NCBI RefSeq assembly: GCF_023375815.1
Contig: NZ_CP067412.1
Coordinates: 2,108,001 to 2,172,000 of the forward strand
Direction: 5' to 3'
Length of the DNA: 64,000 bases
Source of the DNA: Pseudomonas sp. HS6
Lineage (GTDB): Bacteria; Pseudomonadota; Gammaproteobacteria; Pseudomonadales; Pseudomonadaceae
The notes beneath the pieces are model-generated. The model was not told the DNA's origin, did no database searches, and was given only the letters and a program-made list of their open reading frames with translations. This document shows positions 1 through 64,000 of the stretch, in pieces. Numbering within the stretch: the stretch's first letter is position 1; each line of letters opens with the position of its first letter. Position numbers and translations under genes: made by a program.

Positions 1-971
1 GAGCCGCCGAACGACAGCCCCCACACCGCCATGCACGCATAAATCAACCAGGGCGACGGCGCAACCAATGCCAGCACCAACGCGGTCACGGCAAACACTG
101 CGAGGCTGATAAGGGCCAACCCGCGCAACCAGCGATCCACCAGCAGGCCGATGATCCAGATCCCCAGCAACGAACACAGACCGAAGACCAGCAGCACCAG
201 ATCGACCCGCTCGCCAAGACCGACCTGCATCAGGAACGGGGCGATGTAGGTGTAGAGAATGTTATGACCGAGCATCCAGGTCAGCACCACGAACAACACA
301 GGGCGTACGCCGGGCAAGCGCAGCGTTTGCATCAGCGGCAAACGCTCGGCGCGGGCCTGGCCCGGACGATCCGGCACCGCGATGACGATCCACGCCGCCA
401 ACACCAAAGCCAGCCCGGACATGATCCCGAACGAAGCCCGCCAACCGATCACATTGCCCAGCCAGGTGCCGGCCGGCGTGCCCAGCGACAACGCCACCGG
501 TGTGCCGAGCATGGCAATCGCCAGCGCCCGGCCCTGCTGATGCACCGGCACGATCCCGCGCGCGTAACCGGCCATGATCCCCCAGGAAAGCCCTGCCGCC
601 ATCCCGGCGAGAAACCGCGACGCCAGGGTCAAGCCGTAATGGCTGGAAAACGTGGTGATGGTGTTGAACAGCAAAAATCCGCACACCGTCATCAGCAGCA
701 CCCGCTTGCGCCCCCAGCCCCGGGTGGCAACCGTCAGCGGAATCGCCGCGACAATCGAGCCCAGCGCATACAGCGTCACCAGTTGCCCGGCCAGCACTTC
801 GCTGACGTTCAGGCCGGCGCCGATCTGCGGTAACAGACCGGCCGGCAGGGTTTCGGTGAGGATGGCGATGAAGCCGGTCATCGCGAACGCCAGAAGCGCG
901 GCGTAAGGCAGTTTGTCCGTGCGGGCGGCACGTTCCAGGCTGGTGTATTCGGCGCTTGCGGGGTCGGTCAT
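1..971 (-). CDS. MFS drug/sugar efflux transporter (C-terminus cut by window edge)
   Basis: Reading the minus strand from the ATG at 971 gives an open frame of at least 323 codons that runs off the left edge of the window. The product begins MTDPASAEYTS and then shows successive hydrophobic segments typical of a 12-helix major facilitator. The loop between helices 2 and 3 has the sequence TRGWGRKRVLLM, close to the MFS motif A. It resembles the AraJ/DHA1 family of inner-membrane exporters driven by the proton gradient; the substrate cannot be told. A TTGTATACAA palindrome lies about 40 bases upstream of the start and probably controls it. The family call is firm, the substrate is unknown. Confidence 0.85.
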   Translation of the reverse strand, partial: MTDPASAEYTSLERAARTDKLPYAALLAFAMTGFIAILTETLPAGLLPQIGAGLNVSEVLAGQLVTLYALGSIVAAIPLTVATRGWGRKRVLLMTVCGFLLFNTITTFSSHYGLTLASRFLAGMAAGLSWGIMAGYARGIVPVHQQGRALAIAMLGTPVALSLGTPAGTWLGNVIGWRASFGIMSGLALVLAAWIVIAVPDRPGQARAERLPLMQTLRLPGVRPVLFVVLTWMLGHNILYTYIAPFLMQVGLGERVDLVLLVFGLCSLLGIWIIGLLVDRWLRGLALISLAVFAVTALVLALVAPSPWLIYACMAVWGLSFGG

Positions 972-1010
972 GACAGGTGCAGCTCCCTTTGAGTCAAATC
1001 GAACGATAGA

Positions 1011-1020
1011 TTGTATACAA
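1011..1020. promoter_or_regulatory. Palindromic operator TTGTATACAA upstream of the MFS gene
   Basis: A perfect 10-base palindrome sits 40-50 bases before the MFS start codon, inside a longer imperfect dyad (AGATTGTATACAAATCT). TTGTATACAA-type sites are typical of GntR-family regulators. No regulator gene is visible in this window next to it. Operator function is inferred from symmetry and position only. Confidence 0.45.
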
Positions 1021-1052
1021 ATCTCATCGTCCGCCACTCTACCCGACCTGGC

Positions 1053-1802
1053 TTACTGCACGGGCAAAAAATTCAAAAACAGCAGGCTCTGGGCGTAGTT
1101 CAAGCCGATGCGCCGGTAACGCTCGTCGAGCATCTGAGTCAGCAGATCCAGGCGCGCCACGACTTTGCCGAACTCCGTGGCGAAACTCAGGTTGCTGCCC
1201 TCCTCGGAAATCTCGTTGGAGAACAGCAGTGGCTGGCCTTCCTTGTTCTGCCGCTGGGCGAGGATCCACGTGGCTTTTTCGATGTTGCGCGCGGCGTTGT
1301 TGACGAAGGTCGGGTTGATCGCATCGGTCATGTAGAACTCGGTGCGGTTGCCGTGGGCGGTGACCAGCATGCTGCCGATCGCATAGATAAACGCACCAAC
1401 CCGGTCACCGAGAAACTCCGGACTCATCGCATAGCTCAGTGCCGCCAGGTCTTTTTTGCCCCCCAGCGTCGGCAATGGTTGCTGCTGTTCGATGGCTAAC
1501 CGCACCTGCTTGACCGCCGTGCGGATGTCGAGGAAGCCGGACTTGCGCAACTCGTCCGGGTTGCGCAGGTACAACTTGCCCATCAAGCGATAGAGGCTGT
1601 CGAGGTTGTCGCGCATCGCCAGCGTGGCCATGCGATCGACGCTGGTCTGGAGAAATTCCTGAGGCCTGCCCTCGCGCATCTGGTTGATGAAATGGTTGCC
1701 GTCCTGATGGCTGCAACCGCCGAGCAACAGCGTCGACAGGCAGGCCAGCAACAGGCACGGGCGATGAATGAATGCAGCGATTGGGCGAAAAACTCTCGGC
1801 AT
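1053..1802 (-). CDS. Conserved lipoprotein of unknown function
   Basis: The product of about 249 residues starts with a basic segment, a hydrophobic stretch and a lipobox (LLGGC), so it should be lipidated and held in the outer or inner membrane facing the periplasm. The rest is soluble and mostly helical, with no catalytic motif that I recognise. An upstream GTG at 1820 would add six residues (MSFKEF) but has AGGA only two bases away, so the ATG at 1802 is preferred, although its own ribosome site is weak. It is co-directional with the MFS gene but separated from it by the operator region. Function unknown. Confidence 0.75.
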   Translation of the reverse strand: MPRVFRPIAAFIHRPCLLLACLSTLLLGGCSHQDGNHFINQMREGRPQEFLQTSVDRMATLAMRDNLDSLYRLMGKLYLRNPDELRKSGFLDIRTAVKQVRLAIEQQQPLPTLGGKKDLAALSYAMSPEFLGDRVGAFIYAIGSMLVTAHGNRTEFYMTDAINPTFVNNAARNIEKATWILAQRQNKEGQPLLFSNEISEEGSNLSFATEFGKVVARLDLLTQMLDERYRRIGLNYAQSLLFLNFLPVQ

Positions 1803-2048
1803 GAATTCTTTGAAGGACACATTCCTGTGCGGCGGGAGTCACCGCAACCTGGCCATGGATAGAGCCGGGGATTTCGCAAAAGTGCAGTGCCGCAGCGATT
1901 TCCCGACCTTCGGCGCTGGATGCCTCTTCAATTTAGTCCGACTTTATTTTTGCAATAAACGTTTAATCCGCTATAAATTTTCATTCACACGATAATTAGC
2001 ATGACTATTTAACGATTTTCAAAACAACAACAAAATGGAAGGTCAACC

Positions 2049-3197
2049 ATGCTTCAATCCCGACACTCACTCTGCGGCCTCGGACTGTCCCTGATGATCG
2101 CCACCCTCACCGCCCAGGCTGCCGGCCTGTCCAGCGAACACAAAGCCTTCGGCAAAACCAATGACGGCACGCCCGTCGAGCAATACATCCTGCGCAACAG
2201 CCACGGCATGCAAGCCACGGTCATCACCTACGGCGCGACCTTGCAGGCGCTGCAGGTGCCGGACAAACACGGCAAGCTCGACGACATCGTCCTCGGCTTC
2301 GACGATGTGCAGGGTTACCAGAAAGGCACCGCGTACTTCGGTGCGACCATCGGCCGCTTCGGCAATCGCCTGGCCGACGGCGCATTCGAACTCGATGGCA
2401 AACGCTATCAAGTGCCGCAGAACGACAAGACCAATGCCTTGCACGGCGGCACTCAAGGCTTCGACAAGAAGGTCTGGAAGGCGAAGGAAACCAAGGACCA
2501 GGATTCGGTCGGCGTGACCCTGACGTATCTGTCGGCGGATGGCGAAATGGGTTTCCCCGGCAACCTCACCACTGAAGTGACCTACCGTCTCACCGACAAC
2601 AACGAGTTGCGCATCGACTACAAGGCCAGCACCGACAAACCGACGGTGCTCAACCTGACCAACCACAGTTACTTCAACCTCGCCGGCGCCGGCAATGGCG
2701 ACATCCTCAAGCAAGTCGCCACACTGCACGCCAGCCATTACACCCCGGTCACCGCCAAACTGATCCCGACCGGCGAACTGACCCCTGTGGCCGGCACGCC
2801 GATGGACTTCACCAAACCGACCGCCATCGGCCAGCACATCAAGGCCGATCACCCGCAACTGAAATTCGCCGAACCGAAACACGGCGGTTTCGATTTCAAC
2901 TGGGCGCTGGACACCAAGGGGGACGTCAGCAAACTCGCCGCCGAAGTCAGCGACCCGCAATCCGGTCGCCACTTGCAACTGTTCACCAACGAACCGGGCG
3001 TGCAGTTCTACACCAGCAACTTCCTCGACGGTACGGTCAAGGGCAAGGGCGGCAAGGTCTATCCGCACTGGGGCGCGTTCACCCTGGAGACTCAGCACTA
3101 TCCGGACTCACCGAACCAGCCGAACTTTCCGAGCACCCGGCTGGATCCGGGACAGACCTACACTCAGAGCGTGGTGTTGAAGTTTTCGGCGAAGTAA
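2049..3197 (+). CDS. galM: Periplasmic aldose 1-epimerase (galactose mutarotase)
   Basis: The enzyme interconverts alpha and beta anomers of aldoses such as galactose or glucose. The 382-residue product has an N-terminal signal peptide ending near TAQAA, so it works in the periplasm, unlike cytoplasmic E. coli GalM. Family landmarks are the early substrate loop with LHGG (H132), the catalytic histidine in NHSYFNL (H206) and the catalytic glutamate in FTLETQ (E347). GGAAGG lies six bases before the ATG. The 1803-2048 upstream stretch is AT-rich and likely holds its promoter. No other galactose genes are next to it, so a role in free sugar uptake is an inference. Confidence 0.92.
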   Translation: MLQSRHSLCGLGLSLMIATLTAQAAGLSSEHKAFGKTNDGTPVEQYILRNSHGMQATVITYGATLQALQVPDKHGKLDDIVLGFDDVQGYQKGTAYFGATIGRFGNRLADGAFELDGKRYQVPQNDKTNALHGGTQGFDKKVWKAKETKDQDSVGVTLTYLSADGEMGFPGNLTTEVTYRLTDNNELRIDYKASTDKPTVLNLTNHSYFNLAGAGNGDILKQVATLHASHYTPVTAKLIPTGELTPVAGTPMDFTKPTAIGQHIKADHPQLKFAEPKHGGFDFNWALDTKGDVSKLAAEVSDPQSGRHLQLFTNEPGVQFYTSNFLDGTVKGKGGKVYPHWGAFTLETQHYPDSPNQPNFPSTRLDPGQTYTQSVVLKFSAK

Positions 3198-3283
3198 AAG
3201 CAAAAGATCGCAGGCTGCGGTAGCGCCTACAGGGGAAAATTAATCCTGATGTAGAGCTTTCGCAGGCTGCGATCTTTTGCTTT
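3197..3283. repeat. Long inverted repeat between convergent genes (REP-like, terminator)
   Basis: A 23-base arm at 3197-3219 (AAAGCAAAAGATCGCAGGCT and three more) pairs with 3261-3283, with one mismatch, around a 41-base loop. The right arm runs into a short T tract. The GATCGCAGGCTGCGATC core is the kind of dispersed intergenic repeat seen in fluorescens-group genomes. Its position between the convergent galM and PAAR genes suggests a bidirectional terminator. Confidence 0.65.
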
Positions 3284-3335
3284 TTGAACTCTAGATATCG
3301 ACCAAAGCAGACAGGAGTAGCCGAGATTCAGAGAC

Positions 3336-3599
3336 TCAGCTGATTACGGCGCCTTTCGGGCCACTGGCAATCAGCGCTGCGCCACAGGCGGTTTTCATAC
3401 CGTCCAGCGCGATGGGCACGCCATCGACGGTGTAGGTGCTGCTGCCCTCGACAATCGGGAAAACCCCTTTGCACAATGGGCAACTGACCTTGTGACCGAC
3501 TCCGGCAATCGGCTTGCCGTTGAGGTCGGTCCGGGAGAATGCTTCGAGGACCTTGCCACCGTGAGTGGTGGAGTCGCCCAAGCGGATGGCGTCTTTCAT
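3336..3599 (-). CDS. PAAR-domain protein (type VI secretion spike tip)
   Basis: The 87-residue product consists of one PAAR domain. It opens with MKDAIRLGDSTTHGG, has the central VSCPLCKG stretch and closes with GPKGAVIS, with the glycine-rich short beta hairpins expected of the cone that sharpens the VgrG trimer. Such proteins sit on the VgrG tip and link effectors to the secretion spike. It lies 232 bases downstream of the immunity gene on the same strand, completing a vgrG-rhs-immunity-PAAR module. The Rhs protein here has no clear N-terminal PAAR of its own, so this separate protein may serve that purpose. The 3600-3831 gap shows no convincing coding frame. Confidence 0.88.
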   Translation of the reverse strand: MKDAIRLGDSTTHGGKVLEAFSRTDLNGKPIAGVGHKVSCPLCKGVFPIVEGSSTYTVDGVPIALDGMKTACGAALIASGPKGAVIS

Positions 3600-3831
3600 G
3601 TTGTCACTCCTTCGACCAGTAACTCAGCCTGGTGCCGATGACGAAGTTTCTCCGTCTGAATCAAAATCGTACCAGCACCAACAGACAGCCGAACTCTTTA
3701 CAATCAGCAAGTCATGGGGACACGAATCACTGGTATCACTCACCGACTTTGCGCCCGAATATCAGGTTTTCCATGGCCGGGACAAAGTCACTTCCCAAGC
3801 GCATCTTTTTGAAGACGGCCGATTGGCCATT

Positions 3832-4302
3832 TCAGTACTTTGGCCCCTTTGGGCGCCGCTCTCCATCAAGGGCTACTTTTTTGGCTAGCTGTTCAAACGC
3901 CGGACTGAAATCGCCAATCCTGTTGATCATCTCGAAAAACCACTGAAAAGACTCCTGCACGAAATCTTCATCGGAAACTCTGTCGGGATACATGACGCAA
4001 AATAAGGCTCTTACGGCTGCATCCTCGTTATCTTCAATGTCGACATCGCGTCCTTTCGCTTCCAGAAAATCCCAGCATTTGACTCTGGCGGCATTCAGCT
4101 CCTTTTCATTTTTGCCCCCCTCAAACCAGTATCTGTGCGCAACTGCGAACGCGCTTTCGACAATAGGGGACACTTCTTCGTCCTGAAGCACCATACCGAC
4201 GCCCGCGCACATAAACTTCATTATGTTCCGAGCCGCATCGGCTTCAGTCTTACCTTTACTCAACTGTTCTGAAAAATGAACAATCTGCTCATGACTAATC
4301 AT
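3832..4302 (-). CDS. Probable immunity protein to the Rhs deaminase toxin
   Basis: The frame starting at ATG 4302 encodes 156 residues (MISHEQIVHFSEQL...). It overlaps the last eight bases of rhs, and GGAG lies six bases before the start, inside the rhs end. A longer frame from 4434 exists but would lie inside the toxin coding sequence and is not preferred. The protein is acidic and mostly helical with no signal peptide, as expected for a cytoplasmic antitoxin that blocks the toxin. Position directly after a polymorphic toxin end is the main evidence for immunity. I do not recognise the family by sequence. Confidence 0.75.
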   Translation of the reverse strand: MISHEQIVHFSEQLSKGKTEADAARNIMKFMCAGVGMVLQDEEVSPIVESAFAVAHRYWFEGGKNEKELNAARVKCWDFLEAKGRDVDIEDNEDAAVRALFCVMYPDRVSDEDFVQESFQWFFEMINRIGDFSPAFEQLAKKVALDGERRPKGPKY

Positions 4303-7300
4303 GATGGACTCCAAGAGTTGTGAGTACGGAGCTACAGGAACGACACGCCTTTTTAGCGGTTCCATGTCCCTTGCCCGAGGTACCAATATTGACGGCTTCG
4401 CTTGTACCGCCCGCGGGATCCAGTCCTGCGTCATAGGATCGGCTCAAGCACTCGATTTCTGCACATTTGCCATGCCAGGGCTCACGTTGATCCTTCGGCA
4501 CAGCCTTTAGGGCTTTCCTGACCTTGGGATGGACCGGATATCTCGATCCACTCACCCCTACAAACACTTTGCCACCGGTACGTAGTTCCGAAGCGGCGCC
4601 TGTGGTCTTACCCTTTTTCAGGGCAGCATCTGCAGCCTTTTTGGCAGTGTCCCGTGCCAATCCCAGCGGATCAACCCAGCTAACAGGGTTTGGTGCATAT
4701 TCATAAAGATTCAATCCACCCGCAAAACTGATCGGGTCCTTGCCGATAAAGCGCCCAATCTGCGGGTCGTAGTACCGATAACGATTGTAATGCAGCCCGG
4801 TCTCGTGATCATGATACTGGCCCTGGAAGCGAATGGGATTGGTCAGACCGACCTGCTGCGCAAACCGAGAGTGAGTTTCTTGAGCTTCACCCCATGCCTT
4901 GTACTGGGCACTCCAGGCGATATCTCCATGCTGATCCGTCAGTTCCTGAGGTGTTCCCAGATGATCACACTGATACCAGGCCAACACATCCAGAGGTTGC
5001 GTAGACGGGCTGTAATTCCACAAAGGATCATCTTCGAGATTGAAATCGCCCGCGTGCTCGACCTGAGTCAAAAGATTGATGAACTGATGTCGTTGCGCCT
5101 GAGCAACGGGAACAAAAGTGTCAGGTTCATAGATGTAATGAACCGTACGACCGAGACCTCCGTCGACCTGACCACGACTGCTTTCCCACGCAAGGTTGTC
5201 ACCGTCCCAGCCATACAGCGTAAAGCCACAGCCGAGCTCACGCTGCTTGCGTGCATACTCGTTTCGGTTCCACTCGGAGCCCGCCTCAGGCCGTTGTTTA
5301 CAATAGGCGACAGAGTTTTTGTACAAACGCCGTCCCAGTGCGTCGTAGGCGTAGTCAACGGACAAACGTCCGTCTTCGAAATGCGCTAGACGGTCAAACA
5401 GATCCCACCGCATTCGACTGTAGCGTCCGTCGTGCCAGCGAACCGTCCGATTGCCGCGCTCGTCGTACTCATAGTGAGTGCCAGCATACTCTCTCAAAAG
5501 ATTGTCGAGCCGCTTACTGCGAGGAGCGTCTACAGACAGAGGACGACGATCCTCCTCATTGGCCTTGTCCAGCAAATTGCCGGCCGGATCGAATGCAAAC
5601 ATTTCTGTGCCGAGCCGACTGGCAGCACTTAGCAGGCGGCCCACCGGGTCGTAACGAAAAGCGAGCGGCCCGCGACGGCTATCATTAATGTCAGTCAACT
5701 GACCAGCCGCGTCGTATTGATAATCGCGTTTTAGCAGAATGGATTTATCATCGCTGCGACCCAACATCTGCTGCTGCAGTCGCCCAACGGGATCCCACTG
5801 CTGCGTTTGCAGTAAATGGTTGCCTTGATGGCGTGCGATTTCCCGGTGAAGATCATCACGCTCAAGTCCGAGCAGTTCGTGTTCGTCCAGGCGAAGCCCA
5901 AGCAAGTGCCCAGTCCCATAGGTCAACCAGCTGACCCGATGCCCGTCCGGACGAATAGTGGCGATTCGCTGATTCAGTGCATCGTACTCGTGTCGCCATA
6001 CCGCAATGGTCGACTTCTCCAGCCCCAGATAGTGCTGGTGCTCGCGCAGCACATTTCCTGCAGAATCATGGAACCACTGCAAGCGGCTATCTGCGTTGGA
6101 AGCTTCAGTAAGATTGCCATTGCCGTCATAAGAGAAATTTTCACGCTGTGTTTGATCGCCTAACGATGCAGAGCGTTCGACCAACCGGCCCATGGCATCG
6201 AAGTTCCAGGCAATGCGTCTGCTGCCGGTGATGGTGTTGGCTAATCGCCCGGTAACAGCGTCATAGCCATAACGGGTGATTTGCCCATCGAAACAGGTCT
6301 CCTGCAACAGACGCCCCAGCGAGTCATATTGGAACTGAGCACGTCTTTCGTTTTCATTTTCCAGCACCAGTAATCGTCCACAACGATCCCAGTGATAACG
6401 TAACGTCTGTTCGCACGCATCGACCCGCTCGCCAATCAATCCGGCTGCGGTGTAACGCCAGCTCGTGCAATGACCCAATCCATCCGTATAAGCCAATAGC
6501 CGGCCTTCTGCATCATGTTGAAAACGCTCTTCGGTTTTGTCGGGATGCTTGGTGAGCACCAAGTGCCCTGCCTCGTATACATGCTCGGTACTGTTACCTG
6601 CCGCGTCCGTGTAACAAGTCATCTGCCCACGTTCGTTGTACTCCCAGCAACTGGCTTTCCCTGAGCAGTCGACAAACTCCACCAGTTGGCCGGCATCGTT
6701 GTAATCGAGCTTTTGCTCGTTGCCGAGGGCGTCCTTGACCCCCGTTACCAAACCCGCAGAGTTGTAGGCATATTCGGTTTTGTTTTCCAGCGGATCGATG
6801 GCTTCGATCAGGTTGCCACGATCATCATATGCGCGCTGCCATTGACCACCCTCTGCATCACTGACTTTGATCAGTTGATCCAGATCGTCATAGGCGTAAT
6901 GCATTACGCTGCCATCAGCCCGGATATGTTCGAGCACATTGCCACGCTCATCGTAGCTATAGCGCTCTTCGCTGCCACTGGCGTGAACGTGACGGATCAG
7001 GTTCTTGGCCTCATCGCGGAAGAACCATTCCGAACGCTCATCTGGATGGCGAATGCGATACGTGTAGCCAAGGATGTCGTAGTAGTGCCAGGTTTCGTTT
7101 CCGTGGGCATCGGTGACATAGGTCAGTCGGATGTTTTCGTCCCATTCCAGGCGGGTATCGAAGCTACCGTCATCCGCCCACTCGCGCACAGCGCGAGCCT
7201 TTGCATCCTGTCCTTGCCATTGCAGATTCATGCCACGGCCAGTGCGATCCGTGTAACGAATAATCAAGTGATGCTGATACTCATAAACCCGGCTTGCCCC

Positions 7301-8980
7301 GTTCTCATCTTGAGCCAGCAGAAGATCACCAGTGTCGCCATATTGATAAGCGCACAGTTGACGTTGAGGCGCGCCGTCTCGAATTTCCCAGAGTCCGGTC
7401 AAACGGCCCTGCCCATCAATCAACGTTCCCAGGTGGGACTGAACCTCTGCAATGTCATCCTGGTAAGTAATCAGGTCGGAAAGTACTGACACCTCCCCGT
7501 GACGATGCTCGTAATGCAGCATCATCCCGGCACCATTGCGCAGTTCAACGCCAGTCAGAACGTAACGTTGGCCCCGGCGCAGATAGGTTTCCTTGCGCTC
7601 GAACCCACGGCATAGTACTAACTGATCGTCGCTGGCCCTTACCAGCGTGATGTTTTCAATCGCGTCGTAGTGAGCGAGCCCGATTTTCGGAAGCGGATAA
7701 TCATGGCTGCGACCGTCAGCGTCGTGAAAAATCACGCCATCGCCAAGGCAATCAAAACGCGTGGTCAGCGCTGTAATCCAACGAGCACCGAGTTCACTTT
7801 GGTCGTACTCGGCTAGTCGTGAACTGTAGGTTCGCGTCCACTCTATTGGGAATGAACCAGACAAGCTGAAGTCAGTATGGCTGAGTGACTCTGAACCCAA
7901 AGCAAAGCTGATGCTGTGTTGGGTAGCGGGCATTACCGCGTTTTTACAGCTATTACAGTTACTGGTCGCCGGCGCTTGTTGACTTGTTGCTTCCAGTCGG
8001 CCTTCACCCGCCGTGCGCTGAGCCTTGGAGGTGGTACCCGGCTTGACGCTAGCGCCTTGTCCATGCGCCTGACGCTTGCGCCAGGTCAGCACGGAGCCGG
8101 CAAGCATTTGCAACAGCCAACCAATAGAGTGCTGGACGCCAGGATCGCCGAGCTTCTTCATTTGGGTTTGTAATTCGACGCCTAAGGTACGCAGCATTGC
8201 GGTATTGCTTAATACCAATGCCTTGGCATCGTCTGGCAGCAGATTCTTCGCTGCGCTGTTAGCTACGCCCTTTCCAACAGCTTTATAGGCACTGTAGGTT
8301 GCGCCAAGAAAATTGCTGATAGACGCTTTGGGGTCGTGTAGAAATTGACTGCCGGCTGAGCTCATTTTGGCGCTTGCTGCCTTCATATCGCCCTTGGAGT
8401 CAAGCTTGCCATTGACCACAGTTTCCAGCCCTTTGGCAATCTCGTTGACAGCGCCATGTCCCAGCTTACCGGCATCATCGAGAATTGACGCAAGCTTGGG
8501 TTGGGCCTGCTTCACGAAGTCGTCGATTGTGCCGACGATGGTCGCATTCAAATGCCCGATCAGCACTTCGATCAGCGAGTCGCCCAGCAACATTTTTGCG
8601 CTATTGCGTAGTTCCTGACGAACCAAAGCTAACGTCGGACGCAACGTCATCCGCGCAGATGCCATGGTAGGGGGTGCAGGCAATACACCTATCAGGTTGA
8701 TGCCAAGACTGACCCAATCCAGCAACTCACGTTTCTTGCTTTTGGTAAGGGTAACGATGTCGCCGAGCGCATCGACCAGCGCCATGATATTGCCCACCAC
8801 CGGTAGCGCGCCCGCAACGTTCTTCACCCGCTCAAGCGTGACCACTCCCCCGCTGAGAGACTGGAGCCAAGCATCAAACTTCGCCGCCCCTCGCCCGACA
8901 TCCTTGATGTCGATGGTATTGAGTGGAACGATGGCAACCTGAGGTTCTCGGTTTTTTGCAACAGCAGTTTCATTTGTCAT
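4295..8980 (-). CDS. rhs: Rhs-family polymorphic toxin with C-terminal YwqJ-like deaminase
   Basis: This 1561-residue protein should be a type VI effector carried on VgrG. Residues 1-340 form a helical N-terminal region with hydrophobic stretches. A DUF6531-like segment (SFPIEWTRTYSSRLAEYD) opens the cage, followed by many YD repeats of the type YDERGNV, and the core ends with RYYDPQIGRFIGKDP and DPLGLA near residue 1442. The last 119 residues are the variable toxin. They carry HGKCAEIECL (C1506, E1508) and KKACRSC (C1546, C1549), the H/C-x-E plus C-x-x-C zinc-site pattern of YwqJ-type nucleic-acid deaminases. The start ATG overlaps the vgrG stop (ATGA), showing translational coupling. The cellular target (DNA, RNA or free nucleotide) cannot be told. 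Confidence 0.93.
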   Translation of the reverse strand: MTNETAVAKNREPQVAIVPLNTIDIKDVGRGAAKFDAWLQSLSGGVVTLERVKNVAGALPVVGNIMALVDALGDIVTLTKSKKRELLDWVSLGINLIGVLPAPPTMASARMTLRPTLALVRQELRNSAKMLLGDSLIEVLIGHLNATIVGTIDDFVKQAQPKLASILDDAGKLGHGAVNEIAKGLETVVNGKLDSKGDMKAASAKMSSAGSQFLHDPKASISNFLGATYSAYKAVGKGVANSAAKNLLPDDAKALVLSNTAMLRTLGVELQTQMKKLGDPGVQHSIGWLLQMLAGSVLTWRKRQAHGQGASVKPGTTSKAQRTAGEGRLEATSQQAPATSNCNSCKNAVMPATQHSISFALGSESLSHTDFSLSGSFPIEWTRTYSSRLAEYDQSELGARWITALTTRFDCLGDGVIFHDADGRSHDYPLPKIGLAHYDAIENITLVRASDDQLVLCRGFERKETYLRRGQRYVLTGVELRNGAGMMLHYEHRHGEVSVLSDLITYQDDIAEVQSHLGTLIDGQGRLTGLWEIRDGAPQRQLCAYQYGDTGDLLLAQDENGASRVYEYQHHLIIRYTDRTGRGMNLQWQGQDAKARAVREWADDGSFDTRLEWDENIRLTYVTDAHGNETWHYYDILGYTYRIRHPDERSEWFFRDEAKNLIRHVHASGSEERYSYDERGNVLEHIRADGSVMHYAYDDLDQLIKVSDAEGGQWQRAYDDRGNLIEAIDPLENKTEYAYNSAGLVTGVKDALGNEQKLDYNDAGQLVEFVDCSGKASCWEYNERGQMTCYTDAAGNSTEHVYEAGHLVLTKHPDKTEERFQHDAEGRLLAYTDGLGHCTSWRYTAAGLIGERVDACEQTLRYHWDRCGRLLVLENENERRAQFQYDSLGRLLQETCFDGQITRYGYDAVTGRLANTITGSRRIAWNFDAMGRLVERSASLGDQTQRENFSYDGNGNLTEASNADSRLQWFHDSAGNVLREHQHYLGLEKSTIAVWRHEYDALNQRIATIRPDGHRVSWLTYGTGHLLGLRLDEHELLGLERDDLHREIARHQGNHLLQTQQWDPVGRLQQQMLGRSDDKSILLKRDYQYDAAGQLTDINDSRRGPLAFRYDPVGRLLSAASRLGTEMFAFDPAGNLLDKANEEDRRPLSVDAPRSKRLDNLLREYAGTHYEYDERGNRTVRWHDGRYSRMRWDLFDRLAHFEDGRLSVDYAYDALGRRLYKNSVAYCKQRPEAGSEWNRNEYARKQRELGCGFTLYGWDGDNLAWESSRGQVDGGLGRTVHYIYEPDTFVPVAQAQRHQFINLLTQVEHAGDFNLEDDPLWNYSPSTQPLDVLAWYQCDHLGTPQELTDQHGDIAWSAQYKAWGEAQETHSRFAQQVGLTNPIRFQGQYHDHETGLHYNRYRYYDPQIGRFIGKDPISFAGGLNLYEYAPNPVSWVDPLGLARDTAKKAADAALKKGKTTGAASELRTGGKVFVGVSGSRYPVHPKVRKALKAVPKDQREPWHGKCAEIECLSRSYDAGLDPAGGTSEAVNIGTSGKGHGTAKKACRSCSSVLTTLGVHHD

Positions 8981-11883
8981 GACAACATCTCACCCGCCAG
9001 CAGGCCCGGGGTTTTAATAGAAGTTTTTGGCAGAGCTGGAGCCGGCAGCGTTGGCAACTTGCCGCTCTTGCTCGCCGCCCCGAGAATCCCCGACGCACTC
9101 GGCATCGCCGCACTCGCCAGTTTCGGCAGCCCCATCACCCCGCCCTGCACGGCGCCTTTCACCTGCTGCGCCGTTTGCATCGCACCTTGCGCGGTTTGTA
9201 TTGCACCCATCCCTGTCTGCGCCAATTCCTTGCCCTTCTCCAACATGTCCCAGTTCTTGCTCGGCAACGCCTGCGCGACCATGGCCTGCACCTGGCTCGG
9301 AATGTCTTCGGCCCCCGGCGGGTTCAACGGCCATTCCGGCTTGCCGATGTAGCTGCCATCGCTCCAGGTGTCCGCCGGATCCTTGCCGAACAGCACGCGT
9401 GCCGGGCCCGGGGCCGCACCGGCAACGCTGGCGAAACCCTTGGCGTCGAGCTTGCCCTTGATGCTTTTGCCCAGCGCATCGATGACTTCGTAATCACCCT
9501 CCTTGATGCCCTGGCGCCCGGCGTACTGGTTGAACAATTCGAGGTTGCCCTTGCCCGGTTTCGGCGGTTCCGGGAACACGCCGGCCAGACTTTTGGCGCC
9601 GGTGTAGGCGAAGTTCGCCGCATGCGCGGTGTACGGACCGCTGGTGGCGTGGGTGATGCCGCCGGCGTTGTAGGTGGTGGCGCTGCCGCCGCCCTGGATC
9701 ACCAGTTCGGTCTTGGCGGTGATGGTGATGCGGTCAGCGTTGGCGGTGATGTTGAGTTTGGCCAGCAGGTTGATGCTGTCCTTCAGCGCCTTGACGTCAA
9801 TGTCGCCAGAGGCCGCCACCAGCCGCCAGCCCATGCTCTGCACGAACAGGCGCATGCCGCGACTGGCACTGGCCAGCAGGCGTTTGCCAATGGAAAAACT
9901 GGTGTGCCCGGTGCTGCTCAGCGCCAGGTGTTCGCCGGTGGCGATGTGGCTGGAGCGCGGTGTGGTCAGGGCGATGCCGGCCGGGCTGGCGAGTACCAGA
10001 TGCGGCTCGGTGAACTCGGGGAATTCGTTGGCGGTGAGGTTCGCCGGACCGCTGCCGAGTACTCCTTGGTGCTGGGCGTGCAAGGCCTTGGCCACGTCGT
10101 CCTGGTCGCCCGCTTCCTGAGCCTGAAGCTCTTTGGCCTGCGTGGCGAAACCATCCTGTTGATCGCTGGCGGTGGCCAGGCGTTCGGCGGTTTCCGGCAG
10201 GTCTTTGTGGTGTTTCGATTCGTTCGGGCGCGGCTCGGTGGTAATCAGCAGGCCGGCACCGGCACGCACGGCGCCGTGGCGGTCGGTGCGCAGTTCAAAA
10301 CCTTCGCCGCGTGGCTGCCCACCTGAAGGACGTGGATGAGTCAGGTAACCGAGGTTGATCGCACTCGCCCCGTGATCACTGCGCAGCGCGATGCTGATCT
10401 CGCTGGTGGTGTCGTCGATGCGCAGTTCGTTGGCGCGGCTGCCCTTGTATTCCTTGCTCTTGACCGTGGCGAGGGTCTTGAAATCCGGCAGTTTGTACGG
10501 CGGCAGGTTGGCGCCGTGGTACAGGCAACCGGTGATTAGCGGCTGGTCGGGATCGCCTTCGAGGAAGGTGATCAACACTTCCATGCCGACCCGCGGAATG
10601 TTGATCGAACCAAAGGTTTCAGCGGCCCAACTCGAGGCCACGCGCATCCAGCAGGTGGTCTTGTCGTCGTGCTGGCCTTCGCGGTCCCAGAAGAACTGCA
10701 CCTTCACCCGGCCGTACTGGTCGCAGAAGATTTCTTCACCTTCGGGGCCGGTGACCACCGCGCTTTGCGAACCGAGAACCTTGGGTTTCGGGTGATCCAG
10801 CGGCGGACGGTACGGCACGTCCCACGGGATGGCGCTGAAGCGGTTGCGGTAGCCCTGGTGGAAATCGTCTTTGTTGTCGGTGGTGTCGCTGGTCACCGAC
10901 TCTTCCAGCACTTGCGGCTGCTTGCCTTCGTGGAAGATTTCCGTGAGCAACCAGAGGTCGTTCCACGTCGGATTGGCGTGGTCGGTCAGGGCCAGAAAAT
11001 GCCCGGTGACGAGGATCGGCTGGTCGCTGTTGCCTTCGGCCAGGCGATAGTCGCTGCGGTGGCGTTCGAGGTTGCGGTTGGCCAGGTGCTTGCCGCGCTC
11101 GCGGTCCACGAAACGCCCCGGGTAATCGTAGTCTTCCAGGTCCGGCTGGGCGCTGCTCTTGGCATCGCTTTCCAGCTCGATCTTCGGTTTGACGAAGTCG
11201 TAATCGCGCCGCGTGGTGCGGCTGGTGCGGGTGGCCAGACGCAGGCCGAAACGCTTGACCACCGGTTTGTCCGCCACCAGCCCGGAGTCCTGCTGATAGG
11301 CCACCGGCGCCAGTTTCGGGAACACCGTCTGGTCATCGCCGAAGGTGAGTTTGTGGCCGCTGGCGGTGTGCTGGAAGTGGTAGTGAATCCCCTCCTCCTC
11401 ACACAGGCGCTGGACGAAATGCAGGTCACTCTCGTCGTACTGCGTGCAGTAGATCCGCTCCGGGTAAATCGCGCTGAGCTGGAAGTGGTAATCGCTGGCA
11501 AGAATGCCGTGCTCTTCCAGCACCTGACTGATGATCTGCTGCACGGTCATCTGCTGGAAGATGCGCTGGTTGAAGCGGTGCGCGAGGTACGAAAGCTGCG
11601 GACGCAGGGAGATCTTGTAGCGGGTCAGGCGCTTGCCCGCCTCGCCCTGAGCGATGCTGTAGATCAGCCCGTGAATGCCGCTTCCGCTGGGCGACAGCTG
11701 AAGAAACGCCAGTTTGTGCAGCAAGCTTTCGAGGTTGATCGAGGCCTTTTCGCTGACCAGTTCCAACTCGAATTCGAAGGGCGTGTTGAGGGCCTCCCGA
11801 CCGGTGAACGACAGCACCTGGAAATCGCTGTCCGCGCCATCGATGGTCAGGTTGAAATGAGCCTGGTTGGCCGGTGAGAACAT
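8977..11883 (-). CDS. vgrG: Type VI secretion spike protein VgrG (TssI)
   Basis: The product of about 968 residues has the gp27/gp5-like base (FNLTIDGADSDFQVLSFTGRE to about residue 380), the OB-fold region with GRVKVQFFWDREGQHD and the conserved SSWAAETFG and PRVGMEVLI stretch, a DUF2345-type beta-prism, and an alanine/glycine-rich C-terminal tail. VgrG trimers form the puncturing spike of the secretion system. The start is set at ATG 11883 (MFSPANQAHF) because AAGGGA repeats lie just upstream; the longer frame from 11943 has no support. The four-base overlap with rhs implies that this spike carries that toxin. No structural type VI genes are in the window, so it is an orphan vgrG island. 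Confidence 0.93.
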   Translation of the reverse strand: MFSPANQAHFNLTIDGADSDFQVLSFTGREALNTPFEFELELVSEKASINLESLLHKLAFLQLSPSGSGIHGLIYSIAQGEAGKRLTRYKISLRPQLSYLAHRFNQRIFQQMTVQQIISQVLEEHGILASDYHFQLSAIYPERIYCTQYDESDLHFVQRLCEEEGIHYHFQHTASGHKLTFGDDQTVFPKLAPVAYQQDSGLVADKPVVKRFGLRLATRTSRTTRRDYDFVKPKIELESDAKSSAQPDLEDYDYPGRFVDRERGKHLANRNLERHRSDYRLAEGNSDQPILVTGHFLALTDHANPTWNDLWLLTEIFHEGKQPQVLEESVTSDTTDNKDDFHQGYRNRFSAIPWDVPYRPPLDHPKPKVLGSQSAVVTGPEGEEIFCDQYGRVKVQFFWDREGQHDDKTTCWMRVASSWAAETFGSINIPRVGMEVLITFLEGDPDQPLITGCLYHGANLPPYKLPDFKTLATVKSKEYKGSRANELRIDDTTSEISIALRSDHGASAINLGYLTHPRPSGGQPRGEGFELRTDRHGAVRAGAGLLITTEPRPNESKHHKDLPETAERLATASDQQDGFATQAKELQAQEAGDQDDVAKALHAQHQGVLGSGPANLTANEFPEFTEPHLVLASPAGIALTTPRSSHIATGEHLALSSTGHTSFSIGKRLLASASRGMRLFVQSMGWRLVAASGDIDVKALKDSINLLAKLNITANADRITITAKTELVIQGGGSATTYNAGGITHATSGPYTAHAANFAYTGAKSLAGVFPEPPKPGKGNLELFNQYAGRQGIKEGDYEVIDALGKSIKGKLDAKGFASVAGAAPGPARVLFGKDPADTWSDGSYIGKPEWPLNPPGAEDIPSQVQAMVAQALPSKNWDMLEKGKELAQTGMGAIQTAQGAMQTAQQVKGAVQGGVMGLPKLASAAMPSASGILGAASKSGKLPTLPAPALPKTSIKTPGLLAGEMLS

Positions 11884-12300
11884 TCCCTTGTCCCTTGTGA
11901 TGTTGGATGCGCCGATAGGTGATATCACCCACGAGGCGGCCAATAGCCATCAATTAGCATGCCAACTTTTTCAAACCCCTATAAACCGGGTGCTTGGTGA
12001 ATTTTCTTCGCAGATACGGCGAAAATTCCCACTGAACCCGTCGAAAAGTGCGCAAGAAGTTGCGCAGTGTTGTGCAACTTCTTGCGCACTTGGCTGGAGG
12101 CCTTGATCGACAAGGCCTGTAGCGGTTTTTAACCTGGTTTTATTACGAACAACTGCGCAACTTCTTGCGCACTACCGAAACGCCCTCTCAATGCATCGGA
12201 ACATCAGAACTTCGCAATAAACGCCTCAACTGCATTTGGAACCCATGGGCTATCCTGCTGCCCACTTAAAGGTATCGACCGTTTCAGAAAGGAGGTTTGA
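11884..12300. promoter_or_regulatory. Divergent intergenic region with three copies of a TGCGCAA-N4-TTGCGCA palindrome
   Basis: This 417-base gap between vgrG and the aldo/keto reductase contains no convincing gene. Three related dyads lie at 12049-12066, 12072-12089 and 12155-12172. Copies 1 and 3 are exact TGCGCAA-4-TTGCGCA; copy 2 has one change (TGTGCAA). Copies 1 and 2 also pair with each other as a 17-base hairpin (12047-12063 with 12074-12090). Multiple spaced copies look like operator sites for one dimeric regulator, or like a local repeat family with hairpin potential. The regulator is not evident here. Confidence 0.5.
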
Positions 12301-13122
12301 ATGCGTACCCTCGAATTGGCTGGCGTGCAGGTTCCGGTGATTGGCCAAGGCACCTGGCGCATGGGTGAAGACCGCTCGGCGCACAAGCGTGAAGTGGCGG
12401 CCCTGCGCAGTGGTATTGAGCTGGGCATGACCCTGATCGACACCGCCGAAATGTACGCCGAGGGCGGTGCCGAAACCGTGGTCGGTGAAGCCATCGCCGG
12501 CCTGCGCGATCAGGTGTTCCTGGTCAGCAAGGTCTACCCGCACAACGCCAGCCGTAAAGGCATCCCCCAGGCTTGCGAACGCAGTCTGCGCCGGCTCGAC
12601 ACCGATTACATCGATCTCTATCTGCTGCATTGGCGCGGCCAGTATCCGCTGGAAGAAACCGTCGAGGCCTTCGAGCGTTTGCGCGAGGACGGCAAGATCG
12701 GTCGCTGGGGCGTGTCGAACTTCGACGTCGGCGATCTTGAAGAACTGTCGAATTCGGCCTGCGCGACCAATCAGGTGCTGTACAACCTGGAAGAGCGCGG
12801 CATCGAATTCGACCTGCTGCCGTGGTGCCAACAGCAGCGCATGCCGCTGATGGCGTACTGCCCGATCGGCCAGGGCGGCGCGATGCTGGCCGAGCCGGTG
12901 CTGAAACAGATTGCCGCTCGTCACGGCGTGACCCCGGCACAGGTTTCGCTGGCGTGGATTCTGCGTCAGGATGGGGTGATTGCGATTCCCAAAGCCGTGC
13001 GCCCGGAACACGTGCAGCTCAATGCACAAGCGGCGCAGTTGCAACTCGATGCCGGGGATCTGGCGGCGCTGGACCAGGTGTTTCACGCGCCACAACGCAA
13101 GCAGCGGCTGGCCATGGTCTGA
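12301..13122 (+). CDS. Aldo/keto reductase (YeaE-like)
   Basis: The 273-residue protein is an NADPH-dependent TIM-barrel oxidoreductase that reduces carbonyl groups. The catalytic tetrad is visible: D47 in IDTAEMY, Y52, K77 in VSKVYP and H110 in YLLHW. The sequence GVSNFDVGDLEEL and the C-terminal IPKAVRPEHVQLN stretch, which binds the cofactor phosphate, are also typical. AGGAGG lies five bases before the ATG, a strong ribosome site. Similarity to E. coli YeaE suggests methylglyoxal or related aldehydes as substrates, but that is inference. It is followed closely by a DUF1810 gene on the same strand. Confidence 0.93.
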   Translation: MRTLELAGVQVPVIGQGTWRMGEDRSAHKREVAALRSGIELGMTLIDTAEMYAEGGAETVVGEAIAGLRDQVFLVSKVYPHNASRKGIPQACERSLRRLDTDYIDLYLLHWRGQYPLEETVEAFERLREDGKIGRWGVSNFDVGDLEELSNSACATNQVLYNLEERGIEFDLLPWCQQQRMPLMAYCPIGQGGAMLAEPVLKQIAARHGVTPAQVSLAWILRQDGVIAIPKAVRPEHVQLNAQAAQLQLDAGDLAALDQVFHAPQRKQRLAMV

Positions 13123-13151
13123 GCCACCGCCGACTGACAGAGGGCTTCGCC

Positions 13152-13622
13152 ATGAGAAGCACTGATCAGGACGATCCATTCAACCTGCAACGCTTCGTGC
13201 TCGCCCAAGACCCGGTGTTTGAACGGGTGCAACGCGAACTCGACGAGGGCCGCAAGCGCAGCCACTGGATGTGGTTTGTGTTTCCGCAGTTCGCCGGGCT
13301 CGGGGGCAGCGAGATGTCCCGGCGCTTCGCTATCGCCTCGGCCGGAGAGGCCCGGGCCTATCTGGCCCATGAGCTGCTCGGCGCCCGGCTGCGCACGTCT
13401 GCGCAACTGGTGCTGAACGTGCAGCAGCGTTCGATTGCCGAGATTTTCGGCCACCCGGACGACCTGAAATTCCACTCATCGATGACCCTGTTCGCCCAAT
13501 TTGCCGACGAAGGCAGCCCCTGGCATCAAGCGCTGGAGCGTTACTTCCACGGTATTCAGGACGAATGGACCCTGCAATTGCTGGACTCAAAAGAGGCCCA
13601 GTTGCCCCCCGATCAGGGTTGA
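13152..13622 (+). CDS. DUF1810 family protein
   Basis: The 156-residue product carries the signature of the DUF1810 family: [12 protein letters not shown] near the start, [14 protein letters not shown] and [13 protein letters not shown] in the middle, and [11 protein letters not shown] later. It is a small soluble cytoplasmic protein without known enzymatic role. The ATG at 13152 follows the aldo/keto reductase stop by 29 bases, so the two are probably co-transcribed. Its 3' end overlaps the convergent polB gene by 36 bases, which leaves no room for a terminator between them. Confidence 0.87.
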
Positions 13623-15950
13623 GAAATCGTCGTCGACAAACGGCAGGATCGCATCCGCCACCGGTTGCAGCTGGCGGGTGATGTAGTGGTCGTAGTCGAT
13701 GGCCGCGTGGCGCACTTCCAGCGGCTCGGGGCCAGCCAGGGTGATGACGTAGCTGATCCAGCCACCGTTCTGGTATTGGCGCGGGCGACCGTGCTGCGCG
13801 TTGTAATCGTCCGCCAGCCGTGCGGCGCGCACGTGGGGCGGCACGTTGCGTTCGTAATCGTCGAGGGTGCGGCGCAAGCGCTTGCGGTAGACCAGTCGTT
13901 CGTCGAACTCACCGGCCAGGGTCTTGCGCACGTATTCACGCACGTAATCCTGATACGGCTTGCGCTGGAAGATCCGCTCGTACAGTTCCTGCTGGAATTG
14001 CCGGGCCAGCAGCGACCAGTCGGTGCGCACGGTTTCCAGGCCTTTGTAGACCATTTCTTCGCTGCCGTCGGCGCGGGTTACCAGGCCGGCATAGCGCTTT
14101 TTGCTGCCCTCCTCCGCGCCACGAATGGTCGGCATCAAAAAGCGTTTGTAGTGGGTTTCGAACTGCAATTCGAGGGCGCTTTCCAGCCCGTATTGCTCAC
14201 GCACATGCTCACGCCACCAGTCGTTGACGTGTCGCACCAGCGCGCGGCCGATGGTCGCCGCCTCTTCCTGACCGTGGGGGCGACGCAGCCAGACGAAAGT
14301 CGAATCGGTATCGCCATAAATCACCGCATGCCCCTGAGCCTCGATCAACTGCCGGGTGCGCAGCATGATTTCGTGGCCGCGCAGAGTGATCGACGAGGCC
14401 AGCCGCGTATCGAAAAACCGGCAACCGCTGGAACCCAGTACGCCGTAAAAGGCGTTCATGATGATCTTCAACGCCTGGGACAGCGGCGCGTTGTGTTCGC
14501 GCTTGGCGGTCTCGCGGCCTTCAGCGACCCGGGCGACGATGGACGGCAGGCAATGCCGGATGCGAGAGAAGCGAGCGCCGCGAAAACCCGGCACCGAATC
14601 GCTGTCGTCAGGATGCTGCAAGCCTTCGATCAACCCCACCGGGTCAATCAGGAACGTGCGGATGATCGACGGATAAAGGCTCTTGTAGTCGAGCACCAGC
14701 ACCGATTCGTACAGCCCCGGTTGCGAGTCCATGACAAACCCGCCGGGGCTGGCCTGTGGAGGATTGGTGCCAAGGTTCGGCGCCACAAAACCCTGACGGT
14801 GCATCAACGGCATGTACAAATGGGTGAACGCCGCCACCGAACCACCGCTGCGATCTGCCGGCAAACCAGTAACGCTGGCGCGCTCCAGCAAAAACGTCAG
14901 CAGTTCGGTCTTGGCGAAGATCCGCGTGACCAGTTCGCAGTCCTTGAGGTTGTACTTGGCCAGCGCCGGTTTGTCCTCGGCGAACATGCGGTTGATCTCG
15001 TCCATGCGCTGGTACGGGTTGTCGATGGATTTGCCCTCGCCGAGCAGGGTCTGGGCGACGTTCTCTAGGCTGAACGAGGGGAAGCTCCAGGTCGCCGAAC
15101 GCAGGGATTCGATGCCATCGATGATCAACCGCCCCGCCGCTGCCGCGAAGTAATGAGTGCGGCTACCGTGTTCGCGCCACTGCATTTCCTCGCCGCCACG
15201 TCCGAGTTTGAGCGGCACGCCGAGGCGTCGGGCGTGTTCGTGGAGGATGCGCAGGTCGAATTGCACAAGGTTCCAGCCAATGATCGCGTCGGGGTCGTGG
15301 CGGGCGAACCAGTCGTTGAGTTTCTTCAGGATCAGGGTGCGCGATTCGCAGTACTCAAGGTCGAAATCGACAATGCTGTCATCTCCGTTCGGCGCGCCAA
15401 GCATGTACACCTGCCGCTCACCGCAACCCTCCAGCGCGATGGAATACAACTCGCCCTGCTCGGTGGTTTCGATGTCCAGCGAGACCAGTCGCAGTTTCGG
15501 ACGATAGTCCGGCGAAGGCTTGAGGTGGGCGTCGAGCAGCACACCGTCGGCATCGGGCGTGCCGCTGAACCACACCGGCGCGGTGATGAAACGCTCCATC
15601 AGGTAACGCTCGGGCGGTCGCACATCGGCTTCGTAGACATCGACACTGTGACGGTTGAGCGCGGTTTCCAGGCGCATCAACTGGCCGTGTTGCTGGCAAT
15701 ACAGCCCAAGCACCGGGCGATGTTCGAAATCCTGCAGGGCCAACGGGCGCAGTTCGACGTTCTTTTCGCCCGCCAGCACACGCTCGGCCTGCTCGCGCTG
15801 CGCCGCCGGGATGAACGCCACCGACGGCTGATGCGGCAGACGCACACGGCGCGGCCCGGCGTCGGTCGCCAGCCAGAACTCGACTTCGGTGCCGGCCGGG
15901 GTATCGCGCCAATGCCGGGTCAGGACGAAGCCCTGCTGTAAATCCACCAC
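13587..15950 (-). CDS. polB: DNA polymerase II
   Basis: This family B polymerase (about 787 residues) works in replication restart and translesion synthesis. It matches E. coli PolB along its length: [16 protein letters not shown] at the start, [18 protein letters not shown], the exonuclease I motif with SLDIETT, the polymerase motif [18 protein letters not shown] with catalytic aspartates, and the end GGQLGLF. The frame is open further upstream to a TTG at 16001, but that start would add non-conserved residues. GTG 15950 (or the next codon, GTG 15947) has GAGG at good spacing and gives the family length. No clear LexA box was seen upstream, unlike the SOS-controlled E. coli gene. Confidence 0.95.
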
Positions 15951-16136
15951 TGCGACCTCAAGAATTGATTCAGTTGGGCATTCTACGCGGCATTGCAGCA
16001 ACGGGTGACAAAGGCCTCGTCAGGAAAAAAACCGCCAAATGACGTTTTTTGCGTGTTATCTGCCGTTTTGCGGCCTTGCTCTGCGCGCCTGCGTCTACGA
16101 TGCTTGGAGAACAACGACAACACCTGAGTAACCACC

Positions 16137-16577
16137 ATGAAAACCGTCGCCCAACTGCTCAAGCTCAAAGATCAGAAAAATCAGGAAGTGCACCAGATCA
16201 AACCCGATCACATGGTGCTCGAAGCGCTGATGAAGATGGCCGAGAAAAACGTCGGCGCCTTGCTCGTGGTGGAGGATGAAAAAGTGGTGGGCATCATCAG
16301 TGAGCGCGATTACGCGCGCAAACTGGTGCTCCATGGGCGCTCATCAGTGGGCACGCCTGTACGCGACATCATGGTCGCGAACGTGATCACGGTGGACACC
16401 CACCAGACCGTCGACACCTGCCTGAGCATCATGTCCGACAAACGCCTGCGCCACTTGCCGGTGGTCGAGAACGGCAAGTTGCTGGGCCTGCTGTCGATCG
16501 GCGACCTGGTCAAGGAAGCGATTGCCGAACAGGCCGAACTGATCAAACAGCTGGAGCAGTACATTCGCGGCGAGTAA
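16137..16577 (+). CDS. CBS-domain pair protein
   Basis: The 146-residue protein consists almost only of two CBS domains (about residues 10-70 and 78-140), recognised by VGALLVVEDEKVVGIISERDYARK and LRHLPVVENGKLLGLLSIGDLVK. Such stand-alone pairs bind adenosine ligands such as AMP, ATP or NAD and act as energy sensors, sometimes by touching a partner enzyme. There is no catalytic domain. It is transcribed divergently from polB; the gap of 186 bases between the two starts should hold both promoters. The ribosome site is weak. The partner is unknown. Confidence 0.9.
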   Translation: MKTVAQLLKLKDQKNQEVHQIKPDHMVLEALMKMAEKNVGALLVVEDEKVVGIISERDYARKLVLHGRSSVGTPVRDIMVANVITVDTHQTVDTCLSIMSDKRLRHLPVVENGKLLGLLSIGDLVKEAIAEQAELIKQLEQYIRGE

Positions 16578-16589
16578 TCAGCCGAAGCC

Positions 16590-17213
16590 TCAAGCAGGCC
16601 AATGCCGCGCCAAGACCGGCGCCAGCACCGGGTGCCGGTCGATGCGTTGCAGCCACGCATAGAACCCGGGCCGAGCCTGACGCAGGTGTTCGCGGGTGCC
16701 GGCCCAGCGCGTCACCACCGCCGCCAATACATCCAGCGCCCCCGGTGTTTCATCGTCCAGGTACAGCTCGGCGGAAAACTGGTCGGCGAACACGTCCCAC
16801 ATCCAGTGCAATCGCTCCCGAGCGCCGGCCATCAGGTTCTGCCGCGACGCTTCATCCGGCATCACCAGCCAGCGTTCGGGGTAGTCGATGACACCGATGG
16901 CTCCGTAGCAATTACTGACGATGTACACCAGGCCACGAATCGCCTGATCACGGTCGACGGCGTTGGCCGGCAGCAAACCGGACTTTGGAAAACTCAACCC
17001 GAGATGAATCAGGATCGCCGCGCTCTCAGTAAGCGCGCTGCCATCGGGAAGTTGCAGGGTCGGAATCTGCTTGAGCGGATTGAGCCTGGCCAATTCCTGA
17101 GCCGCTTCGGCGCTGGCTTCGATGTCGATGAAGCGATAAGCGATCTGGCACAGCTCGAGCGCCGCTTCGATGGCCGCCGCCCCTGAATTGCGATGTCCGT
17201 AGAGCTGATACAT
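16590..17213 (-). CDS. Glutathione S-transferase family protein
   Basis: The 207-residue product starts with a thioredoxin-like domain (MYQLYGHRNSGAAAIEAAL, then NPLKQIPTLQLPDGSALTES, the cis-proline and glutathione-contact segment) followed by a helical C-terminal domain. This is the usual GST layout. AGGAGGGGGG directly precedes ATG 17213, so the shorter start is chosen over 17243. The serine in RNSG is the likely catalytic position. It converges with the CBS gene, whose stop is 12 bases away. Substrate unknown. Confidence 0.88.
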   Translation of the reverse strand: MYQLYGHRNSGAAAIEAALELCQIAYRFIDIEASAEAAQELARLNPLKQIPTLQLPDGSALTESAAILIHLGLSFPKSGLLPANAVDRDQAIRGLVYIVSNCYGAIGVIDYPERWLVMPDEASRQNLMAGARERLHWMWDVFADQFSAELYLDDETPGALDVLAAVVTRWAGTREHLRQARPGFYAWLQRIDRHPVLAPVLARHWPA

Positions 17214-17346
17214 ACCCCCCTCCTTTTTTAAATCGCACCCCAAGTTATTTATTTCTGTTCGACTGCATCCAGAAACCTTCGATGAGGGTAGTACCTGTAA
17301 CAGCCTTGTGGCTGTCAGGTGAAAAACTCATTTCGGAGAGCGATCC

Positions 17347-17868
17347 ATGAACACCAGACAATTGATTTGCCTTGCCGGTTTCCTCGCTGCCCTGCCGGCA
17401 GCCTACGCCCAGAGCACATTGCCCGACAGCATCAAGGTGCCGGACGGCCACAAGATCGCCCTGGAAACCACCGGGGTGGGCGAGATCACCTACGAGTGCC
17501 GGGACAAGGCTAATGTCGCCGGCCAGACCGAATGGGTGTTCGTCGGCCCGAAAGCGGTGCTCAATGATCGCAGCGGCAAGCAGGTCGGCACCTACTTCGG
17601 CCCGCCCGCCACCTGGCAGGCGCAGGACGGTTCAAAAGTCACTGGCACGCAACTGGCCGTCGCGCCATCGAACCCGGGCAACCTGCCCTATCAACTGGTC
17701 AAGGCCAACCCCGCCGAGGGCAAAGGCGCGATGAGCGGCGTGAGCTACATCCAGCGCGTCGCCCTCAAGGGCGGCGTGGCACCGGGCAGCGAATGCACGG
17801 CGGCGAACAAGGGTAAACAGGAAGTGGTGAAGTACCAGGCCGACTACATTTTCTGGGCGGCGAACTGA
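17347..17868 (+). CDS. Secreted DUF3455 protein
   Basis: The 173-residue product has a clean signal peptide (cut near PAAYAQS) and a DUF3455 body with ALETTGVGEITYECR, WVFVGPKAVLNDR and GKQVGTYFGPPATW. It is periplasmic or secreted; two or more cysteines could form a disulfide. GGAGA precedes the ATG. It lies 21 bases before an ECF sigma factor gene, and the three genes up to 19142 look like one operon, so it may take part in the signal sensed by, or be a target of, that sigma factor. Upstream (about 17296-17325) a GTAACA motif and a CAGCC-TTGT-GGCTG dyad could be part of the promoter. Function unknown. Confidence 0.85.
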   Translation: MNTRQLICLAGFLAALPAAYAQSTLPDSIKVPDGHKIALETTGVGEITYECRDKANVAGQTEWVFVGPKAVLNDRSGKQVGTYFGPPATWQAQDGSKVTGTQLAVAPSNPGNLPYQLVKANPAEGKGAMSGVSYIQRVALKGGVAPGSECTAANKGKQEVVKYQADYIFWAAN

Positions 17869-17889
17869 CCCTGACTGGACGTTTGCCCG

Positions 17890-18444
17890 ATGCTTGCTAG
17901 ATTGCAGGACATGCCCTTGCCCGCTACCGCATTCGATTACGAAGCCCGCCTCGCCGCCTGTTCTCGCGGCGAGCGCGAGGCCCTGCGCGAATTGTATGTG
18001 CAGGAAGGTCCGCGGTTGCTCGGTGTAGCCCGGCGTCTGGTGCGTGATACGGCGCTGGCGGAGGACATCGTCCATGATGCGTTCATCAAGATCTGGGCCG
18101 GCGCGTCGGGGTTTGATCCGGCGCGCGGTTCGGCCCGGGGCTGGATGTACAGCGTGACCCGGCATCTGGCGCTGAATCTGTTGCGCGATCACGGCCGGGA
18201 AACCCCGCTGAATGACAGCAACGAATCACTGGCGAGTGATGACGGGTTCGACGCGCTGGCGCAATCGACGCGTATCCACCGCTGCCTGCATCAACTGGAA
18301 CCGCAACGCCGCCGCTGCATCCTTCACGCCTATGTCGACGGTTACAGCCACGCGCAGATCGCCCAACGCCTCGACACGCCGCTGGGCACCGTCAAAGCCT
18401 GGATCAAACGCAGCCTCAATGCGTTGCGGGAGTGCATGGGATGA
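17890..18444 (+). CDS. ECF-type RNA polymerase sigma factor
   Basis: The 184-residue protein has region 2 (LYVQEGPRLLGVARRLVRDTALAEDIVHDAFIKIW, split here only for reading, residues about 37-75) and region 4 (CILHAYVDGYSHAQIAQ with the helix-turn-helix DTPLGTVKAWIKRSL, about 140-180). It lacks region 3, as ECF factors do, and resembles the SigK/RskA-linked group. Its stop overlaps the start of the anti-sigma gene (ATGA), so the pair is translationally coupled. It should be held inactive by that membrane protein until an envelope signal arrives. Regulon unknown; the repeat-protein gene at 19254 is a candidate. Confidence 0.92.
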   Translation: MLARLQDMPLPATAFDYEARLAACSRGEREALRELYVQEGPRLLGVARRLVRDTALAEDIVHDAFIKIWAGASGFDPARGSARGWMYSVTRHLALNLLRDHGRETPLNDSNESLASDDGFDALAQSTRIHRCLHQLEPQRRRCILHAYVDGYSHAQIAQRLDTPLGTVKAWIKRSLNALRECMG

Positions 18445-19142
18445 CCACCGAATCGGCGCAGGAACGCGATGAACTGGCCGGCGAATACGTGCTCGGCACG
18501 CTCTCGGCCGAAGAACGTACCAAGGTCCAACGTCGCTTGCCAGACGATCCCGAGCTGCAAACGGCGGTGGATGCCTGGGAGCGGCGCTTGCTGGAGTTGA
18601 CCGACCTCGCCCCATCGCATCAGCCCTCGGCGCAACTGTGGCAACGCATCGAACGCAGTGTCGTGCAACTTGCGCACAGGGCGCCGGATACGCCTGAGAT
18701 AACCTGGTGGAACCGACTGTCCCTGTGGCGCGGGTTGAGCGCTGCCGGGCTGGCGGCGACTTTGTTGCTGGGTTCGATCCTGTTGACGCAGACCACGCCG
18801 AAACCGAGTTATCTGGTGGTACTGGTCGCCCCGCAGGACAAGGCGCCGGGCTGGGTGATCCAGGCCAGCAGTCCACGGGAGATTCAGTTGATACCGCTGG
18901 GCGTGGTCGAGGTGCCGGCGGACAAGGCGCTGGAGTTCTGGACCAAGGCCGACGGCTGGCAAGGGCCGGTGTCGCTGGGGCTGGTGAAGCCGGGGCAAGC
19001 GCTGTCGATCCCGCTGGACAAGTTGCCGCCGCTGCAACCGAACCAGTTGTTCGAGCTGACGCTGGAAGGTGCGAATGGTTCGCCGATCGGCAAACCCACC
19101 GGGCCGATTCAGGCGATTGGCCGCGCGGTAAAAGTGCTCTGA
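18441..19142 (+). CDS. Anti-sigma factor (RskA-like, single membrane span)
   Basis: The 233-residue product starts at ATG 18441, overlapping the sigma stop by four bases. The first 90 residues (MTTESAQERDELAGEYVLGTLSAEE...) form a cytoplasmic zinc-free anti-sigma domain, followed by one transmembrane helix (LSAAGLAATLLLGSILL) and a periplasmic RskA C-terminal domain with GWVIQASSP and ALEFWTKADG. It should bind and inhibit the preceding ECF factor and release it on an envelope or redox signal. A GTG at 18432 would add three residues and is less likely. Confidence 0.9.
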   Translation: MTTESAQERDELAGEYVLGTLSAEERTKVQRRLPDDPELQTAVDAWERRLLELTDLAPSHQPSAQLWQRIERSVVQLAHRAPDTPEITWWNRLSLWRGLSAAGLAATLLLGSILLTQTTPKPSYLVVLVAPQDKAPGWVIQASSPREIQLIPLGVVEVPADKALEFWTKADGWQGPVSLGLVKPGQALSIPLDKLPPLQPNQLFELTLEGANGSPIGKPTGPIQAIGRAVKVL

Positions 19143-19253
19143 AGAACCATCACCGGCGTCGATGTTCACAATCACGTCAATGAAGTTCTCATAAAAAATC
19201 CCGGGCGTAACATCTGCTCCATACCAACCAATAACACCCCGGAGCACACCATC

Positions 19254-19655
19254 ATGAAACGCCAAGTCATCCTCAGCATTGCCCTTTCGGTTCTGGCCTT
19301 CAACGCATTTGCCGCCAAACCGGCCCACACCATGATCGCCGAAGGCGGTTCGGATCGCCTGATCGAACAGCGCGTCGCTGAAGGTGGTTCGGATCGTCTG
19401 CTGGAACGCCGTGTTGCCGAAGGTGGTTCGGATCGTCTGCAAGAACGCCGCGTCGCTGAAGGTGGTTCGGATCGCCTGCTGGAACGCCGTGTTGCCGAAG
19501 GTGGTTCGGATCGTCTGCAAGAACGCCGCGTCGCTGAAGGTGGTTCGGATCGCCTGCTGGAACGCCGTGTTGCCGAAGGTGGTTCGGATCGTCTGCTGGA
19601 ACGCCGCGTTGCCGAAGGTGGCTCGGATCGTCTGATCGAACGCCGCGTTGCCTGA
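19254..19655 (+). CDS. Secreted tandem-repeat protein (AEGGSDRLxERRV repeats)
   Basis: The 133-residue product has a signal peptide (MKRQVILSIALSVLAFNAFA) and then eight perfect or near-perfect 13-residue repeats of the form VAEGGSDRLxERR, where x is L, Q or I. There is no other domain. Related small repeat proteins occur in other Pseudomonas and, as I recall, some carry the doubtful label phage infection protein; I treat function as unknown. The gene has its own leader after the ECF/anti-sigma operon, a GTAAC element about 45 bases upstream, and a strong terminator behind it. Alternating acidic and basic residues suggest a charged, surface- or periplasm-exposed polymer-like chain. Confidence 0.82.
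   Translation: MKRQVILSIALSVLAFNAFAAKPAHTMIAEGGSDRLIEQRVAEGGSDRLLERRVAEGGSDRLQERRVAEGGSDRLLERRVAEGGSDRLQERRVAEGGSDRLLERRVAEGGSDRLLERRVAEGGSDRLIERRVA
19335..19646 (+). repeat. Eight tandem 39-base repeats inside a coding sequence
   Basis: Eight in-frame units of 39 bases, each encoding 13 residues, run head to tail. Units two to seven differ at few positions, with an alternation of CTGCTGGAACGC and CTGCAAGAACGC. Such near-identity suggests recent expansion by slippage or unequal recombination, so copy number may differ between strains. It is not a CRISPR array, because there are no spacers. Confidence 0.95.
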
Positions 19656-19686
19656 ATGAAGGGCTCTACCGCAGTAATCCAGAAAA

Positions 19687-19717
19687 AACCCGGCTCCCGT
19701 CAGCCGGGTTTTTTTAC
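19687..19717. terminator. Rho-independent terminator (bidirectional)
   Basis: The stem AACCCGGCT / AGCCGGGTT with a six-base loop is followed by a run of T on the plus strand and preceded by a run of A, which serves as the T tract of the opposite strand. It separates the convergent repeat-protein gene and the DUF1615 gene. Confidence 0.92.
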
Positions 19718-19732
19718 ATCTTTTTTTCCTCG

Positions 19733-20821
19733 TCAGTCCTTGGCCATGCAGCGCCGATAGCGCTCATCGACCCGTTTGGCGAACCACGCGGTGGTCAGTT
19801 TGCGGGTGATCTTCGGGCTTTGCAGGACGATCCCCGGCAGCACCGCCCGGGGCAATGATTTACCTTCAGCCTTGTCCGCCAGTTCGAAGACCCGTTGATA
19901 CAGTTTGGTCTCCTCGAATCCCAGCGTATTGCCCTTCTCCAGTTGATCGCGGATCTGTGGATTGCGCATGCCCAGTGACTTGCCGAGCCTGCGCACCGCC
20001 AGTTCGGTCGTACCCGGCATGATCGAGTCGTAGCGAATCAGGTCGCCATCCAGCGCCAGCGGAACGCCCGAGGCACGACTGACTGCATTCTGGAACGCCG
20101 CGTTGCGACTGGCGTACCACCCGGCATTGAAATCGGCAAAGCGGTACAGCGGCTCGCGATAACTCACCGGATACCCCAGCAAATGAGCGATGCCGAAATA
20201 CATGCCGCCACGACGGGTGAACACTTCATGGCGAATCGTGCCGCTCACCGGGTACGGATAACCCTTGGCATGCTGTTCGGCGAATTCGATGCTGACCTGC
20301 ATCGGCCCCGCAGTGTGCACCGGATTGAAGCCACCAAACAAAGTGCGCCCCATCGGCACCATGCCGATGAAATCATCAAAAATGCCGCTCAGATCTTTCT
20401 CGGTGCGGGCCGCGCTCAGGCGTTCGCTGTAGGTCTTGCCGTTGGGCGAGCGCACCTGCAACGCGCCGCTGACCAACAGGCTCGGGATGTGGACCTTGGC
20501 GGCGCGGCGGTCGATCTCGTCGCGAGCGATCTTGCCCAGGCCCGGTACCGGCGGGTCGACCTGAAAGTTGGACTCCTGCTCGGCGACGGCCAACACCGAA
20601 CACAGATTCTGCGTGGTCGGGCTGATGCCCTGCGCGGCGAACGCAGTGTAGATGTCCGTGGCCCAGCCCTGGCGGTCAGTGGTTTTCGCCGGCAGCAGGC
20701 GCACAATTTGCGCCTTGACCTCGGCCGGCGAACGCGGAGCCGGTTCCTGACTGCGCTGACCGGCGCAACCGGCCAGCACCAGCAGCGCGGCGAGGCTGAC
20801 GAATAATCGAGGGGTGTGCAT
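19733..20821 (-). CDS. DUF1615 lipoprotein
   Basis: The 362-residue product starts at ATG 20821 with GGAG upstream and has a lipoprotein signal (LLVLAGC). The body matches the DUF1615 family, with SVLAVAEQESNFQVDP, GPMQVSIEFAEQHAKGYPYP and RRGGMYFGIAHLLGYP. The AEQESNFQ segment recalls the catalytic glutamate region of lytic transglycosylases, so a peptidoglycan-related role is possible but unproven. The open frame continues upstream to 21277 only as an artefact of GC-rich DNA. It is divergent from the FAD monooxygenase gene. Confidence 0.85.
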   Translation of the reverse strand: MHTPRLFVSLAALLVLAGCAGQRSQEPAPRSPAEVKAQIVRLLPAKTTDRQGWATDIYTAFAAQGISPTTQNLCSVLAVAEQESNFQVDPPVPGLGKIARDEIDRRAAKVHIPSLLVSGALQVRSPNGKTYSERLSAARTEKDLSGIFDDFIGMVPMGRTLFGGFNPVHTAGPMQVSIEFAEQHAKGYPYPVSGTIRHEVFTRRGGMYFGIAHLLGYPVSYREPLYRFADFNAGWYASRNAAFQNAVSRASGVPLALDGDLIRYDSIMPGTTELAVRRLGKSLGMRNPQIRDQLEKGNTLGFEETKLYQRVFELADKAEGKSLPRAVLPGIVLQSPKITRKLTTAWFAKRVDERYRRCMAKD

Positions 20822-21005
20822 AACGCTCCATCCAGTCCGTTGAGCCGGGTTAACCCTACGCTCAATCGCAGGGTGCAGGATAGGACTGCGAGCCGGCGAC
20901 GCTGTTCCATCGTCCCGTTTGGCAGGCCGACTGGCCGCCCTCGCCTGCTGATCCATACTTGCTGCTGCACACTCAGTGGCAAAGGGCACGCGAGGAGGAC
21001 AGACC

Positions 21006-22547
21006 ATGAACCGCAGTGACGTTCTGATCATCGGCGCAGGCCCCACCGGACTGGTACTGGCCCTGTGGCTGAGCAAACTGGGCGTGCGCGTGCGCATCAT
21101 CGACAAGGCCTCCGCGCCGGGCACCACGTCGCGGGCGTTGGCCGTGCAGGCGCGCACCCTTGAGTTGTACCGGCAACTGGACCTGGCCGACGCGGTGGTG
21201 CGCAAGGGCCATCGGGTCGCGGCGGCGAACTTCTGGGTCAAGGGCAAGCCCGTGGCGCAGATGCCGCTCAATCGCATCGGCGAAGGCCTGACGCCCTATG
21301 CCTTTCTGGAAATGTTCCCGCAGGACGAACACGAGCGGCTGTTGATCGACCGTCTCGAAGACTACGACGTGACTGTCGAGCGCAACACAACGCTGGAGAG
21401 TTTTACGGAAAACAGCGATGGCCTAACCGCCCATTTACGCCTGCCGGATGGCGAGCAGGAAATCTGCCAGGCCTGTTACCTGGCCGGTTGTGACGGCGCC
21501 CGCTCGGTCGTGCGCAAAGCCCTCGACACCGGTTTTCCCGGTGGCACTTATCAGCAGATTTTCTACGTCGCTGACGTGCAGGCCAGCGGCCCGGCGCTCA
21601 ACGGCGAGTTGCATCTGGACCTGGATGAGGCGGATTTTCTCGCGGTGTTCCCGCTGGCCGGCGAAGGCCGCGCACGGCTGATCGGCACGGTGCGCGACGA
21701 GCGTGCGGATCGCGCCGAAACCCTGGAATTCTCCGATGTCAGCAGCCGCGCCATCGAGCACTTGAACGTGCACATCGAGGACGTCAACTGGTTCTCGACC
21801 TACCGCGTGCACCATCGCGTGGCGGATCACTTTCGCAAGGGCCGGGTCTTTCTGCTCGGCGACGCGGCGCATGTGCACAGCCCCGCCGGCGGTCAGGGCA
21901 TGAACACCGGCATCGGCGATGCGATCAACCTGGCGTGGAAACTCGCGGCGGTGCTCGGCGGCGGCGCCACGGCGAAGCTGCTCGACAGCTACGAAACCGA
22001 ACGCATTGCCTTCGCCCGGCGGCTGGTGTCGACCACTGACAAAGTCTTCAGTTTTGTGACTGCCGAAGGTCGCATGGCCGATCTGTTGCGCACGCGACTG
22101 GCGCCGTTCCTGATTCCGAAAATGGCGTCTTTTGAGACCAGCCGCGAATTCCTGTTTCGCACCGTGTCGCAAATCACCGTCAACTATCGAGGCATGCCGT
22201 TGAGTGAAGGCGTGGCCGGGCACGTCCACGGCGGCGACCGTTTGCCGTGGGCTCACGATGGCGAGGGTGACAATTACGAACCGCTGCGCAATCCATGCTG
22301 GCAGGTGCATGTGTATGGCGACACCAGCGACGAGATGATCGCCTGGTGCAATGAACATCACTTGCCGCTGCACGTGTTCGACTGGCGCCCGGCGTTTGAA
22401 TCGGCGGGACTGGGGCGCAACGGCTTTTATCTGCTGCGCCCGGACACCTATGTGGCGATTGCCGACAACAGCGCGGACCCGAAGGTGATCGAACGGTATT
22501 TCCGCGCCCACGGGATCAGATGTTATTTGCAGCAGCCCATTCAGTGA
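21006..22547 (+). CDS. FAD-dependent aromatic-type monooxygenase
   Basis: The 513-residue enzyme belongs to the p-hydroxybenzoate hydroxylase (PF01494) group, which uses NAD(P)H, FAD and O2 to hydroxylate aromatic or related substrates. It shows the FAD-binding GAGPTGLVLALWLSKLG near the start, the CDGARSVVRK (DG) motif about residue 160, and the GD motif LLGDAAHVHSPAGGQGMNTG about residue 285. The C-terminal part has a thioredoxin-like fold region seen in phenol hydroxylase relatives. GGAGG lies before ATG 21006. No catabolic neighbours are present, so the substrate is unknown. It ends three bases from the convergent ABC exporter gene. Confidence 0.9.
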   Translation: MNRSDVLIIGAGPTGLVLALWLSKLGVRVRIIDKASAPGTTSRALAVQARTLELYRQLDLADAVVRKGHRVAAANFWVKGKPVAQMPLNRIGEGLTPYAFLEMFPQDEHERLLIDRLEDYDVTVERNTTLESFTENSDGLTAHLRLPDGEQEICQACYLAGCDGARSVVRKALDTGFPGGTYQQIFYVADVQASGPALNGELHLDLDEADFLAVFPLAGEGRARLIGTVRDERADRAETLEFSDVSSRAIEHLNVHIEDVNWFSTYRVHHRVADHFRKGRVFLLGDAAHVHSPAGGQGMNTGIGDAINLAWKLAAVLGGGATAKLLDSYETERIAFARRLVSTTDKVFSFVTAEGRMADLLRTRLAPFLIPKMASFETSREFLFRTVSQITVNYRGMPLSEGVAGHVHGGDRLPWAHDGEGDNYEPLRNPCWQVHVYGDTSDEMIAWCNEHHLPLHVFDWRPAFESAGLGRNGFYLLRPDTYVAIADNSADPKVIERYFRAHGIRCYLQQPIQ

Positions 22548-22550
22548 GCG

Positions 22551-24689
22551 CTATCGACCAGAGCAATCATCGACCCTTTGCATGAGATCCGCGATGATTC
22601 GCCCTTGATCAAGCGTCACTACTCGCTGCGCCATTGCAATGGTTTGTGGGCGATGGGCAACCAGTATGCGGGTCATTGCTTCCTGTGTGATGGCGGCATT
22701 GACCCGTTGCTCGTTCCACACATCCAGGTGACTGGTGGCTTCGTCCAGCACCAGCAACCGGGGCGATCGGTACAATGCGCGAGCCAGCAGTATGCGTTGT
22801 CTCTGGCCGCCTGACAGTCCTGAACCCAGATCACCGACAAGCGTGTTGTATTTCATCGGCAGCGCCATGATTTCATCATGCACCGCCGCTTGTTCCGAGC
22901 TCCTGATGACTCGCCTTGGGTCCGGCTGAGCGTCGAAAAAGCAGATATTGTCCGAAAGCGTTCCGGTGAACAGTTGATCGTCCTGCATCACCGTTCCGGT
23001 CATCTGGCGATAGTTCCTCAACCCCAGACGCGTCAGCTCTACCCCGCCCAGAAAAATTTCCCCCTCGGTCGGTGTCAACAGCCCGAGTATCAACTTGAGC
23101 AAAGTCGTCTTGCCACAACCCGACACCCCCGCAATCGCAAGGCATTCCCCTGCCGGGATCCGCAAACTCAAATTGTCGATGACATTGGGTTCATCTTCCG
23201 CGTATCGAAAGGAGACATTGCGTAACTCAATATCCGCTTCTATCTCCCGAAGGTCGATTTCAGCTTCGTTCCCGTCCTTCTCCGGGGTCGTTAGCAAGAT
23301 ATCCGCGACGCGTTCACTGTGCAGGCGCAACATCCGCAACTCGAACGACTTGTCCAGCAACCCCGCAATACGCTGGCTGAATTGATCCTTGTAACTCAGA
23401 AACGCAAACAGCATACCGACAGAAAAATGGTTATCCATCACGGCCATTGCTGCCAACCAGACAACGACAATCCGTTCCCCATTAAAAATAAGAGTGCTGG
23501 CTGACTGGAACGATATTGTTATGCGAGCGATCCGTAACTCGGCATTGAGCTGATCCGCCAGGGCATTACTCCAGGCGCACCGTCGCTCCTGCTCGCGACC
23601 AAATAGCCTGATGCTTTGAATACCCCGCGCAGATTCGATAAACAGCGTGCCTTGTTTGGCCGCGCAGGCGATATGCATCGCTGTGGCTTCACGCTGCTTT
23701 TGAAAAACACCCCAACGCAACATTGCATAAAGCACCACGGCCGACAGACTGACAAATGCCAGCGTGGCGCTGTAGAAAAACATGACGACCAGCGTGGAAA
23801 ACACCAACAAACCGTCGATGATTCCTTCAATCAGTTGCGTGGTCAGTGTTTTCTGAATGATCTGTATAGCCTGAAATCGCGAAGAGATATCACCCAGATG
23901 CCGCTTCTCGAACCAGGGAACCGGTAAGCGCAGCAAGTGGGCAAAGGCATTGCCCAACCATTGATACCCCAAGTAGGCGGACAACGATGCGGCCATCCAC
24001 GATCGCAACCACCCCAATCCAGTTTGAAGCAGTACCAGCAACAAGAATCCGCTGCCCAGAACAGTCATCAGCCGGTGATCACCCGTGGTCAGCACGTCGT
24101 CCACGACCCATTGCAAATAGAACGGCAGCGCCAATGCAAGGGTTTGCAGCAGCCCTCCCATCAACAGCAACCTTGCCAGTCCGGGGTAGAGCCCATCGAC
24201 CTTGCCAAGCATGGATTGCCAGGAAATCCGTTGTTGAGACGGCACGCGTTCAAACAGTTCCCCGGGAGTCAACTCCAGTACCACGCCCGTGAAATGACTG
24301 GATGCCCGAGACCAGGAAATATTCCTTTTACCGTTCGCCGGGTCGTGGATCAGCAATCCGTTGCGTGTCACTTTTTCAAGCACTACGAAATGGTTCATGT
24401 CCCAGTGCAAAATACACGGCAACTTCAGACTCGAAAGTTGCGGCAACTCCACACGCAATGGACGGGACTGGAACCCGAGCCGTTGCGCCATTGATATCAG
24501 GCTTTTGAGGGTAGAACCCTTGAGAGAAACGCTGAAACGCTGACGAAGCAGCATCAGGTCAGTTGCACGCCCCCAATAGCGGGCAATCATGGCGAGACAC
24601 GCCAGGCCACATTCACTGGCTTCTGTCTGCAGTAAAACCGGCAATTTTCTGTTACCCCGGCGCAACGGGGTGTTTCCTTGTGTCGTCAT
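22551..24689 (-). CDS. Peptidase-containing ABC exporter (C39 domain, CvaB/LahT-like)
   Basis: This 712-residue inner-membrane protein should cleave a double-glycine leader and export the mature peptide. Residues 1-140 are a C39 peptidase with the catalytic Cys in SECGLAC (C27), His in MNHFVVL (H100) and Asp in IHDPANG (D116). A six-helix membrane domain follows (about 165-450), then an ATPase domain with GVSGCGKTT, LSGGQRQRILLARAL and LLVLDEATSHLD. All key residues are present, so it looks active. Its start overlaps the stop of the adaptor stub (ATGA). The double-glycine precursor on the opposite strand at 25124 is the obvious substrate. Confidence 0.94.
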   Translation of the reverse strand: MTTQGNTPLRRGNRKLPVLLQTEASECGLACLAMIARYWGRATDLMLLRQRFSVSLKGSTLKSLISMAQRLGFQSRPLRVELPQLSSLKLPCILHWDMNHFVVLEKVTRNGLLIHDPANGKRNISWSRASSHFTGVVLELTPGELFERVPSQQRISWQSMLGKVDGLYPGLARLLLMGGLLQTLALALPFYLQWVVDDVLTTGDHRLMTVLGSGFLLLVLLQTGLGWLRSWMAASLSAYLGYQWLGNAFAHLLRLPVPWFEKRHLGDISSRFQAIQIIQKTLTTQLIEGIIDGLLVFSTLVVMFFYSATLAFVSLSAVVLYAMLRWGVFQKQREATAMHIACAAKQGTLFIESARGIQSIRLFGREQERRCAWSNALADQLNAELRIARITISFQSASTLIFNGERIVVVWLAAMAVMDNHFSVGMLFAFLSYKDQFSQRIAGLLDKSFELRMLRLHSERVADILLTTPEKDGNEAEIDLREIEADIELRNVSFRYAEDEPNVIDNLSLRIPAGECLAIAGVSGCGKTTLLKLILGLLTPTEGEIFLGGVELTRLGLRNYRQMTGTVMQDDQLFTGTLSDNICFFDAQPDPRRVIRSSEQAAVHDEIMALPMKYNTLVGDLGSGLSGGQRQRILLARALYRSPRLLVLDEATSHLDVWNEQRVNAAITQEAMTRILVAHRPQTIAMAQRVVTLDQGRIIADLMQRVDDCSGR

Positions 24690-24943
24690 TTTGCCGGGTA
24701 CAGGTGAGCAACATCGCCGAGCCGCTGTGTCATGGCAACCGGTTCAACTTTGCGTCCATGCATATAACTTGCTCCCACTCCAAGCAGGACGAATATAAAT
24801 ACACCCAAACATAATGCCAGGCCGTCGAGAGACTTATCGATTTTTATATCGAGGTAATTCCCATAAAATCTTTCGGAGGCGAACGCTATCGCTTCCTTGC
24901 GAAAAAGAGAAGGCCTCACCCTATCTAATTTTTCAATACTCAC
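24686..24943 (-). pseudogene. N-terminal stub of a HlyD-type membrane fusion protein
   Basis: The frame from GTG 24943 (AGGGGG seven bases upstream) gives 85 residues: a cytoplasmic start with SLFRKEAIAF, one transmembrane helix (GLALCLGVFIFVLLGVG) and a short tail ending GDVAHLYPAK. Family members (CvaA/HlyD adaptors) have about 400 residues, with coiled-coil and barrel domains that link the ABC exporter to the outer membrane; these are missing here. An alternative GTG at 24952 adds three residues. The exact ATGA junction with the exporter gene suggests either an old internal deletion or a selected short form. Whether it is functional cannot be told. Confidence 0.65.
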
Positions 24944-25005
24944 CCACCACACCCCCTATATAACCAAAGTCTTTTCCGCCACACCAATACAATCTAAAGC
25001 CCGCA

Positions 25006-25035
25006 TTGACACTACAGGAATTCAATTTTTATAGT
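25006..25035 (+). promoter_or_regulatory. Probable sigma-70 promoter of the precursor peptide gene
   Basis: TTGACA at 25006-25011 and TATAGT at 25030-25035 are separated by 18 bases, a good vegetative promoter. It lies in the AT-rich 180-base gap between the divergent exporter unit and the peptide gene, leaving an untranslated leader of about 80 bases before ATG 25124. Confidence 0.6.
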
Positions 25036-25123
25036 CAACGCCCCTTAGACAGCCCGACACCGCGGCTATCGAAAGGCATCTTCAACTAACACAAACTCAA
25101 ACAACTCATTAGATAGGATATCA

Positions 25124-25300
25124 ATGAAAATTTTTCTGCGTGGTTTACCAGAAGGTCTTATAGGAAAGTCGGAAATAGAAGCCGAGTCTCTTGAGGCCGC
25201 CCTTCAGGACTATCCCGTTCTGGAACTCTTTCAGGAAGAACTTGAAGAAGTCAGTGGTGGCGCCTGCACTGCAAGAAGTTTTCGGGCATGCGATGGTTGA
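25124..25300 (+). CDS. Double-glycine precursor peptide of a putative RiPP or microcin
   Basis: This 58-residue gene starts at ATG 25124 with AGGA five bases upstream. Residues 1-46 form an acidic, helical leader ending ELEEVSGG, a textbook double-glycine cleavage site for C39 peptidase exporters such as the one encoded at 22551. The predicted core is ACTARSFRACDG (12 residues), with two AC pairs that could form a disulfide or other crosslink, and a C-terminal Asp-Gly. Directly downstream are an E1-like adenylating enzyme and a GNAT acetyltransferase, which suggests modification of the core or of its C-terminus. It is too short for ordinary gene calling and I know no named family for the core. 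Confidence 0.82.
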   Translation: MKIFLRGLPEGLIGKSEIEAESLEAALQDYPVLELFQEELEEVSGGACTARSFRACDG

Positions 25301-25336
25301 TGGCTGAACGACAAGCAATCTTCCTGGCTTGAACGC

Positions 25337-25374
25337 CAGCCCCACGGATTCGAAACAGAATCCGTGGGGGGCTG
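25337..25374 (+). terminator. Hairpin between precursor gene and modification genes
   Basis: CAGCCCCACGGATTC (25337-25351) pairs with GAATCCGTGGGGGGCTG (25358-25374), with two extra G as a bulge, and is followed by TTTCACTTTC. It would act as a leaky terminator or processing site that gives more precursor mRNA than enzyme mRNA, as is common in peptide antibiotic loci. Confidence 0.65.
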
Positions 25375-25407
25375 TTTCACTTTCTTGCCTAAACCATTTC
25401 GAGGCCG

Positions 25408-26196
25408 ATGCCCATGCAATTTGATTTCAAGGATGATCGATACAATCGACAGGAAAATATGCCGGAATGGGGGAAGGCCGGTCAGCAGAGGGTCTCGCAA
25501 GGTTCTGTTGCTGTAATCGGCGCCGGTGGCGTCAAGTCAACACTGCTGATGGCATTGGTTGCCGGTGGAATCGGAAAAATCGGGATTGTAGAGTTCGATA
25601 CGGTCGAATTATCCAACTTGAATCGTCAGTTGCTGTATCGCACTTCGGACATCGGCAGCGCCAAGGGGGTCGCCGCACAAAAAACGCTGGTCGACCTCAA
25701 CCCGGATATTGACATCCAGTTATTTGAAGAAAAAATAACACGACACAATGTCGACCGACTGCTCGATCAATATGAAGTCATTGTGGAAGGTGGCGACTCA
25801 CCCGATGGCAGAAACACCATCAATGAATATTGCCTGCGCACAAAAAAACCGATGATTCACGCCTCTGCCCAGTTCTCCTACGGTTATGTGTTCTCTATGA
25901 TCCCGGAACTTGAAAGTTCCTGCTTCACTTGTTTATTTCCAACCGACCACTCTCGAAAAGAACATACTGGCGCCGTACCGGTCAATGTTTTATCAACTTC
26001 CATCGCCGGAACCCTGGGTGCAGCTGAAGTATTCAAATGGTTTCTCGGACACAAAACAAACATGTACATCAATCGCAGACTGACATTCTCGTCACTGTTG
26101 CTGAGCGGCAAATTTCAAGTTGATGATATCCCCAGAAATCCCCATTGCAACTGCTGCTCGGCCTATTACCAAGAAGAATACCGTCATGCAATTTAG
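25408..26196 (+). CDS. ThiF/MoeB-like E1 adenylating enzyme of the peptide locus
   Basis: The product of 262 residues (260 from the better-spaced ATG 25414, nine bases after GAGG) is a ThiF/MccB-type enzyme that would activate a carboxylate by adenylation. It shows DRYNRQ at the start, the nucleotide loop VIGAGGVKS (about 36-44), VEFDTVELSNLNRQLLY with the conserved Asp and Arg, DIGSAKG, and two zinc knuckles, SCFTC and HCNCC. The loop is odd: the usual GxGGxGS has Lys instead of the last Gly. Visible AT-richness differs from its neighbours. By analogy with MccB or MoeB it may activate the precursor C-terminus, but the reaction is unknown. Confidence 0.88.
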   Translation: MPMQFDFKDDRYNRQENMPEWGKAGQQRVSQGSVAVIGAGGVKSTLLMALVAGGIGKIGIVEFDTVELSNLNRQLLYRTSDIGSAKGVAAQKTLVDLNPDIDIQLFEEKITRHNVDRLLDQYEVIVEGGDSPDGRNTINEYCLRTKKPMIHASAQFSYGYVFSMIPELESSCFTCLFPTDHSRKEHTGAVPVNVLSTSIAGTLGAAEVFKWFLGHKTNMYINRRLTFSSLLLSGKFQVDDIPRNPHCNCCSAYYQEEYRHAI

Positions 26197-26692
26197 ACAG
26201 CCTCGAACTTCGGACGCAGACGATCTGCTGCATTACTTCAACACACTTGTCCAACAGGACCCGGAACGGGTGGAAAGGCCCGAGGATGTCCGGTCGATCA
26301 ACCATGAAAAGGAAGTTCTCTGGATTGAGTCGCTGTTAGAAAAGGAAAAACAGCTGGATGCCGTGTCCCTGTGCATTTTGAATGAGTCGGCGATCATCGG
26401 TCTGGGCGAGATCGAACGTCGGCCCCGTTGGATCGAGCGCCATGTTGCAGAGATCCGGTTCGGGCTACTGCCTGATCATTTGGAAGAAGGTATTGAATTG
26501 GTGAAACGACTCGAAGAACGCGCCAGTGCCATCGGTATCGAGCTGTTGTATTACTTCCATTTGGCGACACAACGCCAGGGCATCGATATCGTCAGCGCTC
26601 GCGGGTTTGAGCTCGCAGGCACCCTGAAGCGTTACTACAAGAAAGCGGATGGCTATGTCGACCGGGTTTTCTATAGCAAGAAAATCAGTTGA
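26186..26692 (+). CDS. Divergent GNAT-type acetyltransferase of the peptide locus
   Basis: The 168-residue product starts inside the end of the E1 gene (11-base overlap), so the two are co-translated. The start MQFRQPRTSDADDLLHYFN, the SLCILNESAIIGLGEIERR strand pair, AEIRFGLLPDHLEEGIELVKRL and IDIVSARGFELAGTLKRYY follow the GNAT fold order. The usual acetyl-CoA pyrophosphate loop R/QxxGxG is replaced by LPDHLEEGIEL, so cofactor use is uncertain. By analogy with MccE of microcin C and other self-resistance acetyltransferases it could modify the peptide or protect the producer. A 12-base-pair hairpin follows. Confidence 0.78.
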   Translation: MQFRQPRTSDADDLLHYFNTLVQQDPERVERPEDVRSINHEKEVLWIESLLEKEKQLDAVSLCILNESAIIGLGEIERRPRWIERHVAEIRFGLLPDHLEEGIELVKRLEERASAIGIELLYYFHLATQRQGIDIVSARGFELAGTLKRYYKKADGYVDRVFYSKKIS

Positions 26693-26704
26693 AAGTACAA
26701 GCAG

Positions 26705-26734
26705 TGCCCGGCCATCACTGCCGATGGCCGGGCA
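26705..26734. terminator. Terminator between the peptide locus and hemB
   Basis: TGCCCGGCCATC and GATGGCCGGGCA form a perfect 12-base-pair stem with a six-base loop between two convergent genes. No long T tract follows on either strand, so termination strength is uncertain. Confidence 0.75.
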
Positions 26735-26740
26735 ACGTCT

Positions 26741-27715
26741 TCAAATGCCAGCCAATGCCAGGTCCATCGCAAAGTAGGTGAAGATCAGATCCGCACCCGC
26801 GCGCTTGATCGCGCCGAGGCTTTCGCGCACCACGCGATCTTCGTCGATGGCCCCGGCCTGGGCGCCGAACTTGATCATCGCGTACTCGCCACTGACCTGA
26901 TACGCCGACAGCGGCAGGTTCGAGGCTTCGCGGATGTCGCGGATGATGTCCAGATACGCGCCCGCCGGTTTGACCATCAGCGCATCGGCGCCTTCCTGCT
27001 CGTCGAGCAACGATTCGCGCAGGGCTTCGCGGCGGTTCATCGGGTTCATCTGATAGCTTTTGCGATCGCCCTTCAACGCGCTGCCACCGGCCTCGCGGAA
27101 CGGGCCGTAGAGCGCCGAGGCGAATTTGGTCGAGTAGGCCATGATCGGAATCTGCGTGAAACCGGCATCGTCCAGTGCACGACGAATCGCCCGCACCTGG
27201 CCGTCCATCGCCGCCGACGGTGCGATCACATCGGCACCGGCACGGGCTGCCGCCACGGCTTGTTTGCCGAGGATGATCAGGGTCTGGTCGTTGTCGACTT
27301 CATGGTTGTGCATCACGCCGCAATGGCCGTGGTCGGTGTACTCGCAGAAGCAGGTGTCAGACATCACGATCATTTCCGGCACGGCGTCCTTGGCGATCCG
27401 CGACATGCGCGACACCAGACCGTTTTCGCGCCAGGTGTCGCTGCCGTTGGCGTCGAGATGATGAGACACGCCAAATGTCATCACCGACTTGATCCCGGCC
27501 CGGGCGTAACGCTCGATCTCGCTGGCCAGTTTGCGCTCGGGGATGCGCATCACGCCGGGCATGCTCTTGATCGGTACGAAGTCGTCGATTTCTTCCTCGA
27601 CGAAGATCGGCAGCACCAGATCGTTGAGCGAAAACTCGGTTTCCTGGAACAGGCTGCGCAGGCTCGCATTGCGGCGCAGACGGCGTGGACGTGCTTCGGG
27701 GAACTGACTGGACAT
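26741..27715 (-). CDS. hemB: Delta-aminolevulinic acid dehydratase (cysteine/zinc-type)
   Basis: The enzyme joins two 5-aminolevulinate molecules to porphobilinogen in haem synthesis. The 324-residue product from ATG 27715 (GGAAAGG upstream) shows both active-site lysines, K197 in [14 protein letters not shown] and K249 in [11 protein letters not shown]. The metal loop reads [15 protein letters not shown], with cysteines 122, 124 and 132, the ligand set of zinc-dependent enzymes such as E. coli HemB. As known for P. aeruginosa, the main HemB is magnesium-dependent and lacks these cysteines, so this may be a second isozyme or a strain difference. It stands alone, convergent to the peptide locus. 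Confidence 0.95.
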
Positions 27716-27855
27716 GGGGCCTTTCCTGAAAACGGGCAGATGAGACGAAAGTCGTAGGGGGCGAAGCTTATGCCTTGCGGGGGACGGGGTACAAACCTGG
27801 ATCAATCAACAGTGCATTACCAAGGACGCAATAATCTGCGGGCGTCATCACTATT

Positions 27856-27883
27856 CCTGCGGGAGCGAGCTCGCTCCCGCAGG
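27856..27883. repeat. Perfect 28-base palindrome (REP-type hairpin)
   Basis: CCTGCGGGAGCGAG is directly followed by its reverse complement. The GCGGGAGCGAGCTCGCTCCCGC core is a common intergenic repeat in fluorescens-group genomes. It lies just behind the GST gene ending at 27897 and may end its transcript. Confidence 0.8.
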
Positions 27884-27896
27884 GTTATGTGTGGCG

Positions 27897-28595
27897 TCAG
27901 GAAGGAATGGTCAGGCCGCGTACAACAGCCGGCCGCGCCAGGAAACGCTCCAGCACCCGGGTGACGTTCGGGAAGTCTTTGATGCCGACCAGATCACCGG
28001 CCTCGTAGAAACCGATCAGGTTGCGCACCCACGGAAAAGTAGCGATGTCGGCAATGGTGTAGCGCTCGCCCATGATCCAGTCCCGCCCTTCCAGTCGAGT
28101 GTTCAGGACGCTGAGCAGGCGTTTGCTTTCGTCGACGTAGCGGTCACGGGGACGTTTGTCTTCGTAGTCCTTGCCGGCGAATTTGTTGAAGAACCCGAGC
28201 TGACCGAACATCGGGCCGATGCCGCCCATCTGGAACATCAGCCACTGGATGGTTTCGTAGCGCAGTGCGCCTTCCTGGGCCAGCAACTGGCCGCTCTTGT
28301 CGGCGAGATAGATCAGGATCGCGCCGGACTCGAACAACGGCAGCGGTTTGTCTTCAGGGCCGTGCGGGTCGAGGATCGCCGGGATCTTGTTGTTTGGGTT
28401 CAGCGACAGGAACGCCGGTGACATCTGGTCATTGGTGTCGAAGCCTACGCGGTGCGGCTCGTAAGGCAGACCGATCTCTTCGAGCATGATCGAGACCTTG
28501 ACGCCGTTGGGGGTCGGCAGGGAATAGAGCTGAATCCAGTCAGGGTACTGCGCCGGCCATTTCTGGGTGATCGGGAACGCGGACAGATCGGTCAT
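27897..28595 (-). CDS. Glutathione S-transferase, Nu class (YfcG/YghU-like)
   Basis: The 232-residue protein begins MTDLSAFPITQKWPAQYPD and has LYSLPTPNGVKVSIMLEEIGLPYE, the start of a thioredoxin domain with the TPNG motif of the Nu class, followed by NPNNKIPAILDP (cis-Pro) and LFESGAILIYLADK. These enzymes have disulfide-bond reductase activity with glutathione. The C-terminal helical domain contains YTIADIATFPWV. GGA lies seven bases before ATG 28595. It is a single gene; a 296-base gap without a visible gene separates it from the divergent phosphatase. Confidence 0.92.
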   Translation of the reverse strand: MTDLSAFPITQKWPAQYPDWIQLYSLPTPNGVKVSIMLEEIGLPYEPHRVGFDTNDQMSPAFLSLNPNNKIPAILDPHGPEDKPLPLFESGAILIYLADKSGQLLAQEGALRYETIQWLMFQMGGIGPMFGQLGFFNKFAGKDYEDKRPRDRYVDESKRLLSVLNTRLEGRDWIMGERYTIADIATFPWVRNLIGFYEAGDLVGIKDFPNVTRVLERFLARPAVVRGLTIPS

Positions 28596-28891
28596 GTGTA
28601 GCATCCAGTCACAAAATGAAAGGCCTGAGCATAATCCACGTTTTCCGCTCTGGCTCGGGTTCTTTTTGCCGTGGACGCGGTGCTTACTTAATTCCGCAAC
28701 ATCCTGTCGCTAACCTTCCCTCAAGCCTTTGGGCGATGCCATTAGAGTGCGCCCCGGCGAGCGGATCGAACCAAAAGGCCTGTGGGGGCTCCAAGAAAGC
28801 CAATCAAGACAGGGAAAAACACCCGGCCCCGACAGCCCGCGGTGTAGAGGTTTGTCAGCCTTAACCGAACACGCTGAAGAATTCTGATCTC

Positions 28892-29566
28892 ATGACGAAC
28901 TTGATGAAAGTCGCCAAACGCTTCAAACATCGCGCTTACGTGGCCCTGCCCTCTCTGTTGGCGGTGAGCGCGCTGTTCCTGTCGCTCGAATCCAGCGAAA
29001 GCCGCGCACAACCGGTGGACGGCACCCAGACCCTGATCTTCCTGCGTCACGGGGAAAAACCTGCCGGCGGGCTCGGCCAGCTCAATTGCCAGGGCCTGAA
29101 CCGCGCCATTGAGCTGTCGACACTGCTGCCGGAGAAATTCGGCAAGGCCGACTACGTGTTCGCCGCGAATCCGACGCGCAATGTCGAGGAAGGCGAGCTG
29201 GACAACTCCTACAGCTACATCCGCCCGCTGATGACCATCAGCCCCGCCGCGATCAAGCTCGGCCTGCCGGTGAACATCGAATTCTCGGCCAACGACACCA
29301 GCGACCTGGCCCGGGAGCTGACCGCCGACAAATATCACAACGCGACCATCTACACCGCGTGGTCCCACGGCTACCTGCCGGAGCTGATCAACAAGGTCGC
29401 CGGCAAAGCTGTTGGCGAAAAACAGTCCATCACCGAGGACTGGGCATCCGGCGACTACGACTCGCTGTACGTGCTGACCCTGACCTGGCACAACGGCAAG
29501 GCCAGCCTGCAGAGCCACAGCTACAAGCAGGGGCTGGATAACGGCAAGGTCACTTGCCCGACTTGA
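28892..29566 (+). CDS. Exported histidine phosphatase family protein
   Basis: The 224-residue product has a basic start, a hydrophobic segment (LPSLLAVSALFLSL) serving as signal or anchor, then LIFLRHGEKPAGG with the phosphohistidine motif RHGE (R52, H53) of the phosphoglycerate mutase-like superfamily. A second conserved His may be that in AWSHGYLP. The canonical second motif is weak, so activity is uncertain. It should act in the periplasm on an unknown phosphoester. The ribosome site before ATG 28892 is poor; ATG 28904 is an alternative. A REP pair follows. Confidence 0.85.
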   Translation: MTNLMKVAKRFKHRAYVALPSLLAVSALFLSLESSESRAQPVDGTQTLIFLRHGEKPAGGLGQLNCQGLNRAIELSTLLPEKFGKADYVFAANPTRNVEEGELDNSYSYIRPLMTISPAAIKLGLPVNIEFSANDTSDLARELTADKYHNATIYTAWSHGYLPELINKVAGKAVGEKQSITEDWASGDYDSLYVLTLTWHNGKASLQSHSYKQGLDNGKVTCPT

Positions 29567-29591
29567 GTTTTGTGCTGCCTGTTCTACCCCT

Positions 29592-29685
29592 TTCGCGGAC
29601 AAGCCCGCTCCCACATTTGATCCTCTGCCGAACTCAAATGATGGGTACGGCGAATTTCCAGTGTGGGAGCGGGCTTGCCCGCGAA
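29592..29685. repeat. REP inverted pair
   Basis: TTCGCGGACAAGCCCGCTCC (29592 on) pairs with the arm ending at 29685 (TGTGGGAGCGGGCTTGCCCG and five more), 24 bases each with one mismatch, around 46 bases. This is the classic fluorescens-group REP doublet (REPIN-like). It separates the convergent phosphatase and selU genes and may terminate both. Confidence 0.88.
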
Positions 29686-29704
29686 GAGGTCGCTGAATAC
29701 AGCA

Positions 29705-30808
29705 TCAAACCTTCTGACTCACGCGGTCGTGCAGATATTCAAGCACTGCTTTCTGCTCCCCCGCGAACTCGATCCGCGCGCCCTTCCTCTCGCGCTGAAA
29801 CACATACATCGGGTCGTAATATTCGCGCAGCAAGCCTTCGATCCAGCCCCGGTGCAAATCCACCGCGCCGCTGCGCCCCTGCTCTGCCAGCGCGTCTTCC
29901 ATCAACAACAGCATCCGGCGGTGGCGTTCGCCGCCCAGACGTTTCTGTACGTTGTTCAGGCTCTCGAGCAAGCGTTCAGAGAACAGCGCGAAACCCTGTT
30001 CGCCATGCACCGTCGAAAATTCGGCCGACAGGTCCACCACGTAATCGCGCAAGATGCGCTGTACCCGATCTTCAAAACTGTCCTCCAGCCAGACCATCGG
30101 GTAGTGCTGCATGCCCTGATACAACGGCAGCGGCAAGGCACAGCTGCCAACCGCCCGGCTTTCGTCTTCAAGCACGAACTGACCGAGACCGGCATCGCGT
30201 TTCTTGAGGAGGTCGATGGCCAGGCGGTTTTCGAAATCGATGTTCGACGGTTGCCCCGTGGCGCGCTTGCCGAAACTGGAGCCGCGATGATTGGCATGGC
30301 CCTCCAGGTCCAGGCCGTTGCGTAACTGCACCAGCAGTTCGGTCTTGCCGGTGCCGGTCATGCCACCCAGCAACACGAAATCACACTCGGCCACCGCCTG
30401 CTCGAGAGTGTCGATCAGGAAGTTGCGCAGCGCCTTGTAGCCGCCAGCGATGCGCGGACAGTCGATCCCGGCCTCGCTCTTGAGCCATTGCCGGGTGATC
30501 TGCGAGCGCAAGCCACCGCGAAAACAATAGATATATCCATCGGGATGCGCCCGGGCGAACTCGGCCCAGGCCCGGATGCGTTCGGCCTTCACCGCGCCGG
30601 ACACCAAACGGTGGCCCAGTTCGATTGCAGCCTGTTGGCCATGTTGCTTGTAACAAGTGCCGACCTTTTGCCGCTCCAGATCATTCATGAGCGGCAGATT
30701 GACCACGCTGGGGAACGCACCTTTGTGAAACTCGACCGGCGCGCGAACATCCATCAGCGGTCGGTCGTTGAGGAATATGTCCCGGTAATCGCCGTAGTCG
30801 GGGTCCAT
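29705..30808 (-). CDS. selU: tRNA 2-selenouridine synthase
   Basis: The enzyme (also MnmH or YbbB) replaces the sulfur of 2-thiouridine at the wobble position of certain tRNAs by selenium, using selenophosphate. The 367-residue protein has an N-terminal rhodanese domain with the active Cys in [11 protein letters not shown] (C95) and a P-loop domain with GGMTGTGKT (148-156). The ATG overlaps the selD stop by one base (TGATG), and the selD end supplies GAGGTGA as ribosome site. Thus selD and selU form one operon in which the first gene supplies the substrate of the second. Confidence 0.95.
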
Positions 30809-31842
30809 CAAGTCACCTCGACGGCGCTGGCCTGTCGTTCGACCAATTCGCCGATCGGCTCCAGGCTCAGACCCAGCTCCGCAGCCACAGCGAGAAATTC
30901 GGCATTGCCTTGCGGGGTGACCGCCACCAGCAATCCGCCGCTGGTCTGCGGGTCGCACAGCAGCCGTTTGTGCAGCTCCTGCAACCGCCCGAGACGATCC
31001 GAATAGCTGTCGAAATTGCGCAAGGTGCCACCCGGAACGCAGCCCTGTTCAAGGTAATACTCGACGCTGTCCAGCCTCGGCACGTGGTCATAAACGATGC
31101 GTGCGGTGAGGTGGCTGCCGTCGGCCATTTCCACCAGATGCCCGAGCAGGCCGAAACCGGTGACGTCGGTCATGGCGGTGACGCCGGCCAGTTTGCCGAA
31201 GCGACTGCCGGGTTTGTTCAGCGTACACATCCAGTCCCGGGCCAGACCGATGTCCGCGTGGCGCAACTTGCCCTTCTTTTCGGCGGTGGTCAGGATGCCG
31301 ATGCCCAGCGGTTTGGTCAGGTACAGCAGGCATCCTGCGGTGGCGGTGTCGTTGCGCTTCATGAAGCGTTTTTCCACCAGCCCGGTGACGGCCAGACCGA
31401 AGATCGGCTCCGGCGCATCGATCGAGTGCCCGCCCGCCAAGGGAATTCCCGCCGCATCGCACACCGCGCGACCGCCACGAATCACTTCGCGCGCCACTTC
31501 CGGCGCCAGCACGTTTACCGGCCAGCCGAGAATGGCGATGGCCATCAACGGATCGCCGCCCATGGCGTATATATCGCTGATGGCATTGGTCGCCGCGATG
31601 CGCCCGAAATCGAACGGGTCATCGACGATGGGCATAAAGAAGTCGGTGGTCGACACCACGCCGCGCTCGGCATCGATCTCGTAGACCGCCGCGTCATCGC
31701 GCGAGGCGTTACCGACCCACAGTTTCGGATCAAGGTTCTGCGCCCCGCTGCCGGCGAGGATCACTTCCAGCACCTTTGGCGAAATCTTGCAGCCACAACC
31801 GGCGCCGTGGCTGTACTGGGTCAGACGGATGGGTTCGCTCAT
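30808..31842 (-). CDS. selD: Selenide, water dikinase (selenophosphate synthetase)
   Basis: SelD makes monoselenophosphate from selenide and ATP. The 344-residue product from ATG 31842 (GGAGA upstream) has [13 protein letters not shown] with the catalytic Cys16 and Lys19; it is the Cys form and not a selenocysteine form. [34 protein letters not shown] and [14 protein letters not shown] are the family's ATP-binding blocks. It is coupled to selU. No selenocysteine insertion genes (selA, selB) are in this window, so tRNA modification is the visible use. Confidence 0.96.
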
Positions 31843-31905
31843 CGGGGCAATCTCCGGGAAGGGACTGGGGCGAATTTTAGCAGAGGGTTCGACGGACAAA
31901 AAAAA

Positions 31906-31921
31906 CCGCCCTTTCGGGCGG
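31906..31921 (-). terminator. Terminator of the first giant autotransporter gene
   Basis: CCGCCC-TTTC-GGGCGG is flanked on the plus-strand left side by eight A, which form the T tract of the minus-strand transcript. The same hairpin and A run occur behind the second autotransporter at 42703, so the gene duplication included the terminator. Confidence 0.92.
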
Positions 31922-31941
31922 CTAAAGTGCTTCGACCATGA

Positions 31942-34900
31942 TCAGAAGCTTTGGCTGAAGCTGATGGTCATCGCGCTGTCGTTGTTGTCGCTGGACACTT
32001 GTCCCGAATAGCCGATGCCGAGCTTGCCGGTCGGGGTGACCTGGAAGTCCACGCCGGCTTCGAGCAGCGCACTGTCCTTGGCAATCGGCACGCCCTGGGT
32101 GCTGAACGATGCACCGCCATCGATGAAGGTCAGGTCGGCGTCAGGCTTGGTGTCGCCGTAGGCATGCCGCCAGCCGATCGCCGCACGTGGCGTAAGCTGG
32201 CTGCCATTGGCCAGGGTCACCAACTTGCCGATGCGCACACCGAGGGTCGAGTAGGTGATGTCCTGATCGGCATCGCCCTTCAGGCGCCCCACTCCGCCTT
32301 TTTCCTTGGCGGTATCGCTGTCGTAGTTGACGTAGGCCAGGCCGGCGAACGGTTCGATGGCCACGCCTGCCGCATTGATGGCATAACCCACTTCACCGAA
32401 CACCTGAGCACTGCGGGCATCGTAGTCAGCCTTCAAGCGGTCGTTGTAGCTGCCGACGCTGACGTCACGTTTGGTTTCGATGCTGTGCCAGCTGTAAGCC
32501 GCGCCGAGGCGAACGGCCAGTGCATCGAACTGCGAACTCAGGTAACCCGCCAGATGGTAGCTGTCGACCTTGGCATCGGAGTTGCGATCATGAGCGTTGA
32601 GGTTACTGCGGGTGTAACCCGCCGCCATCCCGGCGCGCCATTGATCGTCGAGCGCCTTGTCGGTGCCGAGCATGAAACCGCCGAGGCTGCGATCGACTTT
32701 CGCCGTGTTGCTGTCGCCGCCCATGTCACCCCAGGCACCGATGGCGCGGGCCCAGCCGACCATTTCACCGTGGCAACCGTTGCTGCTCAGTTGGGTGTCG
32801 CTCGGTGCCAGGGTCCGGCGTGGATCATCCGACGCGCTGCAAGTCGGCTGACGCATGCGGTCATTGACCGCTTCCCGCACGAAACGCGAATCCTCGAGAA
32901 CCGCGCTGGCGGTGCTGGCATGAATCTCCCCGGACAGGTTGTCGAAGGCCTGCCGTGCACCGGCCACGCTGAGGTTGATGATTTCATTCTGCAACGCAGC
33001 ACCCGCCGGGCCATTGCGCGTCAACGCCGAGGCGGTGTTGCTCTGGTTGCCGGTGGCGGCGATGTCGGCGAACGAGTTGCCGTTGCGACTGACCACCAGA
33101 TTCACCGCATCAGGGCTGTACACCAGTGTCGAGTCGAGGAACGCGTATTGCGGCAGATCGGCTGCGCTGAACGTACCGGTCACACCACCACCGGCAGTGA
33201 TCAGCGAATACACGGTGTTGCCGGTGAATGGCGCCAGACTGTTCACTTGCAGGCCACCGCCCAGAGTGGCCGTGCCACCGACCACCAGAGGCGTAGCCGT
33301 TGGCGAGCTGACTGTCAGGGCCAGTACACCGTCGGCAGCGTTGGTCAGGTTGCCTGCCACGCTCAGTGTGCCGGCCTCGGCACCCGAAGCCACCACACCG
33401 TGGTTGACCACCGAGCCGACGCTGCCGTTACCGCTCAAACCTGCACCATTGGCCACGGTCACTTGACCGCCCAGTGACGCCCGCGCCGCACGGCTGCCGA
33501 CTTGCAGCACGCCTTGATCCACCGACACAGTGCCACTGAACGGCTGATCGCCGGTCAACAGCAAGGTCCCGGCACCGCGTTTGGCCAGCGCGCCGGTACC
33601 GCTGAGGCGACCGTTGAACTTGCCATCGGCGACTTGCTGGAACACCAGCGATGCGTTGTCGATGATGTTGCCTTGCAGGCTGGTGGTGTTGCCGATCAGC
33701 GTACCGCCGCTAACGGTGGTGCCACCGCTGTAAGTGTTGGCAGCGGTGAGGATCAGCGTGCCGGCGTCGAGTTTCTCGATGCCGCCGGTGCCAATCAGCG
33801 GCACATCGATTTGCGCGCTGGCGCCGGCGTTCACGCGGATAGGTGCCGGCGTGCCGCCAGGTCCGTTGACCGGAGTCAGCGTGTCGCCGGCATCCGGCAC
33901 CAGGCTGTAGCCGTTGACGAGGAACTGCAGCCCGGTGAAGTTCTGATTGCCTTGAATGGTGACCGTACCACCCTGGCCGCCGAACACCGCGAACTGTCCA
34001 CTGGAGCCTTGCGCCTGGGTGCCGGTCGCGTCGGTCCAGTTGGTGCCTGGCCCCCACACACCGCTGCCACCACCGATAGTGCCGTCCGGATTGGTTTTGC
34101 CACCGTTCCAGAACTGCACCTCACCCGGCGCATTCTGCACCAACAGGTTGATCTGATTGGCCAGTGCGGTTTGCAGGGTCAGGTTGGCCACCGGGACCGG
34201 CAGGCTGCCGAAGACCAGACCATTGTTGGTCAAGCTGCCGCCATAGGTAAACAGTTGATAGACCCCGGTGCCGAAGCCGCCGGCGTTGCTGATGTTCAGC
34301 GTGCCGTCGAGGGTCAGGTTGCCGGCGACATGGACCACGGTTGTGGAGCTCGCGGCCGAGCCGAGGGTGAAGTCCAGATTCGTCCCCGAAGACAACGCCA
34401 GCGAACCGACGGATAACGGCGTCGTGCTGCCACCACCCAGCAGCGTCGCGCCGCTGGCCAGTTGTACAGCCCCGCCGAATTGGCCGCTGCCACCGATCTT
34501 TGCACCGCTGGCGACGTTGACGTTGGCGCTGTTGAGGACGCCGTTGACGTTGAGTGTGCCGGCCTGCACCGCGGTGTTGCCGGTGAAGGTGTTGTTGCCA
34601 GTCAGCAGCAAGGCGCCAGTGCCGGTTTTGTTCAGCGTACCGGCGCCCGTCAGATTGCCGGTGTAACTGCCGTCGCTGTTCTGCTCGAAGGTCAGCGTGG
34701 CGTTGTTGGTGATAGCGCCTTGCAGGCTGCTGGTGTCGCCACGGGTCGTGCCGCCGTTCAGCGTCGTGCCACCGCTGTAAGTGTTGGCCCCGCTGAGCAG
34801 GAGGTTGCCACTGCCGTTTTTCACCAGACTGCCGTTGCCGGTGATCGCGCCGATCAACGTAGTGTTCTGGTTGCCGGCCAGGGTCAGTTGCGCACCCAGG

Positions 34901-37900
34901 TTGATGGCGTTGGCCAGTTGCAGCGCAGAGGTACTGTCGAGGGTGCCGTTGCCCAGCACGCTGAGGGCGCCGCTGCTGATCGCGCTGTTGTTGCCCAGGA
35001 TCAGCGAACCGCCAGACAGTTGAGTACCGCCGGTGTAAGTGTTGCTGCCGTTGAGGGTCAGGCTCGATGCGCCGGTCTTGATCAGACTGCCGCTGCCGCT
35101 GACCACGCCGCCGAGAGCCAATGCGTTGGAGCCGGCGACGGTGAGTCCGCCGTTGAGCACCACCGCGTTGCCCAGGCTGACCGCCGTGTTGCTGTCCAGC
35201 GCCGTGCCGTTGGCGGCGGTCAACACGCCGGTGCCGAGGGCTGCGTTGTTGCCGACCACAATCTTGCCGCCGTTGAGCGCGGTGCCGCCGGTGTAGCCGT
35301 TGGCCGCGTTGAGCACCAGGGTGCCGGTGTCGTATTTGCCCAGTGTGCCGGCGCCATTGAGCGCGACGCCCACGGTCGCGGTGACGTTCGGGTCGACGCG
35401 CACAGTCGCATTGCCCAGCGAACCGTTGACCAGGTTCAACGACCCGGCCGTGCCGTTCTGCAGGCTGTAGCCATCGCTGACAAACTGCATGCCGGTGATG
35501 GTTTGCGCGCCGTTGACGGTCACGGTGCCGGCCGCGCCCTGGAACACCGCGAAGTTGTTGGTCCAGGCCTGATTGGTGGTGCCGTTGACGTCGGTCCAGT
35601 TGGTGGTGCCGGTGCCCCAGGTGCCGCTGCCGCCATCGACCGAACCGTTGGCGACGAGTTGGTTGCCGTCCCAGAACTGCACGGTGACGCCCGGTGCGGT
35701 GACCAACAGGTTGATCTGGTTGGCCAGCGCGGTTTGCAGGGTCAGGTCGCCCGGGGTGACGCTGCCCGGCACGGTGCCGATCAGCATGCCGTTGTCGGTC
35801 AGGCCGCCGGTGTAGTTGATCAACCGGTAAACGCCGCTGCCGAAGCCGCCGATGTCGCTGACGTTGAGGGTGCCGTCGAGGGTCAGGTTGCCGCCGACGT
35901 TGACCAGCGCGTTGCCGCCACCGGAAACCGGTGCACCGAGGCCGACGTCGAAGTTTGAGTTGGCGTTGAACACCAGCGAATTCACCGACAGCGTGCTGCC
36001 GGTGGCGCCGGCCAGATGACCGCCGTCCGCGACCGTCACCGCCCCGCCGAGCGAACCGCTGCCACCCAGGGTGCCGCCACTGTTGACCAGCACACTGGCG
36101 CTGTCCAGCGAGCCGTTTACGTTCAAGGTGCCGGCGTTGACCGTGGTGTTACCGGTCAGGCTGTTGATGCCGGTCAGGTTCAGCGTACCGGTGCCGAGCT
36201 TGTTCAATTCGCCCGTTCCGGTGAGTACACCGCTGAAAATACTGCTGCTGTTATTGGCGCCGATGCTCAGCGTGTTGCCGCCGCCGATCAGTGCGGTACC
36301 GCTGCCGGTCAGGCTGGCGAGGCTGCCGGAGCCGCCAAGGTTGAGGGTCGCCGCAGCGCCGAGATTGACCCCGGCGTTGTTGCCCAGTGCCGAGTTGCCC
36401 AGCGTGGTCAGGCTGCCGGATTGCACGTCGAAGGTGCCACTGAAGGTGTTGTTGCCGGACAGCGTCAGGTCGGCCAGACCGTTCTTGGTCAGGGTGCCCG
36501 CCCCGGCAATCACGCCACCCAGGGTCAGGTTGTTGTTGCCGGCCACGCTCAGGTTGGCATTGACGTTGACGTTGTTGGCCAGCACCAGTGGCGCACTGGT
36601 GTCGAGGGTCGACGCGCCCGCCACAGTCACCGCGCCGGAGCCCAGACCCGACGAGGTGCCAAGGGTCACGGTGCCGGTGTTCAGCGTGGTGCCGCCGCTG
36701 TAGGTGTTGATGCCATTGAGGGTCAGGTTGGACGCGCCGTCCTTGATCAGTCCGCCGCTGCCGCTGACCACGCCGCTGAGGGCAACATCGCTGTTGCCGG
36801 TGTTGGTCAGGTTGGCGTTGAGCACCACGTTGTTGCCCAGCGACACCGAGGTGTTGCTGTCCAGCGCCGAGGCACCGGCCACGGTCAGGTTGCCCAGACC
36901 CAGAGCGCCGTTGCTGCCGGCGGTCAGGGTGCCGGCATTGAGGGTGATGCCGCCGAGGAAGTTGTTGGCACCGCTGAGGATCAGGTTCGTCGCACCGTTC
37001 TTGGTCAGGCTGCCGGCGCCGTTGATGGCGCCGCTGAGTGTCAGATCGTTGCTGCCGACGATGCCGAGGTTGCCCGCCAGGTTGATCGCGTTACCCGCCG
37101 TGATGGCGCCGCTGGCATCCAGGGTGGTGCCGTTCGCCGCATTCAGGGTAGCCGAGCCCAGCGCGCTGTTCGACGCCAGAATCAGACCGCCCGCGTTCAG
37201 TGCCACCGGTCCGAGGAAGGCGTTGTTGCCGCCGAGGGTCAGACTGGCCGAACCGTTCTTGATCAAGCCGCCGGTGCCGGAAATGACACCGTTGAGGGTC
37301 AGGGCATTGCTGCCGAGCAGCGTCAGGTTGCCGTTGAGCGTGGCGGCGTTGGCCAGGGTCACGGCGGTGTTGCTGTCGAGTTGCGTCCCAGCATTGGCGA
37401 TCAGCGCGCCAGTGCCCAGGGCGGTGTTGCTGCCGACGACCAATGTGCCGCCGTCCAGTTGCGTGCCGCCGGTGTAGCTGTTGGCGCCGTTGAGCACCAG
37501 GGTGCCGGCGTCGAGTTTGTTGAGGATGCCGCTGCCGTCGATGTTCACGCCGACCGTGGCGGTCACGCCCGGATCGACCCGCATCGCCGTAGTGCCACCG
37601 CTGCCGTTGACGGCGGTCAGCAGACCCGACGCGCCGTTGACCACGTTGTAGCCATCGGTGAGGAATTGCATCCCGGTGAACAGTTGCGTGCCGTTGACCG
37701 ACACCGTGCCCGCCGTGCCCTGGAACACCGCGAAGTCGCCGGCCCAGGTCTGGTTCAGCGTGCCGTTGGAATTGGTCCAGTTGGTGCCGCCGGCAGTCCA
37801 TGTGCCCGTGCCGCCATCCACATTACCGTTCGGGATGGTCTGGCTACCGTCCCAGAAACGCAGGTTGGTATTCGGTGCCGACACGATCAGGTTGACCTGG

Positions 37901-40900
37901 TTACCCAGGGTCTGCACGAGGATGTCGCCGAGGGCATAACCCACCGGAACACCCGCCACGGTCAGGCCGTTGTCGGTCAGCGCACCGATGTAGTTGAACA
38001 AGCGGTAGACACCAACGCCGAAACCGCCGGCGTCGGTGACGTTGAGATTGCCGTCGAGGGTCAGGTTGCCGCCGATGTTCATCAGCGAGCTGGTCGATGG
38101 CGTGGCGAGGCTCGCGTCAACATTGCTGTTGGCCGTGAGGATCAGCGACGAGGTGGACAAGGTATTGCCCGAGGACAACGCCAGATGACCGCCGCTGTTG
38201 ATGGTGATGAAGCCAAGCGCCGAACCGGTACCCGTGAGGGTCGCACCGTTGTTGATGTTGAGTTGGGTGCTGGACAGCGCGCCGGTGAGATTCAGCGTAC
38301 CGGCGTTGACGTTGGTGTTGCCGGTAATGCCGCTGCTGCCGGTGAGGTTCAGCGTCCCGGTACCGACTTTGGTCAGAGCGCCGCTGCCGCCGAGGTCGCC
38401 GTCGAAGGTGCTGGTGTTGTTCACGCCGCCCACGGTCAGGGTGTTGCCGCCGGCGATCTGCACACTGCCGCTGCCGCTCAGCCCGTTGAGGCTGGCGCTG
38501 CTGTTGAGATACAGACTGGCACCGGCGCTGATGTTGGCGCCGGAAGTGTTGCCGAGCGCGCCGCTGCTCACGGTGGTGAGGCTGCCGGCGGCGATGTTCA
38601 GCGCACCGGTGAAGGTGTTGTTGCCGCTGAGCGTCAGGTCGCCGAAGCCGTCCTTGGTCAGGCTGCCGGCACCATCGATTACGCCGCTGAGGTTCAGGGT
38701 ATTGCTGCCGGCCAGAGTCAGACCGGCGTTGAGGGTGATGTTGTTGCCGACACTCATGCCGGTGCTGGTATCCAGCGTCGAAGCGCCGCCGACGGTCAAG
38801 CCGCCACTGCCCAACGCAGCGGCCGAGCCCAGTGTCAGCGTACCGGCATTGAGGGTGCTGCCGCCGCTGAAGGTGTTGGTGCCGTTGACGGTCAGGTTGG
38901 CCGCGCCGTTCTTGATCAACTGACCGGCGCCACTGATCACGCCGCCGAGGGTCAGATCCTGAGTACCACCGACGCTCAGTGCCGCATTGAGGACGACCGC
39001 GTTGGCCAGACTGGCCAGCGGTGAACTGCTGTCGAGCGTTGCCGCACCGCCGACGGTCAAGGCACCCGTGCCGAGTGCCGAGCTGTTGCCGACGGTCACC
39101 GTACCGGCGTTCAGGGTGGTGCCGCCGACATAGGTGTTGGTGCCATTGAGGTTCAGATTGGCCGCGCCGTTTTTCACCAGGCTGCCGGCACCGGCGACGG
39201 TGCCGGTGAGGGTCAGGTCTGCGCTGCCACCGACATTCATGGCCCCGGCGAGGTTGACCTGGTTGCCCAGCGTGACGGCAGTGTTGGTATCCAGCGTGGT
39301 GCCGGCCGCTGCGTTCAATGCGCCGCTGCCGATCGCGGTATTGCTGCCGACAATCAGCTTGCCGACGTTGAGTGCGGTGTTGCCAAAGTAGGTGTTGGCG
39401 CCGTTGAGGATCAAATCGGCGGGGCCGCTTTTGGTCAGACCACCGACACCGGAGACCACACCTGCGAGCGTCAGCGCATTGCTGCCGCCGATGGTCACGT
39501 TGCCACCGAGGTTGACGTTGTTGGCCAGGCTGGTCGCGGTGCTGGCGTCCAGCGTGGTGTTGTTGCCGGCGTTGAGTACGCCGGTGCCGAGGGCGGTATT
39601 GGAGCCGACGATCAGGGTCCCGGCGTTCAGCGACGTAGAACCGGTGTAGGTGTTGTTGCCGGTCAGGGTCAGGGTCGAGGAGCCAGTCTTGATCAGGTTG
39701 CTGCCACCACTGATCACGCCGCCGAGGGTCAGCGGATTGGCGCCACCGGCGGTGAGGTTGGAGTTCAGCGCAATCGCATTGTTCAGCGTCACGTTGGCGC
39801 TGCTGTTGAGTGAGCCGCCCGCACCGCCCACGGTCAGCGTGCCGGTGCCGAGTGCCGCGCCGTTGCCGACGGTCAGGCTGCCGGCGTTGAGCGCGGTGCC
39901 ACCGGTGAAGGTGTTGGCGCCGTTGAGGGTCAGGTTGGCCGTACCGTTCTTGATCAACTGACTGGCGCCGCTGAGCACGCCACCCAGGATCATGCCGTTG
40001 CTGCCGCCGATGGCCAGGTTGCCGTTGAGGGCGACGTTGTTGTTGAGGATGACCGAAGTGTTGCTGTCGAGCGTCGCGGCATTCGCGACGGTCAGGGCGC
40101 CGCTGCCCAGTGCGGCGGCGTTGCCGACGGTCAGGGTGCCGGCGTTCAGCGTGGTGCCACCACTGAAGGTGTTGGCGCCGTTGAGAATCAAGTTGGCCGC
40201 GCCGTTCTTGGTCAGCGCGCCGCTGCCGCTGACCACACCGCCGAGGGTCAGGTTGGCGTTGCCGGCGATGTTCAGGTTGCCGCCGAGGGCGACGGCGTTG
40301 CTCAGTGCCACGGTGGTGCTGGCGTCGAGGGTAGTGCCCGCCGCCGTGGTCAGTGCGCCGGTGCCGAGCGCGGTGTTGGAGCCGACGATCAGCGTCCCGT
40401 TGTTCAGCGCCGTGCCGCCGGAGAAGGTGTTGTTGCCGCTGAGGGTCAGGTTCGCGGTGCCACCCTTGATCAGGTTGCCGGCGCCACTGATGACACCGCT
40501 CAAGCCCAACGCCTGAGTGCCGCCGATGGTCAGTCCCCCCGCTAGCGCGACGGCGTTTGCCAGTGTCACCGCCGTGGTCGCATCCAGCGTTGTGCCGTTC
40601 GCCGCATTCAGCGCGCCCGTGCCGAGGGCGGTGTTGCTGCCGACGAACAAGGTCCCGCCGTTGAGCGCGGTGGTGCCGCTGTTGGTGTTGTTGCCGGTCA
40701 GGGTCAGGTTGGCGCTGCCGCTCTTGGTGATTGCGCCGGTGCCGGAAACGATGCCGGCCAGGGTCAGGGCATTGCTGCCGAGCACGTTCAACGCACCGGT
40801 GATGCCGACGTTGTTGGCCAGGGTCACGTTGCCGGTGCTGTCGAGGCTGGTGCCGTTGCTGGTGTTGAGTACACCGGTGCCCAACGCGTTGTTGTTGCCG

Positions 40901-42462
40901 ACGCGCAAGGTGCCGGCGCTGAGGCTGGTGATCCCGGTGTAGGTGTTGATGCCGTTGAGGGTCAGGCTGCCGCTGCCGGTTTTGGTCAGGTTGGCGGCGC
41001 CGCTGATTACTCCGCCCAGGGTCAGCGCGCCGGTGCCGGTCGCGGTCAGGGTGCTGTTGAGCGTGATCGCGTTAGCCAGCGAAATCGGCGCCGTCGCCGA
41101 GATGCTCGAAGAACCGCCAACGGTGATGCTGCCTGTACTGAACGCCTGATTGTTACCCACCAGTACCACGCCGCCATTGAGCACGGTATTGCCGGTGTAG
41201 GTGTTGATACCGCTGAGGTTGATCTGGCCGCTGCCGATCTTGGTCAGGCCGCCAGTGCCGGAAATCACCCCGTTGAGGGTCATGCCGTTGATGCCCTGCA
41301 GGGTCAAGCCGCCAGCGCCCAGGTTGACCTGGTTGGCCAGCACCAATCCGGCGTTGCTGGCCTGGAGAATCCCGCCGTTGGACGTCAGCACACCGCTGCC
41401 GAACGCTGCGTTGTCGTTGAACTGCGCAACACCGCCATTGAGCGTGGTCGCACCGCTCACCAACGGCCCCTGCACAGTCCAGGTGCCGCTGTTGAGGGTC
41501 AGGTTGTTGAAGTTGACGTAGACCGCGCTGGACGCGGTGCCGGTCCCGGTGGTGCCGCCGCCGAGGCCGATCGGGTTTTGCAGGATCAGCGTGTTGGTAC
41601 CGGCCGCACCACCATCGATCGTCCCTGTGGGCGCGAAGGTCAGGTTGATGCCGATCAGGCCACCGAGGCCGACGGTGGTTTGCACGCCGTCACCTTGGTT
41701 AACGCTCGAACCTGTGATCGCGTAGAAGGTGTTGGTGCTTCCGGCCCCCATCGACACGCCGCCAGTGATGTTACCGGCGTTGGTGAAGGTGTTGCCCGCC
41801 ACCGACGTCTCGAACGCGACCCGGCCGTTGATCGTACCGCTGGCGCTGTTGGTCATGTTGACTTGCGAACCGCCATACACCCCGACCACCGGGGTATCGG
41901 CCAGGGTGATCCCGCCGACCGACAGCCCGGTCGAGGTAATCGTGCCGTCGTTGGTGATGGTCGTAGTACCCGACACCGAGTTGTTCACGGCAATCCCCAG
42001 CCCGTCAATGCTGGTCAGGTTGAGGCCAAGCAACATGCCAGTACCGCGAATGAGCCCGGTGGTGTTGTTGACGATGCTCACCGTGCTGGTCGCGCCGGTG
42101 CCGATGAATGCACCGCCACTGAGGATCGAGACCAGGCCCAGCAAGGCCGGGTCGAGGGTGCCGGAGTTGTTCAGGTTGATGTTGGCCCCGGTCAAGTTGA
42201 TCACCTTGCCGCCCAGCGTCGCATTCATCTGCGCGCCGTTGGTGACGTTGACCGTCAGTCCGCTGGTGGCACTGCTGTAGTCATTGAGAAACAGCGGCAA
42301 CGTCGGCACGCCCGAACAGGTAATCGTGGAGCCTGCCGCCGAACAGGTGGCGAACGCCTGCTCACTGACCCCACCGAACAGTAGCCCGGCGACACTCAGA
42401 TGCACAGCAAGGGAAAGTGGGGAAAAACGCGAAACGAGGGCGACACCAAACCTTGCTTCCAC
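31942..42462 (-). CDS. Giant autotransporter with beta-strand repeats (about 3506 residues)
   Basis: This type V secreted protein starts at GTG 42462, chosen because AAAGGAG lies six bases upstream and the same start context recurs in the paralogue. A signal peptide ends near EQAFA. The passenger is one long beta-helix built of roughly two dozen autotransporter-associated repeats of the type GxxxLTLNGxNTYxGGTxLNxGTLxVG. Three longer units beginning FWDG and containing NWT and a TGMQF or TGLQF block start near 37870, 35690 and 34120. The end has DNLSGEIHASTASAVLEDSRF and a 12-strand barrel closing MTISFSQSF with the C-terminal Phe. No protease or catalytic motif was seen; adhesion is an inference. 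Confidence 0.92.
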   Translation of the reverse strand: MEARFGVALVSRFSPLSLAVHLSVAGLLFGGVSEQAFATCSAAGSTITCSGVPTLPLFLNDYSSATSGLTVNVTNGAQMNATLGGKVINLTGANINLNNSGTLDPALLGLVSILSGGAFIGTGATSTVSIVNNTTGLIRGTGMLLGLNLTSIDGLGIAVNNSVSGTTTITNDGTITSTGLSVGGITLADTPVVGVYGGSQVNMTNSASGTINGRVAFETSVAGNTFTNAGNITGGVSMGAGSTNTFYAITGSSVNQGDGVQTTVGLGGLIGINLTFAPTGTIDGGAAGTNTLILQNPIGLGGGTTGTGTASSAVYVNFNNLTLNSGTWTVQGPLVSGATTLNGGVAQFNDNAAFGSGVLTSNGGILQASNAGLVLANQVNLGAGGLTLQGINGMTLNGVISGTGGLTKIGSGQINLSGINTYTGNTVLNGGVVLVGNNQAFSTGSITVGGSSSISATAPISLANAITLNSTLTATGTGALTLGGVISGAANLTKTGSGSLTLNGINTYTGITSLSAGTLRVGNNNALGTGVLNTSNGTSLDSTGNVTLANNVGITGALNVLGSNALTLAGIVSGTGAITKSGSANLTLTGNNTNSGTTALNGGTLFVGSNTALGTGALNAANGTTLDATTAVTLANAVALAGGLTIGGTQALGLSGVISGAGNLIKGGTANLTLSGNNTFSGGTALNNGTLIVGSNTALGTGALTTAAGTTLDASTTVALSNAVALGGNLNIAGNANLTLGGVVSGSGALTKNGAANLILNGANTFSGGTTLNAGTLTVGNAAALGSGALTVANAATLDSNTSVILNNNVALNGNLAIGGSNGMILGGVLSGASQLIKNGTANLTLNGANTFTGGTALNAGSLTVGNGAALGTGTLTVGGAGGSLNSSANVTLNNAIALNSNLTAGGANPLTLGGVISGGSNLIKTGSSTLTLTGNNTYTGSTSLNAGTLIVGSNTALGTGVLNAGNNTTLDASTATSLANNVNLGGNVTIGGSNALTLAGVVSGVGGLTKSGPADLILNGANTYFGNTALNVGKLIVGSNTAIGSGALNAAAGTTLDTNTAVTLGNQVNLAGAMNVGGSADLTLTGTVAGAGSLVKNGAANLNLNGTNTYVGGTTLNAGTVTVGNSSALGTGALTVGGAATLDSSSPLASLANAVVLNAALSVGGTQDLTLGGVISGAGQLIKNGAANLTVNGTNTFSGGSTLNAGTLTLGSAAALGSGGLTVGGASTLDTSTGMSVGNNITLNAGLTLAGSNTLNLSGVIDGAGSLTKDGFGDLTLSGNNTFTGALNIAAGSLTTVSSGALGNTSGANISAGASLYLNSSASLNGLSGSGSVQIAGGNTLTVGGVNNTSTFDGDLGGSGALTKVGTGTLNLTGSSGITGNTNVNAGTLNLTGALSSTQLNINNGATLTGTGSALGFITINSGGHLALSSGNTLSTSSLILTANSNVDASLATPSTSSLMNIGGNLTLDGNLNVTDAGGFGVGVYRLFNYIGALTDNGLTVAGVPVGYALGDILVQTLGNQVNLIVSAPNTNLRFWDGSQTIPNGNVDGGTGTWTAGGTNWTNSNGTLNQTWAGDFAVFQGTAGTVSVNGTQLFTGMQFLTDGYNVVNGASGLLTAVNGSGGTTAMRVDPGVTATVGVNIDGSGILNKLDAGTLVLNGANSYTGGTQLDGGTLVVGSNTALGTGALIANAGTQLDSNTAVTLANAATLNGNLTLLGSNALTLNGVISGTGGLIKNGSASLTLGGNNAFLGPVALNAGGLILASNSALGSATLNAANGTTLDASGAITAGNAINLAGNLGIVGSNDLTLSGAINGAGSLTKNGATNLILSGANNFLGGITLNAGTLTAGSNGALGLGNLTVAGASALDSNTSVSLGNNVVLNANLTNTGNSDVALSGVVSGSGGLIKDGASNLTLNGINTYSGGTTLNTGTVTLGTSSGLGSGAVTVAGASTLDTSAPLVLANNVNVNANLSVAGNNNLTLGGVIAGAGTLTKNGLADLTLSGNNTFSGTFDVQSGSLTTLGNSALGNNAGVNLGAAATLNLGGSGSLASLTGSGTALIGGGNTLSIGANNSSSIFSGVLTGTGELNKLGTGTLNLTGINSLTGNTTVNAGTLNVNGSLDSASVLVNSGGTLGGSGSLGGAVTVADGGHLAGATGSTLSVNSLVFNANSNFDVGLGAPVSGGGNALVNVGGNLTLDGTLNVSDIGGFGSGVYRLINYTGGLTDNGMLIGTVPGSVTPGDLTLQTALANQINLLVTAPGVTVQFWDGNQLVANGSVDGGSGTWGTGTTNWTDVNGTTNQAWTNNFAVFQGAAGTVTVNGAQTITGMQFVSDGYSLQNGTAGSLNLVNGSLGNATVRVDPNVTATVGVALNGAGTLGKYDTGTLVLNAANGYTGGTALNGGKIVVGNNAALGTGVLTAANGTALDSNTAVSLGNAVVLNGGLTVAGSNALALGGVVSGSGSLIKTGASSLTLNGSNTYTGGTQLSGGSLILGNNSAISSGALSVLGNGTLDSTSALQLANAINLGAQLTLAGNQNTTLIGAITGNGSLVKNGSGNLLLSGANTYSGGTTLNGGTTRGDTSSLQGAITNNATLTFEQNSDGSYTGNLTGAGTLNKTGTGALLLTGNNTFTGNTAVQAGTLNVNGVLNSANVNVASGAKIGGSGQFGGAVQLASGATLLGGGSTTPLSVGSLALSSGTNLDFTLGSAASSTTVVHVAGNLTLDGTLNISNAGGFGTGVYQLFTYGGSLTNNGLVFGSLPVPVANLTLQTALANQINLLVQNAPGEVQFWNGGKTNPDGTIGGGSGVWGPGTNWTDATGTQAQGSSGQFAVFGGQGGTVTIQGNQNFTGLQFLVNGYSLVPDAGDTLTPVNGPGGTPAPIRVNAGASAQIDVPLIGTGGIEKLDAGTLILTAANTYSGGTTVSGGTLIGNTTSLQGNIIDNASLVFQQVADGKFNGRLSGTGALAKRGAGTLLLTGDQPFSGTVSVDQGVLQVGSRAARASLGGQVTVANGAGLSGNGSVGSVVNHGVVASGAEAGTLSVAGNLTNAADGVLALTVSSPTATPLVVGGTATLGGGLQVNSLAPFTGNTVYSLITAGGGVTGTFSAADLPQYAFLDSTLVYSPDAVNLVVSRNGNSFADIAATGNQSNTASALTRNGPAGAALQNEIINLSVAGARQAFDNLSGEIHASTASAVLEDSRFVREAVNDRMRQPTCSASDDPRRTLAPSDTQLSSNGCHGEMVGWARAIGAWGDMGGDSNTAKVDRSLGGFMLGTDKALDDQWRAGMAAGYTRSNLNAHDRNSDAKVDSYHLAGYLSSQFDALAVRLGAAYSWHSIETKRDVSVGSYNDRLKADYDARSAQVFGEVGYAINAAGVAIEPFAGLAYVNYDSDTAKEKGGVGRLKGDADQDITYSTLGVRIGKLVTLANGSQLTPRAAIGWRHAYGDTKPDADLTFIDGGASFSTQGVPIAKDSALLEAGVDFQVTPTGKLGIGYSGQVSSDNNDSAMTISFSQSF

Positions 42463-42702
42463 GGGCAACTCCTTTCGTGGCCAATTTCGTCCTTGAAGGC
42501 GTGCAACTGCGGCAAGATCCCACACGCGTATCAAGCGTATGACGGTCATCAGATAAACCGTCTATTCCAGACACACGCTAGTTGATGCCCTGCGATGGGG
42601 CATTGATTAAATAGTGTTAATACTTTTGTGCGATAAGCCGCTCAAGCAATACTCCGAGCGGTTCTGAGCAAGGGTTTGAGGTTTTTTGCAGGCCAAAAAA
42701 AA

Positions 42703-42718
42703 CCGCCCTTTCGGGCGG
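42703..42718 (-). terminator. Terminator of the second autotransporter gene
   Basis: CCGCCC-TTTC-GGGCGG with eight A on its left side acts on the minus-strand transcript ending at 42739. The rest of the 42463-42738 gap holds the AT-rich presumed promoter of the first autotransporter. Confidence 0.92.
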
Positions 42719-42738
42719 TCAGAGTACTTCGACCACGA

Positions 42739-45700
42739 TCAGAAGCTTTGACTGAAGCTGATGGTCATCGCGCTGTCGTTGCTGTCGCTGGACATCTGGC
42801 CCGAATAGCCGATGCCGAGCTTGCCGGTCGGGGTGACCTGGAAGTCCACGCCGGCTTCTAGCAGCGCGCTGTCCTTGGCAATCGGCACGCCCTGAGTGCT
42901 GAACGACGCACCGCCATCGATGAAGGTCAGGTCGGCGTCAGGCTTGGTGTCGCCGTAGGCATGCCGCCAGCCGATCGCCGCACGCGGGGTCAGTTGGCTG
43001 CCGTTGGCCAGGGTCACCAACTTGCCGATGCGCACACCGAGGGTCGAGTAGGTGATGTCCTGATCGGCATCGCCCTTCAGGCGCCCCACCCCACCTTTTT
43101 CCTTGGCGGTGTCGCTGTCGTAGTTGACGTAGGCCAGACCGGCAAACGGTTCGATAGCCACGCCTGCCGCATTGATGGCGTAACCCACTTCACCGAACAC
43201 CTGGGCACTGCGGGCATCGTAGCGAGCCTTCAAGCGGTCGTTGTAGCTGCCGACGTTGACTTCACGTTTGGTGTCGAGGCGGTGCCAGCTGTAGGCGGCG
43301 CCGAGTCGCACTGCCAGGGCATCGAACTGCGAATTCAGGTAAGTCGCCAGATGGTAGCTGTCGACCTTGGCATCGGAGTTGCGATCATGGGCATTGAGAT
43401 TGCTGCGGGTGTAGCCGGCCGCCATCCCGGCGCGCCATTGCTCGTCCAATTGCTTGTCGGTGCCGAGCATGAAACCGCTGAGGCTACGATCGACACTGGC
43501 CGTGTTGCTGTCGCCGCCCATATCGCCCCATGCGCCAATGGCACGGGCCCAGCCGACCATTTCACCGTGGCAACCGTTGCTGCTCAACTGGGTATCGCTC
43601 GGGGCTAGAGTGCGGCGTGGATCATCCGCAGCGCTGCAGGTCGGCTGGCGCATACGGTCATTGACCGCTTCACGCAGGAAACGTGAATCCTCGAGAACCG
43701 CACTGGCAGTGCTGGCATGAATCTCCCCGGACAGATTGTCGAAGGCCTGCCGTGCACCGGCCACGTTGAGGTTGGCGATCTCGTTCTGCAACGCCGCGCC
43801 CGCCGGACCATTGCGCGTCAACGCCGAGGCGGTGTTGCGCTGGTTGCCGGTGGTCGCAGCGTCAGCGAACGAGGTGTCGTTGCGGCTGACCACCAGATTC
43901 ACCGCGTTGGCGTCATACACCAGCGCTGTATTGAGGAACGTGTACTGCGGCAGATCGGCCGCGCTGAAGGTGCCAGTCACTCCACCGCCGGCAGTGATCA
44001 GCGAATACACCGTGTTGCCGGTGAACGGCGCCAGGCTGTTCACTTGCAGGCTTCCACCCAGCGACGCTGTACCACCAACGGCCAGAGGTGTAGCGGTCGG
44101 AGAACTGACGGTCAGGGCCAACACGCCATCGGCGGCGTTGGTCAGGTTGCCGGCCACGCTCAGGGTGCCGGCCTCGGCACCCGAAGCCAGCACACCGTGG
44201 TTGACCACCGAACCGACGCTGCCGTTACCGCTCAAAATGGCGCCATTGGCCACGCTCACTTGCCCGCCAAGGGAGCCCCGCGCCGCGCGACTGCCAACCT
44301 GCAGCATGCCTTGATCCACCGAGACCGCGCCGTTGAACGGCTGATCGCCGGTCAACAAGAAAGTCCCGGTACCGCGTTTGGCCAGCGCACCGGCTCCGCC
44401 GAGTCGACCGTTGAAGGCGCTGCTGGCGTCGTTGCTGCCGATGCTCAAGGTGTGGCCAGCGCCGATCAATGCAGTGCCGGAGCCGGTCAGTCTGGCCAGA
44501 TTCGCCGAGCCACCCAGATTGAGCGTCGCAGGCGCCTCAAGGTTGAGACTGGCGCCGTTGCCCAGTGCCGAGTCGCCGACGGTTGTCAGGCTGCCGGCCC
44601 GGAAATCCAGCAAGCCACTGAACGTGTTGGCGCCCGTCAGTTTCAGATCAATTTTGCTCAGATTGGTCAACGTGCCGGTGCCGGCAATCACTCCGTTGAA
44701 GATCGTACCGTAGGTCAGATAGTGACTGGGATTCACCGTCAGGCTGGCATTAAGGTCGATGTCGTTGTCAAAAGTCATCGGATCACCCGATTCAAAACTC
44801 GAATCACCGCCTACGATCAGCTTGCCAGTGCCCAAAGCACCCGAAGATACGCTCAGCGAGCCGCCATTCAACGTGAGGCCACCGGTCCAGTTTCTGGCCT
44901 CATCGATGCTCAGGCGGGACGAACCGTTTTTGATCAGCCGACCGCTGCCGCTGACGTCGCGCAGGAATGTCGGTACGTCGCCGGGGAGCGTCAGGTCAGC
45001 GTTGAGCACCAGCCTGCTGGAAAGCTCGACCCGATCAATAGCGGTGAGAACCGATGCGCCGTTGACAACGATAGGCCCTGGGCCCGTAGAGCGATAGTCT
45101 TGCAGAGTCAGTGTCCCGCCATTCAACACCGTTCCACGGAAGGAGCTGTTACTGCCGATCAACGTCAGGTTGCCTGTACCGTCCTTGATCAGGCCCCCCT
45201 CGCCAAGGACCATACCGCTCAACGTCAGATCGTTATTGCCAAGCAGGTGCAGGTCGCCTGTGAGGTACAGCGTATTGCTGATATTCAAGCCACCCGTCGT
45301 TTCCAGCGTGGCGTCATTCGCCACTTTCAGGGCGCCGGAACCCAGCGCCGTGTTCGAGGCCAGAAGCAGGCCACCAGCATTCAACGTCACCGGCCCAAGG
45401 AAGTTGTTATTGCCGGCGAGCGTCAGGACGGAGGCGCCATTCTTGGTCAGCCCGCCTGTGCCACTGATAACGCCGTTGAGCGCAAGGTCATGACTGCCGC
45501 CCACTGTGAGGTTGCTGTTGAGAGTGATCGCGTTGCCCAGCGCCACGGCCCTGTTGCTCTCCAGTTGCGTGTCCGCATTGGCGACCAGTGCGCCGCTGCC
45601 CAGCGCCGTGTTGCTGCCAACCACCAGCGTGCCGCCATCCAGTCGAGTTCCACCGGAATAACTGTTGTCGCCGTTGAGTACCAGCGTACCGCTGTCGACT

Positions 45701-48057
45701 TTATTGAGAATGCCACTGCCGTTGATGTTCACGCCAATCGTTGCAGTCACCCCCGGGTCGACCCGCATCACCGTAGTGCCACTGAAACCGTTGACAGCGG
45801 TCAGTTGCCCGGCTGTGCCGTTCACCACGTTGTAGCCATCGGTGACAAACTGCAGACCGGCGAATTGTTGAGTGCCATTGACGGACACCGTGCCGGCCGC
45901 GCCCTGAAAGATGCCGAAGTCGTCGCCCCAGGACTGATTCAGTGTGCCGCTGGAACTGGTCCAGTTGGTGCCGCCGGCGCTCCACGTGCCACTGCCACCG
46001 TCCACCGCTCCATTGGCGATGGTCTGGCTGCCGTCCCAGAAGCGCAGGTTGCTGGTCGGTGCCGCGACCACCAGATTGATCTGGTTACTCAGCGCCTGCA
46101 CCACCATGTCCCCGAGGCGGTAACCCAGGGGTACGTCGGTCACGGTCAGGCCATTGTCGGTCAGCGTGCCGGAGTAGTTGAACAAGCGATAGACACCGAC
46201 GCCGAAACCACCGGCATCTCTGACATTGAGGTTACCGTCAAGGGTCAGGTTGCCGCCGATGTTCAACACCGGCGTGGTCGACGGTGTAGCGAGGCGCACA
46301 TCGACATTACTGTCGGAATCGAGGATCAGTCGGGCTACAGACATCGTGGTGCCTGACGACAATGCCAGGTGGCCACCGTCGTAGATGTGCACCACTTCCG
46401 GAATCGAACCGCTGCCGGTCAGGGTGGCGCCGCTTTCCACGTCAACCGAACTGTTCAGCAATCCGCCGACGTTCAAGGTACCGCCATTGACAATGCTTGG
46501 ACCGTGATGAAAGTCGTTGTTACCGGTGAGGGTCAGGGTACCGGTGCCACTCTTGACCAAGCCAACGGCATGGATGTCGCCGTCGAAGGTACTGCTGACG
46601 TCGTTCGCGCCCACGTAAACGCTGCTGTAGCCCGACAAGTACACGTTGCCGCCGCCATTCAGCCCGCTGACAGAGAGGGAGCCGTCAACATAGAGATTGG
46701 TGCCGGCACTGAGGTTGACGGTGGGTCTTCCAATGGTCGCGCCGCTATTAGCGTAGACGTTGCCGGAAACGACGTTCAACGCACCTTTGAAGATGCTGTA
46801 GAGAGCCCCAAGCGTCAGATTGCCAACGCCGTTCTTGGTCAGACCACCGCTGCCGGATATCATCCCGTTCAAGGTTATGTCGTTGCTGCCCTGCACGGTC
46901 AGGCCGTCGGCCCCGAGGCTGATCTCGTTGGTCAGTGTCAACCCGGCATTGCCGGCCTCGATAGTACCGCCGTTGGAAGTCAGGACACCGTTGCCGAACG
47001 TGGCGTTGTCATTGAACCGGGCAACTCCGCCATTGAGGGTAGTGCTGCCGCTGACCAATGCCCCCTCCAAGGTCCAGTTGCCGCTGTTGACGGTCAGGTT
47101 GTCGAAGTTGACGTAGGTGGCGCTCGATGCCGTGCCGACACCGCTGGTGCCGCCGCCGACTCCGGCCGTGTTCTGCAGAATCAGGTTGTTGGTGCCACCT
47201 GCGCCGCCGTCGATCTGCCCGGTGGGGGCAAAGGTCAGGTTGACGCCTGCCAGGCCGCCGAGCCCGGCACCACTCTGCACGCCATCACCGACTCCAACGC
47301 TGGAGCCGGTCACGGCAGTGAAGGTGTTGTGACTGTTCGCACCCAGCGAAACACTGCCATTGATGCTGCCGGCGTTGGTGAATGCGTTGCCCCCCGCCGA
47401 CGACTCGAATGCCACCCGCCCAGTGATCTGGCCTGTGGCGCCGTTGACCATGTTCACCTGGGAACCACCCTGTACCGCAACCACGGGAGTATCGGCCAGA
47501 GGAATGCCGGGCTGGATTCCGGTTGAGGTAATCGTGCCATTGTTGACGATGCGGGTGGTCCCACCTGCCGGGTTGACAACATTGATCGCCAGGCCACCGA
47601 GATCAGTAAGGTTCGCCCCCTGCACCATGCCGGTGCCACGGAGGATACCGCCGGCATTGTTGAGCACGTTAATAACGCCTGGCGCGCCACTCGCACCCAG
47701 CAACAGAGCACCGCTCAGTTGCGACATGGGGCCGGTGTAGGCCGGGTCGATGGTGCCAGAATTGTTCAGCGTGACGTTGCTTCCCGTCAGGGCTATCGCG
47801 GAGCCTCCCGGAACGGCATTCATCGCTGCGCCAGCATCGACATTCACCGTCAGATTGTTGGCAGCACTGGCGTAGGTGTTGAGAAGCAGTGGCACAGTCG
47901 GCACACCGGAGCACGTCACGGTCGAGCCGACGGTGGAACAACTGGCATACGCCGGTGCGTTGATCCCGCCGAACAGAAGTCCGACGACGCTCAGGTGAAC
48001 AGCAAGAGAAAGTGGGGAAATACGTGATACGAGGCCAACACTAAACCCTGCTTGCAC
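42739..48057 (-). CDS. Autotransporter, paralogue of the giant one (about 1772 residues)
   Basis: The start is GTG 48057 with AGGAG six bases upstream, the same context as in the neighbour. The signal peptide ends near APAYA. The passenger has about ten beta-strand repeats and one FWDG-NWT unit (near 46050), against about two dozen and three in the larger paralogue. The C-terminal 550 residues, including the linker DNLSGEIHASTASAVLEDSRF and the barrel ending FSQSF, are almost identical to those of the neighbour at protein and DNA level. The two genes arose by tandem duplication with loss or gain of passenger repeats. It should be surface exposed; ligand unknown. Confidence 0.92.
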   Translation of the reverse strand: MQAGFSVGLVSRISPLSLAVHLSVVGLLFGGINAPAYASCSTVGSTVTCSGVPTVPLLLNTYASAANNLTVNVDAGAAMNAVPGGSAIALTGSNVTLNNSGTIDPAYTGPMSQLSGALLLGASGAPGVINVLNNAGGILRGTGMVQGANLTDLGGLAINVVNPAGGTTRIVNNGTITSTGIQPGIPLADTPVVAVQGGSQVNMVNGATGQITGRVAFESSAGGNAFTNAGSINGSVSLGANSHNTFTAVTGSSVGVGDGVQSGAGLGGLAGVNLTFAPTGQIDGGAGGTNNLILQNTAGVGGGTSGVGTASSATYVNFDNLTVNSGNWTLEGALVSGSTTLNGGVARFNDNATFGNGVLTSNGGTIEAGNAGLTLTNEISLGADGLTVQGSNDITLNGMISGSGGLTKNGVGNLTLGALYSIFKGALNVVSGNVYANSGATIGRPTVNLSAGTNLYVDGSLSVSGLNGGGNVYLSGYSSVYVGANDVSSTFDGDIHAVGLVKSGTGTLTLTGNNDFHHGPSIVNGGTLNVGGLLNSSVDVESGATLTGSGSIPEVVHIYDGGHLALSSGTTMSVARLILDSDSNVDVRLATPSTTPVLNIGGNLTLDGNLNVRDAGGFGVGVYRLFNYSGTLTDNGLTVTDVPLGYRLGDMVVQALSNQINLVVAAPTSNLRFWDGSQTIANGAVDGGSGTWSAGGTNWTSSSGTLNQSWGDDFGIFQGAAGTVSVNGTQQFAGLQFVTDGYNVVNGTAGQLTAVNGFSGTTVMRVDPGVTATIGVNINGSGILNKVDSGTLVLNGDNSYSGGTRLDGGTLVVGSNTALGSGALVANADTQLESNRAVALGNAITLNSNLTVGGSHDLALNGVISGTGGLTKNGASVLTLAGNNNFLGPVTLNAGGLLLASNTALGSGALKVANDATLETTGGLNISNTLYLTGDLHLLGNNDLTLSGMVLGEGGLIKDGTGNLTLIGSNSSFRGTVLNGGTLTLQDYRSTGPGPIVVNGASVLTAIDRVELSSRLVLNADLTLPGDVPTFLRDVSGSGRLIKNGSSRLSIDEARNWTGGLTLNGGSLSVSSGALGTGKLIVGGDSSFESGDPMTFDNDIDLNASLTVNPSHYLTYGTIFNGVIAGTGTLTNLSKIDLKLTGANTFSGLLDFRAGSLTTVGDSALGNGASLNLEAPATLNLGGSANLARLTGSGTALIGAGHTLSIGSNDASSAFNGRLGGAGALAKRGTGTFLLTGDQPFNGAVSVDQGMLQVGSRAARGSLGGQVSVANGAILSGNGSVGSVVNHGVLASGAEAGTLSVAGNLTNAADGVLALTVSSPTATPLAVGGTASLGGSLQVNSLAPFTGNTVYSLITAGGGVTGTFSAADLPQYTFLNTALVYDANAVNLVVSRNDTSFADAATTGNQRNTASALTRNGPAGAALQNEIANLNVAGARQAFDNLSGEIHASTASAVLEDSRFLREAVNDRMRQPTCSAADDPRRTLAPSDTQLSSNGCHGEMVGWARAIGAWGDMGGDSNTASVDRSLSGFMLGTDKQLDEQWRAGMAAGYTRSNLNAHDRNSDAKVDSYHLATYLNSQFDALAVRLGAAYSWHRLDTKREVNVGSYNDRLKARYDARSAQVFGEVGYAINAAGVAIEPFAGLAYVNYDSDTAKEKGGVGRLKGDADQDITYSTLGVRIGKLVTLANGSQLTPRAAIGWRHAYGDTKPDADLTFIDGGASFSTQGVPIAKDSALLEAGVDFQVTPTGKLGIGYSGQMSSDSNDSAMTISFSQSF

Positions 48058-48256
48058 GGGCAACTCCTGTAAGTGGTCAATTACTTCCTTCGGGGCGTGC
48101 GAAGGTATGCAGATTCGACACACTTATCAAGCACATAACGGCCATCAGACAAGCGCTTCAGATCCGCCACGCGTTAATCAATGCCCTCGAATTGAGCAGG
48201 CGCAAATGGTTTTTTTCGTGGGTGGCAGACGTTTCTGAATCGCGGGTTTCAGGCGA

Positions 48257-48276
48257 TGTGTATAAATTTCTACACA
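48257..48276. promoter_or_regulatory. Dyad TGTGTA-N8-TACACA
   Basis: Two six-base half-sites face each other across the AT-rich spacer TAAATTTC. The size and composition fit a binding site for a dimeric regulator, or a hairpin. It lies between the divergent autotransporter and nucleoside genes, about 200 bases from the autotransporter start. Confidence 0.35.
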
Positions 48277-48405
48277 CATTGAATGCCCGGAACTAGCTCG
48301 CCAAGGCGTTGCGGGAGAGAAGCCGAATCCGTGTGATACGTCGTCCGCACAATCAGGCCATTTCAACAGTTTTCATTCGCCATTTCGATAATTGGTACGG
48401 CTTGT

Positions 48406-48417
48406 GCAAACGTTTGC
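48406..48417. promoter_or_regulatory. PurR/LacI-type operator GCAAACGTTTGC
   Basis: This perfect 12-base palindrome with a central CG matches the E. coli PurR box pattern (GCAANCGNTTNC). It lies 80 bases before the nucleoside channel gene, the first gene of a nucleoside-uptake pair, so a purine-responsive LacI-family repressor is a natural candidate. The regulator gene is not in the window. Confidence 0.6.
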
Positions 48418-48497
48418 GAAGCGTCAATACCGCCACTTTCGTAACAACCCCGTACAGGCCCGCCGCTACTGGCCTTGATCCGCAAAAAGGACTTTGA

Positions 48498-49457
48498 ATG
48501 CACGCTTTTTCCCGCCGACGCCCGTGGGGCGCACACACTTTTGCTGTTTCCCTGCTACTGGCCGGCGTTACCGGAGTTCTCAGTCACTCAGCGCTGGCGC
48601 AACCTGCCCTGCCCGAAGAATCCGCTCAGGGCGAAGCCCTCAGCCCCGAAGCCAGCCCACCGAAAAAAGGCGCGTACCTGTCGGACTGGTACAACCAGGA
48701 CCTGATGCTGATCGGCAGCAAGGACATCAGCTTCGGCCCGCAACCGGCTGACGATATTTACCTGGAATACGAATACTTCGGGCGCAAGGGCCCGTTCGAG
48801 CTGTACGGCTACGTCGACATTCCGAAGATTTTCAACATCGGCAACAGCCATGACAAAGGCGTGTGGGATCACGGCTCGCCGGTGTTCATGGAGCACGAAC
48901 CGCGCATCTCCATCGACTATCTCGCCGGACGCAGCCTGGCCATCGGGCCGTTCAAGGAATGGTACGTGGCGTTCGACTGGATCTACGACCACGGCAGCCG
49001 CAAGGAAAACCGCGCCAATACGCTGTACAGCGGTTTGGGTACCGACATAGACACCCACTCGCGGGTCAACCTGTCGGCCAACCTTTACGGGCGTTACCAG
49101 TGGGAAAACTACGGCGCCAGCAACGAATATTCGTGGGACGGCTACCGCGCGCAGCTCAAGTACATCGTGCCGATCGACAAATTCAGCAACGGTGCCTCGC
49201 TCACTTATATCGGCTTCACCAACTTCGATTTCGGCTCGGACATCCACAAGGACAACCCGGCGCGCACCGCCAATGCCACGGTGGCAACCAACGTATTGCT
49301 GTACTCGTTCACGCACCTGCGCTTCACCCTGGTCGGCCGTTATTTCCACAACGGCGGCAACTGGGAGGACGGCAGCGAGCTGAATTTTGGCGACGGCAAC
49401 TTCCGTGCGCGATCCAATGGCTGGGGTTATTACGCCGGCATCGGTTATCAGTTCTGA
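48498..49457 (+). CDS. Tsx-like nucleoside-specific outer membrane channel
   Basis: The 319-residue protein has a long signal peptide (cut near SALAQP), then a proline-rich stretch and a beta-barrel that fits the Tsx/OmpK nucleoside channel family: WYNQDLMLIGSKDISFGP, DDIYLEYEYFGRKGPFELYGYVD, and an end GYYAGIGYQF with the C-terminal Phe of outer membrane porins. It should let nucleosides cross the outer membrane. AAGGA precedes the ATG. The gene is 14 bases before a purine nucleoside permease-like gene and behind a PurR-like operator, so all three point to nucleoside uptake. Confidence 0.92.
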   Translation: MHAFSRRRPWGAHTFAVSLLLAGVTGVLSHSALAQPALPEESAQGEALSPEASPPKKGAYLSDWYNQDLMLIGSKDISFGPQPADDIYLEYEYFGRKGPFELYGYVDIPKIFNIGNSHDKGVWDHGSPVFMEHEPRISIDYLAGRSLAIGPFKEWYVAFDWIYDHGSRKENRANTLYSGLGTDIDTHSRVNLSANLYGRYQWENYGASNEYSWDGYRAQLKYIVPIDKFSNGASLTYIGFTNFDFGSDIHKDNPARTANATVATNVLLYSFTHLRFTLVGRYFHNGGNWEDGSELNFGDGNFRARSNGWGYYAGIGYQF

Positions 49458-49471
49458 ATCCAGGAGCAATC

Positions 49472-50494
49472 ATGAAAGCAATGACGCGAGTATCACTGGC
49501 CACCGCCGCCCTGCTCTCTTCCACCGCTTGGGCGGCCGAGGCGCCGATTCAACCGAAAGTCGTGCTGATCACCATGTTCGCCCCGGAGGCGCAGCACTGG
49601 ATCGATCGCCTCGAGCTCAAGCAGGAAATCCGCGTGCCGGGCCTGTCGGCCGAATACCCGACCATCCGCTGCAACACGCAACAGGTGTGCCTGATGACCA
49701 CCGGCATGGGCCAGACCAACGCCGCCGCCTCGACCCTGGCTCTGGCGTTGTCGCCGAAGTTCGACCTGCGCAAAAGCTACTTCCTGATCGCCGGGATTGC
49801 CGGCATCAGCCCCAAGCACGGGACCATCGGCACCGCGGCCTGGGCGCATTATCTGGTCGAGTTCGGCACCCAGTGGGAACTGGATTCGCGTGATGCACCA
49901 TCGAGTTGGCCGACCGGTTACCTCGGCATCAACACGAAAGGCCCGAACGAAAAACCGCCGCTGGACTACAAGACCGAAGTCTTCGAACTCAATCCGAAAC
50001 TGCAGGCCAAAGCCTTCGCCCTGAGCCACAAGGTCGAACTGAGCGAGAGCAAGGAGTCGGCCGCGTGGCGCCTGAAATACCCGGCAGCACCGGCCAATCA
50101 ACCACCAATGGTCACCCGGTGCGACACACTGGCAGGCAACACCTGGTTTTCCGGCACACGCCTGAGCGAACGCGCCGAGGTCTGGACCAAATTGTTGACC
50201 GACAACAAGGGCGAATACTGCACCACCCAACAGGAAGACAACTCCACCTACGAAGCCTTGCTGCGCGCCAGCCGCGAGGGCCTGGTGGACGTGCAGCGCC
50301 TGGCCGTGGTGCGCGCCGGCTCCGACTTCGACCGCCCGGTGCCGGGCGGCAGCGACGTGGACAACCTGCTCAAGTACGCCGATCAGGGTGGTTTTGTGCC
50401 GGCGCTGGAAAACCTCTACCGCACAGGTAATCCGCTGCTGCAGGACATCCTGAAAAACTGGTCGGCGTGGGAGAACGGCGTCCCGCAATCCTGA
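49472..50494 (+). CDS. Purine nucleoside permease-like periplasmic protein (NUP family)
   Basis: The 340-residue product has a signal peptide (cut near AWAAEA) and then VVLITMFAPEAQHW, MTTGMGQTNAAAS, FLIAGIAGISP and RAGSDFDRPVPG, the conserved blocks of the NUP family (PF06516) first described in Candida Nup and related to nucleoside phosphorylases. It is probably periplasmic, binding or cleaving purine nucleosides that enter through the preceding channel. AGGAG precedes the ATG and the operon ends in a strong terminator at 50501. Confidence 0.9.
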   Translation: MKAMTRVSLATAALLSSTAWAAEAPIQPKVVLITMFAPEAQHWIDRLELKQEIRVPGLSAEYPTIRCNTQQVCLMTTGMGQTNAAASTLALALSPKFDLRKSYFLIAGIAGISPKHGTIGTAAWAHYLVEFGTQWELDSRDAPSSWPTGYLGINTKGPNEKPPLDYKTEVFELNPKLQAKAFALSHKVELSESKESAAWRLKYPAAPANQPPMVTRCDTLAGNTWFSGTRLSERAEVWTKLLTDNKGEYCTTQQEDNSTYEALLRASREGLVDVQRLAVVRAGSDFDRPVPGGSDVDNLLKYADQGGFVPALENLYRTGNPLLQDILKNWSAWENGVPQS

Positions 50495-50500
50495 GACTCA

Positions 50501-50536
50501 CAAAACCGTGGGAGCGAACCCGCTCCCACGGTTTTG
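50501..50536. terminator. Bidirectional terminator
   Basis: CAAAACCGTGGGAGCG and its exact reverse complement form a perfect 16-base-pair stem with loop AACC. The stem's own A and T ends serve as short U tracts on both strands, ending the nucleoside operon and the convergent oxidoreductase transcript. Confidence 0.93.
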
Positions 50537-50557
50537 TGATGCCCTCAACAGAGACCG

Positions 50558-51514
50558 TCAGGGGATAAGAATCACTTTGTCGCCACTGCCCTGATTCACA
50601 TCGGCATAACGCGCCAGCCCTTCGGCCAGCGGTGCTTCCACCAACCCTTGCGGCAATGGCAGCAAGTCTTCGTCGAAGAACCGGCCGAACTGTTCGAGCA
50701 TCGCCGCACAAGCCTCAACGCCGTACAGCAGGGAGTTGATGCCGACCACGGATCCACCCTTGCGATACAGGGCCAGCGCCGGCAGTTGCACATGCCCGTC
50801 CACCGGCGCGGCGATGATCGCGATCCGCCCGAATGTCGCCAATGCCGCCACCGAGGCCGGCAGCCAGAAACCGGTGGTGTCGAAGATCACGTCGGCACCG
50901 CCGCGATACACCGCATTGACCTGAGCGCCGAGCTCCTCGGGTTTATCCAGTTGAATCGTCGGATAACCTTGATCCTGCAAATCCTTGACCTGCTCCGGCC
51001 GCCGCGCTGCCGCCAGCAACTGCGCGCCACGCACCTTGGCCAACGCCAGAGCCGCCGTCGCCACCGCCCCGCCGCCGATCACCAGCAAACGGGTTTCAGC
51101 GCTGACCAGACTGCGCTCCAGCGCATCCCACGCCGTGGTGTAAGGCACACCGAGGCTCGCGGCCTGGGTGAAACTCAAGTGCGAAGGCTTGTGCGCCACG
51201 CCATTGGCCGGCAGTTTGACGAACTGCGCGTGGGAACCGTCGGAGAAAAAGCCCAGCTCACGCCCGGTGCCCCAGACTTCCTGACCAATCAGCGTCTGCG
51301 GCCCCTCGACCACCACACCGGCAAAGTCCCGACCGGGAATACGCGGCAGCGTGGTGTAAGGGAAACGCCCGAGTACATTCTTCACGTCACTGGGGTTCAG
51401 GCCCGCCGCCTTGATCTGCACCAATACCTCGTCGGCCCCCGGCACCGGCGTCGGCACCTCGACGAAGCGCAGGGAAGACAAGTCGCCGGTTTTATCGAAT
51501 TGCAGTGCTTTCAT
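50558..51514 (-). CDS. Zinc-independent MDR quinone oxidoreductase-like protein
   Basis: The 318-residue protein belongs to the medium-chain dehydrogenase/reductase superfamily, quinone reductase branch. It has GLNPSDVKNVLGRFPYTTLPRIPGRDFAGVV near the start (substrate side, read in parts), the NAD(P)-binding LLVIGGGAVATAALALAK about residue 140-160, and no cysteine ligands for structural or catalytic zinc. It should reduce quinones or enones with NADPH. The ATG at 51514 has GGAT upstream. It is followed upstream by a small XapX gene and an AraC regulator on the same strand. Confidence 0.9.
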   Translation of the reverse strand: MKALQFDKTGDLSSLRFVEVPTPVPGADEVLVQIKAAGLNPSDVKNVLGRFPYTTLPRIPGRDFAGVVVEGPQTLIGQEVWGTGRELGFFSDGSHAQFVKLPANGVAHKPSHLSFTQAASLGVPYTTAWDALERSLVSAETRLLVIGGGAVATAALALAKVRGAQLLAAARRPEQVKDLQDQGYPTIQLDKPEELGAQVNAVYRGGADVIFDTTGFWLPASVAALATFGRIAIIAAPVDGHVQLPALALYRKGGSVVGINSLLYGVEACAAMLEQFGRFFDEDLLPLPQGLVEAPLAEGLARYADVNQGSGDKVILIP

Positions 51515-51544
51515 GAGTTCATCCACCGAATGAAAAAGGGAAAT

Positions 51545-51718
51545 TCAGGACAGCCAGCCACTGACCAATTGCCGGCCCATCGGCCACAACTGCTCGCCCG
51601 CCAGCATGCCCAACAGGCCGACCAACGCGATGGCCGGTGGTGCCGGGGAACGGAAATCCAGCGCGCCATACAACAGGCCGACGCCGAGACCGATGCCCAG
51701 GGAAATCAGGTAGTTCAT
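51545..51718 (-). CDS. XapX-domain small membrane protein
   Basis: The 57-residue product (MNYLISLGIGLGVGLLYGAL...) has two hydrophobic helices separated by the short loop FRSPAPPAIALVG, the hallmark of XapX/DUF1427 proteins. GGAG lies before ATG 51718. It is 30 bases upstream of the quinone oxidoreductase start, so the two are probably one transcript. Function of the family is unknown. Confidence 0.88.
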   Translation of the reverse strand: MNYLISLGIGLGVGLLYGALDFRSPAPPAIALVGLLGMLAGEQLWPMGRQLVSGWLS

Positions 51719-51807
51719 GGGATCACTCCGCCACATAAAGGGAATGGGCAAAGTCTAGGGAAAGGCTGCGACCGGCACCGGCCAAGGACTTCTGAATTTC
51801 GGCCATA

Positions 51808-52596
51808 TCAGCCTGGAAGCTGCCCGACACCGAACTGCGAAGGCGCCACACCCAGCTCACGACGGAACATGTCGCTGAAACTGCTCGGCGAATAACCCAG
51901 CTCACGGGCAATCGCGCTGACCGGCACGCCCTGAATCAACTCCGCCACCGCCGTCGCCAACTGCACCTGACGCCGCCACTCGGCAAACCCCATGCCCAGC
52001 CCTTCCTTGAACAACCGCGCCAACGTTCGCACGCTAGCCCCGGCGTTGTCGGCGTGTTGCTCGAAAGGAATCTCCAGCGACGGCGCGGCCATCACCGCCT
52101 GACACAGACTCATCAGCCGCCGGTCGGCATCGTCCGGCAGCGGAATCTTCAACTGTGAACGCCTTGCGCGTTTCAGCTCCAGCAGCGCCAGCCCGACCAG
52201 CGCCTCGTAATACTCGGCGTCGCCGTTATCGCCCTGCTCCACCAGCCCGACGATCAACTCGCGCAGCAGGCCACCGACCTCGATCACCTGTACGGTTTCA
52301 TCCAGCGTCGCCGCCAGCGCCGGACGCAGGTAGATATTGCGCATCTGCAAGTCCGACACCACCCGAATCCCGTGAGGCACCCCCGGCGGCAACCACACCG
52401 CCCGCTGCGGCGGCACCACCAGCGCCTCGTGCGGGGTCTCGACCCACATCACACCGCTCATCGCATACAGCAACTGCCCCCAGACATGCTCATGCGGCTC
52501 GATGAACAACCCGCGCGGATACGTGCGCGCCAGCGGCTGCACCGGCACATCGGTATCACTCAGATCGGGGGGCGCGGCGAGGGCCATGGCGAACAT
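51808..52596 (-). CDS. AraC-family transcriptional regulator with cupin sensor domain
   Basis: The 262-residue protein has an N-terminal cupin-like sensor (EPHEHVWGQLLYAMSGVM, LPPGVPHGIRV) and a C-terminal double helix-turn-helix domain (VRTLARLFKEGLGMGFAEW and ARELGYSPSSFSDMFRRELG). This layout fits AraC regulators of efflux or detoxification genes. It probably controls the XapX and oxidoreductase genes that follow 90 bases downstream on the same strand. ATG 52587 is an alternative start; neither has a strong ribosome site. Confidence 0.92.
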   Translation of the reverse strand: MFAMALAAPPDLSDTDVPVQPLARTYPRGLFIEPHEHVWGQLLYAMSGVMWVETPHEALVVPPQRAVWLPPGVPHGIRVVSDLQMRNIYLRPALAATLDETVQVIEVGGLLRELIVGLVEQGDNGDAEYYEALVGLALLELKRARRSQLKIPLPDDADRRLMSLCQAVMAAPSLEIPFEQHADNAGASVRTLARLFKEGLGMGFAEWRRQVQLATAVAELIQGVPVSAIARELGYSPSSFSDMFRRELGVAPSQFGVGQLPG

Positions 52597-52733
52597 TCAT
52601 CGGGGTGGGCGAAGGCGTCATGGTAACCAGTCCGCCCCCTCGCTCGCCATTGATAGATACCGTCGGACAATCCGAGTGAATTTTCCCGCTGCGCAGCGAT
52701 CCTTCTATTACCACAGGGAGGAAGACGGGCTTT

Positions 52734-52961
52734 ATGAACAACGCGAAACTGTTTGTCATCGAATACACCCTTCACGGCGCGCCGAAGTCGTTCATTATCC
52801 GCTCGGACAAAATGGACAACACCGAGGCGTGGCACTGGGCAAGTTGCGACGCCGGGGTGGGTCGCATCCCGCGCTTCGGCCGGGAAAAGGTACAAAAGAC
52901 CAGCAAGCCTGCGGCGGAAAAATTCGGCGTGGAAAACGTCACGTGGCGACCGGCAAGCTAA
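52734..52961 (+). CDS. Small conserved hypothetical protein
   Basis: The 75-residue product (MNNAKLFVIEYTLHGAPKSF...) is soluble, basic and begins with a beta strand pattern. Similar short proteins with WHWASCDAGVG occur in other Pseudomonas, as I recall, but the family name is not certain (possibly DUF6555). GGAGG lies 13 bases before the start. Codon use fits a real gene. Function unknown. Confidence 0.7.
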   Translation: MNNAKLFVIEYTLHGAPKSFIIRSDKMDNTEAWHWASCDAGVGRIPRFGREKVQKTSKPAAEKFGVENVTWRPAS

Positions 52962-52999
52962 GCTTGCGCGCAGGTGGGGACTATTTCGGGGGAACACAC

Positions 53000-53272
53000 A
53001 TGACGACCATCAGCAGCCCGGCGCACCTGGACTACAGCCTGGACACCGCATCCGGCCGAGTCACCAGAAGCGTCGACTGCCCGGTTGGCCTGGAACCCGT
53101 CGAAAACGACCCCTACTGCTTCGCCCTGCGCGTCCCGGCCCCGCAACCGGCAGACCTCGAACAGGCCACAACCGTCGACGTCCGAGTCGAAGGCCGACGC
53201 CTGCAAGGCATCGTCCGCCACACCGAACGCCTGGACGACGACAGCCTGAAACTGGAAGTGGAGCCCGACTAG
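53000..53272 (+). CDS. Small hypothetical protein
   Basis: The frame from ATG 53000 gives 90 residues (MTTISSPAHLDYSLDTASGR...). GGGGGAAC lies just upstream. The protein is acidic and soluble, rich in short beta-like segments (VDVRVEGRRLQGIVRHTERL), and has no motif I recognise. It follows the preceding small gene by 38 bases on the same strand and may be co-transcribed. Codon bias (C-ending third positions) supports coding. Confidence 0.6.
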   Translation: MTTISSPAHLDYSLDTASGRVTRSVDCPVGLEPVENDPYCFALRVPAPQPADLEQATTVDVRVEGRRLQGIVRHTERLDDDSLKLEVEPD

Positions 53273-53295
53273 GCTCCACTTTTTCATGCAGCCCG

Positions 53296-53463
53296 TTATT
53301 TCGGGTGCGCGCACTGGCAACCCTTGCCGGAACACTCCTCGCCACTTTTATGGTGGTGCGCACAGGCCTCACAGCAATAATGCTTACCGTGCGCCACATA
53401 AGAATGCTCACCCTCCTTGATCGTGCAACGACATCCCGGACAATCGCATTTTCTATCTGCCAT
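53296..53463 (-). CDS. bmtA: Bacterial metallothionein
   Basis: The 55-residue product has ten cysteines in the order KCDCPGCRC, YCCEAC, EECSGKGCQC, plus histidines (AHHHKSG), as in the SmtA/BmtA metallothioneins of cyanobacteria and Pseudomonas. It binds zinc, cadmium or copper in the cytoplasm. AAAGGAG lies eight bases before ATG 53463; the longer frame to 53508 has no support. The gene stands alone. Confidence 0.95.
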   Translation of the reverse strand: MADRKCDCPGCRCTIKEGEHSYVAHGKHYCCEACAHHHKSGEECSGKGCQCAHPK

Positions 53464-53573
53464 GGAACAGACTCCTTTGGTGATGGTTGTCTGAGGCTGA
53501 AAGAACAAGCCGTGCTACCAGTGTAGAAGGTGAAAAGCACCCAACAACCCAACAACCAGACCCCTCACTCCCC

Positions 53574-53600
53574 CACCACTCACCACTCACCACTCACCAC
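53574..53600 (+). repeat. Short tandem repeat CACCACT
   Basis: Nearly four head-to-tail copies of the heptamer CACCACT lie in noncoding DNA after the metallothionein leader. Such a simple repeat could vary in length. No function is evident. Confidence 0.85.
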
Positions 53601-53905
53601 GATGAGCGTTAGCTCGAGAAACGCTTTTGCCGTGCCGGCCCCATCGGAAGGCTGAGTGAAGGGATTTATCCGGGGGTAGGCGCGTAGCGCCGTGCGGCGA
53701 AGCCGCATACATCGAGAGGAGGTGCAGCGAAGCAAACCGGAGGCGATGCCCCCGGATGAATCCCGTAACGAAGGAACCCCGAGCCCCAGCGAGGGGCCGA
53801 ACGCCGGGGCCCAGACCTTTTGGTTCCTTTTGGGGCGTTTGCCAAAAGGGACTCGCCGTAAGGGCGAAACCGCCAGCGGGCGCCCCCGCAGGAACGGATA
53901 TGTAC
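53601..53905. repeat. Probable dispersed noncoding element (spurious ORFs)
   Basis: This part of the 442-base gap between the metallothionein and DUF606 genes is GC-rich and full of short inverted repeats such as GCGTAGCGCCGTGCGGCGAAGC. Two overlapping frames of about 108 residues exist on the minus strand, but both have unnatural composition and no ribosome site. From memory, similar sequence recurs in many Pseudomonas intergenic regions. I call it a repeat, not a gene, with low confidence. Confidence 0.35.
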
Positions 53906-54361
53906 TCAATCAACCTGACGCACGCTGCTGCGATACATGAACACTAACGCCAACCCCAAACATCCCATCGCCAAAACCCGACTAGAAGACAACTCAATAG
54001 CGGGATTCCCCAACCACCCAAAATTATCAATCAACATCCCCATCCCCAACTGCCCGACAATCACCGCCACCGTCGCCACAGCAGTCCCCACCCGAGGCAC
54101 CGCCCCCACCATCACCATCATATAAACCACCCCAAACAGCGCCCCACTCAACTGCCACTTAGGCACCTCCAGCAAACTCACCGCCTGCGCAGGCTCAAAA
54201 AACAAAATCAACAACCCCGTAGAAATTGCCCCCACCACAAACGTCAACAAACTACTGCGCAACACCCCAACGGTCTCCCCCAACCGCCCATTGATCGCCG
54301 CCTGAACACTCAACACCGCACCGGCCAACACCACCACCGCCAACAAAATAACCAGACTCAT
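53906..54361 (-). CDS. DUF606 (YdcZ) family membrane protein, second of a pair
   Basis: The 151-residue product has five hydrophobic segments and the family look of YdcZ: LSVQAAINGRLGETVG, PKWQLSGALFGVVYMMVMVGAVPRVGTAVATVAVIVGQ (read as two blocks) and DNFGWLG. Two such short proteins usually pair to form one transporter of the drug/metabolite superfamily. The start ATG 54361 follows the stop of the first gene by four bases. Codon use is unusual throughout: many TTG, GGG, GTG and TTT codons, unlike the first gene of the pair. Substrate unknown. Confidence 0.88.
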   Translation of the reverse strand: MSLVILLAVVVLAGAVLSVQAAINGRLGETVGVLRSSLLTFVVGAISTGLLILFFEPAQAVSLLEVPKWQLSGALFGVVYMMVMVGAVPRVGTAVATVAVIVGQLGMGMLIDNFGWLGNPAIELSSSRVLAMGCLGLALVFMYRSSVRQVD

Positions 54362-54365
54362 CACA

Positions 54366-54854
54366 TCACCCCCGCGCAATCAAAACCAAAGCAGCCACAA
54401 TCAACCCCAATGCCAGCCAACGCTCGCCGTTGACCTTCTTGCGCGTAGCACCAAACCAACCGAAATGGTCAATCAGCACACTCTTGCCAACCTGCCCCGA
54501 CAAAATCGCAATCATCGTCATCGCAATCCCGATATGCGGCGTCGCCAGCGTCAGCACCACCACATACATCGGCCCCAGAAACCCGCCGATCAACTGCCAG
54601 CGCGGCAGATCCGTCAGAGCCGGCCCCTTCTGCGGCCCCGCAAACAACAACAGCAAAAACAGAATCGCCGACCCAACCCCGAAGATGCTCAAGGTCGCCC
54701 ACAAATGCCCGACCTGCTCACCCAGCGGCCCGAGCAACCCGGCCTCCACCGACAAACCCATGCCGGCCAGAATCACCAGCGGCAACAGCAACAAACGCAA
54801 ACCGGACCGGGCGACCGGGGCCGGCGCGGCACTGACTTCATCAAACGACTGCAT
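54366..54854 (-). CDS. DUF606 (YdcZ) family membrane protein, first of a pair
   Basis: The 162-residue product is a paralogue of the next gene. It has an extra hydrophilic start (MQSFDEVSAAPAP), then five helices with LSVEAGLLGPLGEQVG, LPRWQLIGGFLGPMYVV and VLIDHFGWFGATRKK. AGAGG precedes ATG 54854. Together the two should form a small inner-membrane exporter. The divergent LysR regulator gene 109 bases away probably controls them. Confidence 0.88.
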   Translation of the reverse strand: MQSFDEVSAAPAPVARSGLRLLLLPLVILAGMGLSVEAGLLGPLGEQVGHLWATLSIFGVGSAILFLLLLFAGPQKGPALTDLPRWQLIGGFLGPMYVVVLTLATPHIGIAMTMIAILSGQVGKSVLIDHFGWFGATRKKVNGERWLALGLIVAALVLIARG

Positions 54855-54962
54855 CTACAAAAACCTCTGAAGGAACGATGGCGCGGATTATCGGCTGGCA
54901 CAGCTGTGCGATAAATGGGAGCATCCGGACAACACTTTTGCGCAACTCGCACAGTAGGACAC

Positions 54963-55901
54963 ATGATGCACGGGCTCAACGAACTGGGATTCAAGGCGCT
55001 AAGGCTGTTTGTGGCAGTGCTCGATCACGGCAGTTTTTCCGAAGTCGCCCGCCGCGAGGGCGTGGCGCCCTCCTCGATTTCCCGGCAGATCCAGTTGATG
55101 GAACAGGCGCTGAACCAGCAATTGCTTTACCGCCACACCCGTGCGGTCACGCCAACCGAAGCCGGGCGCATGCTCGGCCACCACGCGCGGCTGGTGTTGG
55201 TACAGCTGGAGGAAGCCGAACAGGCGTTGCAGGAACAGCAAAGCGAACCGACCGGTCTGGTGCGAATCAACGCCCCGGTGGTGTTCGGCCAGCGCCACCT
55301 GACGCCGTGGCTGGGCCGTTTGTGCGAGCGCTATCCGAAGCTGCAACTGGACATTCAGCAGACCGACCACTACATCGATCCGCTACAGGAAGGCGCCGAC
55401 CTGTTGTTCCGCATCGGCCCGCTGCACGACTCGAGCATGCAGGCACGGATTCTGGCGCCGCACCGCTTTCAGGTCGCGGCCAGCCCGGCGTATCTCCAGC
55501 GTTTCGGCACGCCGCAGCATCCCGAAGAGCTTGCCCGCCACCAGTGTCTGGCCTACAAGGGCGCGACCGGCCAGCAGCGCTGGTTTTTCCGTCAGGATCA
55601 GGGTGAGTGGACGCCGTATTCGGTCAAAGGCCCGATCACCGGCAACCATGCGGACACCCTGACCCAGGCCGCCGAACAGGGTTTGGGGCTAGTGATGTTT
55701 CCGTCATGGCTGATCGGCGAGGCGGTGCGTGAGGGCACGCTGGTGCCGGTGTTGAGGGAGTATCAGGTGTCGAACAGTGTCGAGCCACAGCAGATTTCGG
55801 TGTTGTGGCCGGGGAGTCGGCGGTTGTCGGTGAAGGTGCGGACGGTGATTGATTTCTTTGTTGAGTGTTTTGGGGAGGTGCCGTATTGGGATCGCCCCTG
55901 A
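54963..55901 (+). CDS. LysR-family transcriptional regulator
   Basis: The 312-residue protein starts at ATG 54963 (MMHGLNELGFKALRLF); AGGA lies a few bases upstream. The N-terminal helix-turn-helix reads LDHGSFSEVARREGVAPSSISRQIQ and is followed by a substrate-binding domain of the CrgA/PA0477 type (GLVRINAPVVFGQRHLTPWL). It probably regulates the divergent DUF606 pair. The last 55 codons turn markedly G/T-rich compared with the rest. Confidence 0.93.
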   Translation: MMHGLNELGFKALRLFVAVLDHGSFSEVARREGVAPSSISRQIQLMEQALNQQLLYRHTRAVTPTEAGRMLGHHARLVLVQLEEAEQALQEQQSEPTGLVRINAPVVFGQRHLTPWLGRLCERYPKLQLDIQQTDHYIDPLQEGADLLFRIGPLHDSSMQARILAPHRFQVAASPAYLQRFGTPQHPEELARHQCLAYKGATGQQRWFFRQDQGEWTPYSVKGPITGNHADTLTQAAEQGLGLVMFPSWLIGEAVREGTLVPVLREYQVSNSVEPQQISVLWPGSRRLSVKVRTVIDFFVECFGEVPYWDRP

Positions 55902-55914
55902 AGATCAAAAGCCA

Positions 55915-56122
55915 GCCCTCACCCTAACCCTCCCGAAACGTCTGACCGCCCGGAGGGAGAGGGAACTGACCGAGGTGTCTTACGCTATACGCCGACCTGA
56001 ACGACCGAGTCGATTATGGATTCAACACCGATCGTTCACGTCGGCGTACCTCTCCAATATCCCCCAATCGGTCCCCTCTCCCTCCGGGCGGTCCGACGTT
56101 TCGGGAGGGCTAGGGTGAGGGC
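55915..56122. repeat. MITE-like element with 55-base terminal inverted arms
   Basis: The left arm (55915-55974) and the right arm (56068-56122) match over about 55 bases with two mismatches and one four-base gap; both ends read GCCCTCACCCTA inward. An inner dyad (CGCCGACCTGAACGA against TCGTTCACGTCGGCG) forms a second hairpin. There is no coding sequence. A related element lies at 61765. It sits between the convergent LysR and chemoreceptor genes. Confidence 0.8.
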
Positions 56123-56145
56123 CCGCTTGAGGATTCACACAAATA

Positions 56146-57828
56146 TCAAATACGGAACTGCCCAACCAGCTTACCCAACCGCTGCCCCAGATCCGCCAGA
56201 CTCCGCGAAGTCTGCGCCCCCAACTGTGTCTCATCCGCCACGTTATCCACCGCCACCGCGATCTGATGCACACTGCGGTTGATCTCTTCGGCCACGGCCG
56301 TCTGCTCTTCAGCGGCACTGGCAATCTGCGCATTCATCGAGTTGATGGTTGCGATCAGATTTGCCATGGCATCCAGCGACGCCCCCGCCTGATTGGCCTG
56401 AGCCGACGTCCCATCACCCGCCTCGCTGGAACGGCGCATCGCTTCAACCGCCGACTGCGTACCCGCCTGCAGGCGATCAATCATCCCCTGGATTTCCTGA
56501 GTGCTGATCTGTGTGCGCGAAGCCAGCGCCCGCACTTCATCCGCCACCACTGCAAACCCGCGCCCGGCCTCGCCGGCCCGTGCCGCTTCAATCGCGGCGT
56601 TGAGTGCAAGCAAGTTGGTCTGTTCGGCAATCGAACGAATCACCCCGAGCACGCCGACAATCGACGACACGTCCTGTTGCAGGCTATCGAGGGACACGCC
56701 GCTGCTGCGGATGTCGTCCACCAGCGCATGAATCTGCTTGATGCTGCCGGCCACCACGCGCTTGGCGGTCTGGCCTTCTTCGTCGGTTTGCTGCGCGGCA
56801 ACGGCGGCGCTCTGTGCGCTCTTGGCGACTTCTTGCGCGGCGGCGGACATTTCGTTGATCGCCGTGGCGACCTGATCGGTCTCGTGGCGCTGACGCTCCA
56901 TGGCCTGGTCGGAACGCTGGGCCTGATCCGACACTTGGGTCACCAAGCCAGTCAGTTGCGAAGTCATCTCGGTGATCTGCCGCACCAGGCCGTGGATCTT
57001 GTCGACAAAGCGGTTGAACGAGCCGGCCAGTTCACCGAGTTCGTCCTGGCTGGTGATGGTCAGGCGCCGGGTCAGGTCGCCCTCGCCTGCCGCGATGTCA
57101 TCGAGGTTGGCTTTCATCAGGGTCAGCGGCCGCAGAATGGTATTGGCCAGCAGCAGCCCCGCCACCGCGATCACCAGCAACACGATCACCGCCACGCCGA
57201 CGATGCTCAGCACCACGCCTTCCATACGATCCTGCACCTGGGCCTGAACCAGCGCCACTTGCGCTTCGATGCCGTCGAGGTTGACCGACGTACCGAACGC
57301 CATGTCCCACTTCGGCAGGTATTCGGTGTAACCGAGTTTCGGCACCAGCACCTGCGCGTTACCCGGCAGCGGCGAGCTGTATTGCAGGTAGTGAGTGCCG
57401 TCCTTCGCCACTTTTACCAGGTCGCGGTTGACGTAGACGCCGTTCGGGTCGCGATTGTCCTTGAAGCTTTTGCCCACGCCTTCGGGGTCGGTGGATTTGA
57501 ACAGGCGCACGGTCTCGGAGTCGTAGCCGAAGAAGTAGCCGTCCTTGCCGTACTTGATGCTCGACAACAGTTTGATCACCTGCGCCCGCGCCTCGGCGTC
57601 ACCGGGGGCGGCGGCGTCGTACAGCGGTTTGATAGTGGTCATGGCCACGGCGACATAACTGGCCAGGGTGGCCTTGGCGTCACCGAGCAGGCGTTCGCGG
57701 GTCTGTTCGACTTCCTTGTGCGCCTGTTCCTGGAGAATGAACAGGGTGGTCAGGCTGATCACCAGCGCAAAGAGCAAGACCGGGAGGACGGCAAGGGACA
57801 GGACTTTAGCCTTGAGACTCAGGCGCAT
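56146..57828 (-). CDS. Methyl-accepting chemotaxis protein with sCache sensor
   Basis: The 560-residue chemoreceptor has a first membrane helix ([18 protein letters not shown]), a periplasmic single-Cache domain with [12 protein letters not shown] and DRDPNG-like loop ([14 protein letters not shown]), a second helix about residue 205-230, a HAMP domain ([19 protein letters not shown]) and the signalling hairpin with the tip [23 protein letters not shown]. sCache receptors of this kind often bind small organic acids, but the ligand is unknown. A FliA-type promoter lies at 57870-57896, so it is co-expressed with flagellar genes. Confidence 0.95.
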
Positions 57829-57869
57829 GGGTGCTCACTCTTTTGGTTTTATTGGCGTGGTTAAAGGCG

Positions 57870-57896
57870 TTAACGGCACGCGAAAGCAAAAGTTGA
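57870..57896 (-). promoter_or_regulatory. FliA (sigma-28) promoter of the first chemoreceptor
   Basis: On the minus strand, TCAA (57896-57893) is followed after 15 bases by GCCGTTAA (57877-57870), close to the flagellar sigma-28 pattern TAAA-N15-GCCGATAA. It is 41 bases upstream of the start codon. Confidence 0.6.
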
Positions 57897-57950
57897 GCTG
57901 AGGTCTAACCAGATCGTTACCACGGAGCAGTAACGATCCGGCTCGGTAGG

Positions 57951-59270
57951 TTACAAGACCATTGCGGCCACCCAGCCAGCCGCCAGCAACGGCAGGTTGT
58001 AGTGCAGGAAGGTCGGCACCACGGTGTCCCAGATGTGGTGATGCTGGCCATCGATGTTCAGGCCGGAGGTCGGGCCGAGGGTCGAGTCCGAGGCTGGCGA
58101 GCCGGTGTCGCCAAGAGCCCCGGCAGTGCCGACGATGCAGACGATCGCCATCGGGCTGAAGCCGAGCTGTACGCACAGCGGTACGAAAATTGCCGCCAGA
58201 ATCGGCACCGTGGAGAACGACGAACCGATACCGATGGTCACCATCAGCCCCACCAGCAGCATCAGCAGCGCACCAATCGCCTGGCTGTGATCGATCTGCG
58301 CCGCTGCGCTTTCAACCAGCGTGCGCACCTCGCCGGTAGCCTTCAGCACTTCGGCAAAGCCCGAGGCGGCGATCATGATGAAGCCGATCATCGCCATCAT
58401 CTTCATGCCTTCGGTGAACAGCCCGTCAGTCTCGCGCCACTTGACGATGCCCGACGCCGAGAAGATCAGGAAGCCGGCCAGCGCCCCGATAATCATCGAA
58501 TCCAGCAGCAACTGAATAATGAACGCTGCGGCGATGGCCAGACCGGCGATACCGATCGTCATCGGGTTATAGGCGACGCTGACCTGCTCCACTTGCTCGA
58601 TCTTTTCCAGGTCGTAGACACGCTTCTTGCGATAGCTGAAGAACACCGCCATCAACAGACCGAACACCATGCCAGCCGCCGGGATGGCCATGGCGTGCAT
58701 GACGTTGACCTGGCTGATGTCCACGCCAGCCTTGCTGACGTTGGCCAGCAGGATCTGGTTAAGGAAGATGTTGCCGAAGCCGACCGGAAACACCATGTAC
58801 GGCGTGATCAGGCCGAAGGTCATGACGCAGGCGATCAGCCGGCGATCCAGTTGCAGCTTGGTCAGTACATAGAGAAGCGGCGGCACCAGCAACGGAATGA
58901 ACGCGATGTGGATCGGCAGGATGTTCTGCGAAGCAATCGCCACCACCCACAACAGACCGATCAGCAGCCATTTGACGCTGCCGCCCCCGGTCGCATGCTG
59001 ACGGTCGACCATCGCCAGAGCCTTGTCGGCCAGCGCATGGGCCAGGCCGGACTTGGCAATCGCCACCGCGAAAGCACCGAGCAACGCGTAGGACAACGCC
59101 ACCGTCGCACCGCCGCCCAGACCACTGTTGAACGCCTTGAGCGTGGCGTCGATGCCCAGGCCGCCGGTCAGGCCACCGACCAGTGCACCGACGATCAACG
59201 CGATCACCACATGCACACGGGACAGGCTGAGGATCAGCATGACGCCGACCGCAGCAATCACTGCATTCAT
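57951..59270 (-). CDS. Na+/H+ antiporter family protein (YuiF-like)
   Basis: The 439-residue integral membrane protein has about eleven helices and the duplicated layout of the ion transporter superfamily. Visible marks are [56 protein letters not shown] and the C-terminal [25 protein letters not shown]. It may exchange sodium and protons or take up an amino acid such as histidine; the family contains both. GAGG precedes ATG 59270. It is flanked by two chemoreceptor genes but has no visible tie to them. Confidence 0.88.
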
Positions 59271-59584
59271 TTCACTACCTCAAAAACACGACGGTAAAGC
59301 CATTCACCGCCAGACAGGATGAGTCCGTCCGGCAAGCCACGAGGGTCGCCAGCGGATTTGCATAGAGGGTCTTATTAGAAGGGCGCGCACTGTGCCGCAG
59401 AGCGGGCGCAGTGTCAAAGCGACCGGTCGCGACACTGTGTAACTTTCCATGATCAAACTGCTGAAGATGGCATATCCGCCACAACGTGCGTCAATTCGCC
59501 ATATTGCATTTGCACCATAAAGAAAGTCGAAACGCGGCCGTTACAGTGCAAAGTCTCAGATATTTATCGAATAAGGACGTCTCC
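59271..59584. other. Divergent 314-base gap with hairpin
   Basis: No gene was seen. A stem at 59411-59439 pairs CAGTGTC with GACACTG and has the inner palindrome GCGACCGGTCGC; it could be an operator for the antiporter gene or a leader hairpin. The right part holds the FliA promoter of the second chemoreceptor. Confidence 0.55.
59518..59544 (+). promoter_or_regulatory. FliA (sigma-28) promoter of the second chemoreceptor
   Basis: TAAA (59518-59521), exactly 15 bases, then GCCGTTAC (59537-59544) fits the flagellar sigma-28 pattern with two changes in the -10 element. It is 41 bases before the start codon, the same distance as at the first chemoreceptor. Confidence 0.65.
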
Positions 59585-61732
59585 ATGTCGCTCAGACAAC
59601 TTTCCATCCAATGGAAAATCACCCTGCTCGCCGGCCTCTGCCTGGCCGGTATCGTGACCCTGTTGGTGGGTCTTTCGCTGTATCGCATGGAGCACAGTTC
59701 TGAACTGGTCAAAGCCTCCAGCATGGAGATGCTCACCGAATCGGCCCAGGCTCGCATCGAATCCCAAGGCGAAGTTCAAGCGGCGGGCATTCGCCAGCAG
59801 TTCATGGACGCCTATCAATATGGCCATGGTTTTTCGCGTCAGGTGCTGTTCCTGCGCGAGCAGGCCGAGAAACGTTTCCTCGATGCCTTTGACCTGCGCG
59901 AAGACATGACCCGTCAGGTGAAATCCGCGTTGCAAGCCAACCCGGAGTTGCTCGGTCTGTCGCTGGTGTTCGAAGCCAACGCGCTGGATGGCAAGGACGA
60001 ACTGTTCGCCGGCCAGGCCGAACTGGGCAGCAACGACAAGGGCCGCTTCGCCCTGTACTGGTCGCAGCCGACCCCGGGTAAAGTCACTTCGATGGCACTG
60101 CCGGAAAGCGACATGGCCGACACCAGCACCGGCCCCAGCGGCCAGGCCGCCAACGCCTGGTTCACCTGCCCGCGCACCACGCTCAAGCCGTGCGTGATCG
60201 AACCGTACTTTTATGTGATCGACGGGCAAAAGGTGCTGATGACCAGCATCGTGTTCCCGCTGATGGTCAACGGCAAAGTCATCGCCTCGCTGTCGGTGGA
60301 CATCAACCTCAACAGCCTGCAAGCAATCAGCCAGGGCGCCAGCAAAAAGCTCTATGACGGCCAGACCGCCGTAAGCATCATCAGCCCTGCCGGCCTGCTC
60401 GCCGGTTACAGCCCGGACGCCAGTAAACTCAGCCAGCGCCTCGACGCGGTGGACACCACCAGCGGCGCCGAACTGCTGCGCCTGCTCGCGTCGAGCCACA
60501 CCGTCAGCAGCCTGCACAGCAATGCGCAGCTGAAAGTGCTGTCGCCGTTCCAGCCGATTCCCGGTGGCCCGTCGTGGGGCGTGCTGCTCGATGTGCCGGA
60601 GAAAGTGCTGGTGAGTCGCGCCGAAGCGCTCAAGCAACAACTGGATGCCAGCAACACCTCGGGCACGCTGATCGAACTGAGCCTGGGCGTACTCGCCGCG
60701 CTGGTCGGCCTGCTGCTGGTGTGGCTGATGGCACGCAGCGTGACCAAACCGATCCTCGGCGTAGCCCACATGCTGGAAGACATCGCCAGCGGCGAAGGCG
60801 ACCTGACCCGTCGTCTGGCCTATGACAAGAAAGACGAACTCGGTCAGTTGGCCGGTTGGTTCAACCGCTTCCTCGACAAGCTGCAACCGATCATCGCCGA
60901 AGTGAAACGCTCGGTGCAGGACGCGCGCAACACCGCTGACCAATCCTCGGCCATCGCCACCCAGACAAGCGCCGGCATGGAGCAGCAATACCGTCAGGTC
61001 GATCAGGTCGCCACCGCGTCCCACGAAATGAGCGCCACCGCCCAGGACGTGGCCCGCAGCGCCGCGCAAGCGGCCGAAGCGGCCAAGGATGCCGATCGCG
61101 CTACCCGTCAGGGCCTGACCGTGATCGACCGTACCACCGCCAGCATCGACCACCTCGCCGCCGACATGAGCGCGGCGATGATCCAGGTCGAAGGCCTGGC
61201 CGCCAACAGCGAGAAAATCGGTGCGGTGCTGGAAACCATCCGCGCCATCGCCGAGCAGACCAACCTGCTGGCGCTCAACGCCGCCATCGAAGCCGCTCGC
61301 GCCGGTGAAGCCGGACGTGGCTTTGCGGTGGTGGCCGATGAAGTACGCAACCTCGCCCGCCGCACCCAGGAATCGGTGGAAGAAACCCGTCAGGTGATCG
61401 AGCAACTGCAAAGTGGCACGCAGGACGTGGTCGGTTCGATGGGCAACAGCCATCGTCAGGCTCAGGGCAGTGTCGAACAGGTCGGCCAGGCCGTGACCGC
61501 GCTACGCCAGATCGGCGATGCGGTGACGGTGATCAGCGACATGAACCTGCAGATTGCCAGCGCCGCTGAAGAACAGAGCGCGGTGGCCGAAGAGATCAAC
61601 AACAACGTGGCGACGATCCGTGATGTGACGGAATCGCTGTCGGGGCAGGCGAATGAATCGGCGCGGGTGAGTCAGTCGCTTAACAGTCTGGCGAATCAGC
61701 AGCAGAGTTTGATGGATCAGTTCCGGGTTTGA
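59585..61732 (+). CDS. Methyl-accepting chemotaxis protein with large double-Cache-like sensor
   Basis: The 715-residue chemoreceptor starts at ATG 59585 (AAGGA upstream). It has a first helix ([21 protein letters not shown]), a periplasmic domain of about 340 residues (dCache-like, with [30 protein letters not shown] and [16 protein letters not shown]), a second helix about residue 365-390, HAMP ([17 protein letters not shown]) and the signalling hairpin with [23 protein letters not shown]. The cysteines in [11 protein letters not shown] may form a disulfide in the sensor. The ligand is unknown. A FliA promoter precedes it. Confidence 0.95.
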
Positions 61733-61764
61733 CTCGAGGTTGCTGAAGATCAAAAGCTTACCCC

Positions 61765-61963
61765 CTCATCGGAACGCCGCCCGCCCATCCCTCCCGAAAC
61801 GTCGGACCGCCCCCAAGGGGGCGAGGGGGAAAGGGAGCAGATCTCCAAGGTGTTCAAAACCTGAGTTCGACTCAGGACGTTCAGGTCGATGTATCTCAAA
61901 AGAACAACTCGGTCAGTCCCCTCTCCCTCCGGGAGAGGGGTAGGCGGGCGGCGTTCCGATGAG
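61765..61963. repeat. Second MITE-like inverted-repeat element
   Basis: The ends CTCATCGGAACGCCGCCCGC (61765 on) and the arm ending 61963 are perfect 21-base inverted repeats. Inside, CTCGGTCAGTCCCCTCTCCC and GTTCAGGTCGATGTA match the core of the element at 55915. There is no coding capacity. It lies between the convergent chemoreceptor and sensor kinase genes. Confidence 0.78.
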
Positions 61964-61977
61964 GGCGCTCTTGAAGC

Positions 61978-63291
61978 TCACCGCCGAGGCAACTGAATCT
62001 CCACCCTCAACCCACCCCACTCACTCTCCCCCAACACCAAACCCCCACCCCAAGTCTCAACAATATCCCGCACAATCCCCAGCCCCAACCCATGCCCATG
62101 GGTCTGCTCATCCAGCCTCGTCCCCCGACTGAACACCTGATCACGCTGCGCCTCGGGAATCCCCGGCCCATCATCCTCCACGCTCAGCACAAAACCTTCA
62201 GCCGTCTCGACCACACTCAACCGCACCTCGGCATCCGCCCATTTGCAGGCGTTGTCCAGCAGGTTGCCGAGCAATTCCAGCAAGTCTTCACGGTCCCACG
62301 GCAATTGCAGCCCGGTCGGCGCGACGTAGCTCAACGAAAGGTGCTCGCCATGGATCATGTTCAGCGTCGCCAGCAGCCCCGGCAGTTCCGCATCGCAATC
62401 GAACAGCGCCCCCGGCAACGCATCGCCGGAGAGTCGCGCACGATTAAGCTCACGATTCAGCCGCTGCTGAACCTGCGCCAGTTGTTCCTTGAGGATCTTG
62501 CGCAACTCGGGATGGGCATCGAGCTTCTCGTTCGAGGCCAGGCTCAGCAGCACTGCCAGCGGAGTTTTCAGCGCGTGCCCGAGGTTGCCCAGGGCATTGC
62601 GCGAACGCTTGAGGCTGTCTTCGGTGTGAGCCAGCAAATGGTTGATCTGCGCCACAAGCGGTTCCAGTTCTGCCGGCACCTGTTCATCGAGTTGTGAACG
62701 CTGGCCCTGTTGCAACTGGGCGATTTGCTCGCGAGCCTTTTCCAATGGACGCAAGGCACGTTGCACGGTCAGCCGTTGCAGGATGAGGATCAGCAGCAGC
62801 CCGGCCAACCCGAGCCCCAACCCGACCTGACGCATGCGCTGGAAGCTCTCGCGCACCGGCGTGTAATCCTGGGCCACGCTGATCGAGATCGACTGGCCGA
62901 GCCGCTTGTAGTCCGAGCGCAGCACCAGCAGTTGTTGCCCGTCCGGCCCCAGTTGCAGGTTGCTGTGCAGGCCCGGCTGTTCCAGCAGCGGCAATTCCTG
63001 ATCCCACAACGAGCGGGAGCGCCAGTGACTGTCGGCGAAATCGATGCGGAAGTAATGCCCGGAAAACGGCCGCTGATAGGCCGGCGACAAGTGTCGTTCG
63101 TCCAGCTGCAAGCCTTGCGGGCCGCGCACCAGCGCCACCAGCAGACTCTCGCTGTCGTTGCGCAGACCGGCCTCGAGATAACGCTGCAGGCCCACTTCGA
63201 ACAACCAAAGGCTGGTTTGCGCCAGCACCAGGCCGACGATCACCATCACGCTGATCAGACCCAGGCTCAAGCGGCGCTGGATCGATCTCAC
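61978..63291 (-). CDS. PhoQ-type sensor histidine kinase
   Basis: The 437-residue kinase has one helix at each end of a periplasmic sensor (residues about 35-155), a HAMP-like linker ([15 protein letters not shown] in altered form: [18 protein letters not shown]), the H-box [14 protein letters not shown] with H239, the N-box [13 protein letters not shown] and the ATP lid marks DDGPGIP and GHGLGLGIV. It should phosphorylate the response regulator encoded just before it; the start overlaps that gene's stop (ATGA). The signal is unknown, but the layout resembles PhoQ/PmrB-like sensors. The last 40 codons are very G/T-rich. Confidence 0.93.
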
Positions 63292-63956
63292 GAAGCTTGT
63301 CCGCCGAACAGATAACCCTGACCACGACGGGTTTCGATCACGCTTTTGCCGAGTTTGCGCCGCAGATGGTTGACGTGGACTTCAAGCACATTGGAGTCGC
63401 GCTCGGTTTCACCGTCGTAGAGGTGTTCGGCGAGATGGCTTTTGGAAAGAATCTGCTCCGGGTGGAGCATGAAGTAACGCAGCAGGCGGAACTCGGCGGC
63501 GGTCAGTTGAATGTCGGCGCCGTCACGCACGACACACTGGCGGCCCTCGTCCAGATGCAGCCCGGCCGATTTGAGCGTTGGCTGGTTGGCCTGCCCCTTG
63601 GAGCGGCGCAGCAGCGATTGAATGCGCAAATGCAACTCTTCCGGGTGGAAGGGTTTGGTCAGGTAATCGTCGGCACCAGCCTTCAGGCCTTCGATGCGTT
63701 CGGCCCAGGAGTCCCGGGCAGTGAGGATCAACACCGGCGTCGCCAACCCTTCGGCGCGCCATTGCCCCAACACTTCAAGGCCCGGCACACCTGGCAAACC
63801 AAGGTCGAGAACGATCAGGTCGTACGGCTCGCTACGGCCCTGATAAACCGCGTCGCGTCCGTCCGCCAGCCAGTCCACGGCATAACCCTGGCGTTGCAGG
63901 CCGGCGATCAACTCATCGGCCAGAGGAACGTGGTCTTCCACCAGAAGCAAACGCAT
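63288..63956 (-). CDS. OmpR/PhoP-type response regulator
   Basis: The 222-residue protein has a receiver domain with D51 in [10 protein letters not shown] and the lysine in YLTKPF, and a winged-helix DNA-binding domain ending [13 protein letters not shown]. It is co-translated with the sensor kinase. AAGGA lies before ATG 63956, inside the end of the preceding gene. A role in cation or envelope stress response is suggested by similarity to PhoP, without direct proof here. Confidence 0.94.
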
Positions 63957-63959
63957 CGG

Positions 63960-64000
63960 TCAATCTTCCTTGTCTTTCAGTAAGCGGCCGGTGGCCGCCT
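63960..64000 (-). CDS. C-terminal end of a probable PepSY-domain protein
   Basis: Only the last 12 codons are in the window. They read AATGRLLKDKED and stop three bases before the response regulator start. The DAxTGxLLK ending is typical of PepSY proteins, which often precede such two-component genes. With so few residues the call is tentative. Confidence 0.5.
   Translation of the reverse strand, partial: AATGRLLKDKED

Follow-up and report, generated by a model that had tools for sequence, protein, structure and literature searches.

The 64,000-nucleotide stretch of Pseudomonas sp. HS6 DNA analysed here (the window) carries what we consider, on balance, to be a horizontally acquired RiPP cluster, in which an E1 enzyme would adenylate the C-terminus of a core peptide, a side chain of the core would close a ring, a GNAT would acylate the peptide and a C39 exporter would cleave it from its leader. 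Precursor, E1, GNAT and divergent C39 exporter genes are all present and together form a compact AT-rich island, with a GC content of 0.43–0.54 per element compared with 0.63 and 0.62 in the flanking genes. Open reading frames and Pfam matches bear out a preliminary description of the locus, which had placed a 58-residue gene with a double-glycine leader near a ThiF-like enzyme, a GNAT and a C39 exporter. The interval given there, 24686..26692, does take in the precursor, E1 and GNAT genes, but the exporter (22551–24689) lies outside it, and its left end is a membrane-fusion protein stub (24686–24952). The features, in window positions, are:

22551..24689, minus strand: C39-peptidase ABC exporter, 712 aa (Pfam PF03412, PF00664, PF00005)
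24686..24952, minus strand: stub of a HlyD/CvaA-type membrane-fusion protein (hhalign, position; likely start GTG 24943)
25006..25035, plus strand: promoter TTGACA-18-TATAGT, upstream of the precursor (4/4 loci)
25124..25300, plus strand: precursor peptide, 58 aa (kept in four loci; substitution pattern; co-occurrence with the E1)
25340..25369, plus strand: predicted hairpin with a 12-bp stem between the precursor and E1 genes, a possible attenuator
25408..26196, plus strand: ThiF/E1-like adenylating enzyme, 262 aa (PF00899; likely start 25414)
26186..26692, plus strand: GNAT acetyltransferase, 168 aa (PF13420), overlapping the 3' end of the E1 gene

Distribution and organization of the block

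The whole block was found in four Pseudomonas loci (the window, L007, L014 and L015). The E1 and the precursor co-occur, being detected in the identical three of 398 genomes of the genus and also together in L007. The preliminary description had anticipated a conserved small gene next to E1 homologues, and no ThiS/MoaD-like pathway in its place; the small gene stands beside all four close homologues, and no ThiS/MoaD-like gene was noticed next to the E1 when the ORFs listed for three of these four loci were inspected by eye. The two genes that flank the island are adjacent to each other in five relatives, as at an empty site, and one homologous block sits at a different genomic place. Because of the empty site and the second location, the block is, judging from its genomic context, horizontally acquired DNA, in agreement with the earlier proposal of an AT-richer, acquired block.

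Outside these loci, related sequences were of a more general kind. A class-wide profile search with the E1 gave matches at E ≤ 1e-35 in 92 of 369 genomes, one of them being the window's own, with the runner-up scoring 173 bits compared with 579 bits for the window E1; this broad background is taken for putative MoeB/ThiF-like proteins. Among 194 relatives, only two E1 matches reached E ≤ 1e-45, both already among the known loci. Six further E1 matches (L008–L013) were 32–41% identical, and inspection by eye of the listed ORFs of at least 40 aa around them showed no double-glycine precursor, two of these loci being from Mycobacteriaceae with a poor choice of ORFs. Of 340 genomes of the class, three gave a precursor match at E ≤ 0.01, namely the window's own and two with weak matches. 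One of the latter (1.5e-4) was dismissed as lying inside a 1192-aa open frame, and the other (0.0085) because its 87-aa frame encodes a different peptide with a VSAG-type leader. The precursor was not found in plasmids, phages or viral contigs. The E1 matched 197 plasmid records, each at less than 60% identity, and among the 30 listed of these 197 the named features were MoeB, ThiF or HesA/MoeB/ThiF. A literature search, mostly by listings, returned no description of the locus.

The E1 and GNAT genes are co-directional with the precursor gene; they overlap each other in three loci and are 4 bases apart in L015. The sequence TTGAC[AT]-18-TATAGT lies 5' of the precursor in 4/4 loci, and the window copy matches the consensus at 11 of 12 positions, while promoter-like sites are not in excess across the region as a whole (4 versus 3.4 in shuffled sequences). 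In every locus (4/4) the sequence separating the precursor and E1 genes is predicted to form a strong stem. The window hairpin was absent from the predicted intrinsic terminators, and an Rfam search of positions 22400–26900 gave no match at E ≤ 0.1.

The precursor peptide

The leader comprises residues 1–46, follows the long conserved pattern MKIxLRGLPEGLIGKSE... and ends EELEEVSGG, so that the double-glycine site (Gly45-Gly46) immediately precedes the core, residues 47–58 (ACTARSFRACDG); a C39 exporter accompanies this site in all four loci. The core contains two invariant cysteines (Cys48 and Cys56), has no Lys and ends CDG (Asp57-Gly58). The precursor is intact in each locus, with 45 of its 58 residues invariant. 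A conserved leader with a variable core had been expected; the leader is indeed conserved (34/46 positions invariant), but the core is more so (11/12). Nonsynonymous divergence was 0.05–0.12 in five of six pairs and 0.0 in the near-identical pair, whereas synonymous divergence was 0.08 in the latter pair, 2.7 in another and too high to compute in the remaining four. By this substitution pattern the precursor is evidently under strong purifying selection. Four related loci are too few for reading covariation between core and enzyme. A core frozen in this way suggests one fixed target or receptor, and hence a product that would be a signal or a specific inhibitor and not a diversifying toxin. 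An AlphaFold2 model of the precursor, built from a four-row alignment, was too poor for use (mean pLDDT 59.9); its low-confidence strand order was strand-strand-helix-strand, and a fold search with this poor model gave nothing at E ≤ 0.001 and three matches at E ≤ 10, none of them meaningful (the best at 7.4).

The E1 enzyme and the GNAT

Residues 12–248 of the 262-residue E1 match PF00899 (ThiF, E = 2.7e-56), and its second ATG, at 25414, corresponds to the start conserved in two more distant homologues. Neither Pfam nor NCBIfam revealed an RRE domain in any of the five cluster proteins; the PF00899 span leaves no space for a domain of ~90 residues, and MoeB and ThiF structures align from residue 10. 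Characterized RiPP E1s carry an RRE, and its absence here counts against binding of the leader by the E1. The closest structures were ThiF (2.5e-31), MoeB (1.1e-24) and MccB (3h5a, 1.4e-21), and the NCBIfam scores fell below the cut-offs for both ThiF (156 of 275 bits) and MoeB (143 of 266 bits).

The counterparts of R14, N70, R73 and K86 and the four Zn cysteines are kept in all four cluster E1s. Three other positions depart from the family: position 187 is Thr in 4/4 compared with Cys in 34/38 other ThiF-family sequences; position 43, in the ATP loop, is Lys in 4/4 compared with Gly in 37/38; and position 130 has D in two of the four and E in the other two, compared with D in 38/38. The changes at 43 and 130 could reflect altered or reduced use of ATP. 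Loss of Cys187 is only moderate evidence, since this position is dispensable in E. coli MoeB. The E1 tree took in 29 matches from the class-wide profile search and left out MccB, PaaA, GrcB, EnfB and IndF. In it the stem that leads to the four cluster E1s is 3.67 changes per column long; their neighbour is likewise a long branch, so that the placement says little about their origin. An AlphaFold2 model of the E1 from a four-row alignment was also too poor for use (mean pLDDT 42.7).

The GNAT matches PF13420 at 26.0 bits, barely over the cut-off of 24.3 (E = 1.1e-5), and is 67–90% identical to its counterparts in the three other loci. Among solved structures it matched only 2ge3, and so weakly (E = 0.074) that its substrate cannot be read from the match. 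For related systems, microviridin GNATs are described as N-acetylating cores with no need for the leader (PMC7823629), GNAT action after leader removal has been proposed for a P. fluorescens RiPP (PMC12636437), and an N-acetyltransferase adjoining a ThiF-type RiPP enzyme is noted in section 4.2 of PMC12250964.

The exporter and its membrane-fusion stub

In addition to the C39 peptidase domain (PF03412, E = 1e-36), the exporter contains PF00664 and PF00005. Its best NCBIfam match is NHLM_micro_ABC1 (507 bits, under the cut-off of 853), and it is 69–93% identical to the exporters of the three other loci, in one of which (L014) the frame is broken. The stub, whose ORF overlaps the exporter start (ATGA), resembles the N-terminal part of a HlyD-type membrane-fusion protein, with one apparent TM segment between a short N-terminal tail and a second short tail. 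It has no Pfam or NCBIfam match, but hhalign of the four stubs against 10 full-length membrane-fusion proteins aligned the N-terminus only (E = 7e-5, probability 62%). Stubs of 85–104 residues are kept in all four loci; tblastn recovered the homologues in L014 and L007, and the L015 stub, which it missed, was assigned from position and alignment. A full membrane-fusion protein and outer-membrane factor were found in 0/4 cluster loci compared with 14/14 related Pseudomonas exporter loci (stretches of 15–26 kb), and searches of three producer genomes revealed only distant HlyD-type proteins (best 1.2e-12). Since the cluster encodes only this stub and lacks an outer-membrane channel, transport may stop in the periplasm.

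Proposed pathway and alternatives

In the pathway that we favour, the E1 would bind the long conserved leader and, with Mg-ATP, adenylate the C-terminal carboxylate of Gly58. Direct attack by a core side chain would follow, because the E1 lacks the usual acceptor cysteine; Cys48 (or Cys56) is the most likely nucleophile, and water would be lost as a thiolactone macrocycle forms. The C39 domain would then cleave after Gly45-Gly46, the GNAT would acylate the freed N-terminus (the core having no lysine) and the ABC protein would carry the peptide across the inner membrane, possibly no further than the periplasm. Two features of the core count against this pathway: it ends Asp-Gly (E1 partners such as MoaD end Gly-Gly), and it varies little between species, unlike many antibiotics. 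Among the three products previously suggested, a macrocycle appears the best. A thiocarboxylate is less likely because Thr replaces Cys187 in all four E1s, and the Asp-Gly end of the core, in place of Asn, makes a peptide-nucleotide less likely too. Rather speculatively, the enzyme may be an RRE-less K43 MoeB/ThiF-type E1, recruited independently of known RiPP E1s, that macrocyclizes a double-glycine peptide. The leader would then serve for docking as a shrunken ubiquitin-like element, and the C39 exporter with its TM-stub partner would deliver to the periplasm a fixed product, an N-acylated signal or inhibitor of the thiolactone type.

The set of E1, GNAT and exporter also parallels MccB, the MccE C-terminal domain and the exporter of microcin C, and an MccB structure is among the E1 relatives. 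In a Trojan horse of that kind the E1 would attach a nucleotide at the C-terminus of the peptide, and the GNAT would be an immunity enzyme acetylating the processed toxic part, as MccE is described to do with processed McC (PMC12250964). We regard this as unlikely: the ThiF and MoeB structures outscore MccB, an RRE or peptide clamp is absent, the peptide has 58 residues and ends in Gly compared with a heptapeptide ending in Asn, the exporter is a C39 ABC protein, and no further Mcc-type tailoring gene was seen by eye in the block. About equally doubtful is a plain double-glycine peptide that carries a disulfide but no modification by the E1, the E1 and GNAT having other substrates. Periplasmic disulfide formation between its two invariant cysteines is conceivable and the exporter is closest to those of class II microcin-type clusters, but the co-directional E1 and GNAT genes stay with the precursor in 4/4 loci, one at a different genomic place, and the core is much shorter than class II microcins, which far exceed 12 residues.

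We give little credence to a ubiquitin-like or sulfur-carrying small protein on which a thiocarboxylate is formed at the C-terminal Gly, the exporter serving some other process. The MoeB/ThiF type of the E1, the C-terminal Gly and the strand order of the precursor model are consistent with a sulfur carrier; Thr187, E1 scores far under the ThiF and MoeB cut-offs, and a double-glycine site right before the core with a C39 exporter in every locus argue against one, as does, weakly given the poor model, the absence of a fold match. Least probable of all is a ubiquitin-like conjugation or anti-phage system formed by the E1 and a small modifier. The E1 does match PADLOC E1-E2 models weakly (best 2.7e-16), but in the matches listed nothing beyond the generic E1 part of these larger models is covered, the GNAT and precursor have no PADLOC match, and no E2 or deubiquitinase was seen by eye near three of the four loci (L014 not among them).

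Implications

The published mining of E1-type RiPPs in PMC12150305 selected RRE-fused enzymes, a filter by which the Pseudomonas cluster would be missed. If the E1 acts on the precursor, RRE-less MoeB/ThiF-type enzymes would be a new hunting ground for peptide-modifying E1s, and the cluster would offer a minimal five-gene system for studying leader recognition by an RRE-less enzyme. The near-invariant core makes exact product masses predictable: for the cleaved core the calculated [M+H]+ values are 1257.546 (linear), 1255.531 (disulfide), 1239.536 (minus water), 1299.557 (acetylated), 1281.546 (acetylated and minus water), 1273.523 (thiocarboxylate) and 1586.599 (AMP adduct). The retention of the stub in 4/4 loci raises the question of whether some C39 exporters serve the periplasm and not the outside.

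Comparison with known systems

Like MoeB and ThiF, the cluster E1 has the fold, the Zn cysteines and most ATP-site residues, but it differs in Cys187→Thr, Gly43→Lys, D130→D/E and its long stem branch, and lacks both the NCBIfam score and the Cys187 of sulfur-carrier E1s. With bacterial E1-E2 defence systems it shares only generic E1 matches, with no E2 or deubiquitinase seen by eye at three of four loci.

A double-glycine leader with a C39 ABC exporter is a trait of class II microcins. In 14 class II microcin-type Pseudomonas clusters (L106–L119) the exporter is 43–51% identical to that of the island, and double-glycine-type peptides were seen by eye in several; tblastn found no relative of the precursor, E1 or GNAT in any of the 14. 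The membrane-fusion protein and outer-membrane factor encoded with class II microcin exporters are found in none of the four island loci.

Microviridin clusters (MdnA-E) have in common with the Pseudomonas cluster a conserved leader motif, a GNAT and an ABC exporter, in some clusters with a C39 domain. Their rings are made by ATP-grasp ligases, whose place the E1 takes here; no such ligase was found among the five proteins (Pfam) or, by eye, in neighbouring ORFs. Microcin C (MccA/MccB/MccE) likewise combines an E1-type enzyme, a GNAT and an exporter. It has a short precursor ending in Asn and an MccB with an RRE clamp, whereas the Pseudomonas cluster has a 58-aa precursor with a long leader and a 12-residue core ending CDG, an E1 without an RRE and a peptidase-bearing ABC exporter.

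The preliminary description had held that the combination matches no class known to its author, a view weakened by precedents for both E1-type RiPPs and a neighbouring N-acetyltransferase (PMC12250964, PMC12150305). According to the same sources, E1-type RiPPs are established beyond microcin C, including pantocin, the GrcB thiolactone, the EnfB imide and the IndF indolylamide; as described in sections 4 and 5 of PMC12250964 and in PMC12150305, the ThiF-like enzymes GrcB, IndF and EnfB adenylate a peptide carboxylate that is captured by a peptide nucleophile. As with GrcB, EnfB, IndF and PaaA/pantocin A, the Pseudomonas cluster pairs a small precursor with a ThiF-fold enzyme and a transporter, the conserved precursor adjoining the enzyme in 4/4 loci, and would share adenylation of the carboxylate and its capture within the peptide. 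The enzymes of those systems carry an N-terminal RRE, which the Pseudomonas E1 lacks, and the GRC, enterofaecin and ind examples are Gram-positive, in contrast to the double-glycine leader and C39 exporter of the Pseudomonas cluster. On sequence grounds, the cluster is best read as a variant of the ThiF-type RiPPs, new in having an E1 without an RRE and a reduced export partner.

Organization and distribution of the cluster

The window belongs to a 6.55 Mb genome assembled as a single contig. Five open reading frames (ORFs) fill the interval between a FAD-monooxygenase-like gene and hemB:

20976-22547, FAD-monooxygenase-like gene (named by eye), left flank
22551-24689, minus strand, C39-peptidase ABC exporter, 712 aa
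24686-24952, minus strand, stub ORF, 88 aa, overlapping the exporter start
25124-25300, plus strand, precursor, 58 aa
25408-26196, plus strand, ThiF/E1 enzyme, 262 aa
26186-26692, plus strand, GNAT, 168 aa, overlapping the E1 stop
26741-27805, hemB (named by eye), right flank

E1 was detected in three of 398 genus genomes (E<=1e-40), and a separately run precursor profile search matched the same three; a scan of genome contigs added one further cluster locus (L007), in a record named as Pseudomonas. In all four E1 loci (window, L014, L007 and L015) the genes for precursor, E1, GNAT and exporter lie next to one another. L007 also has both flanking genes as in the window, at 90-97% protein identity. 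The GNAT is 67-90% identical in the three other loci, and its gene overlaps that of E1 in the window, L014 and L007, with a 4-base gap in L015.

GC content of the cluster elements is 0.43-0.54, versus 0.63 and 0.62 for the flanking genes. A hemB DNA search of 38 genomes gave, besides the window's own match, 12 loci matching over most of hemB. In five of these (L051-L055) the FAD gene adjoins hemB with approximately 5-130 bases between the stops, which is the empty site; in the remaining seven, no FAD gene was seen in the stretch examined. L015 lacks both flanks, and the block there adjoins norC- and norB-like genes (by eye). The empty site in L051-L055 and the different flanks in L015 suggest that the whole block moves together.

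A TTGAC[AT]-18-TATAGT promoter lies 5' of the precursor in all four loci; the window copy scores 11 of 12 in a promoter scan, in a region with no excess of promoter-like sites (4 vs 3.4 in shuffles). This promoter sits inside an imperfect dyad, TTGAC...GTCAA (25006-25038), visible by eye in all four upstream stretches and a possible operator common to the two divergent operons. A strong predicted hairpin separates precursor from E1 in 4/4 loci, and could hold the enzyme level down relative to the precursor.

Two other ORFs of the window were noted: 19254-19655 (plus strand), 133 aa, with a signal-like start, about eight 39-bp repeats (AEGGSDRLLERRV) and no Pfam match; and 31942-42549 (minus strand), 3535 aa, repeat-rich, with a C-terminus that looks autotransporter-like by eye.

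The precursor has a conserved core

The 12-residue core, ACTARSFRACDG, directly follows a standard double-glycine site (L-12, E-8, L-7, V-4, S-3, G-2, G-1). Precursors from the other loci are 79-100% identical to the window's copy. Nonsynonymous divergence was 0.05-0.12 in five of six pairs; the sixth pair is near-identical and gave 0.0, with a synonymous value of 0.08. Among the other five, synonymous divergence was uncomputably high in four and 2.7 in one. These comparisons mark the precursor as a real gene under selection. Across the four precursors, a small, related sample rather than four independent events, 34/46 leader and 11/12 core positions are invariant, the sole core difference being Thr to Asn at the third residue in L015. 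The variable core predicted in the preliminary description was thus not borne out. As far as this small sample goes, a fixed core is more in keeping with a signal or an inhibitor of a single target than with a toxin that diversifies.

E1 is a diverged ThiF-family enzyme

By sequence, the best structural relatives of E1 are ThiF (2.5e-31) and MoeB (1.1e-24), with weaker matches to ubiquitin-type E1 and Uba4 enzymes, then MccB (1.4e-21) and PaaA (4.3e-17). The four E1s were compared with 38 ThiF-family sequences (29 class-wide profile matches, 3 from the window genome and 6 genome-contig matches). All four retain R14, N70, R73, K86 and the Zn cysteines. They carry K43, T45 and T187, where the others have G (37/38), P (33/38) and C (34/38), respectively; position 130, D in 38/38 others, is D, D, E and E. 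Position 187 aligns to Cys in both the ThiF and MoeB structures, a residue that serves sulfur transfer in ThiF and is reported to be dispensable in MoeB. The loss of this Cys is moderate evidence against sulfur transfer and in favour of a peptide nucleophile capturing the acyl-adenylate directly. In the tree, the four E1s share a stem branch of 3.67 changes per column, against a median of 0.69 for end branches. They are thus a strongly diverged lineage, to which the tree assigns no definite origin.

The E1 N-terminus is short and MoeB/ThiF-like, and neither a domain search nor structure alignments found an RRE domain in the enzyme. Two sources report an RRE in MccB, PaaA, GrcB and EnfB, and trace IndF to a search for RRE-fused enzymes (PMC12250964, PMC12150305); in the former, a review, the RRE distinguishes PaaA and MccB from MoeB and ThiF.

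The exporter is accompanied by a truncated membrane-fusion ORF

The exporter C39 domain matches PF03412 at 1e-36 and retains the catalytic Cys, His and Asp (by eye). The L014 exporter frame (4565-6698) is broken near codon 521-536, which may reflect sequencing error or decay. The nearest exporters found outside the cluster are 43-51% identical; 14 loci from 13 of 199 genus genomes searched were compared, ten weaker ones (32-34%) being left out. In the stretches examined, each of the 14 encodes both a full-length membrane-fusion protein and an outer-membrane factor, the latter matching more weakly in L116-L118 (1e-15 to 1e-18). Neither was found in any of the four E1 loci at E<=1e-3. The stub ORF there (88-115 codons; 85-104 aa from likely starts) aligns by hhalign (E=7e-5, probability 62%) with full-length proteins over their N-terminal tail and TM segment, and ends before their periplasmic region. 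Of the four stubs, that of L015 diverges most, and tblastn missed it. Elsewhere in the three producer genomes searched, HlyD-type proteins are distant only (best 1.2e-12). On these comparisons, the stub would recruit another system, or else the peptide would be delivered to the periplasm.

Among the related exporter loci, L116 (5239-6907) and L117 (5372-7210) encode Gly-rich peptides with double-glycine-type leaders (VAGA, VAGG). Next to them lie a C39 exporter and a JmjC_2 oxygenase that in L117 resembles ROXA; the peptides are candidate hydroxylated microcin-type peptides in Pseudomonas. In L107 (10349-12193), a single set of exporter, membrane-fusion protein and outer-membrane factor has both a serralysin-type M10/RTX protein and a double-glycine microcin-like peptide next to it.

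Proposed pathway

We infer adenylation and all later steps as follows. Guided by the leader, E1 would adenylate the C-terminal Gly58, which a core side chain would then capture. Invariant candidate nucleophiles are Cys48, Cys56, Ser52, Arg51 and Arg54; Thr49 is unlikely, being Asn in L015. With a Cys thiol, the product would be a thiolactone, the linkage that GrcB forms (PMC12250964), and Cys48 is preferred over Cys56 because the ring would span 11 residues rather than 3. In a variant route, Asp57 would be activated to give an imide at Asp-Gly; EnfB, too, produces an imide (PMC12250964). Capture would be followed by C39 cleavage, N-acylation and export.

Solved enzymes are too distant from the GNAT for its substrate to be named. 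Since the core has no Lys, and given two precedents, the simplest reading is that the GNAT acylates the core N-terminus after cleavage: a microviridin GNAT acetylates the N-terminus with no need of the leader (PMC7823629), and in the case of a RiPP from P. fluorescens the acetyltransferase has been proposed to act once the leader is removed (PMC12636437). Alternatively, the GNAT could be a self-immunity enzyme like MccE, for which PMC12250964 describes self-immunity by acetylation.

Relation to known systems

A literature search found no description of the cluster. Identity with microcin C was rejected. A class II microcin was rejected too, since the cluster lacks secretion partners and the core has just 12 residues. 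Characterised ThiF-type RiPP enzymes have an RRE, whereas the cluster's E1 does not; strict membership of that kind therefore fails, and the cluster is a new variant of it.
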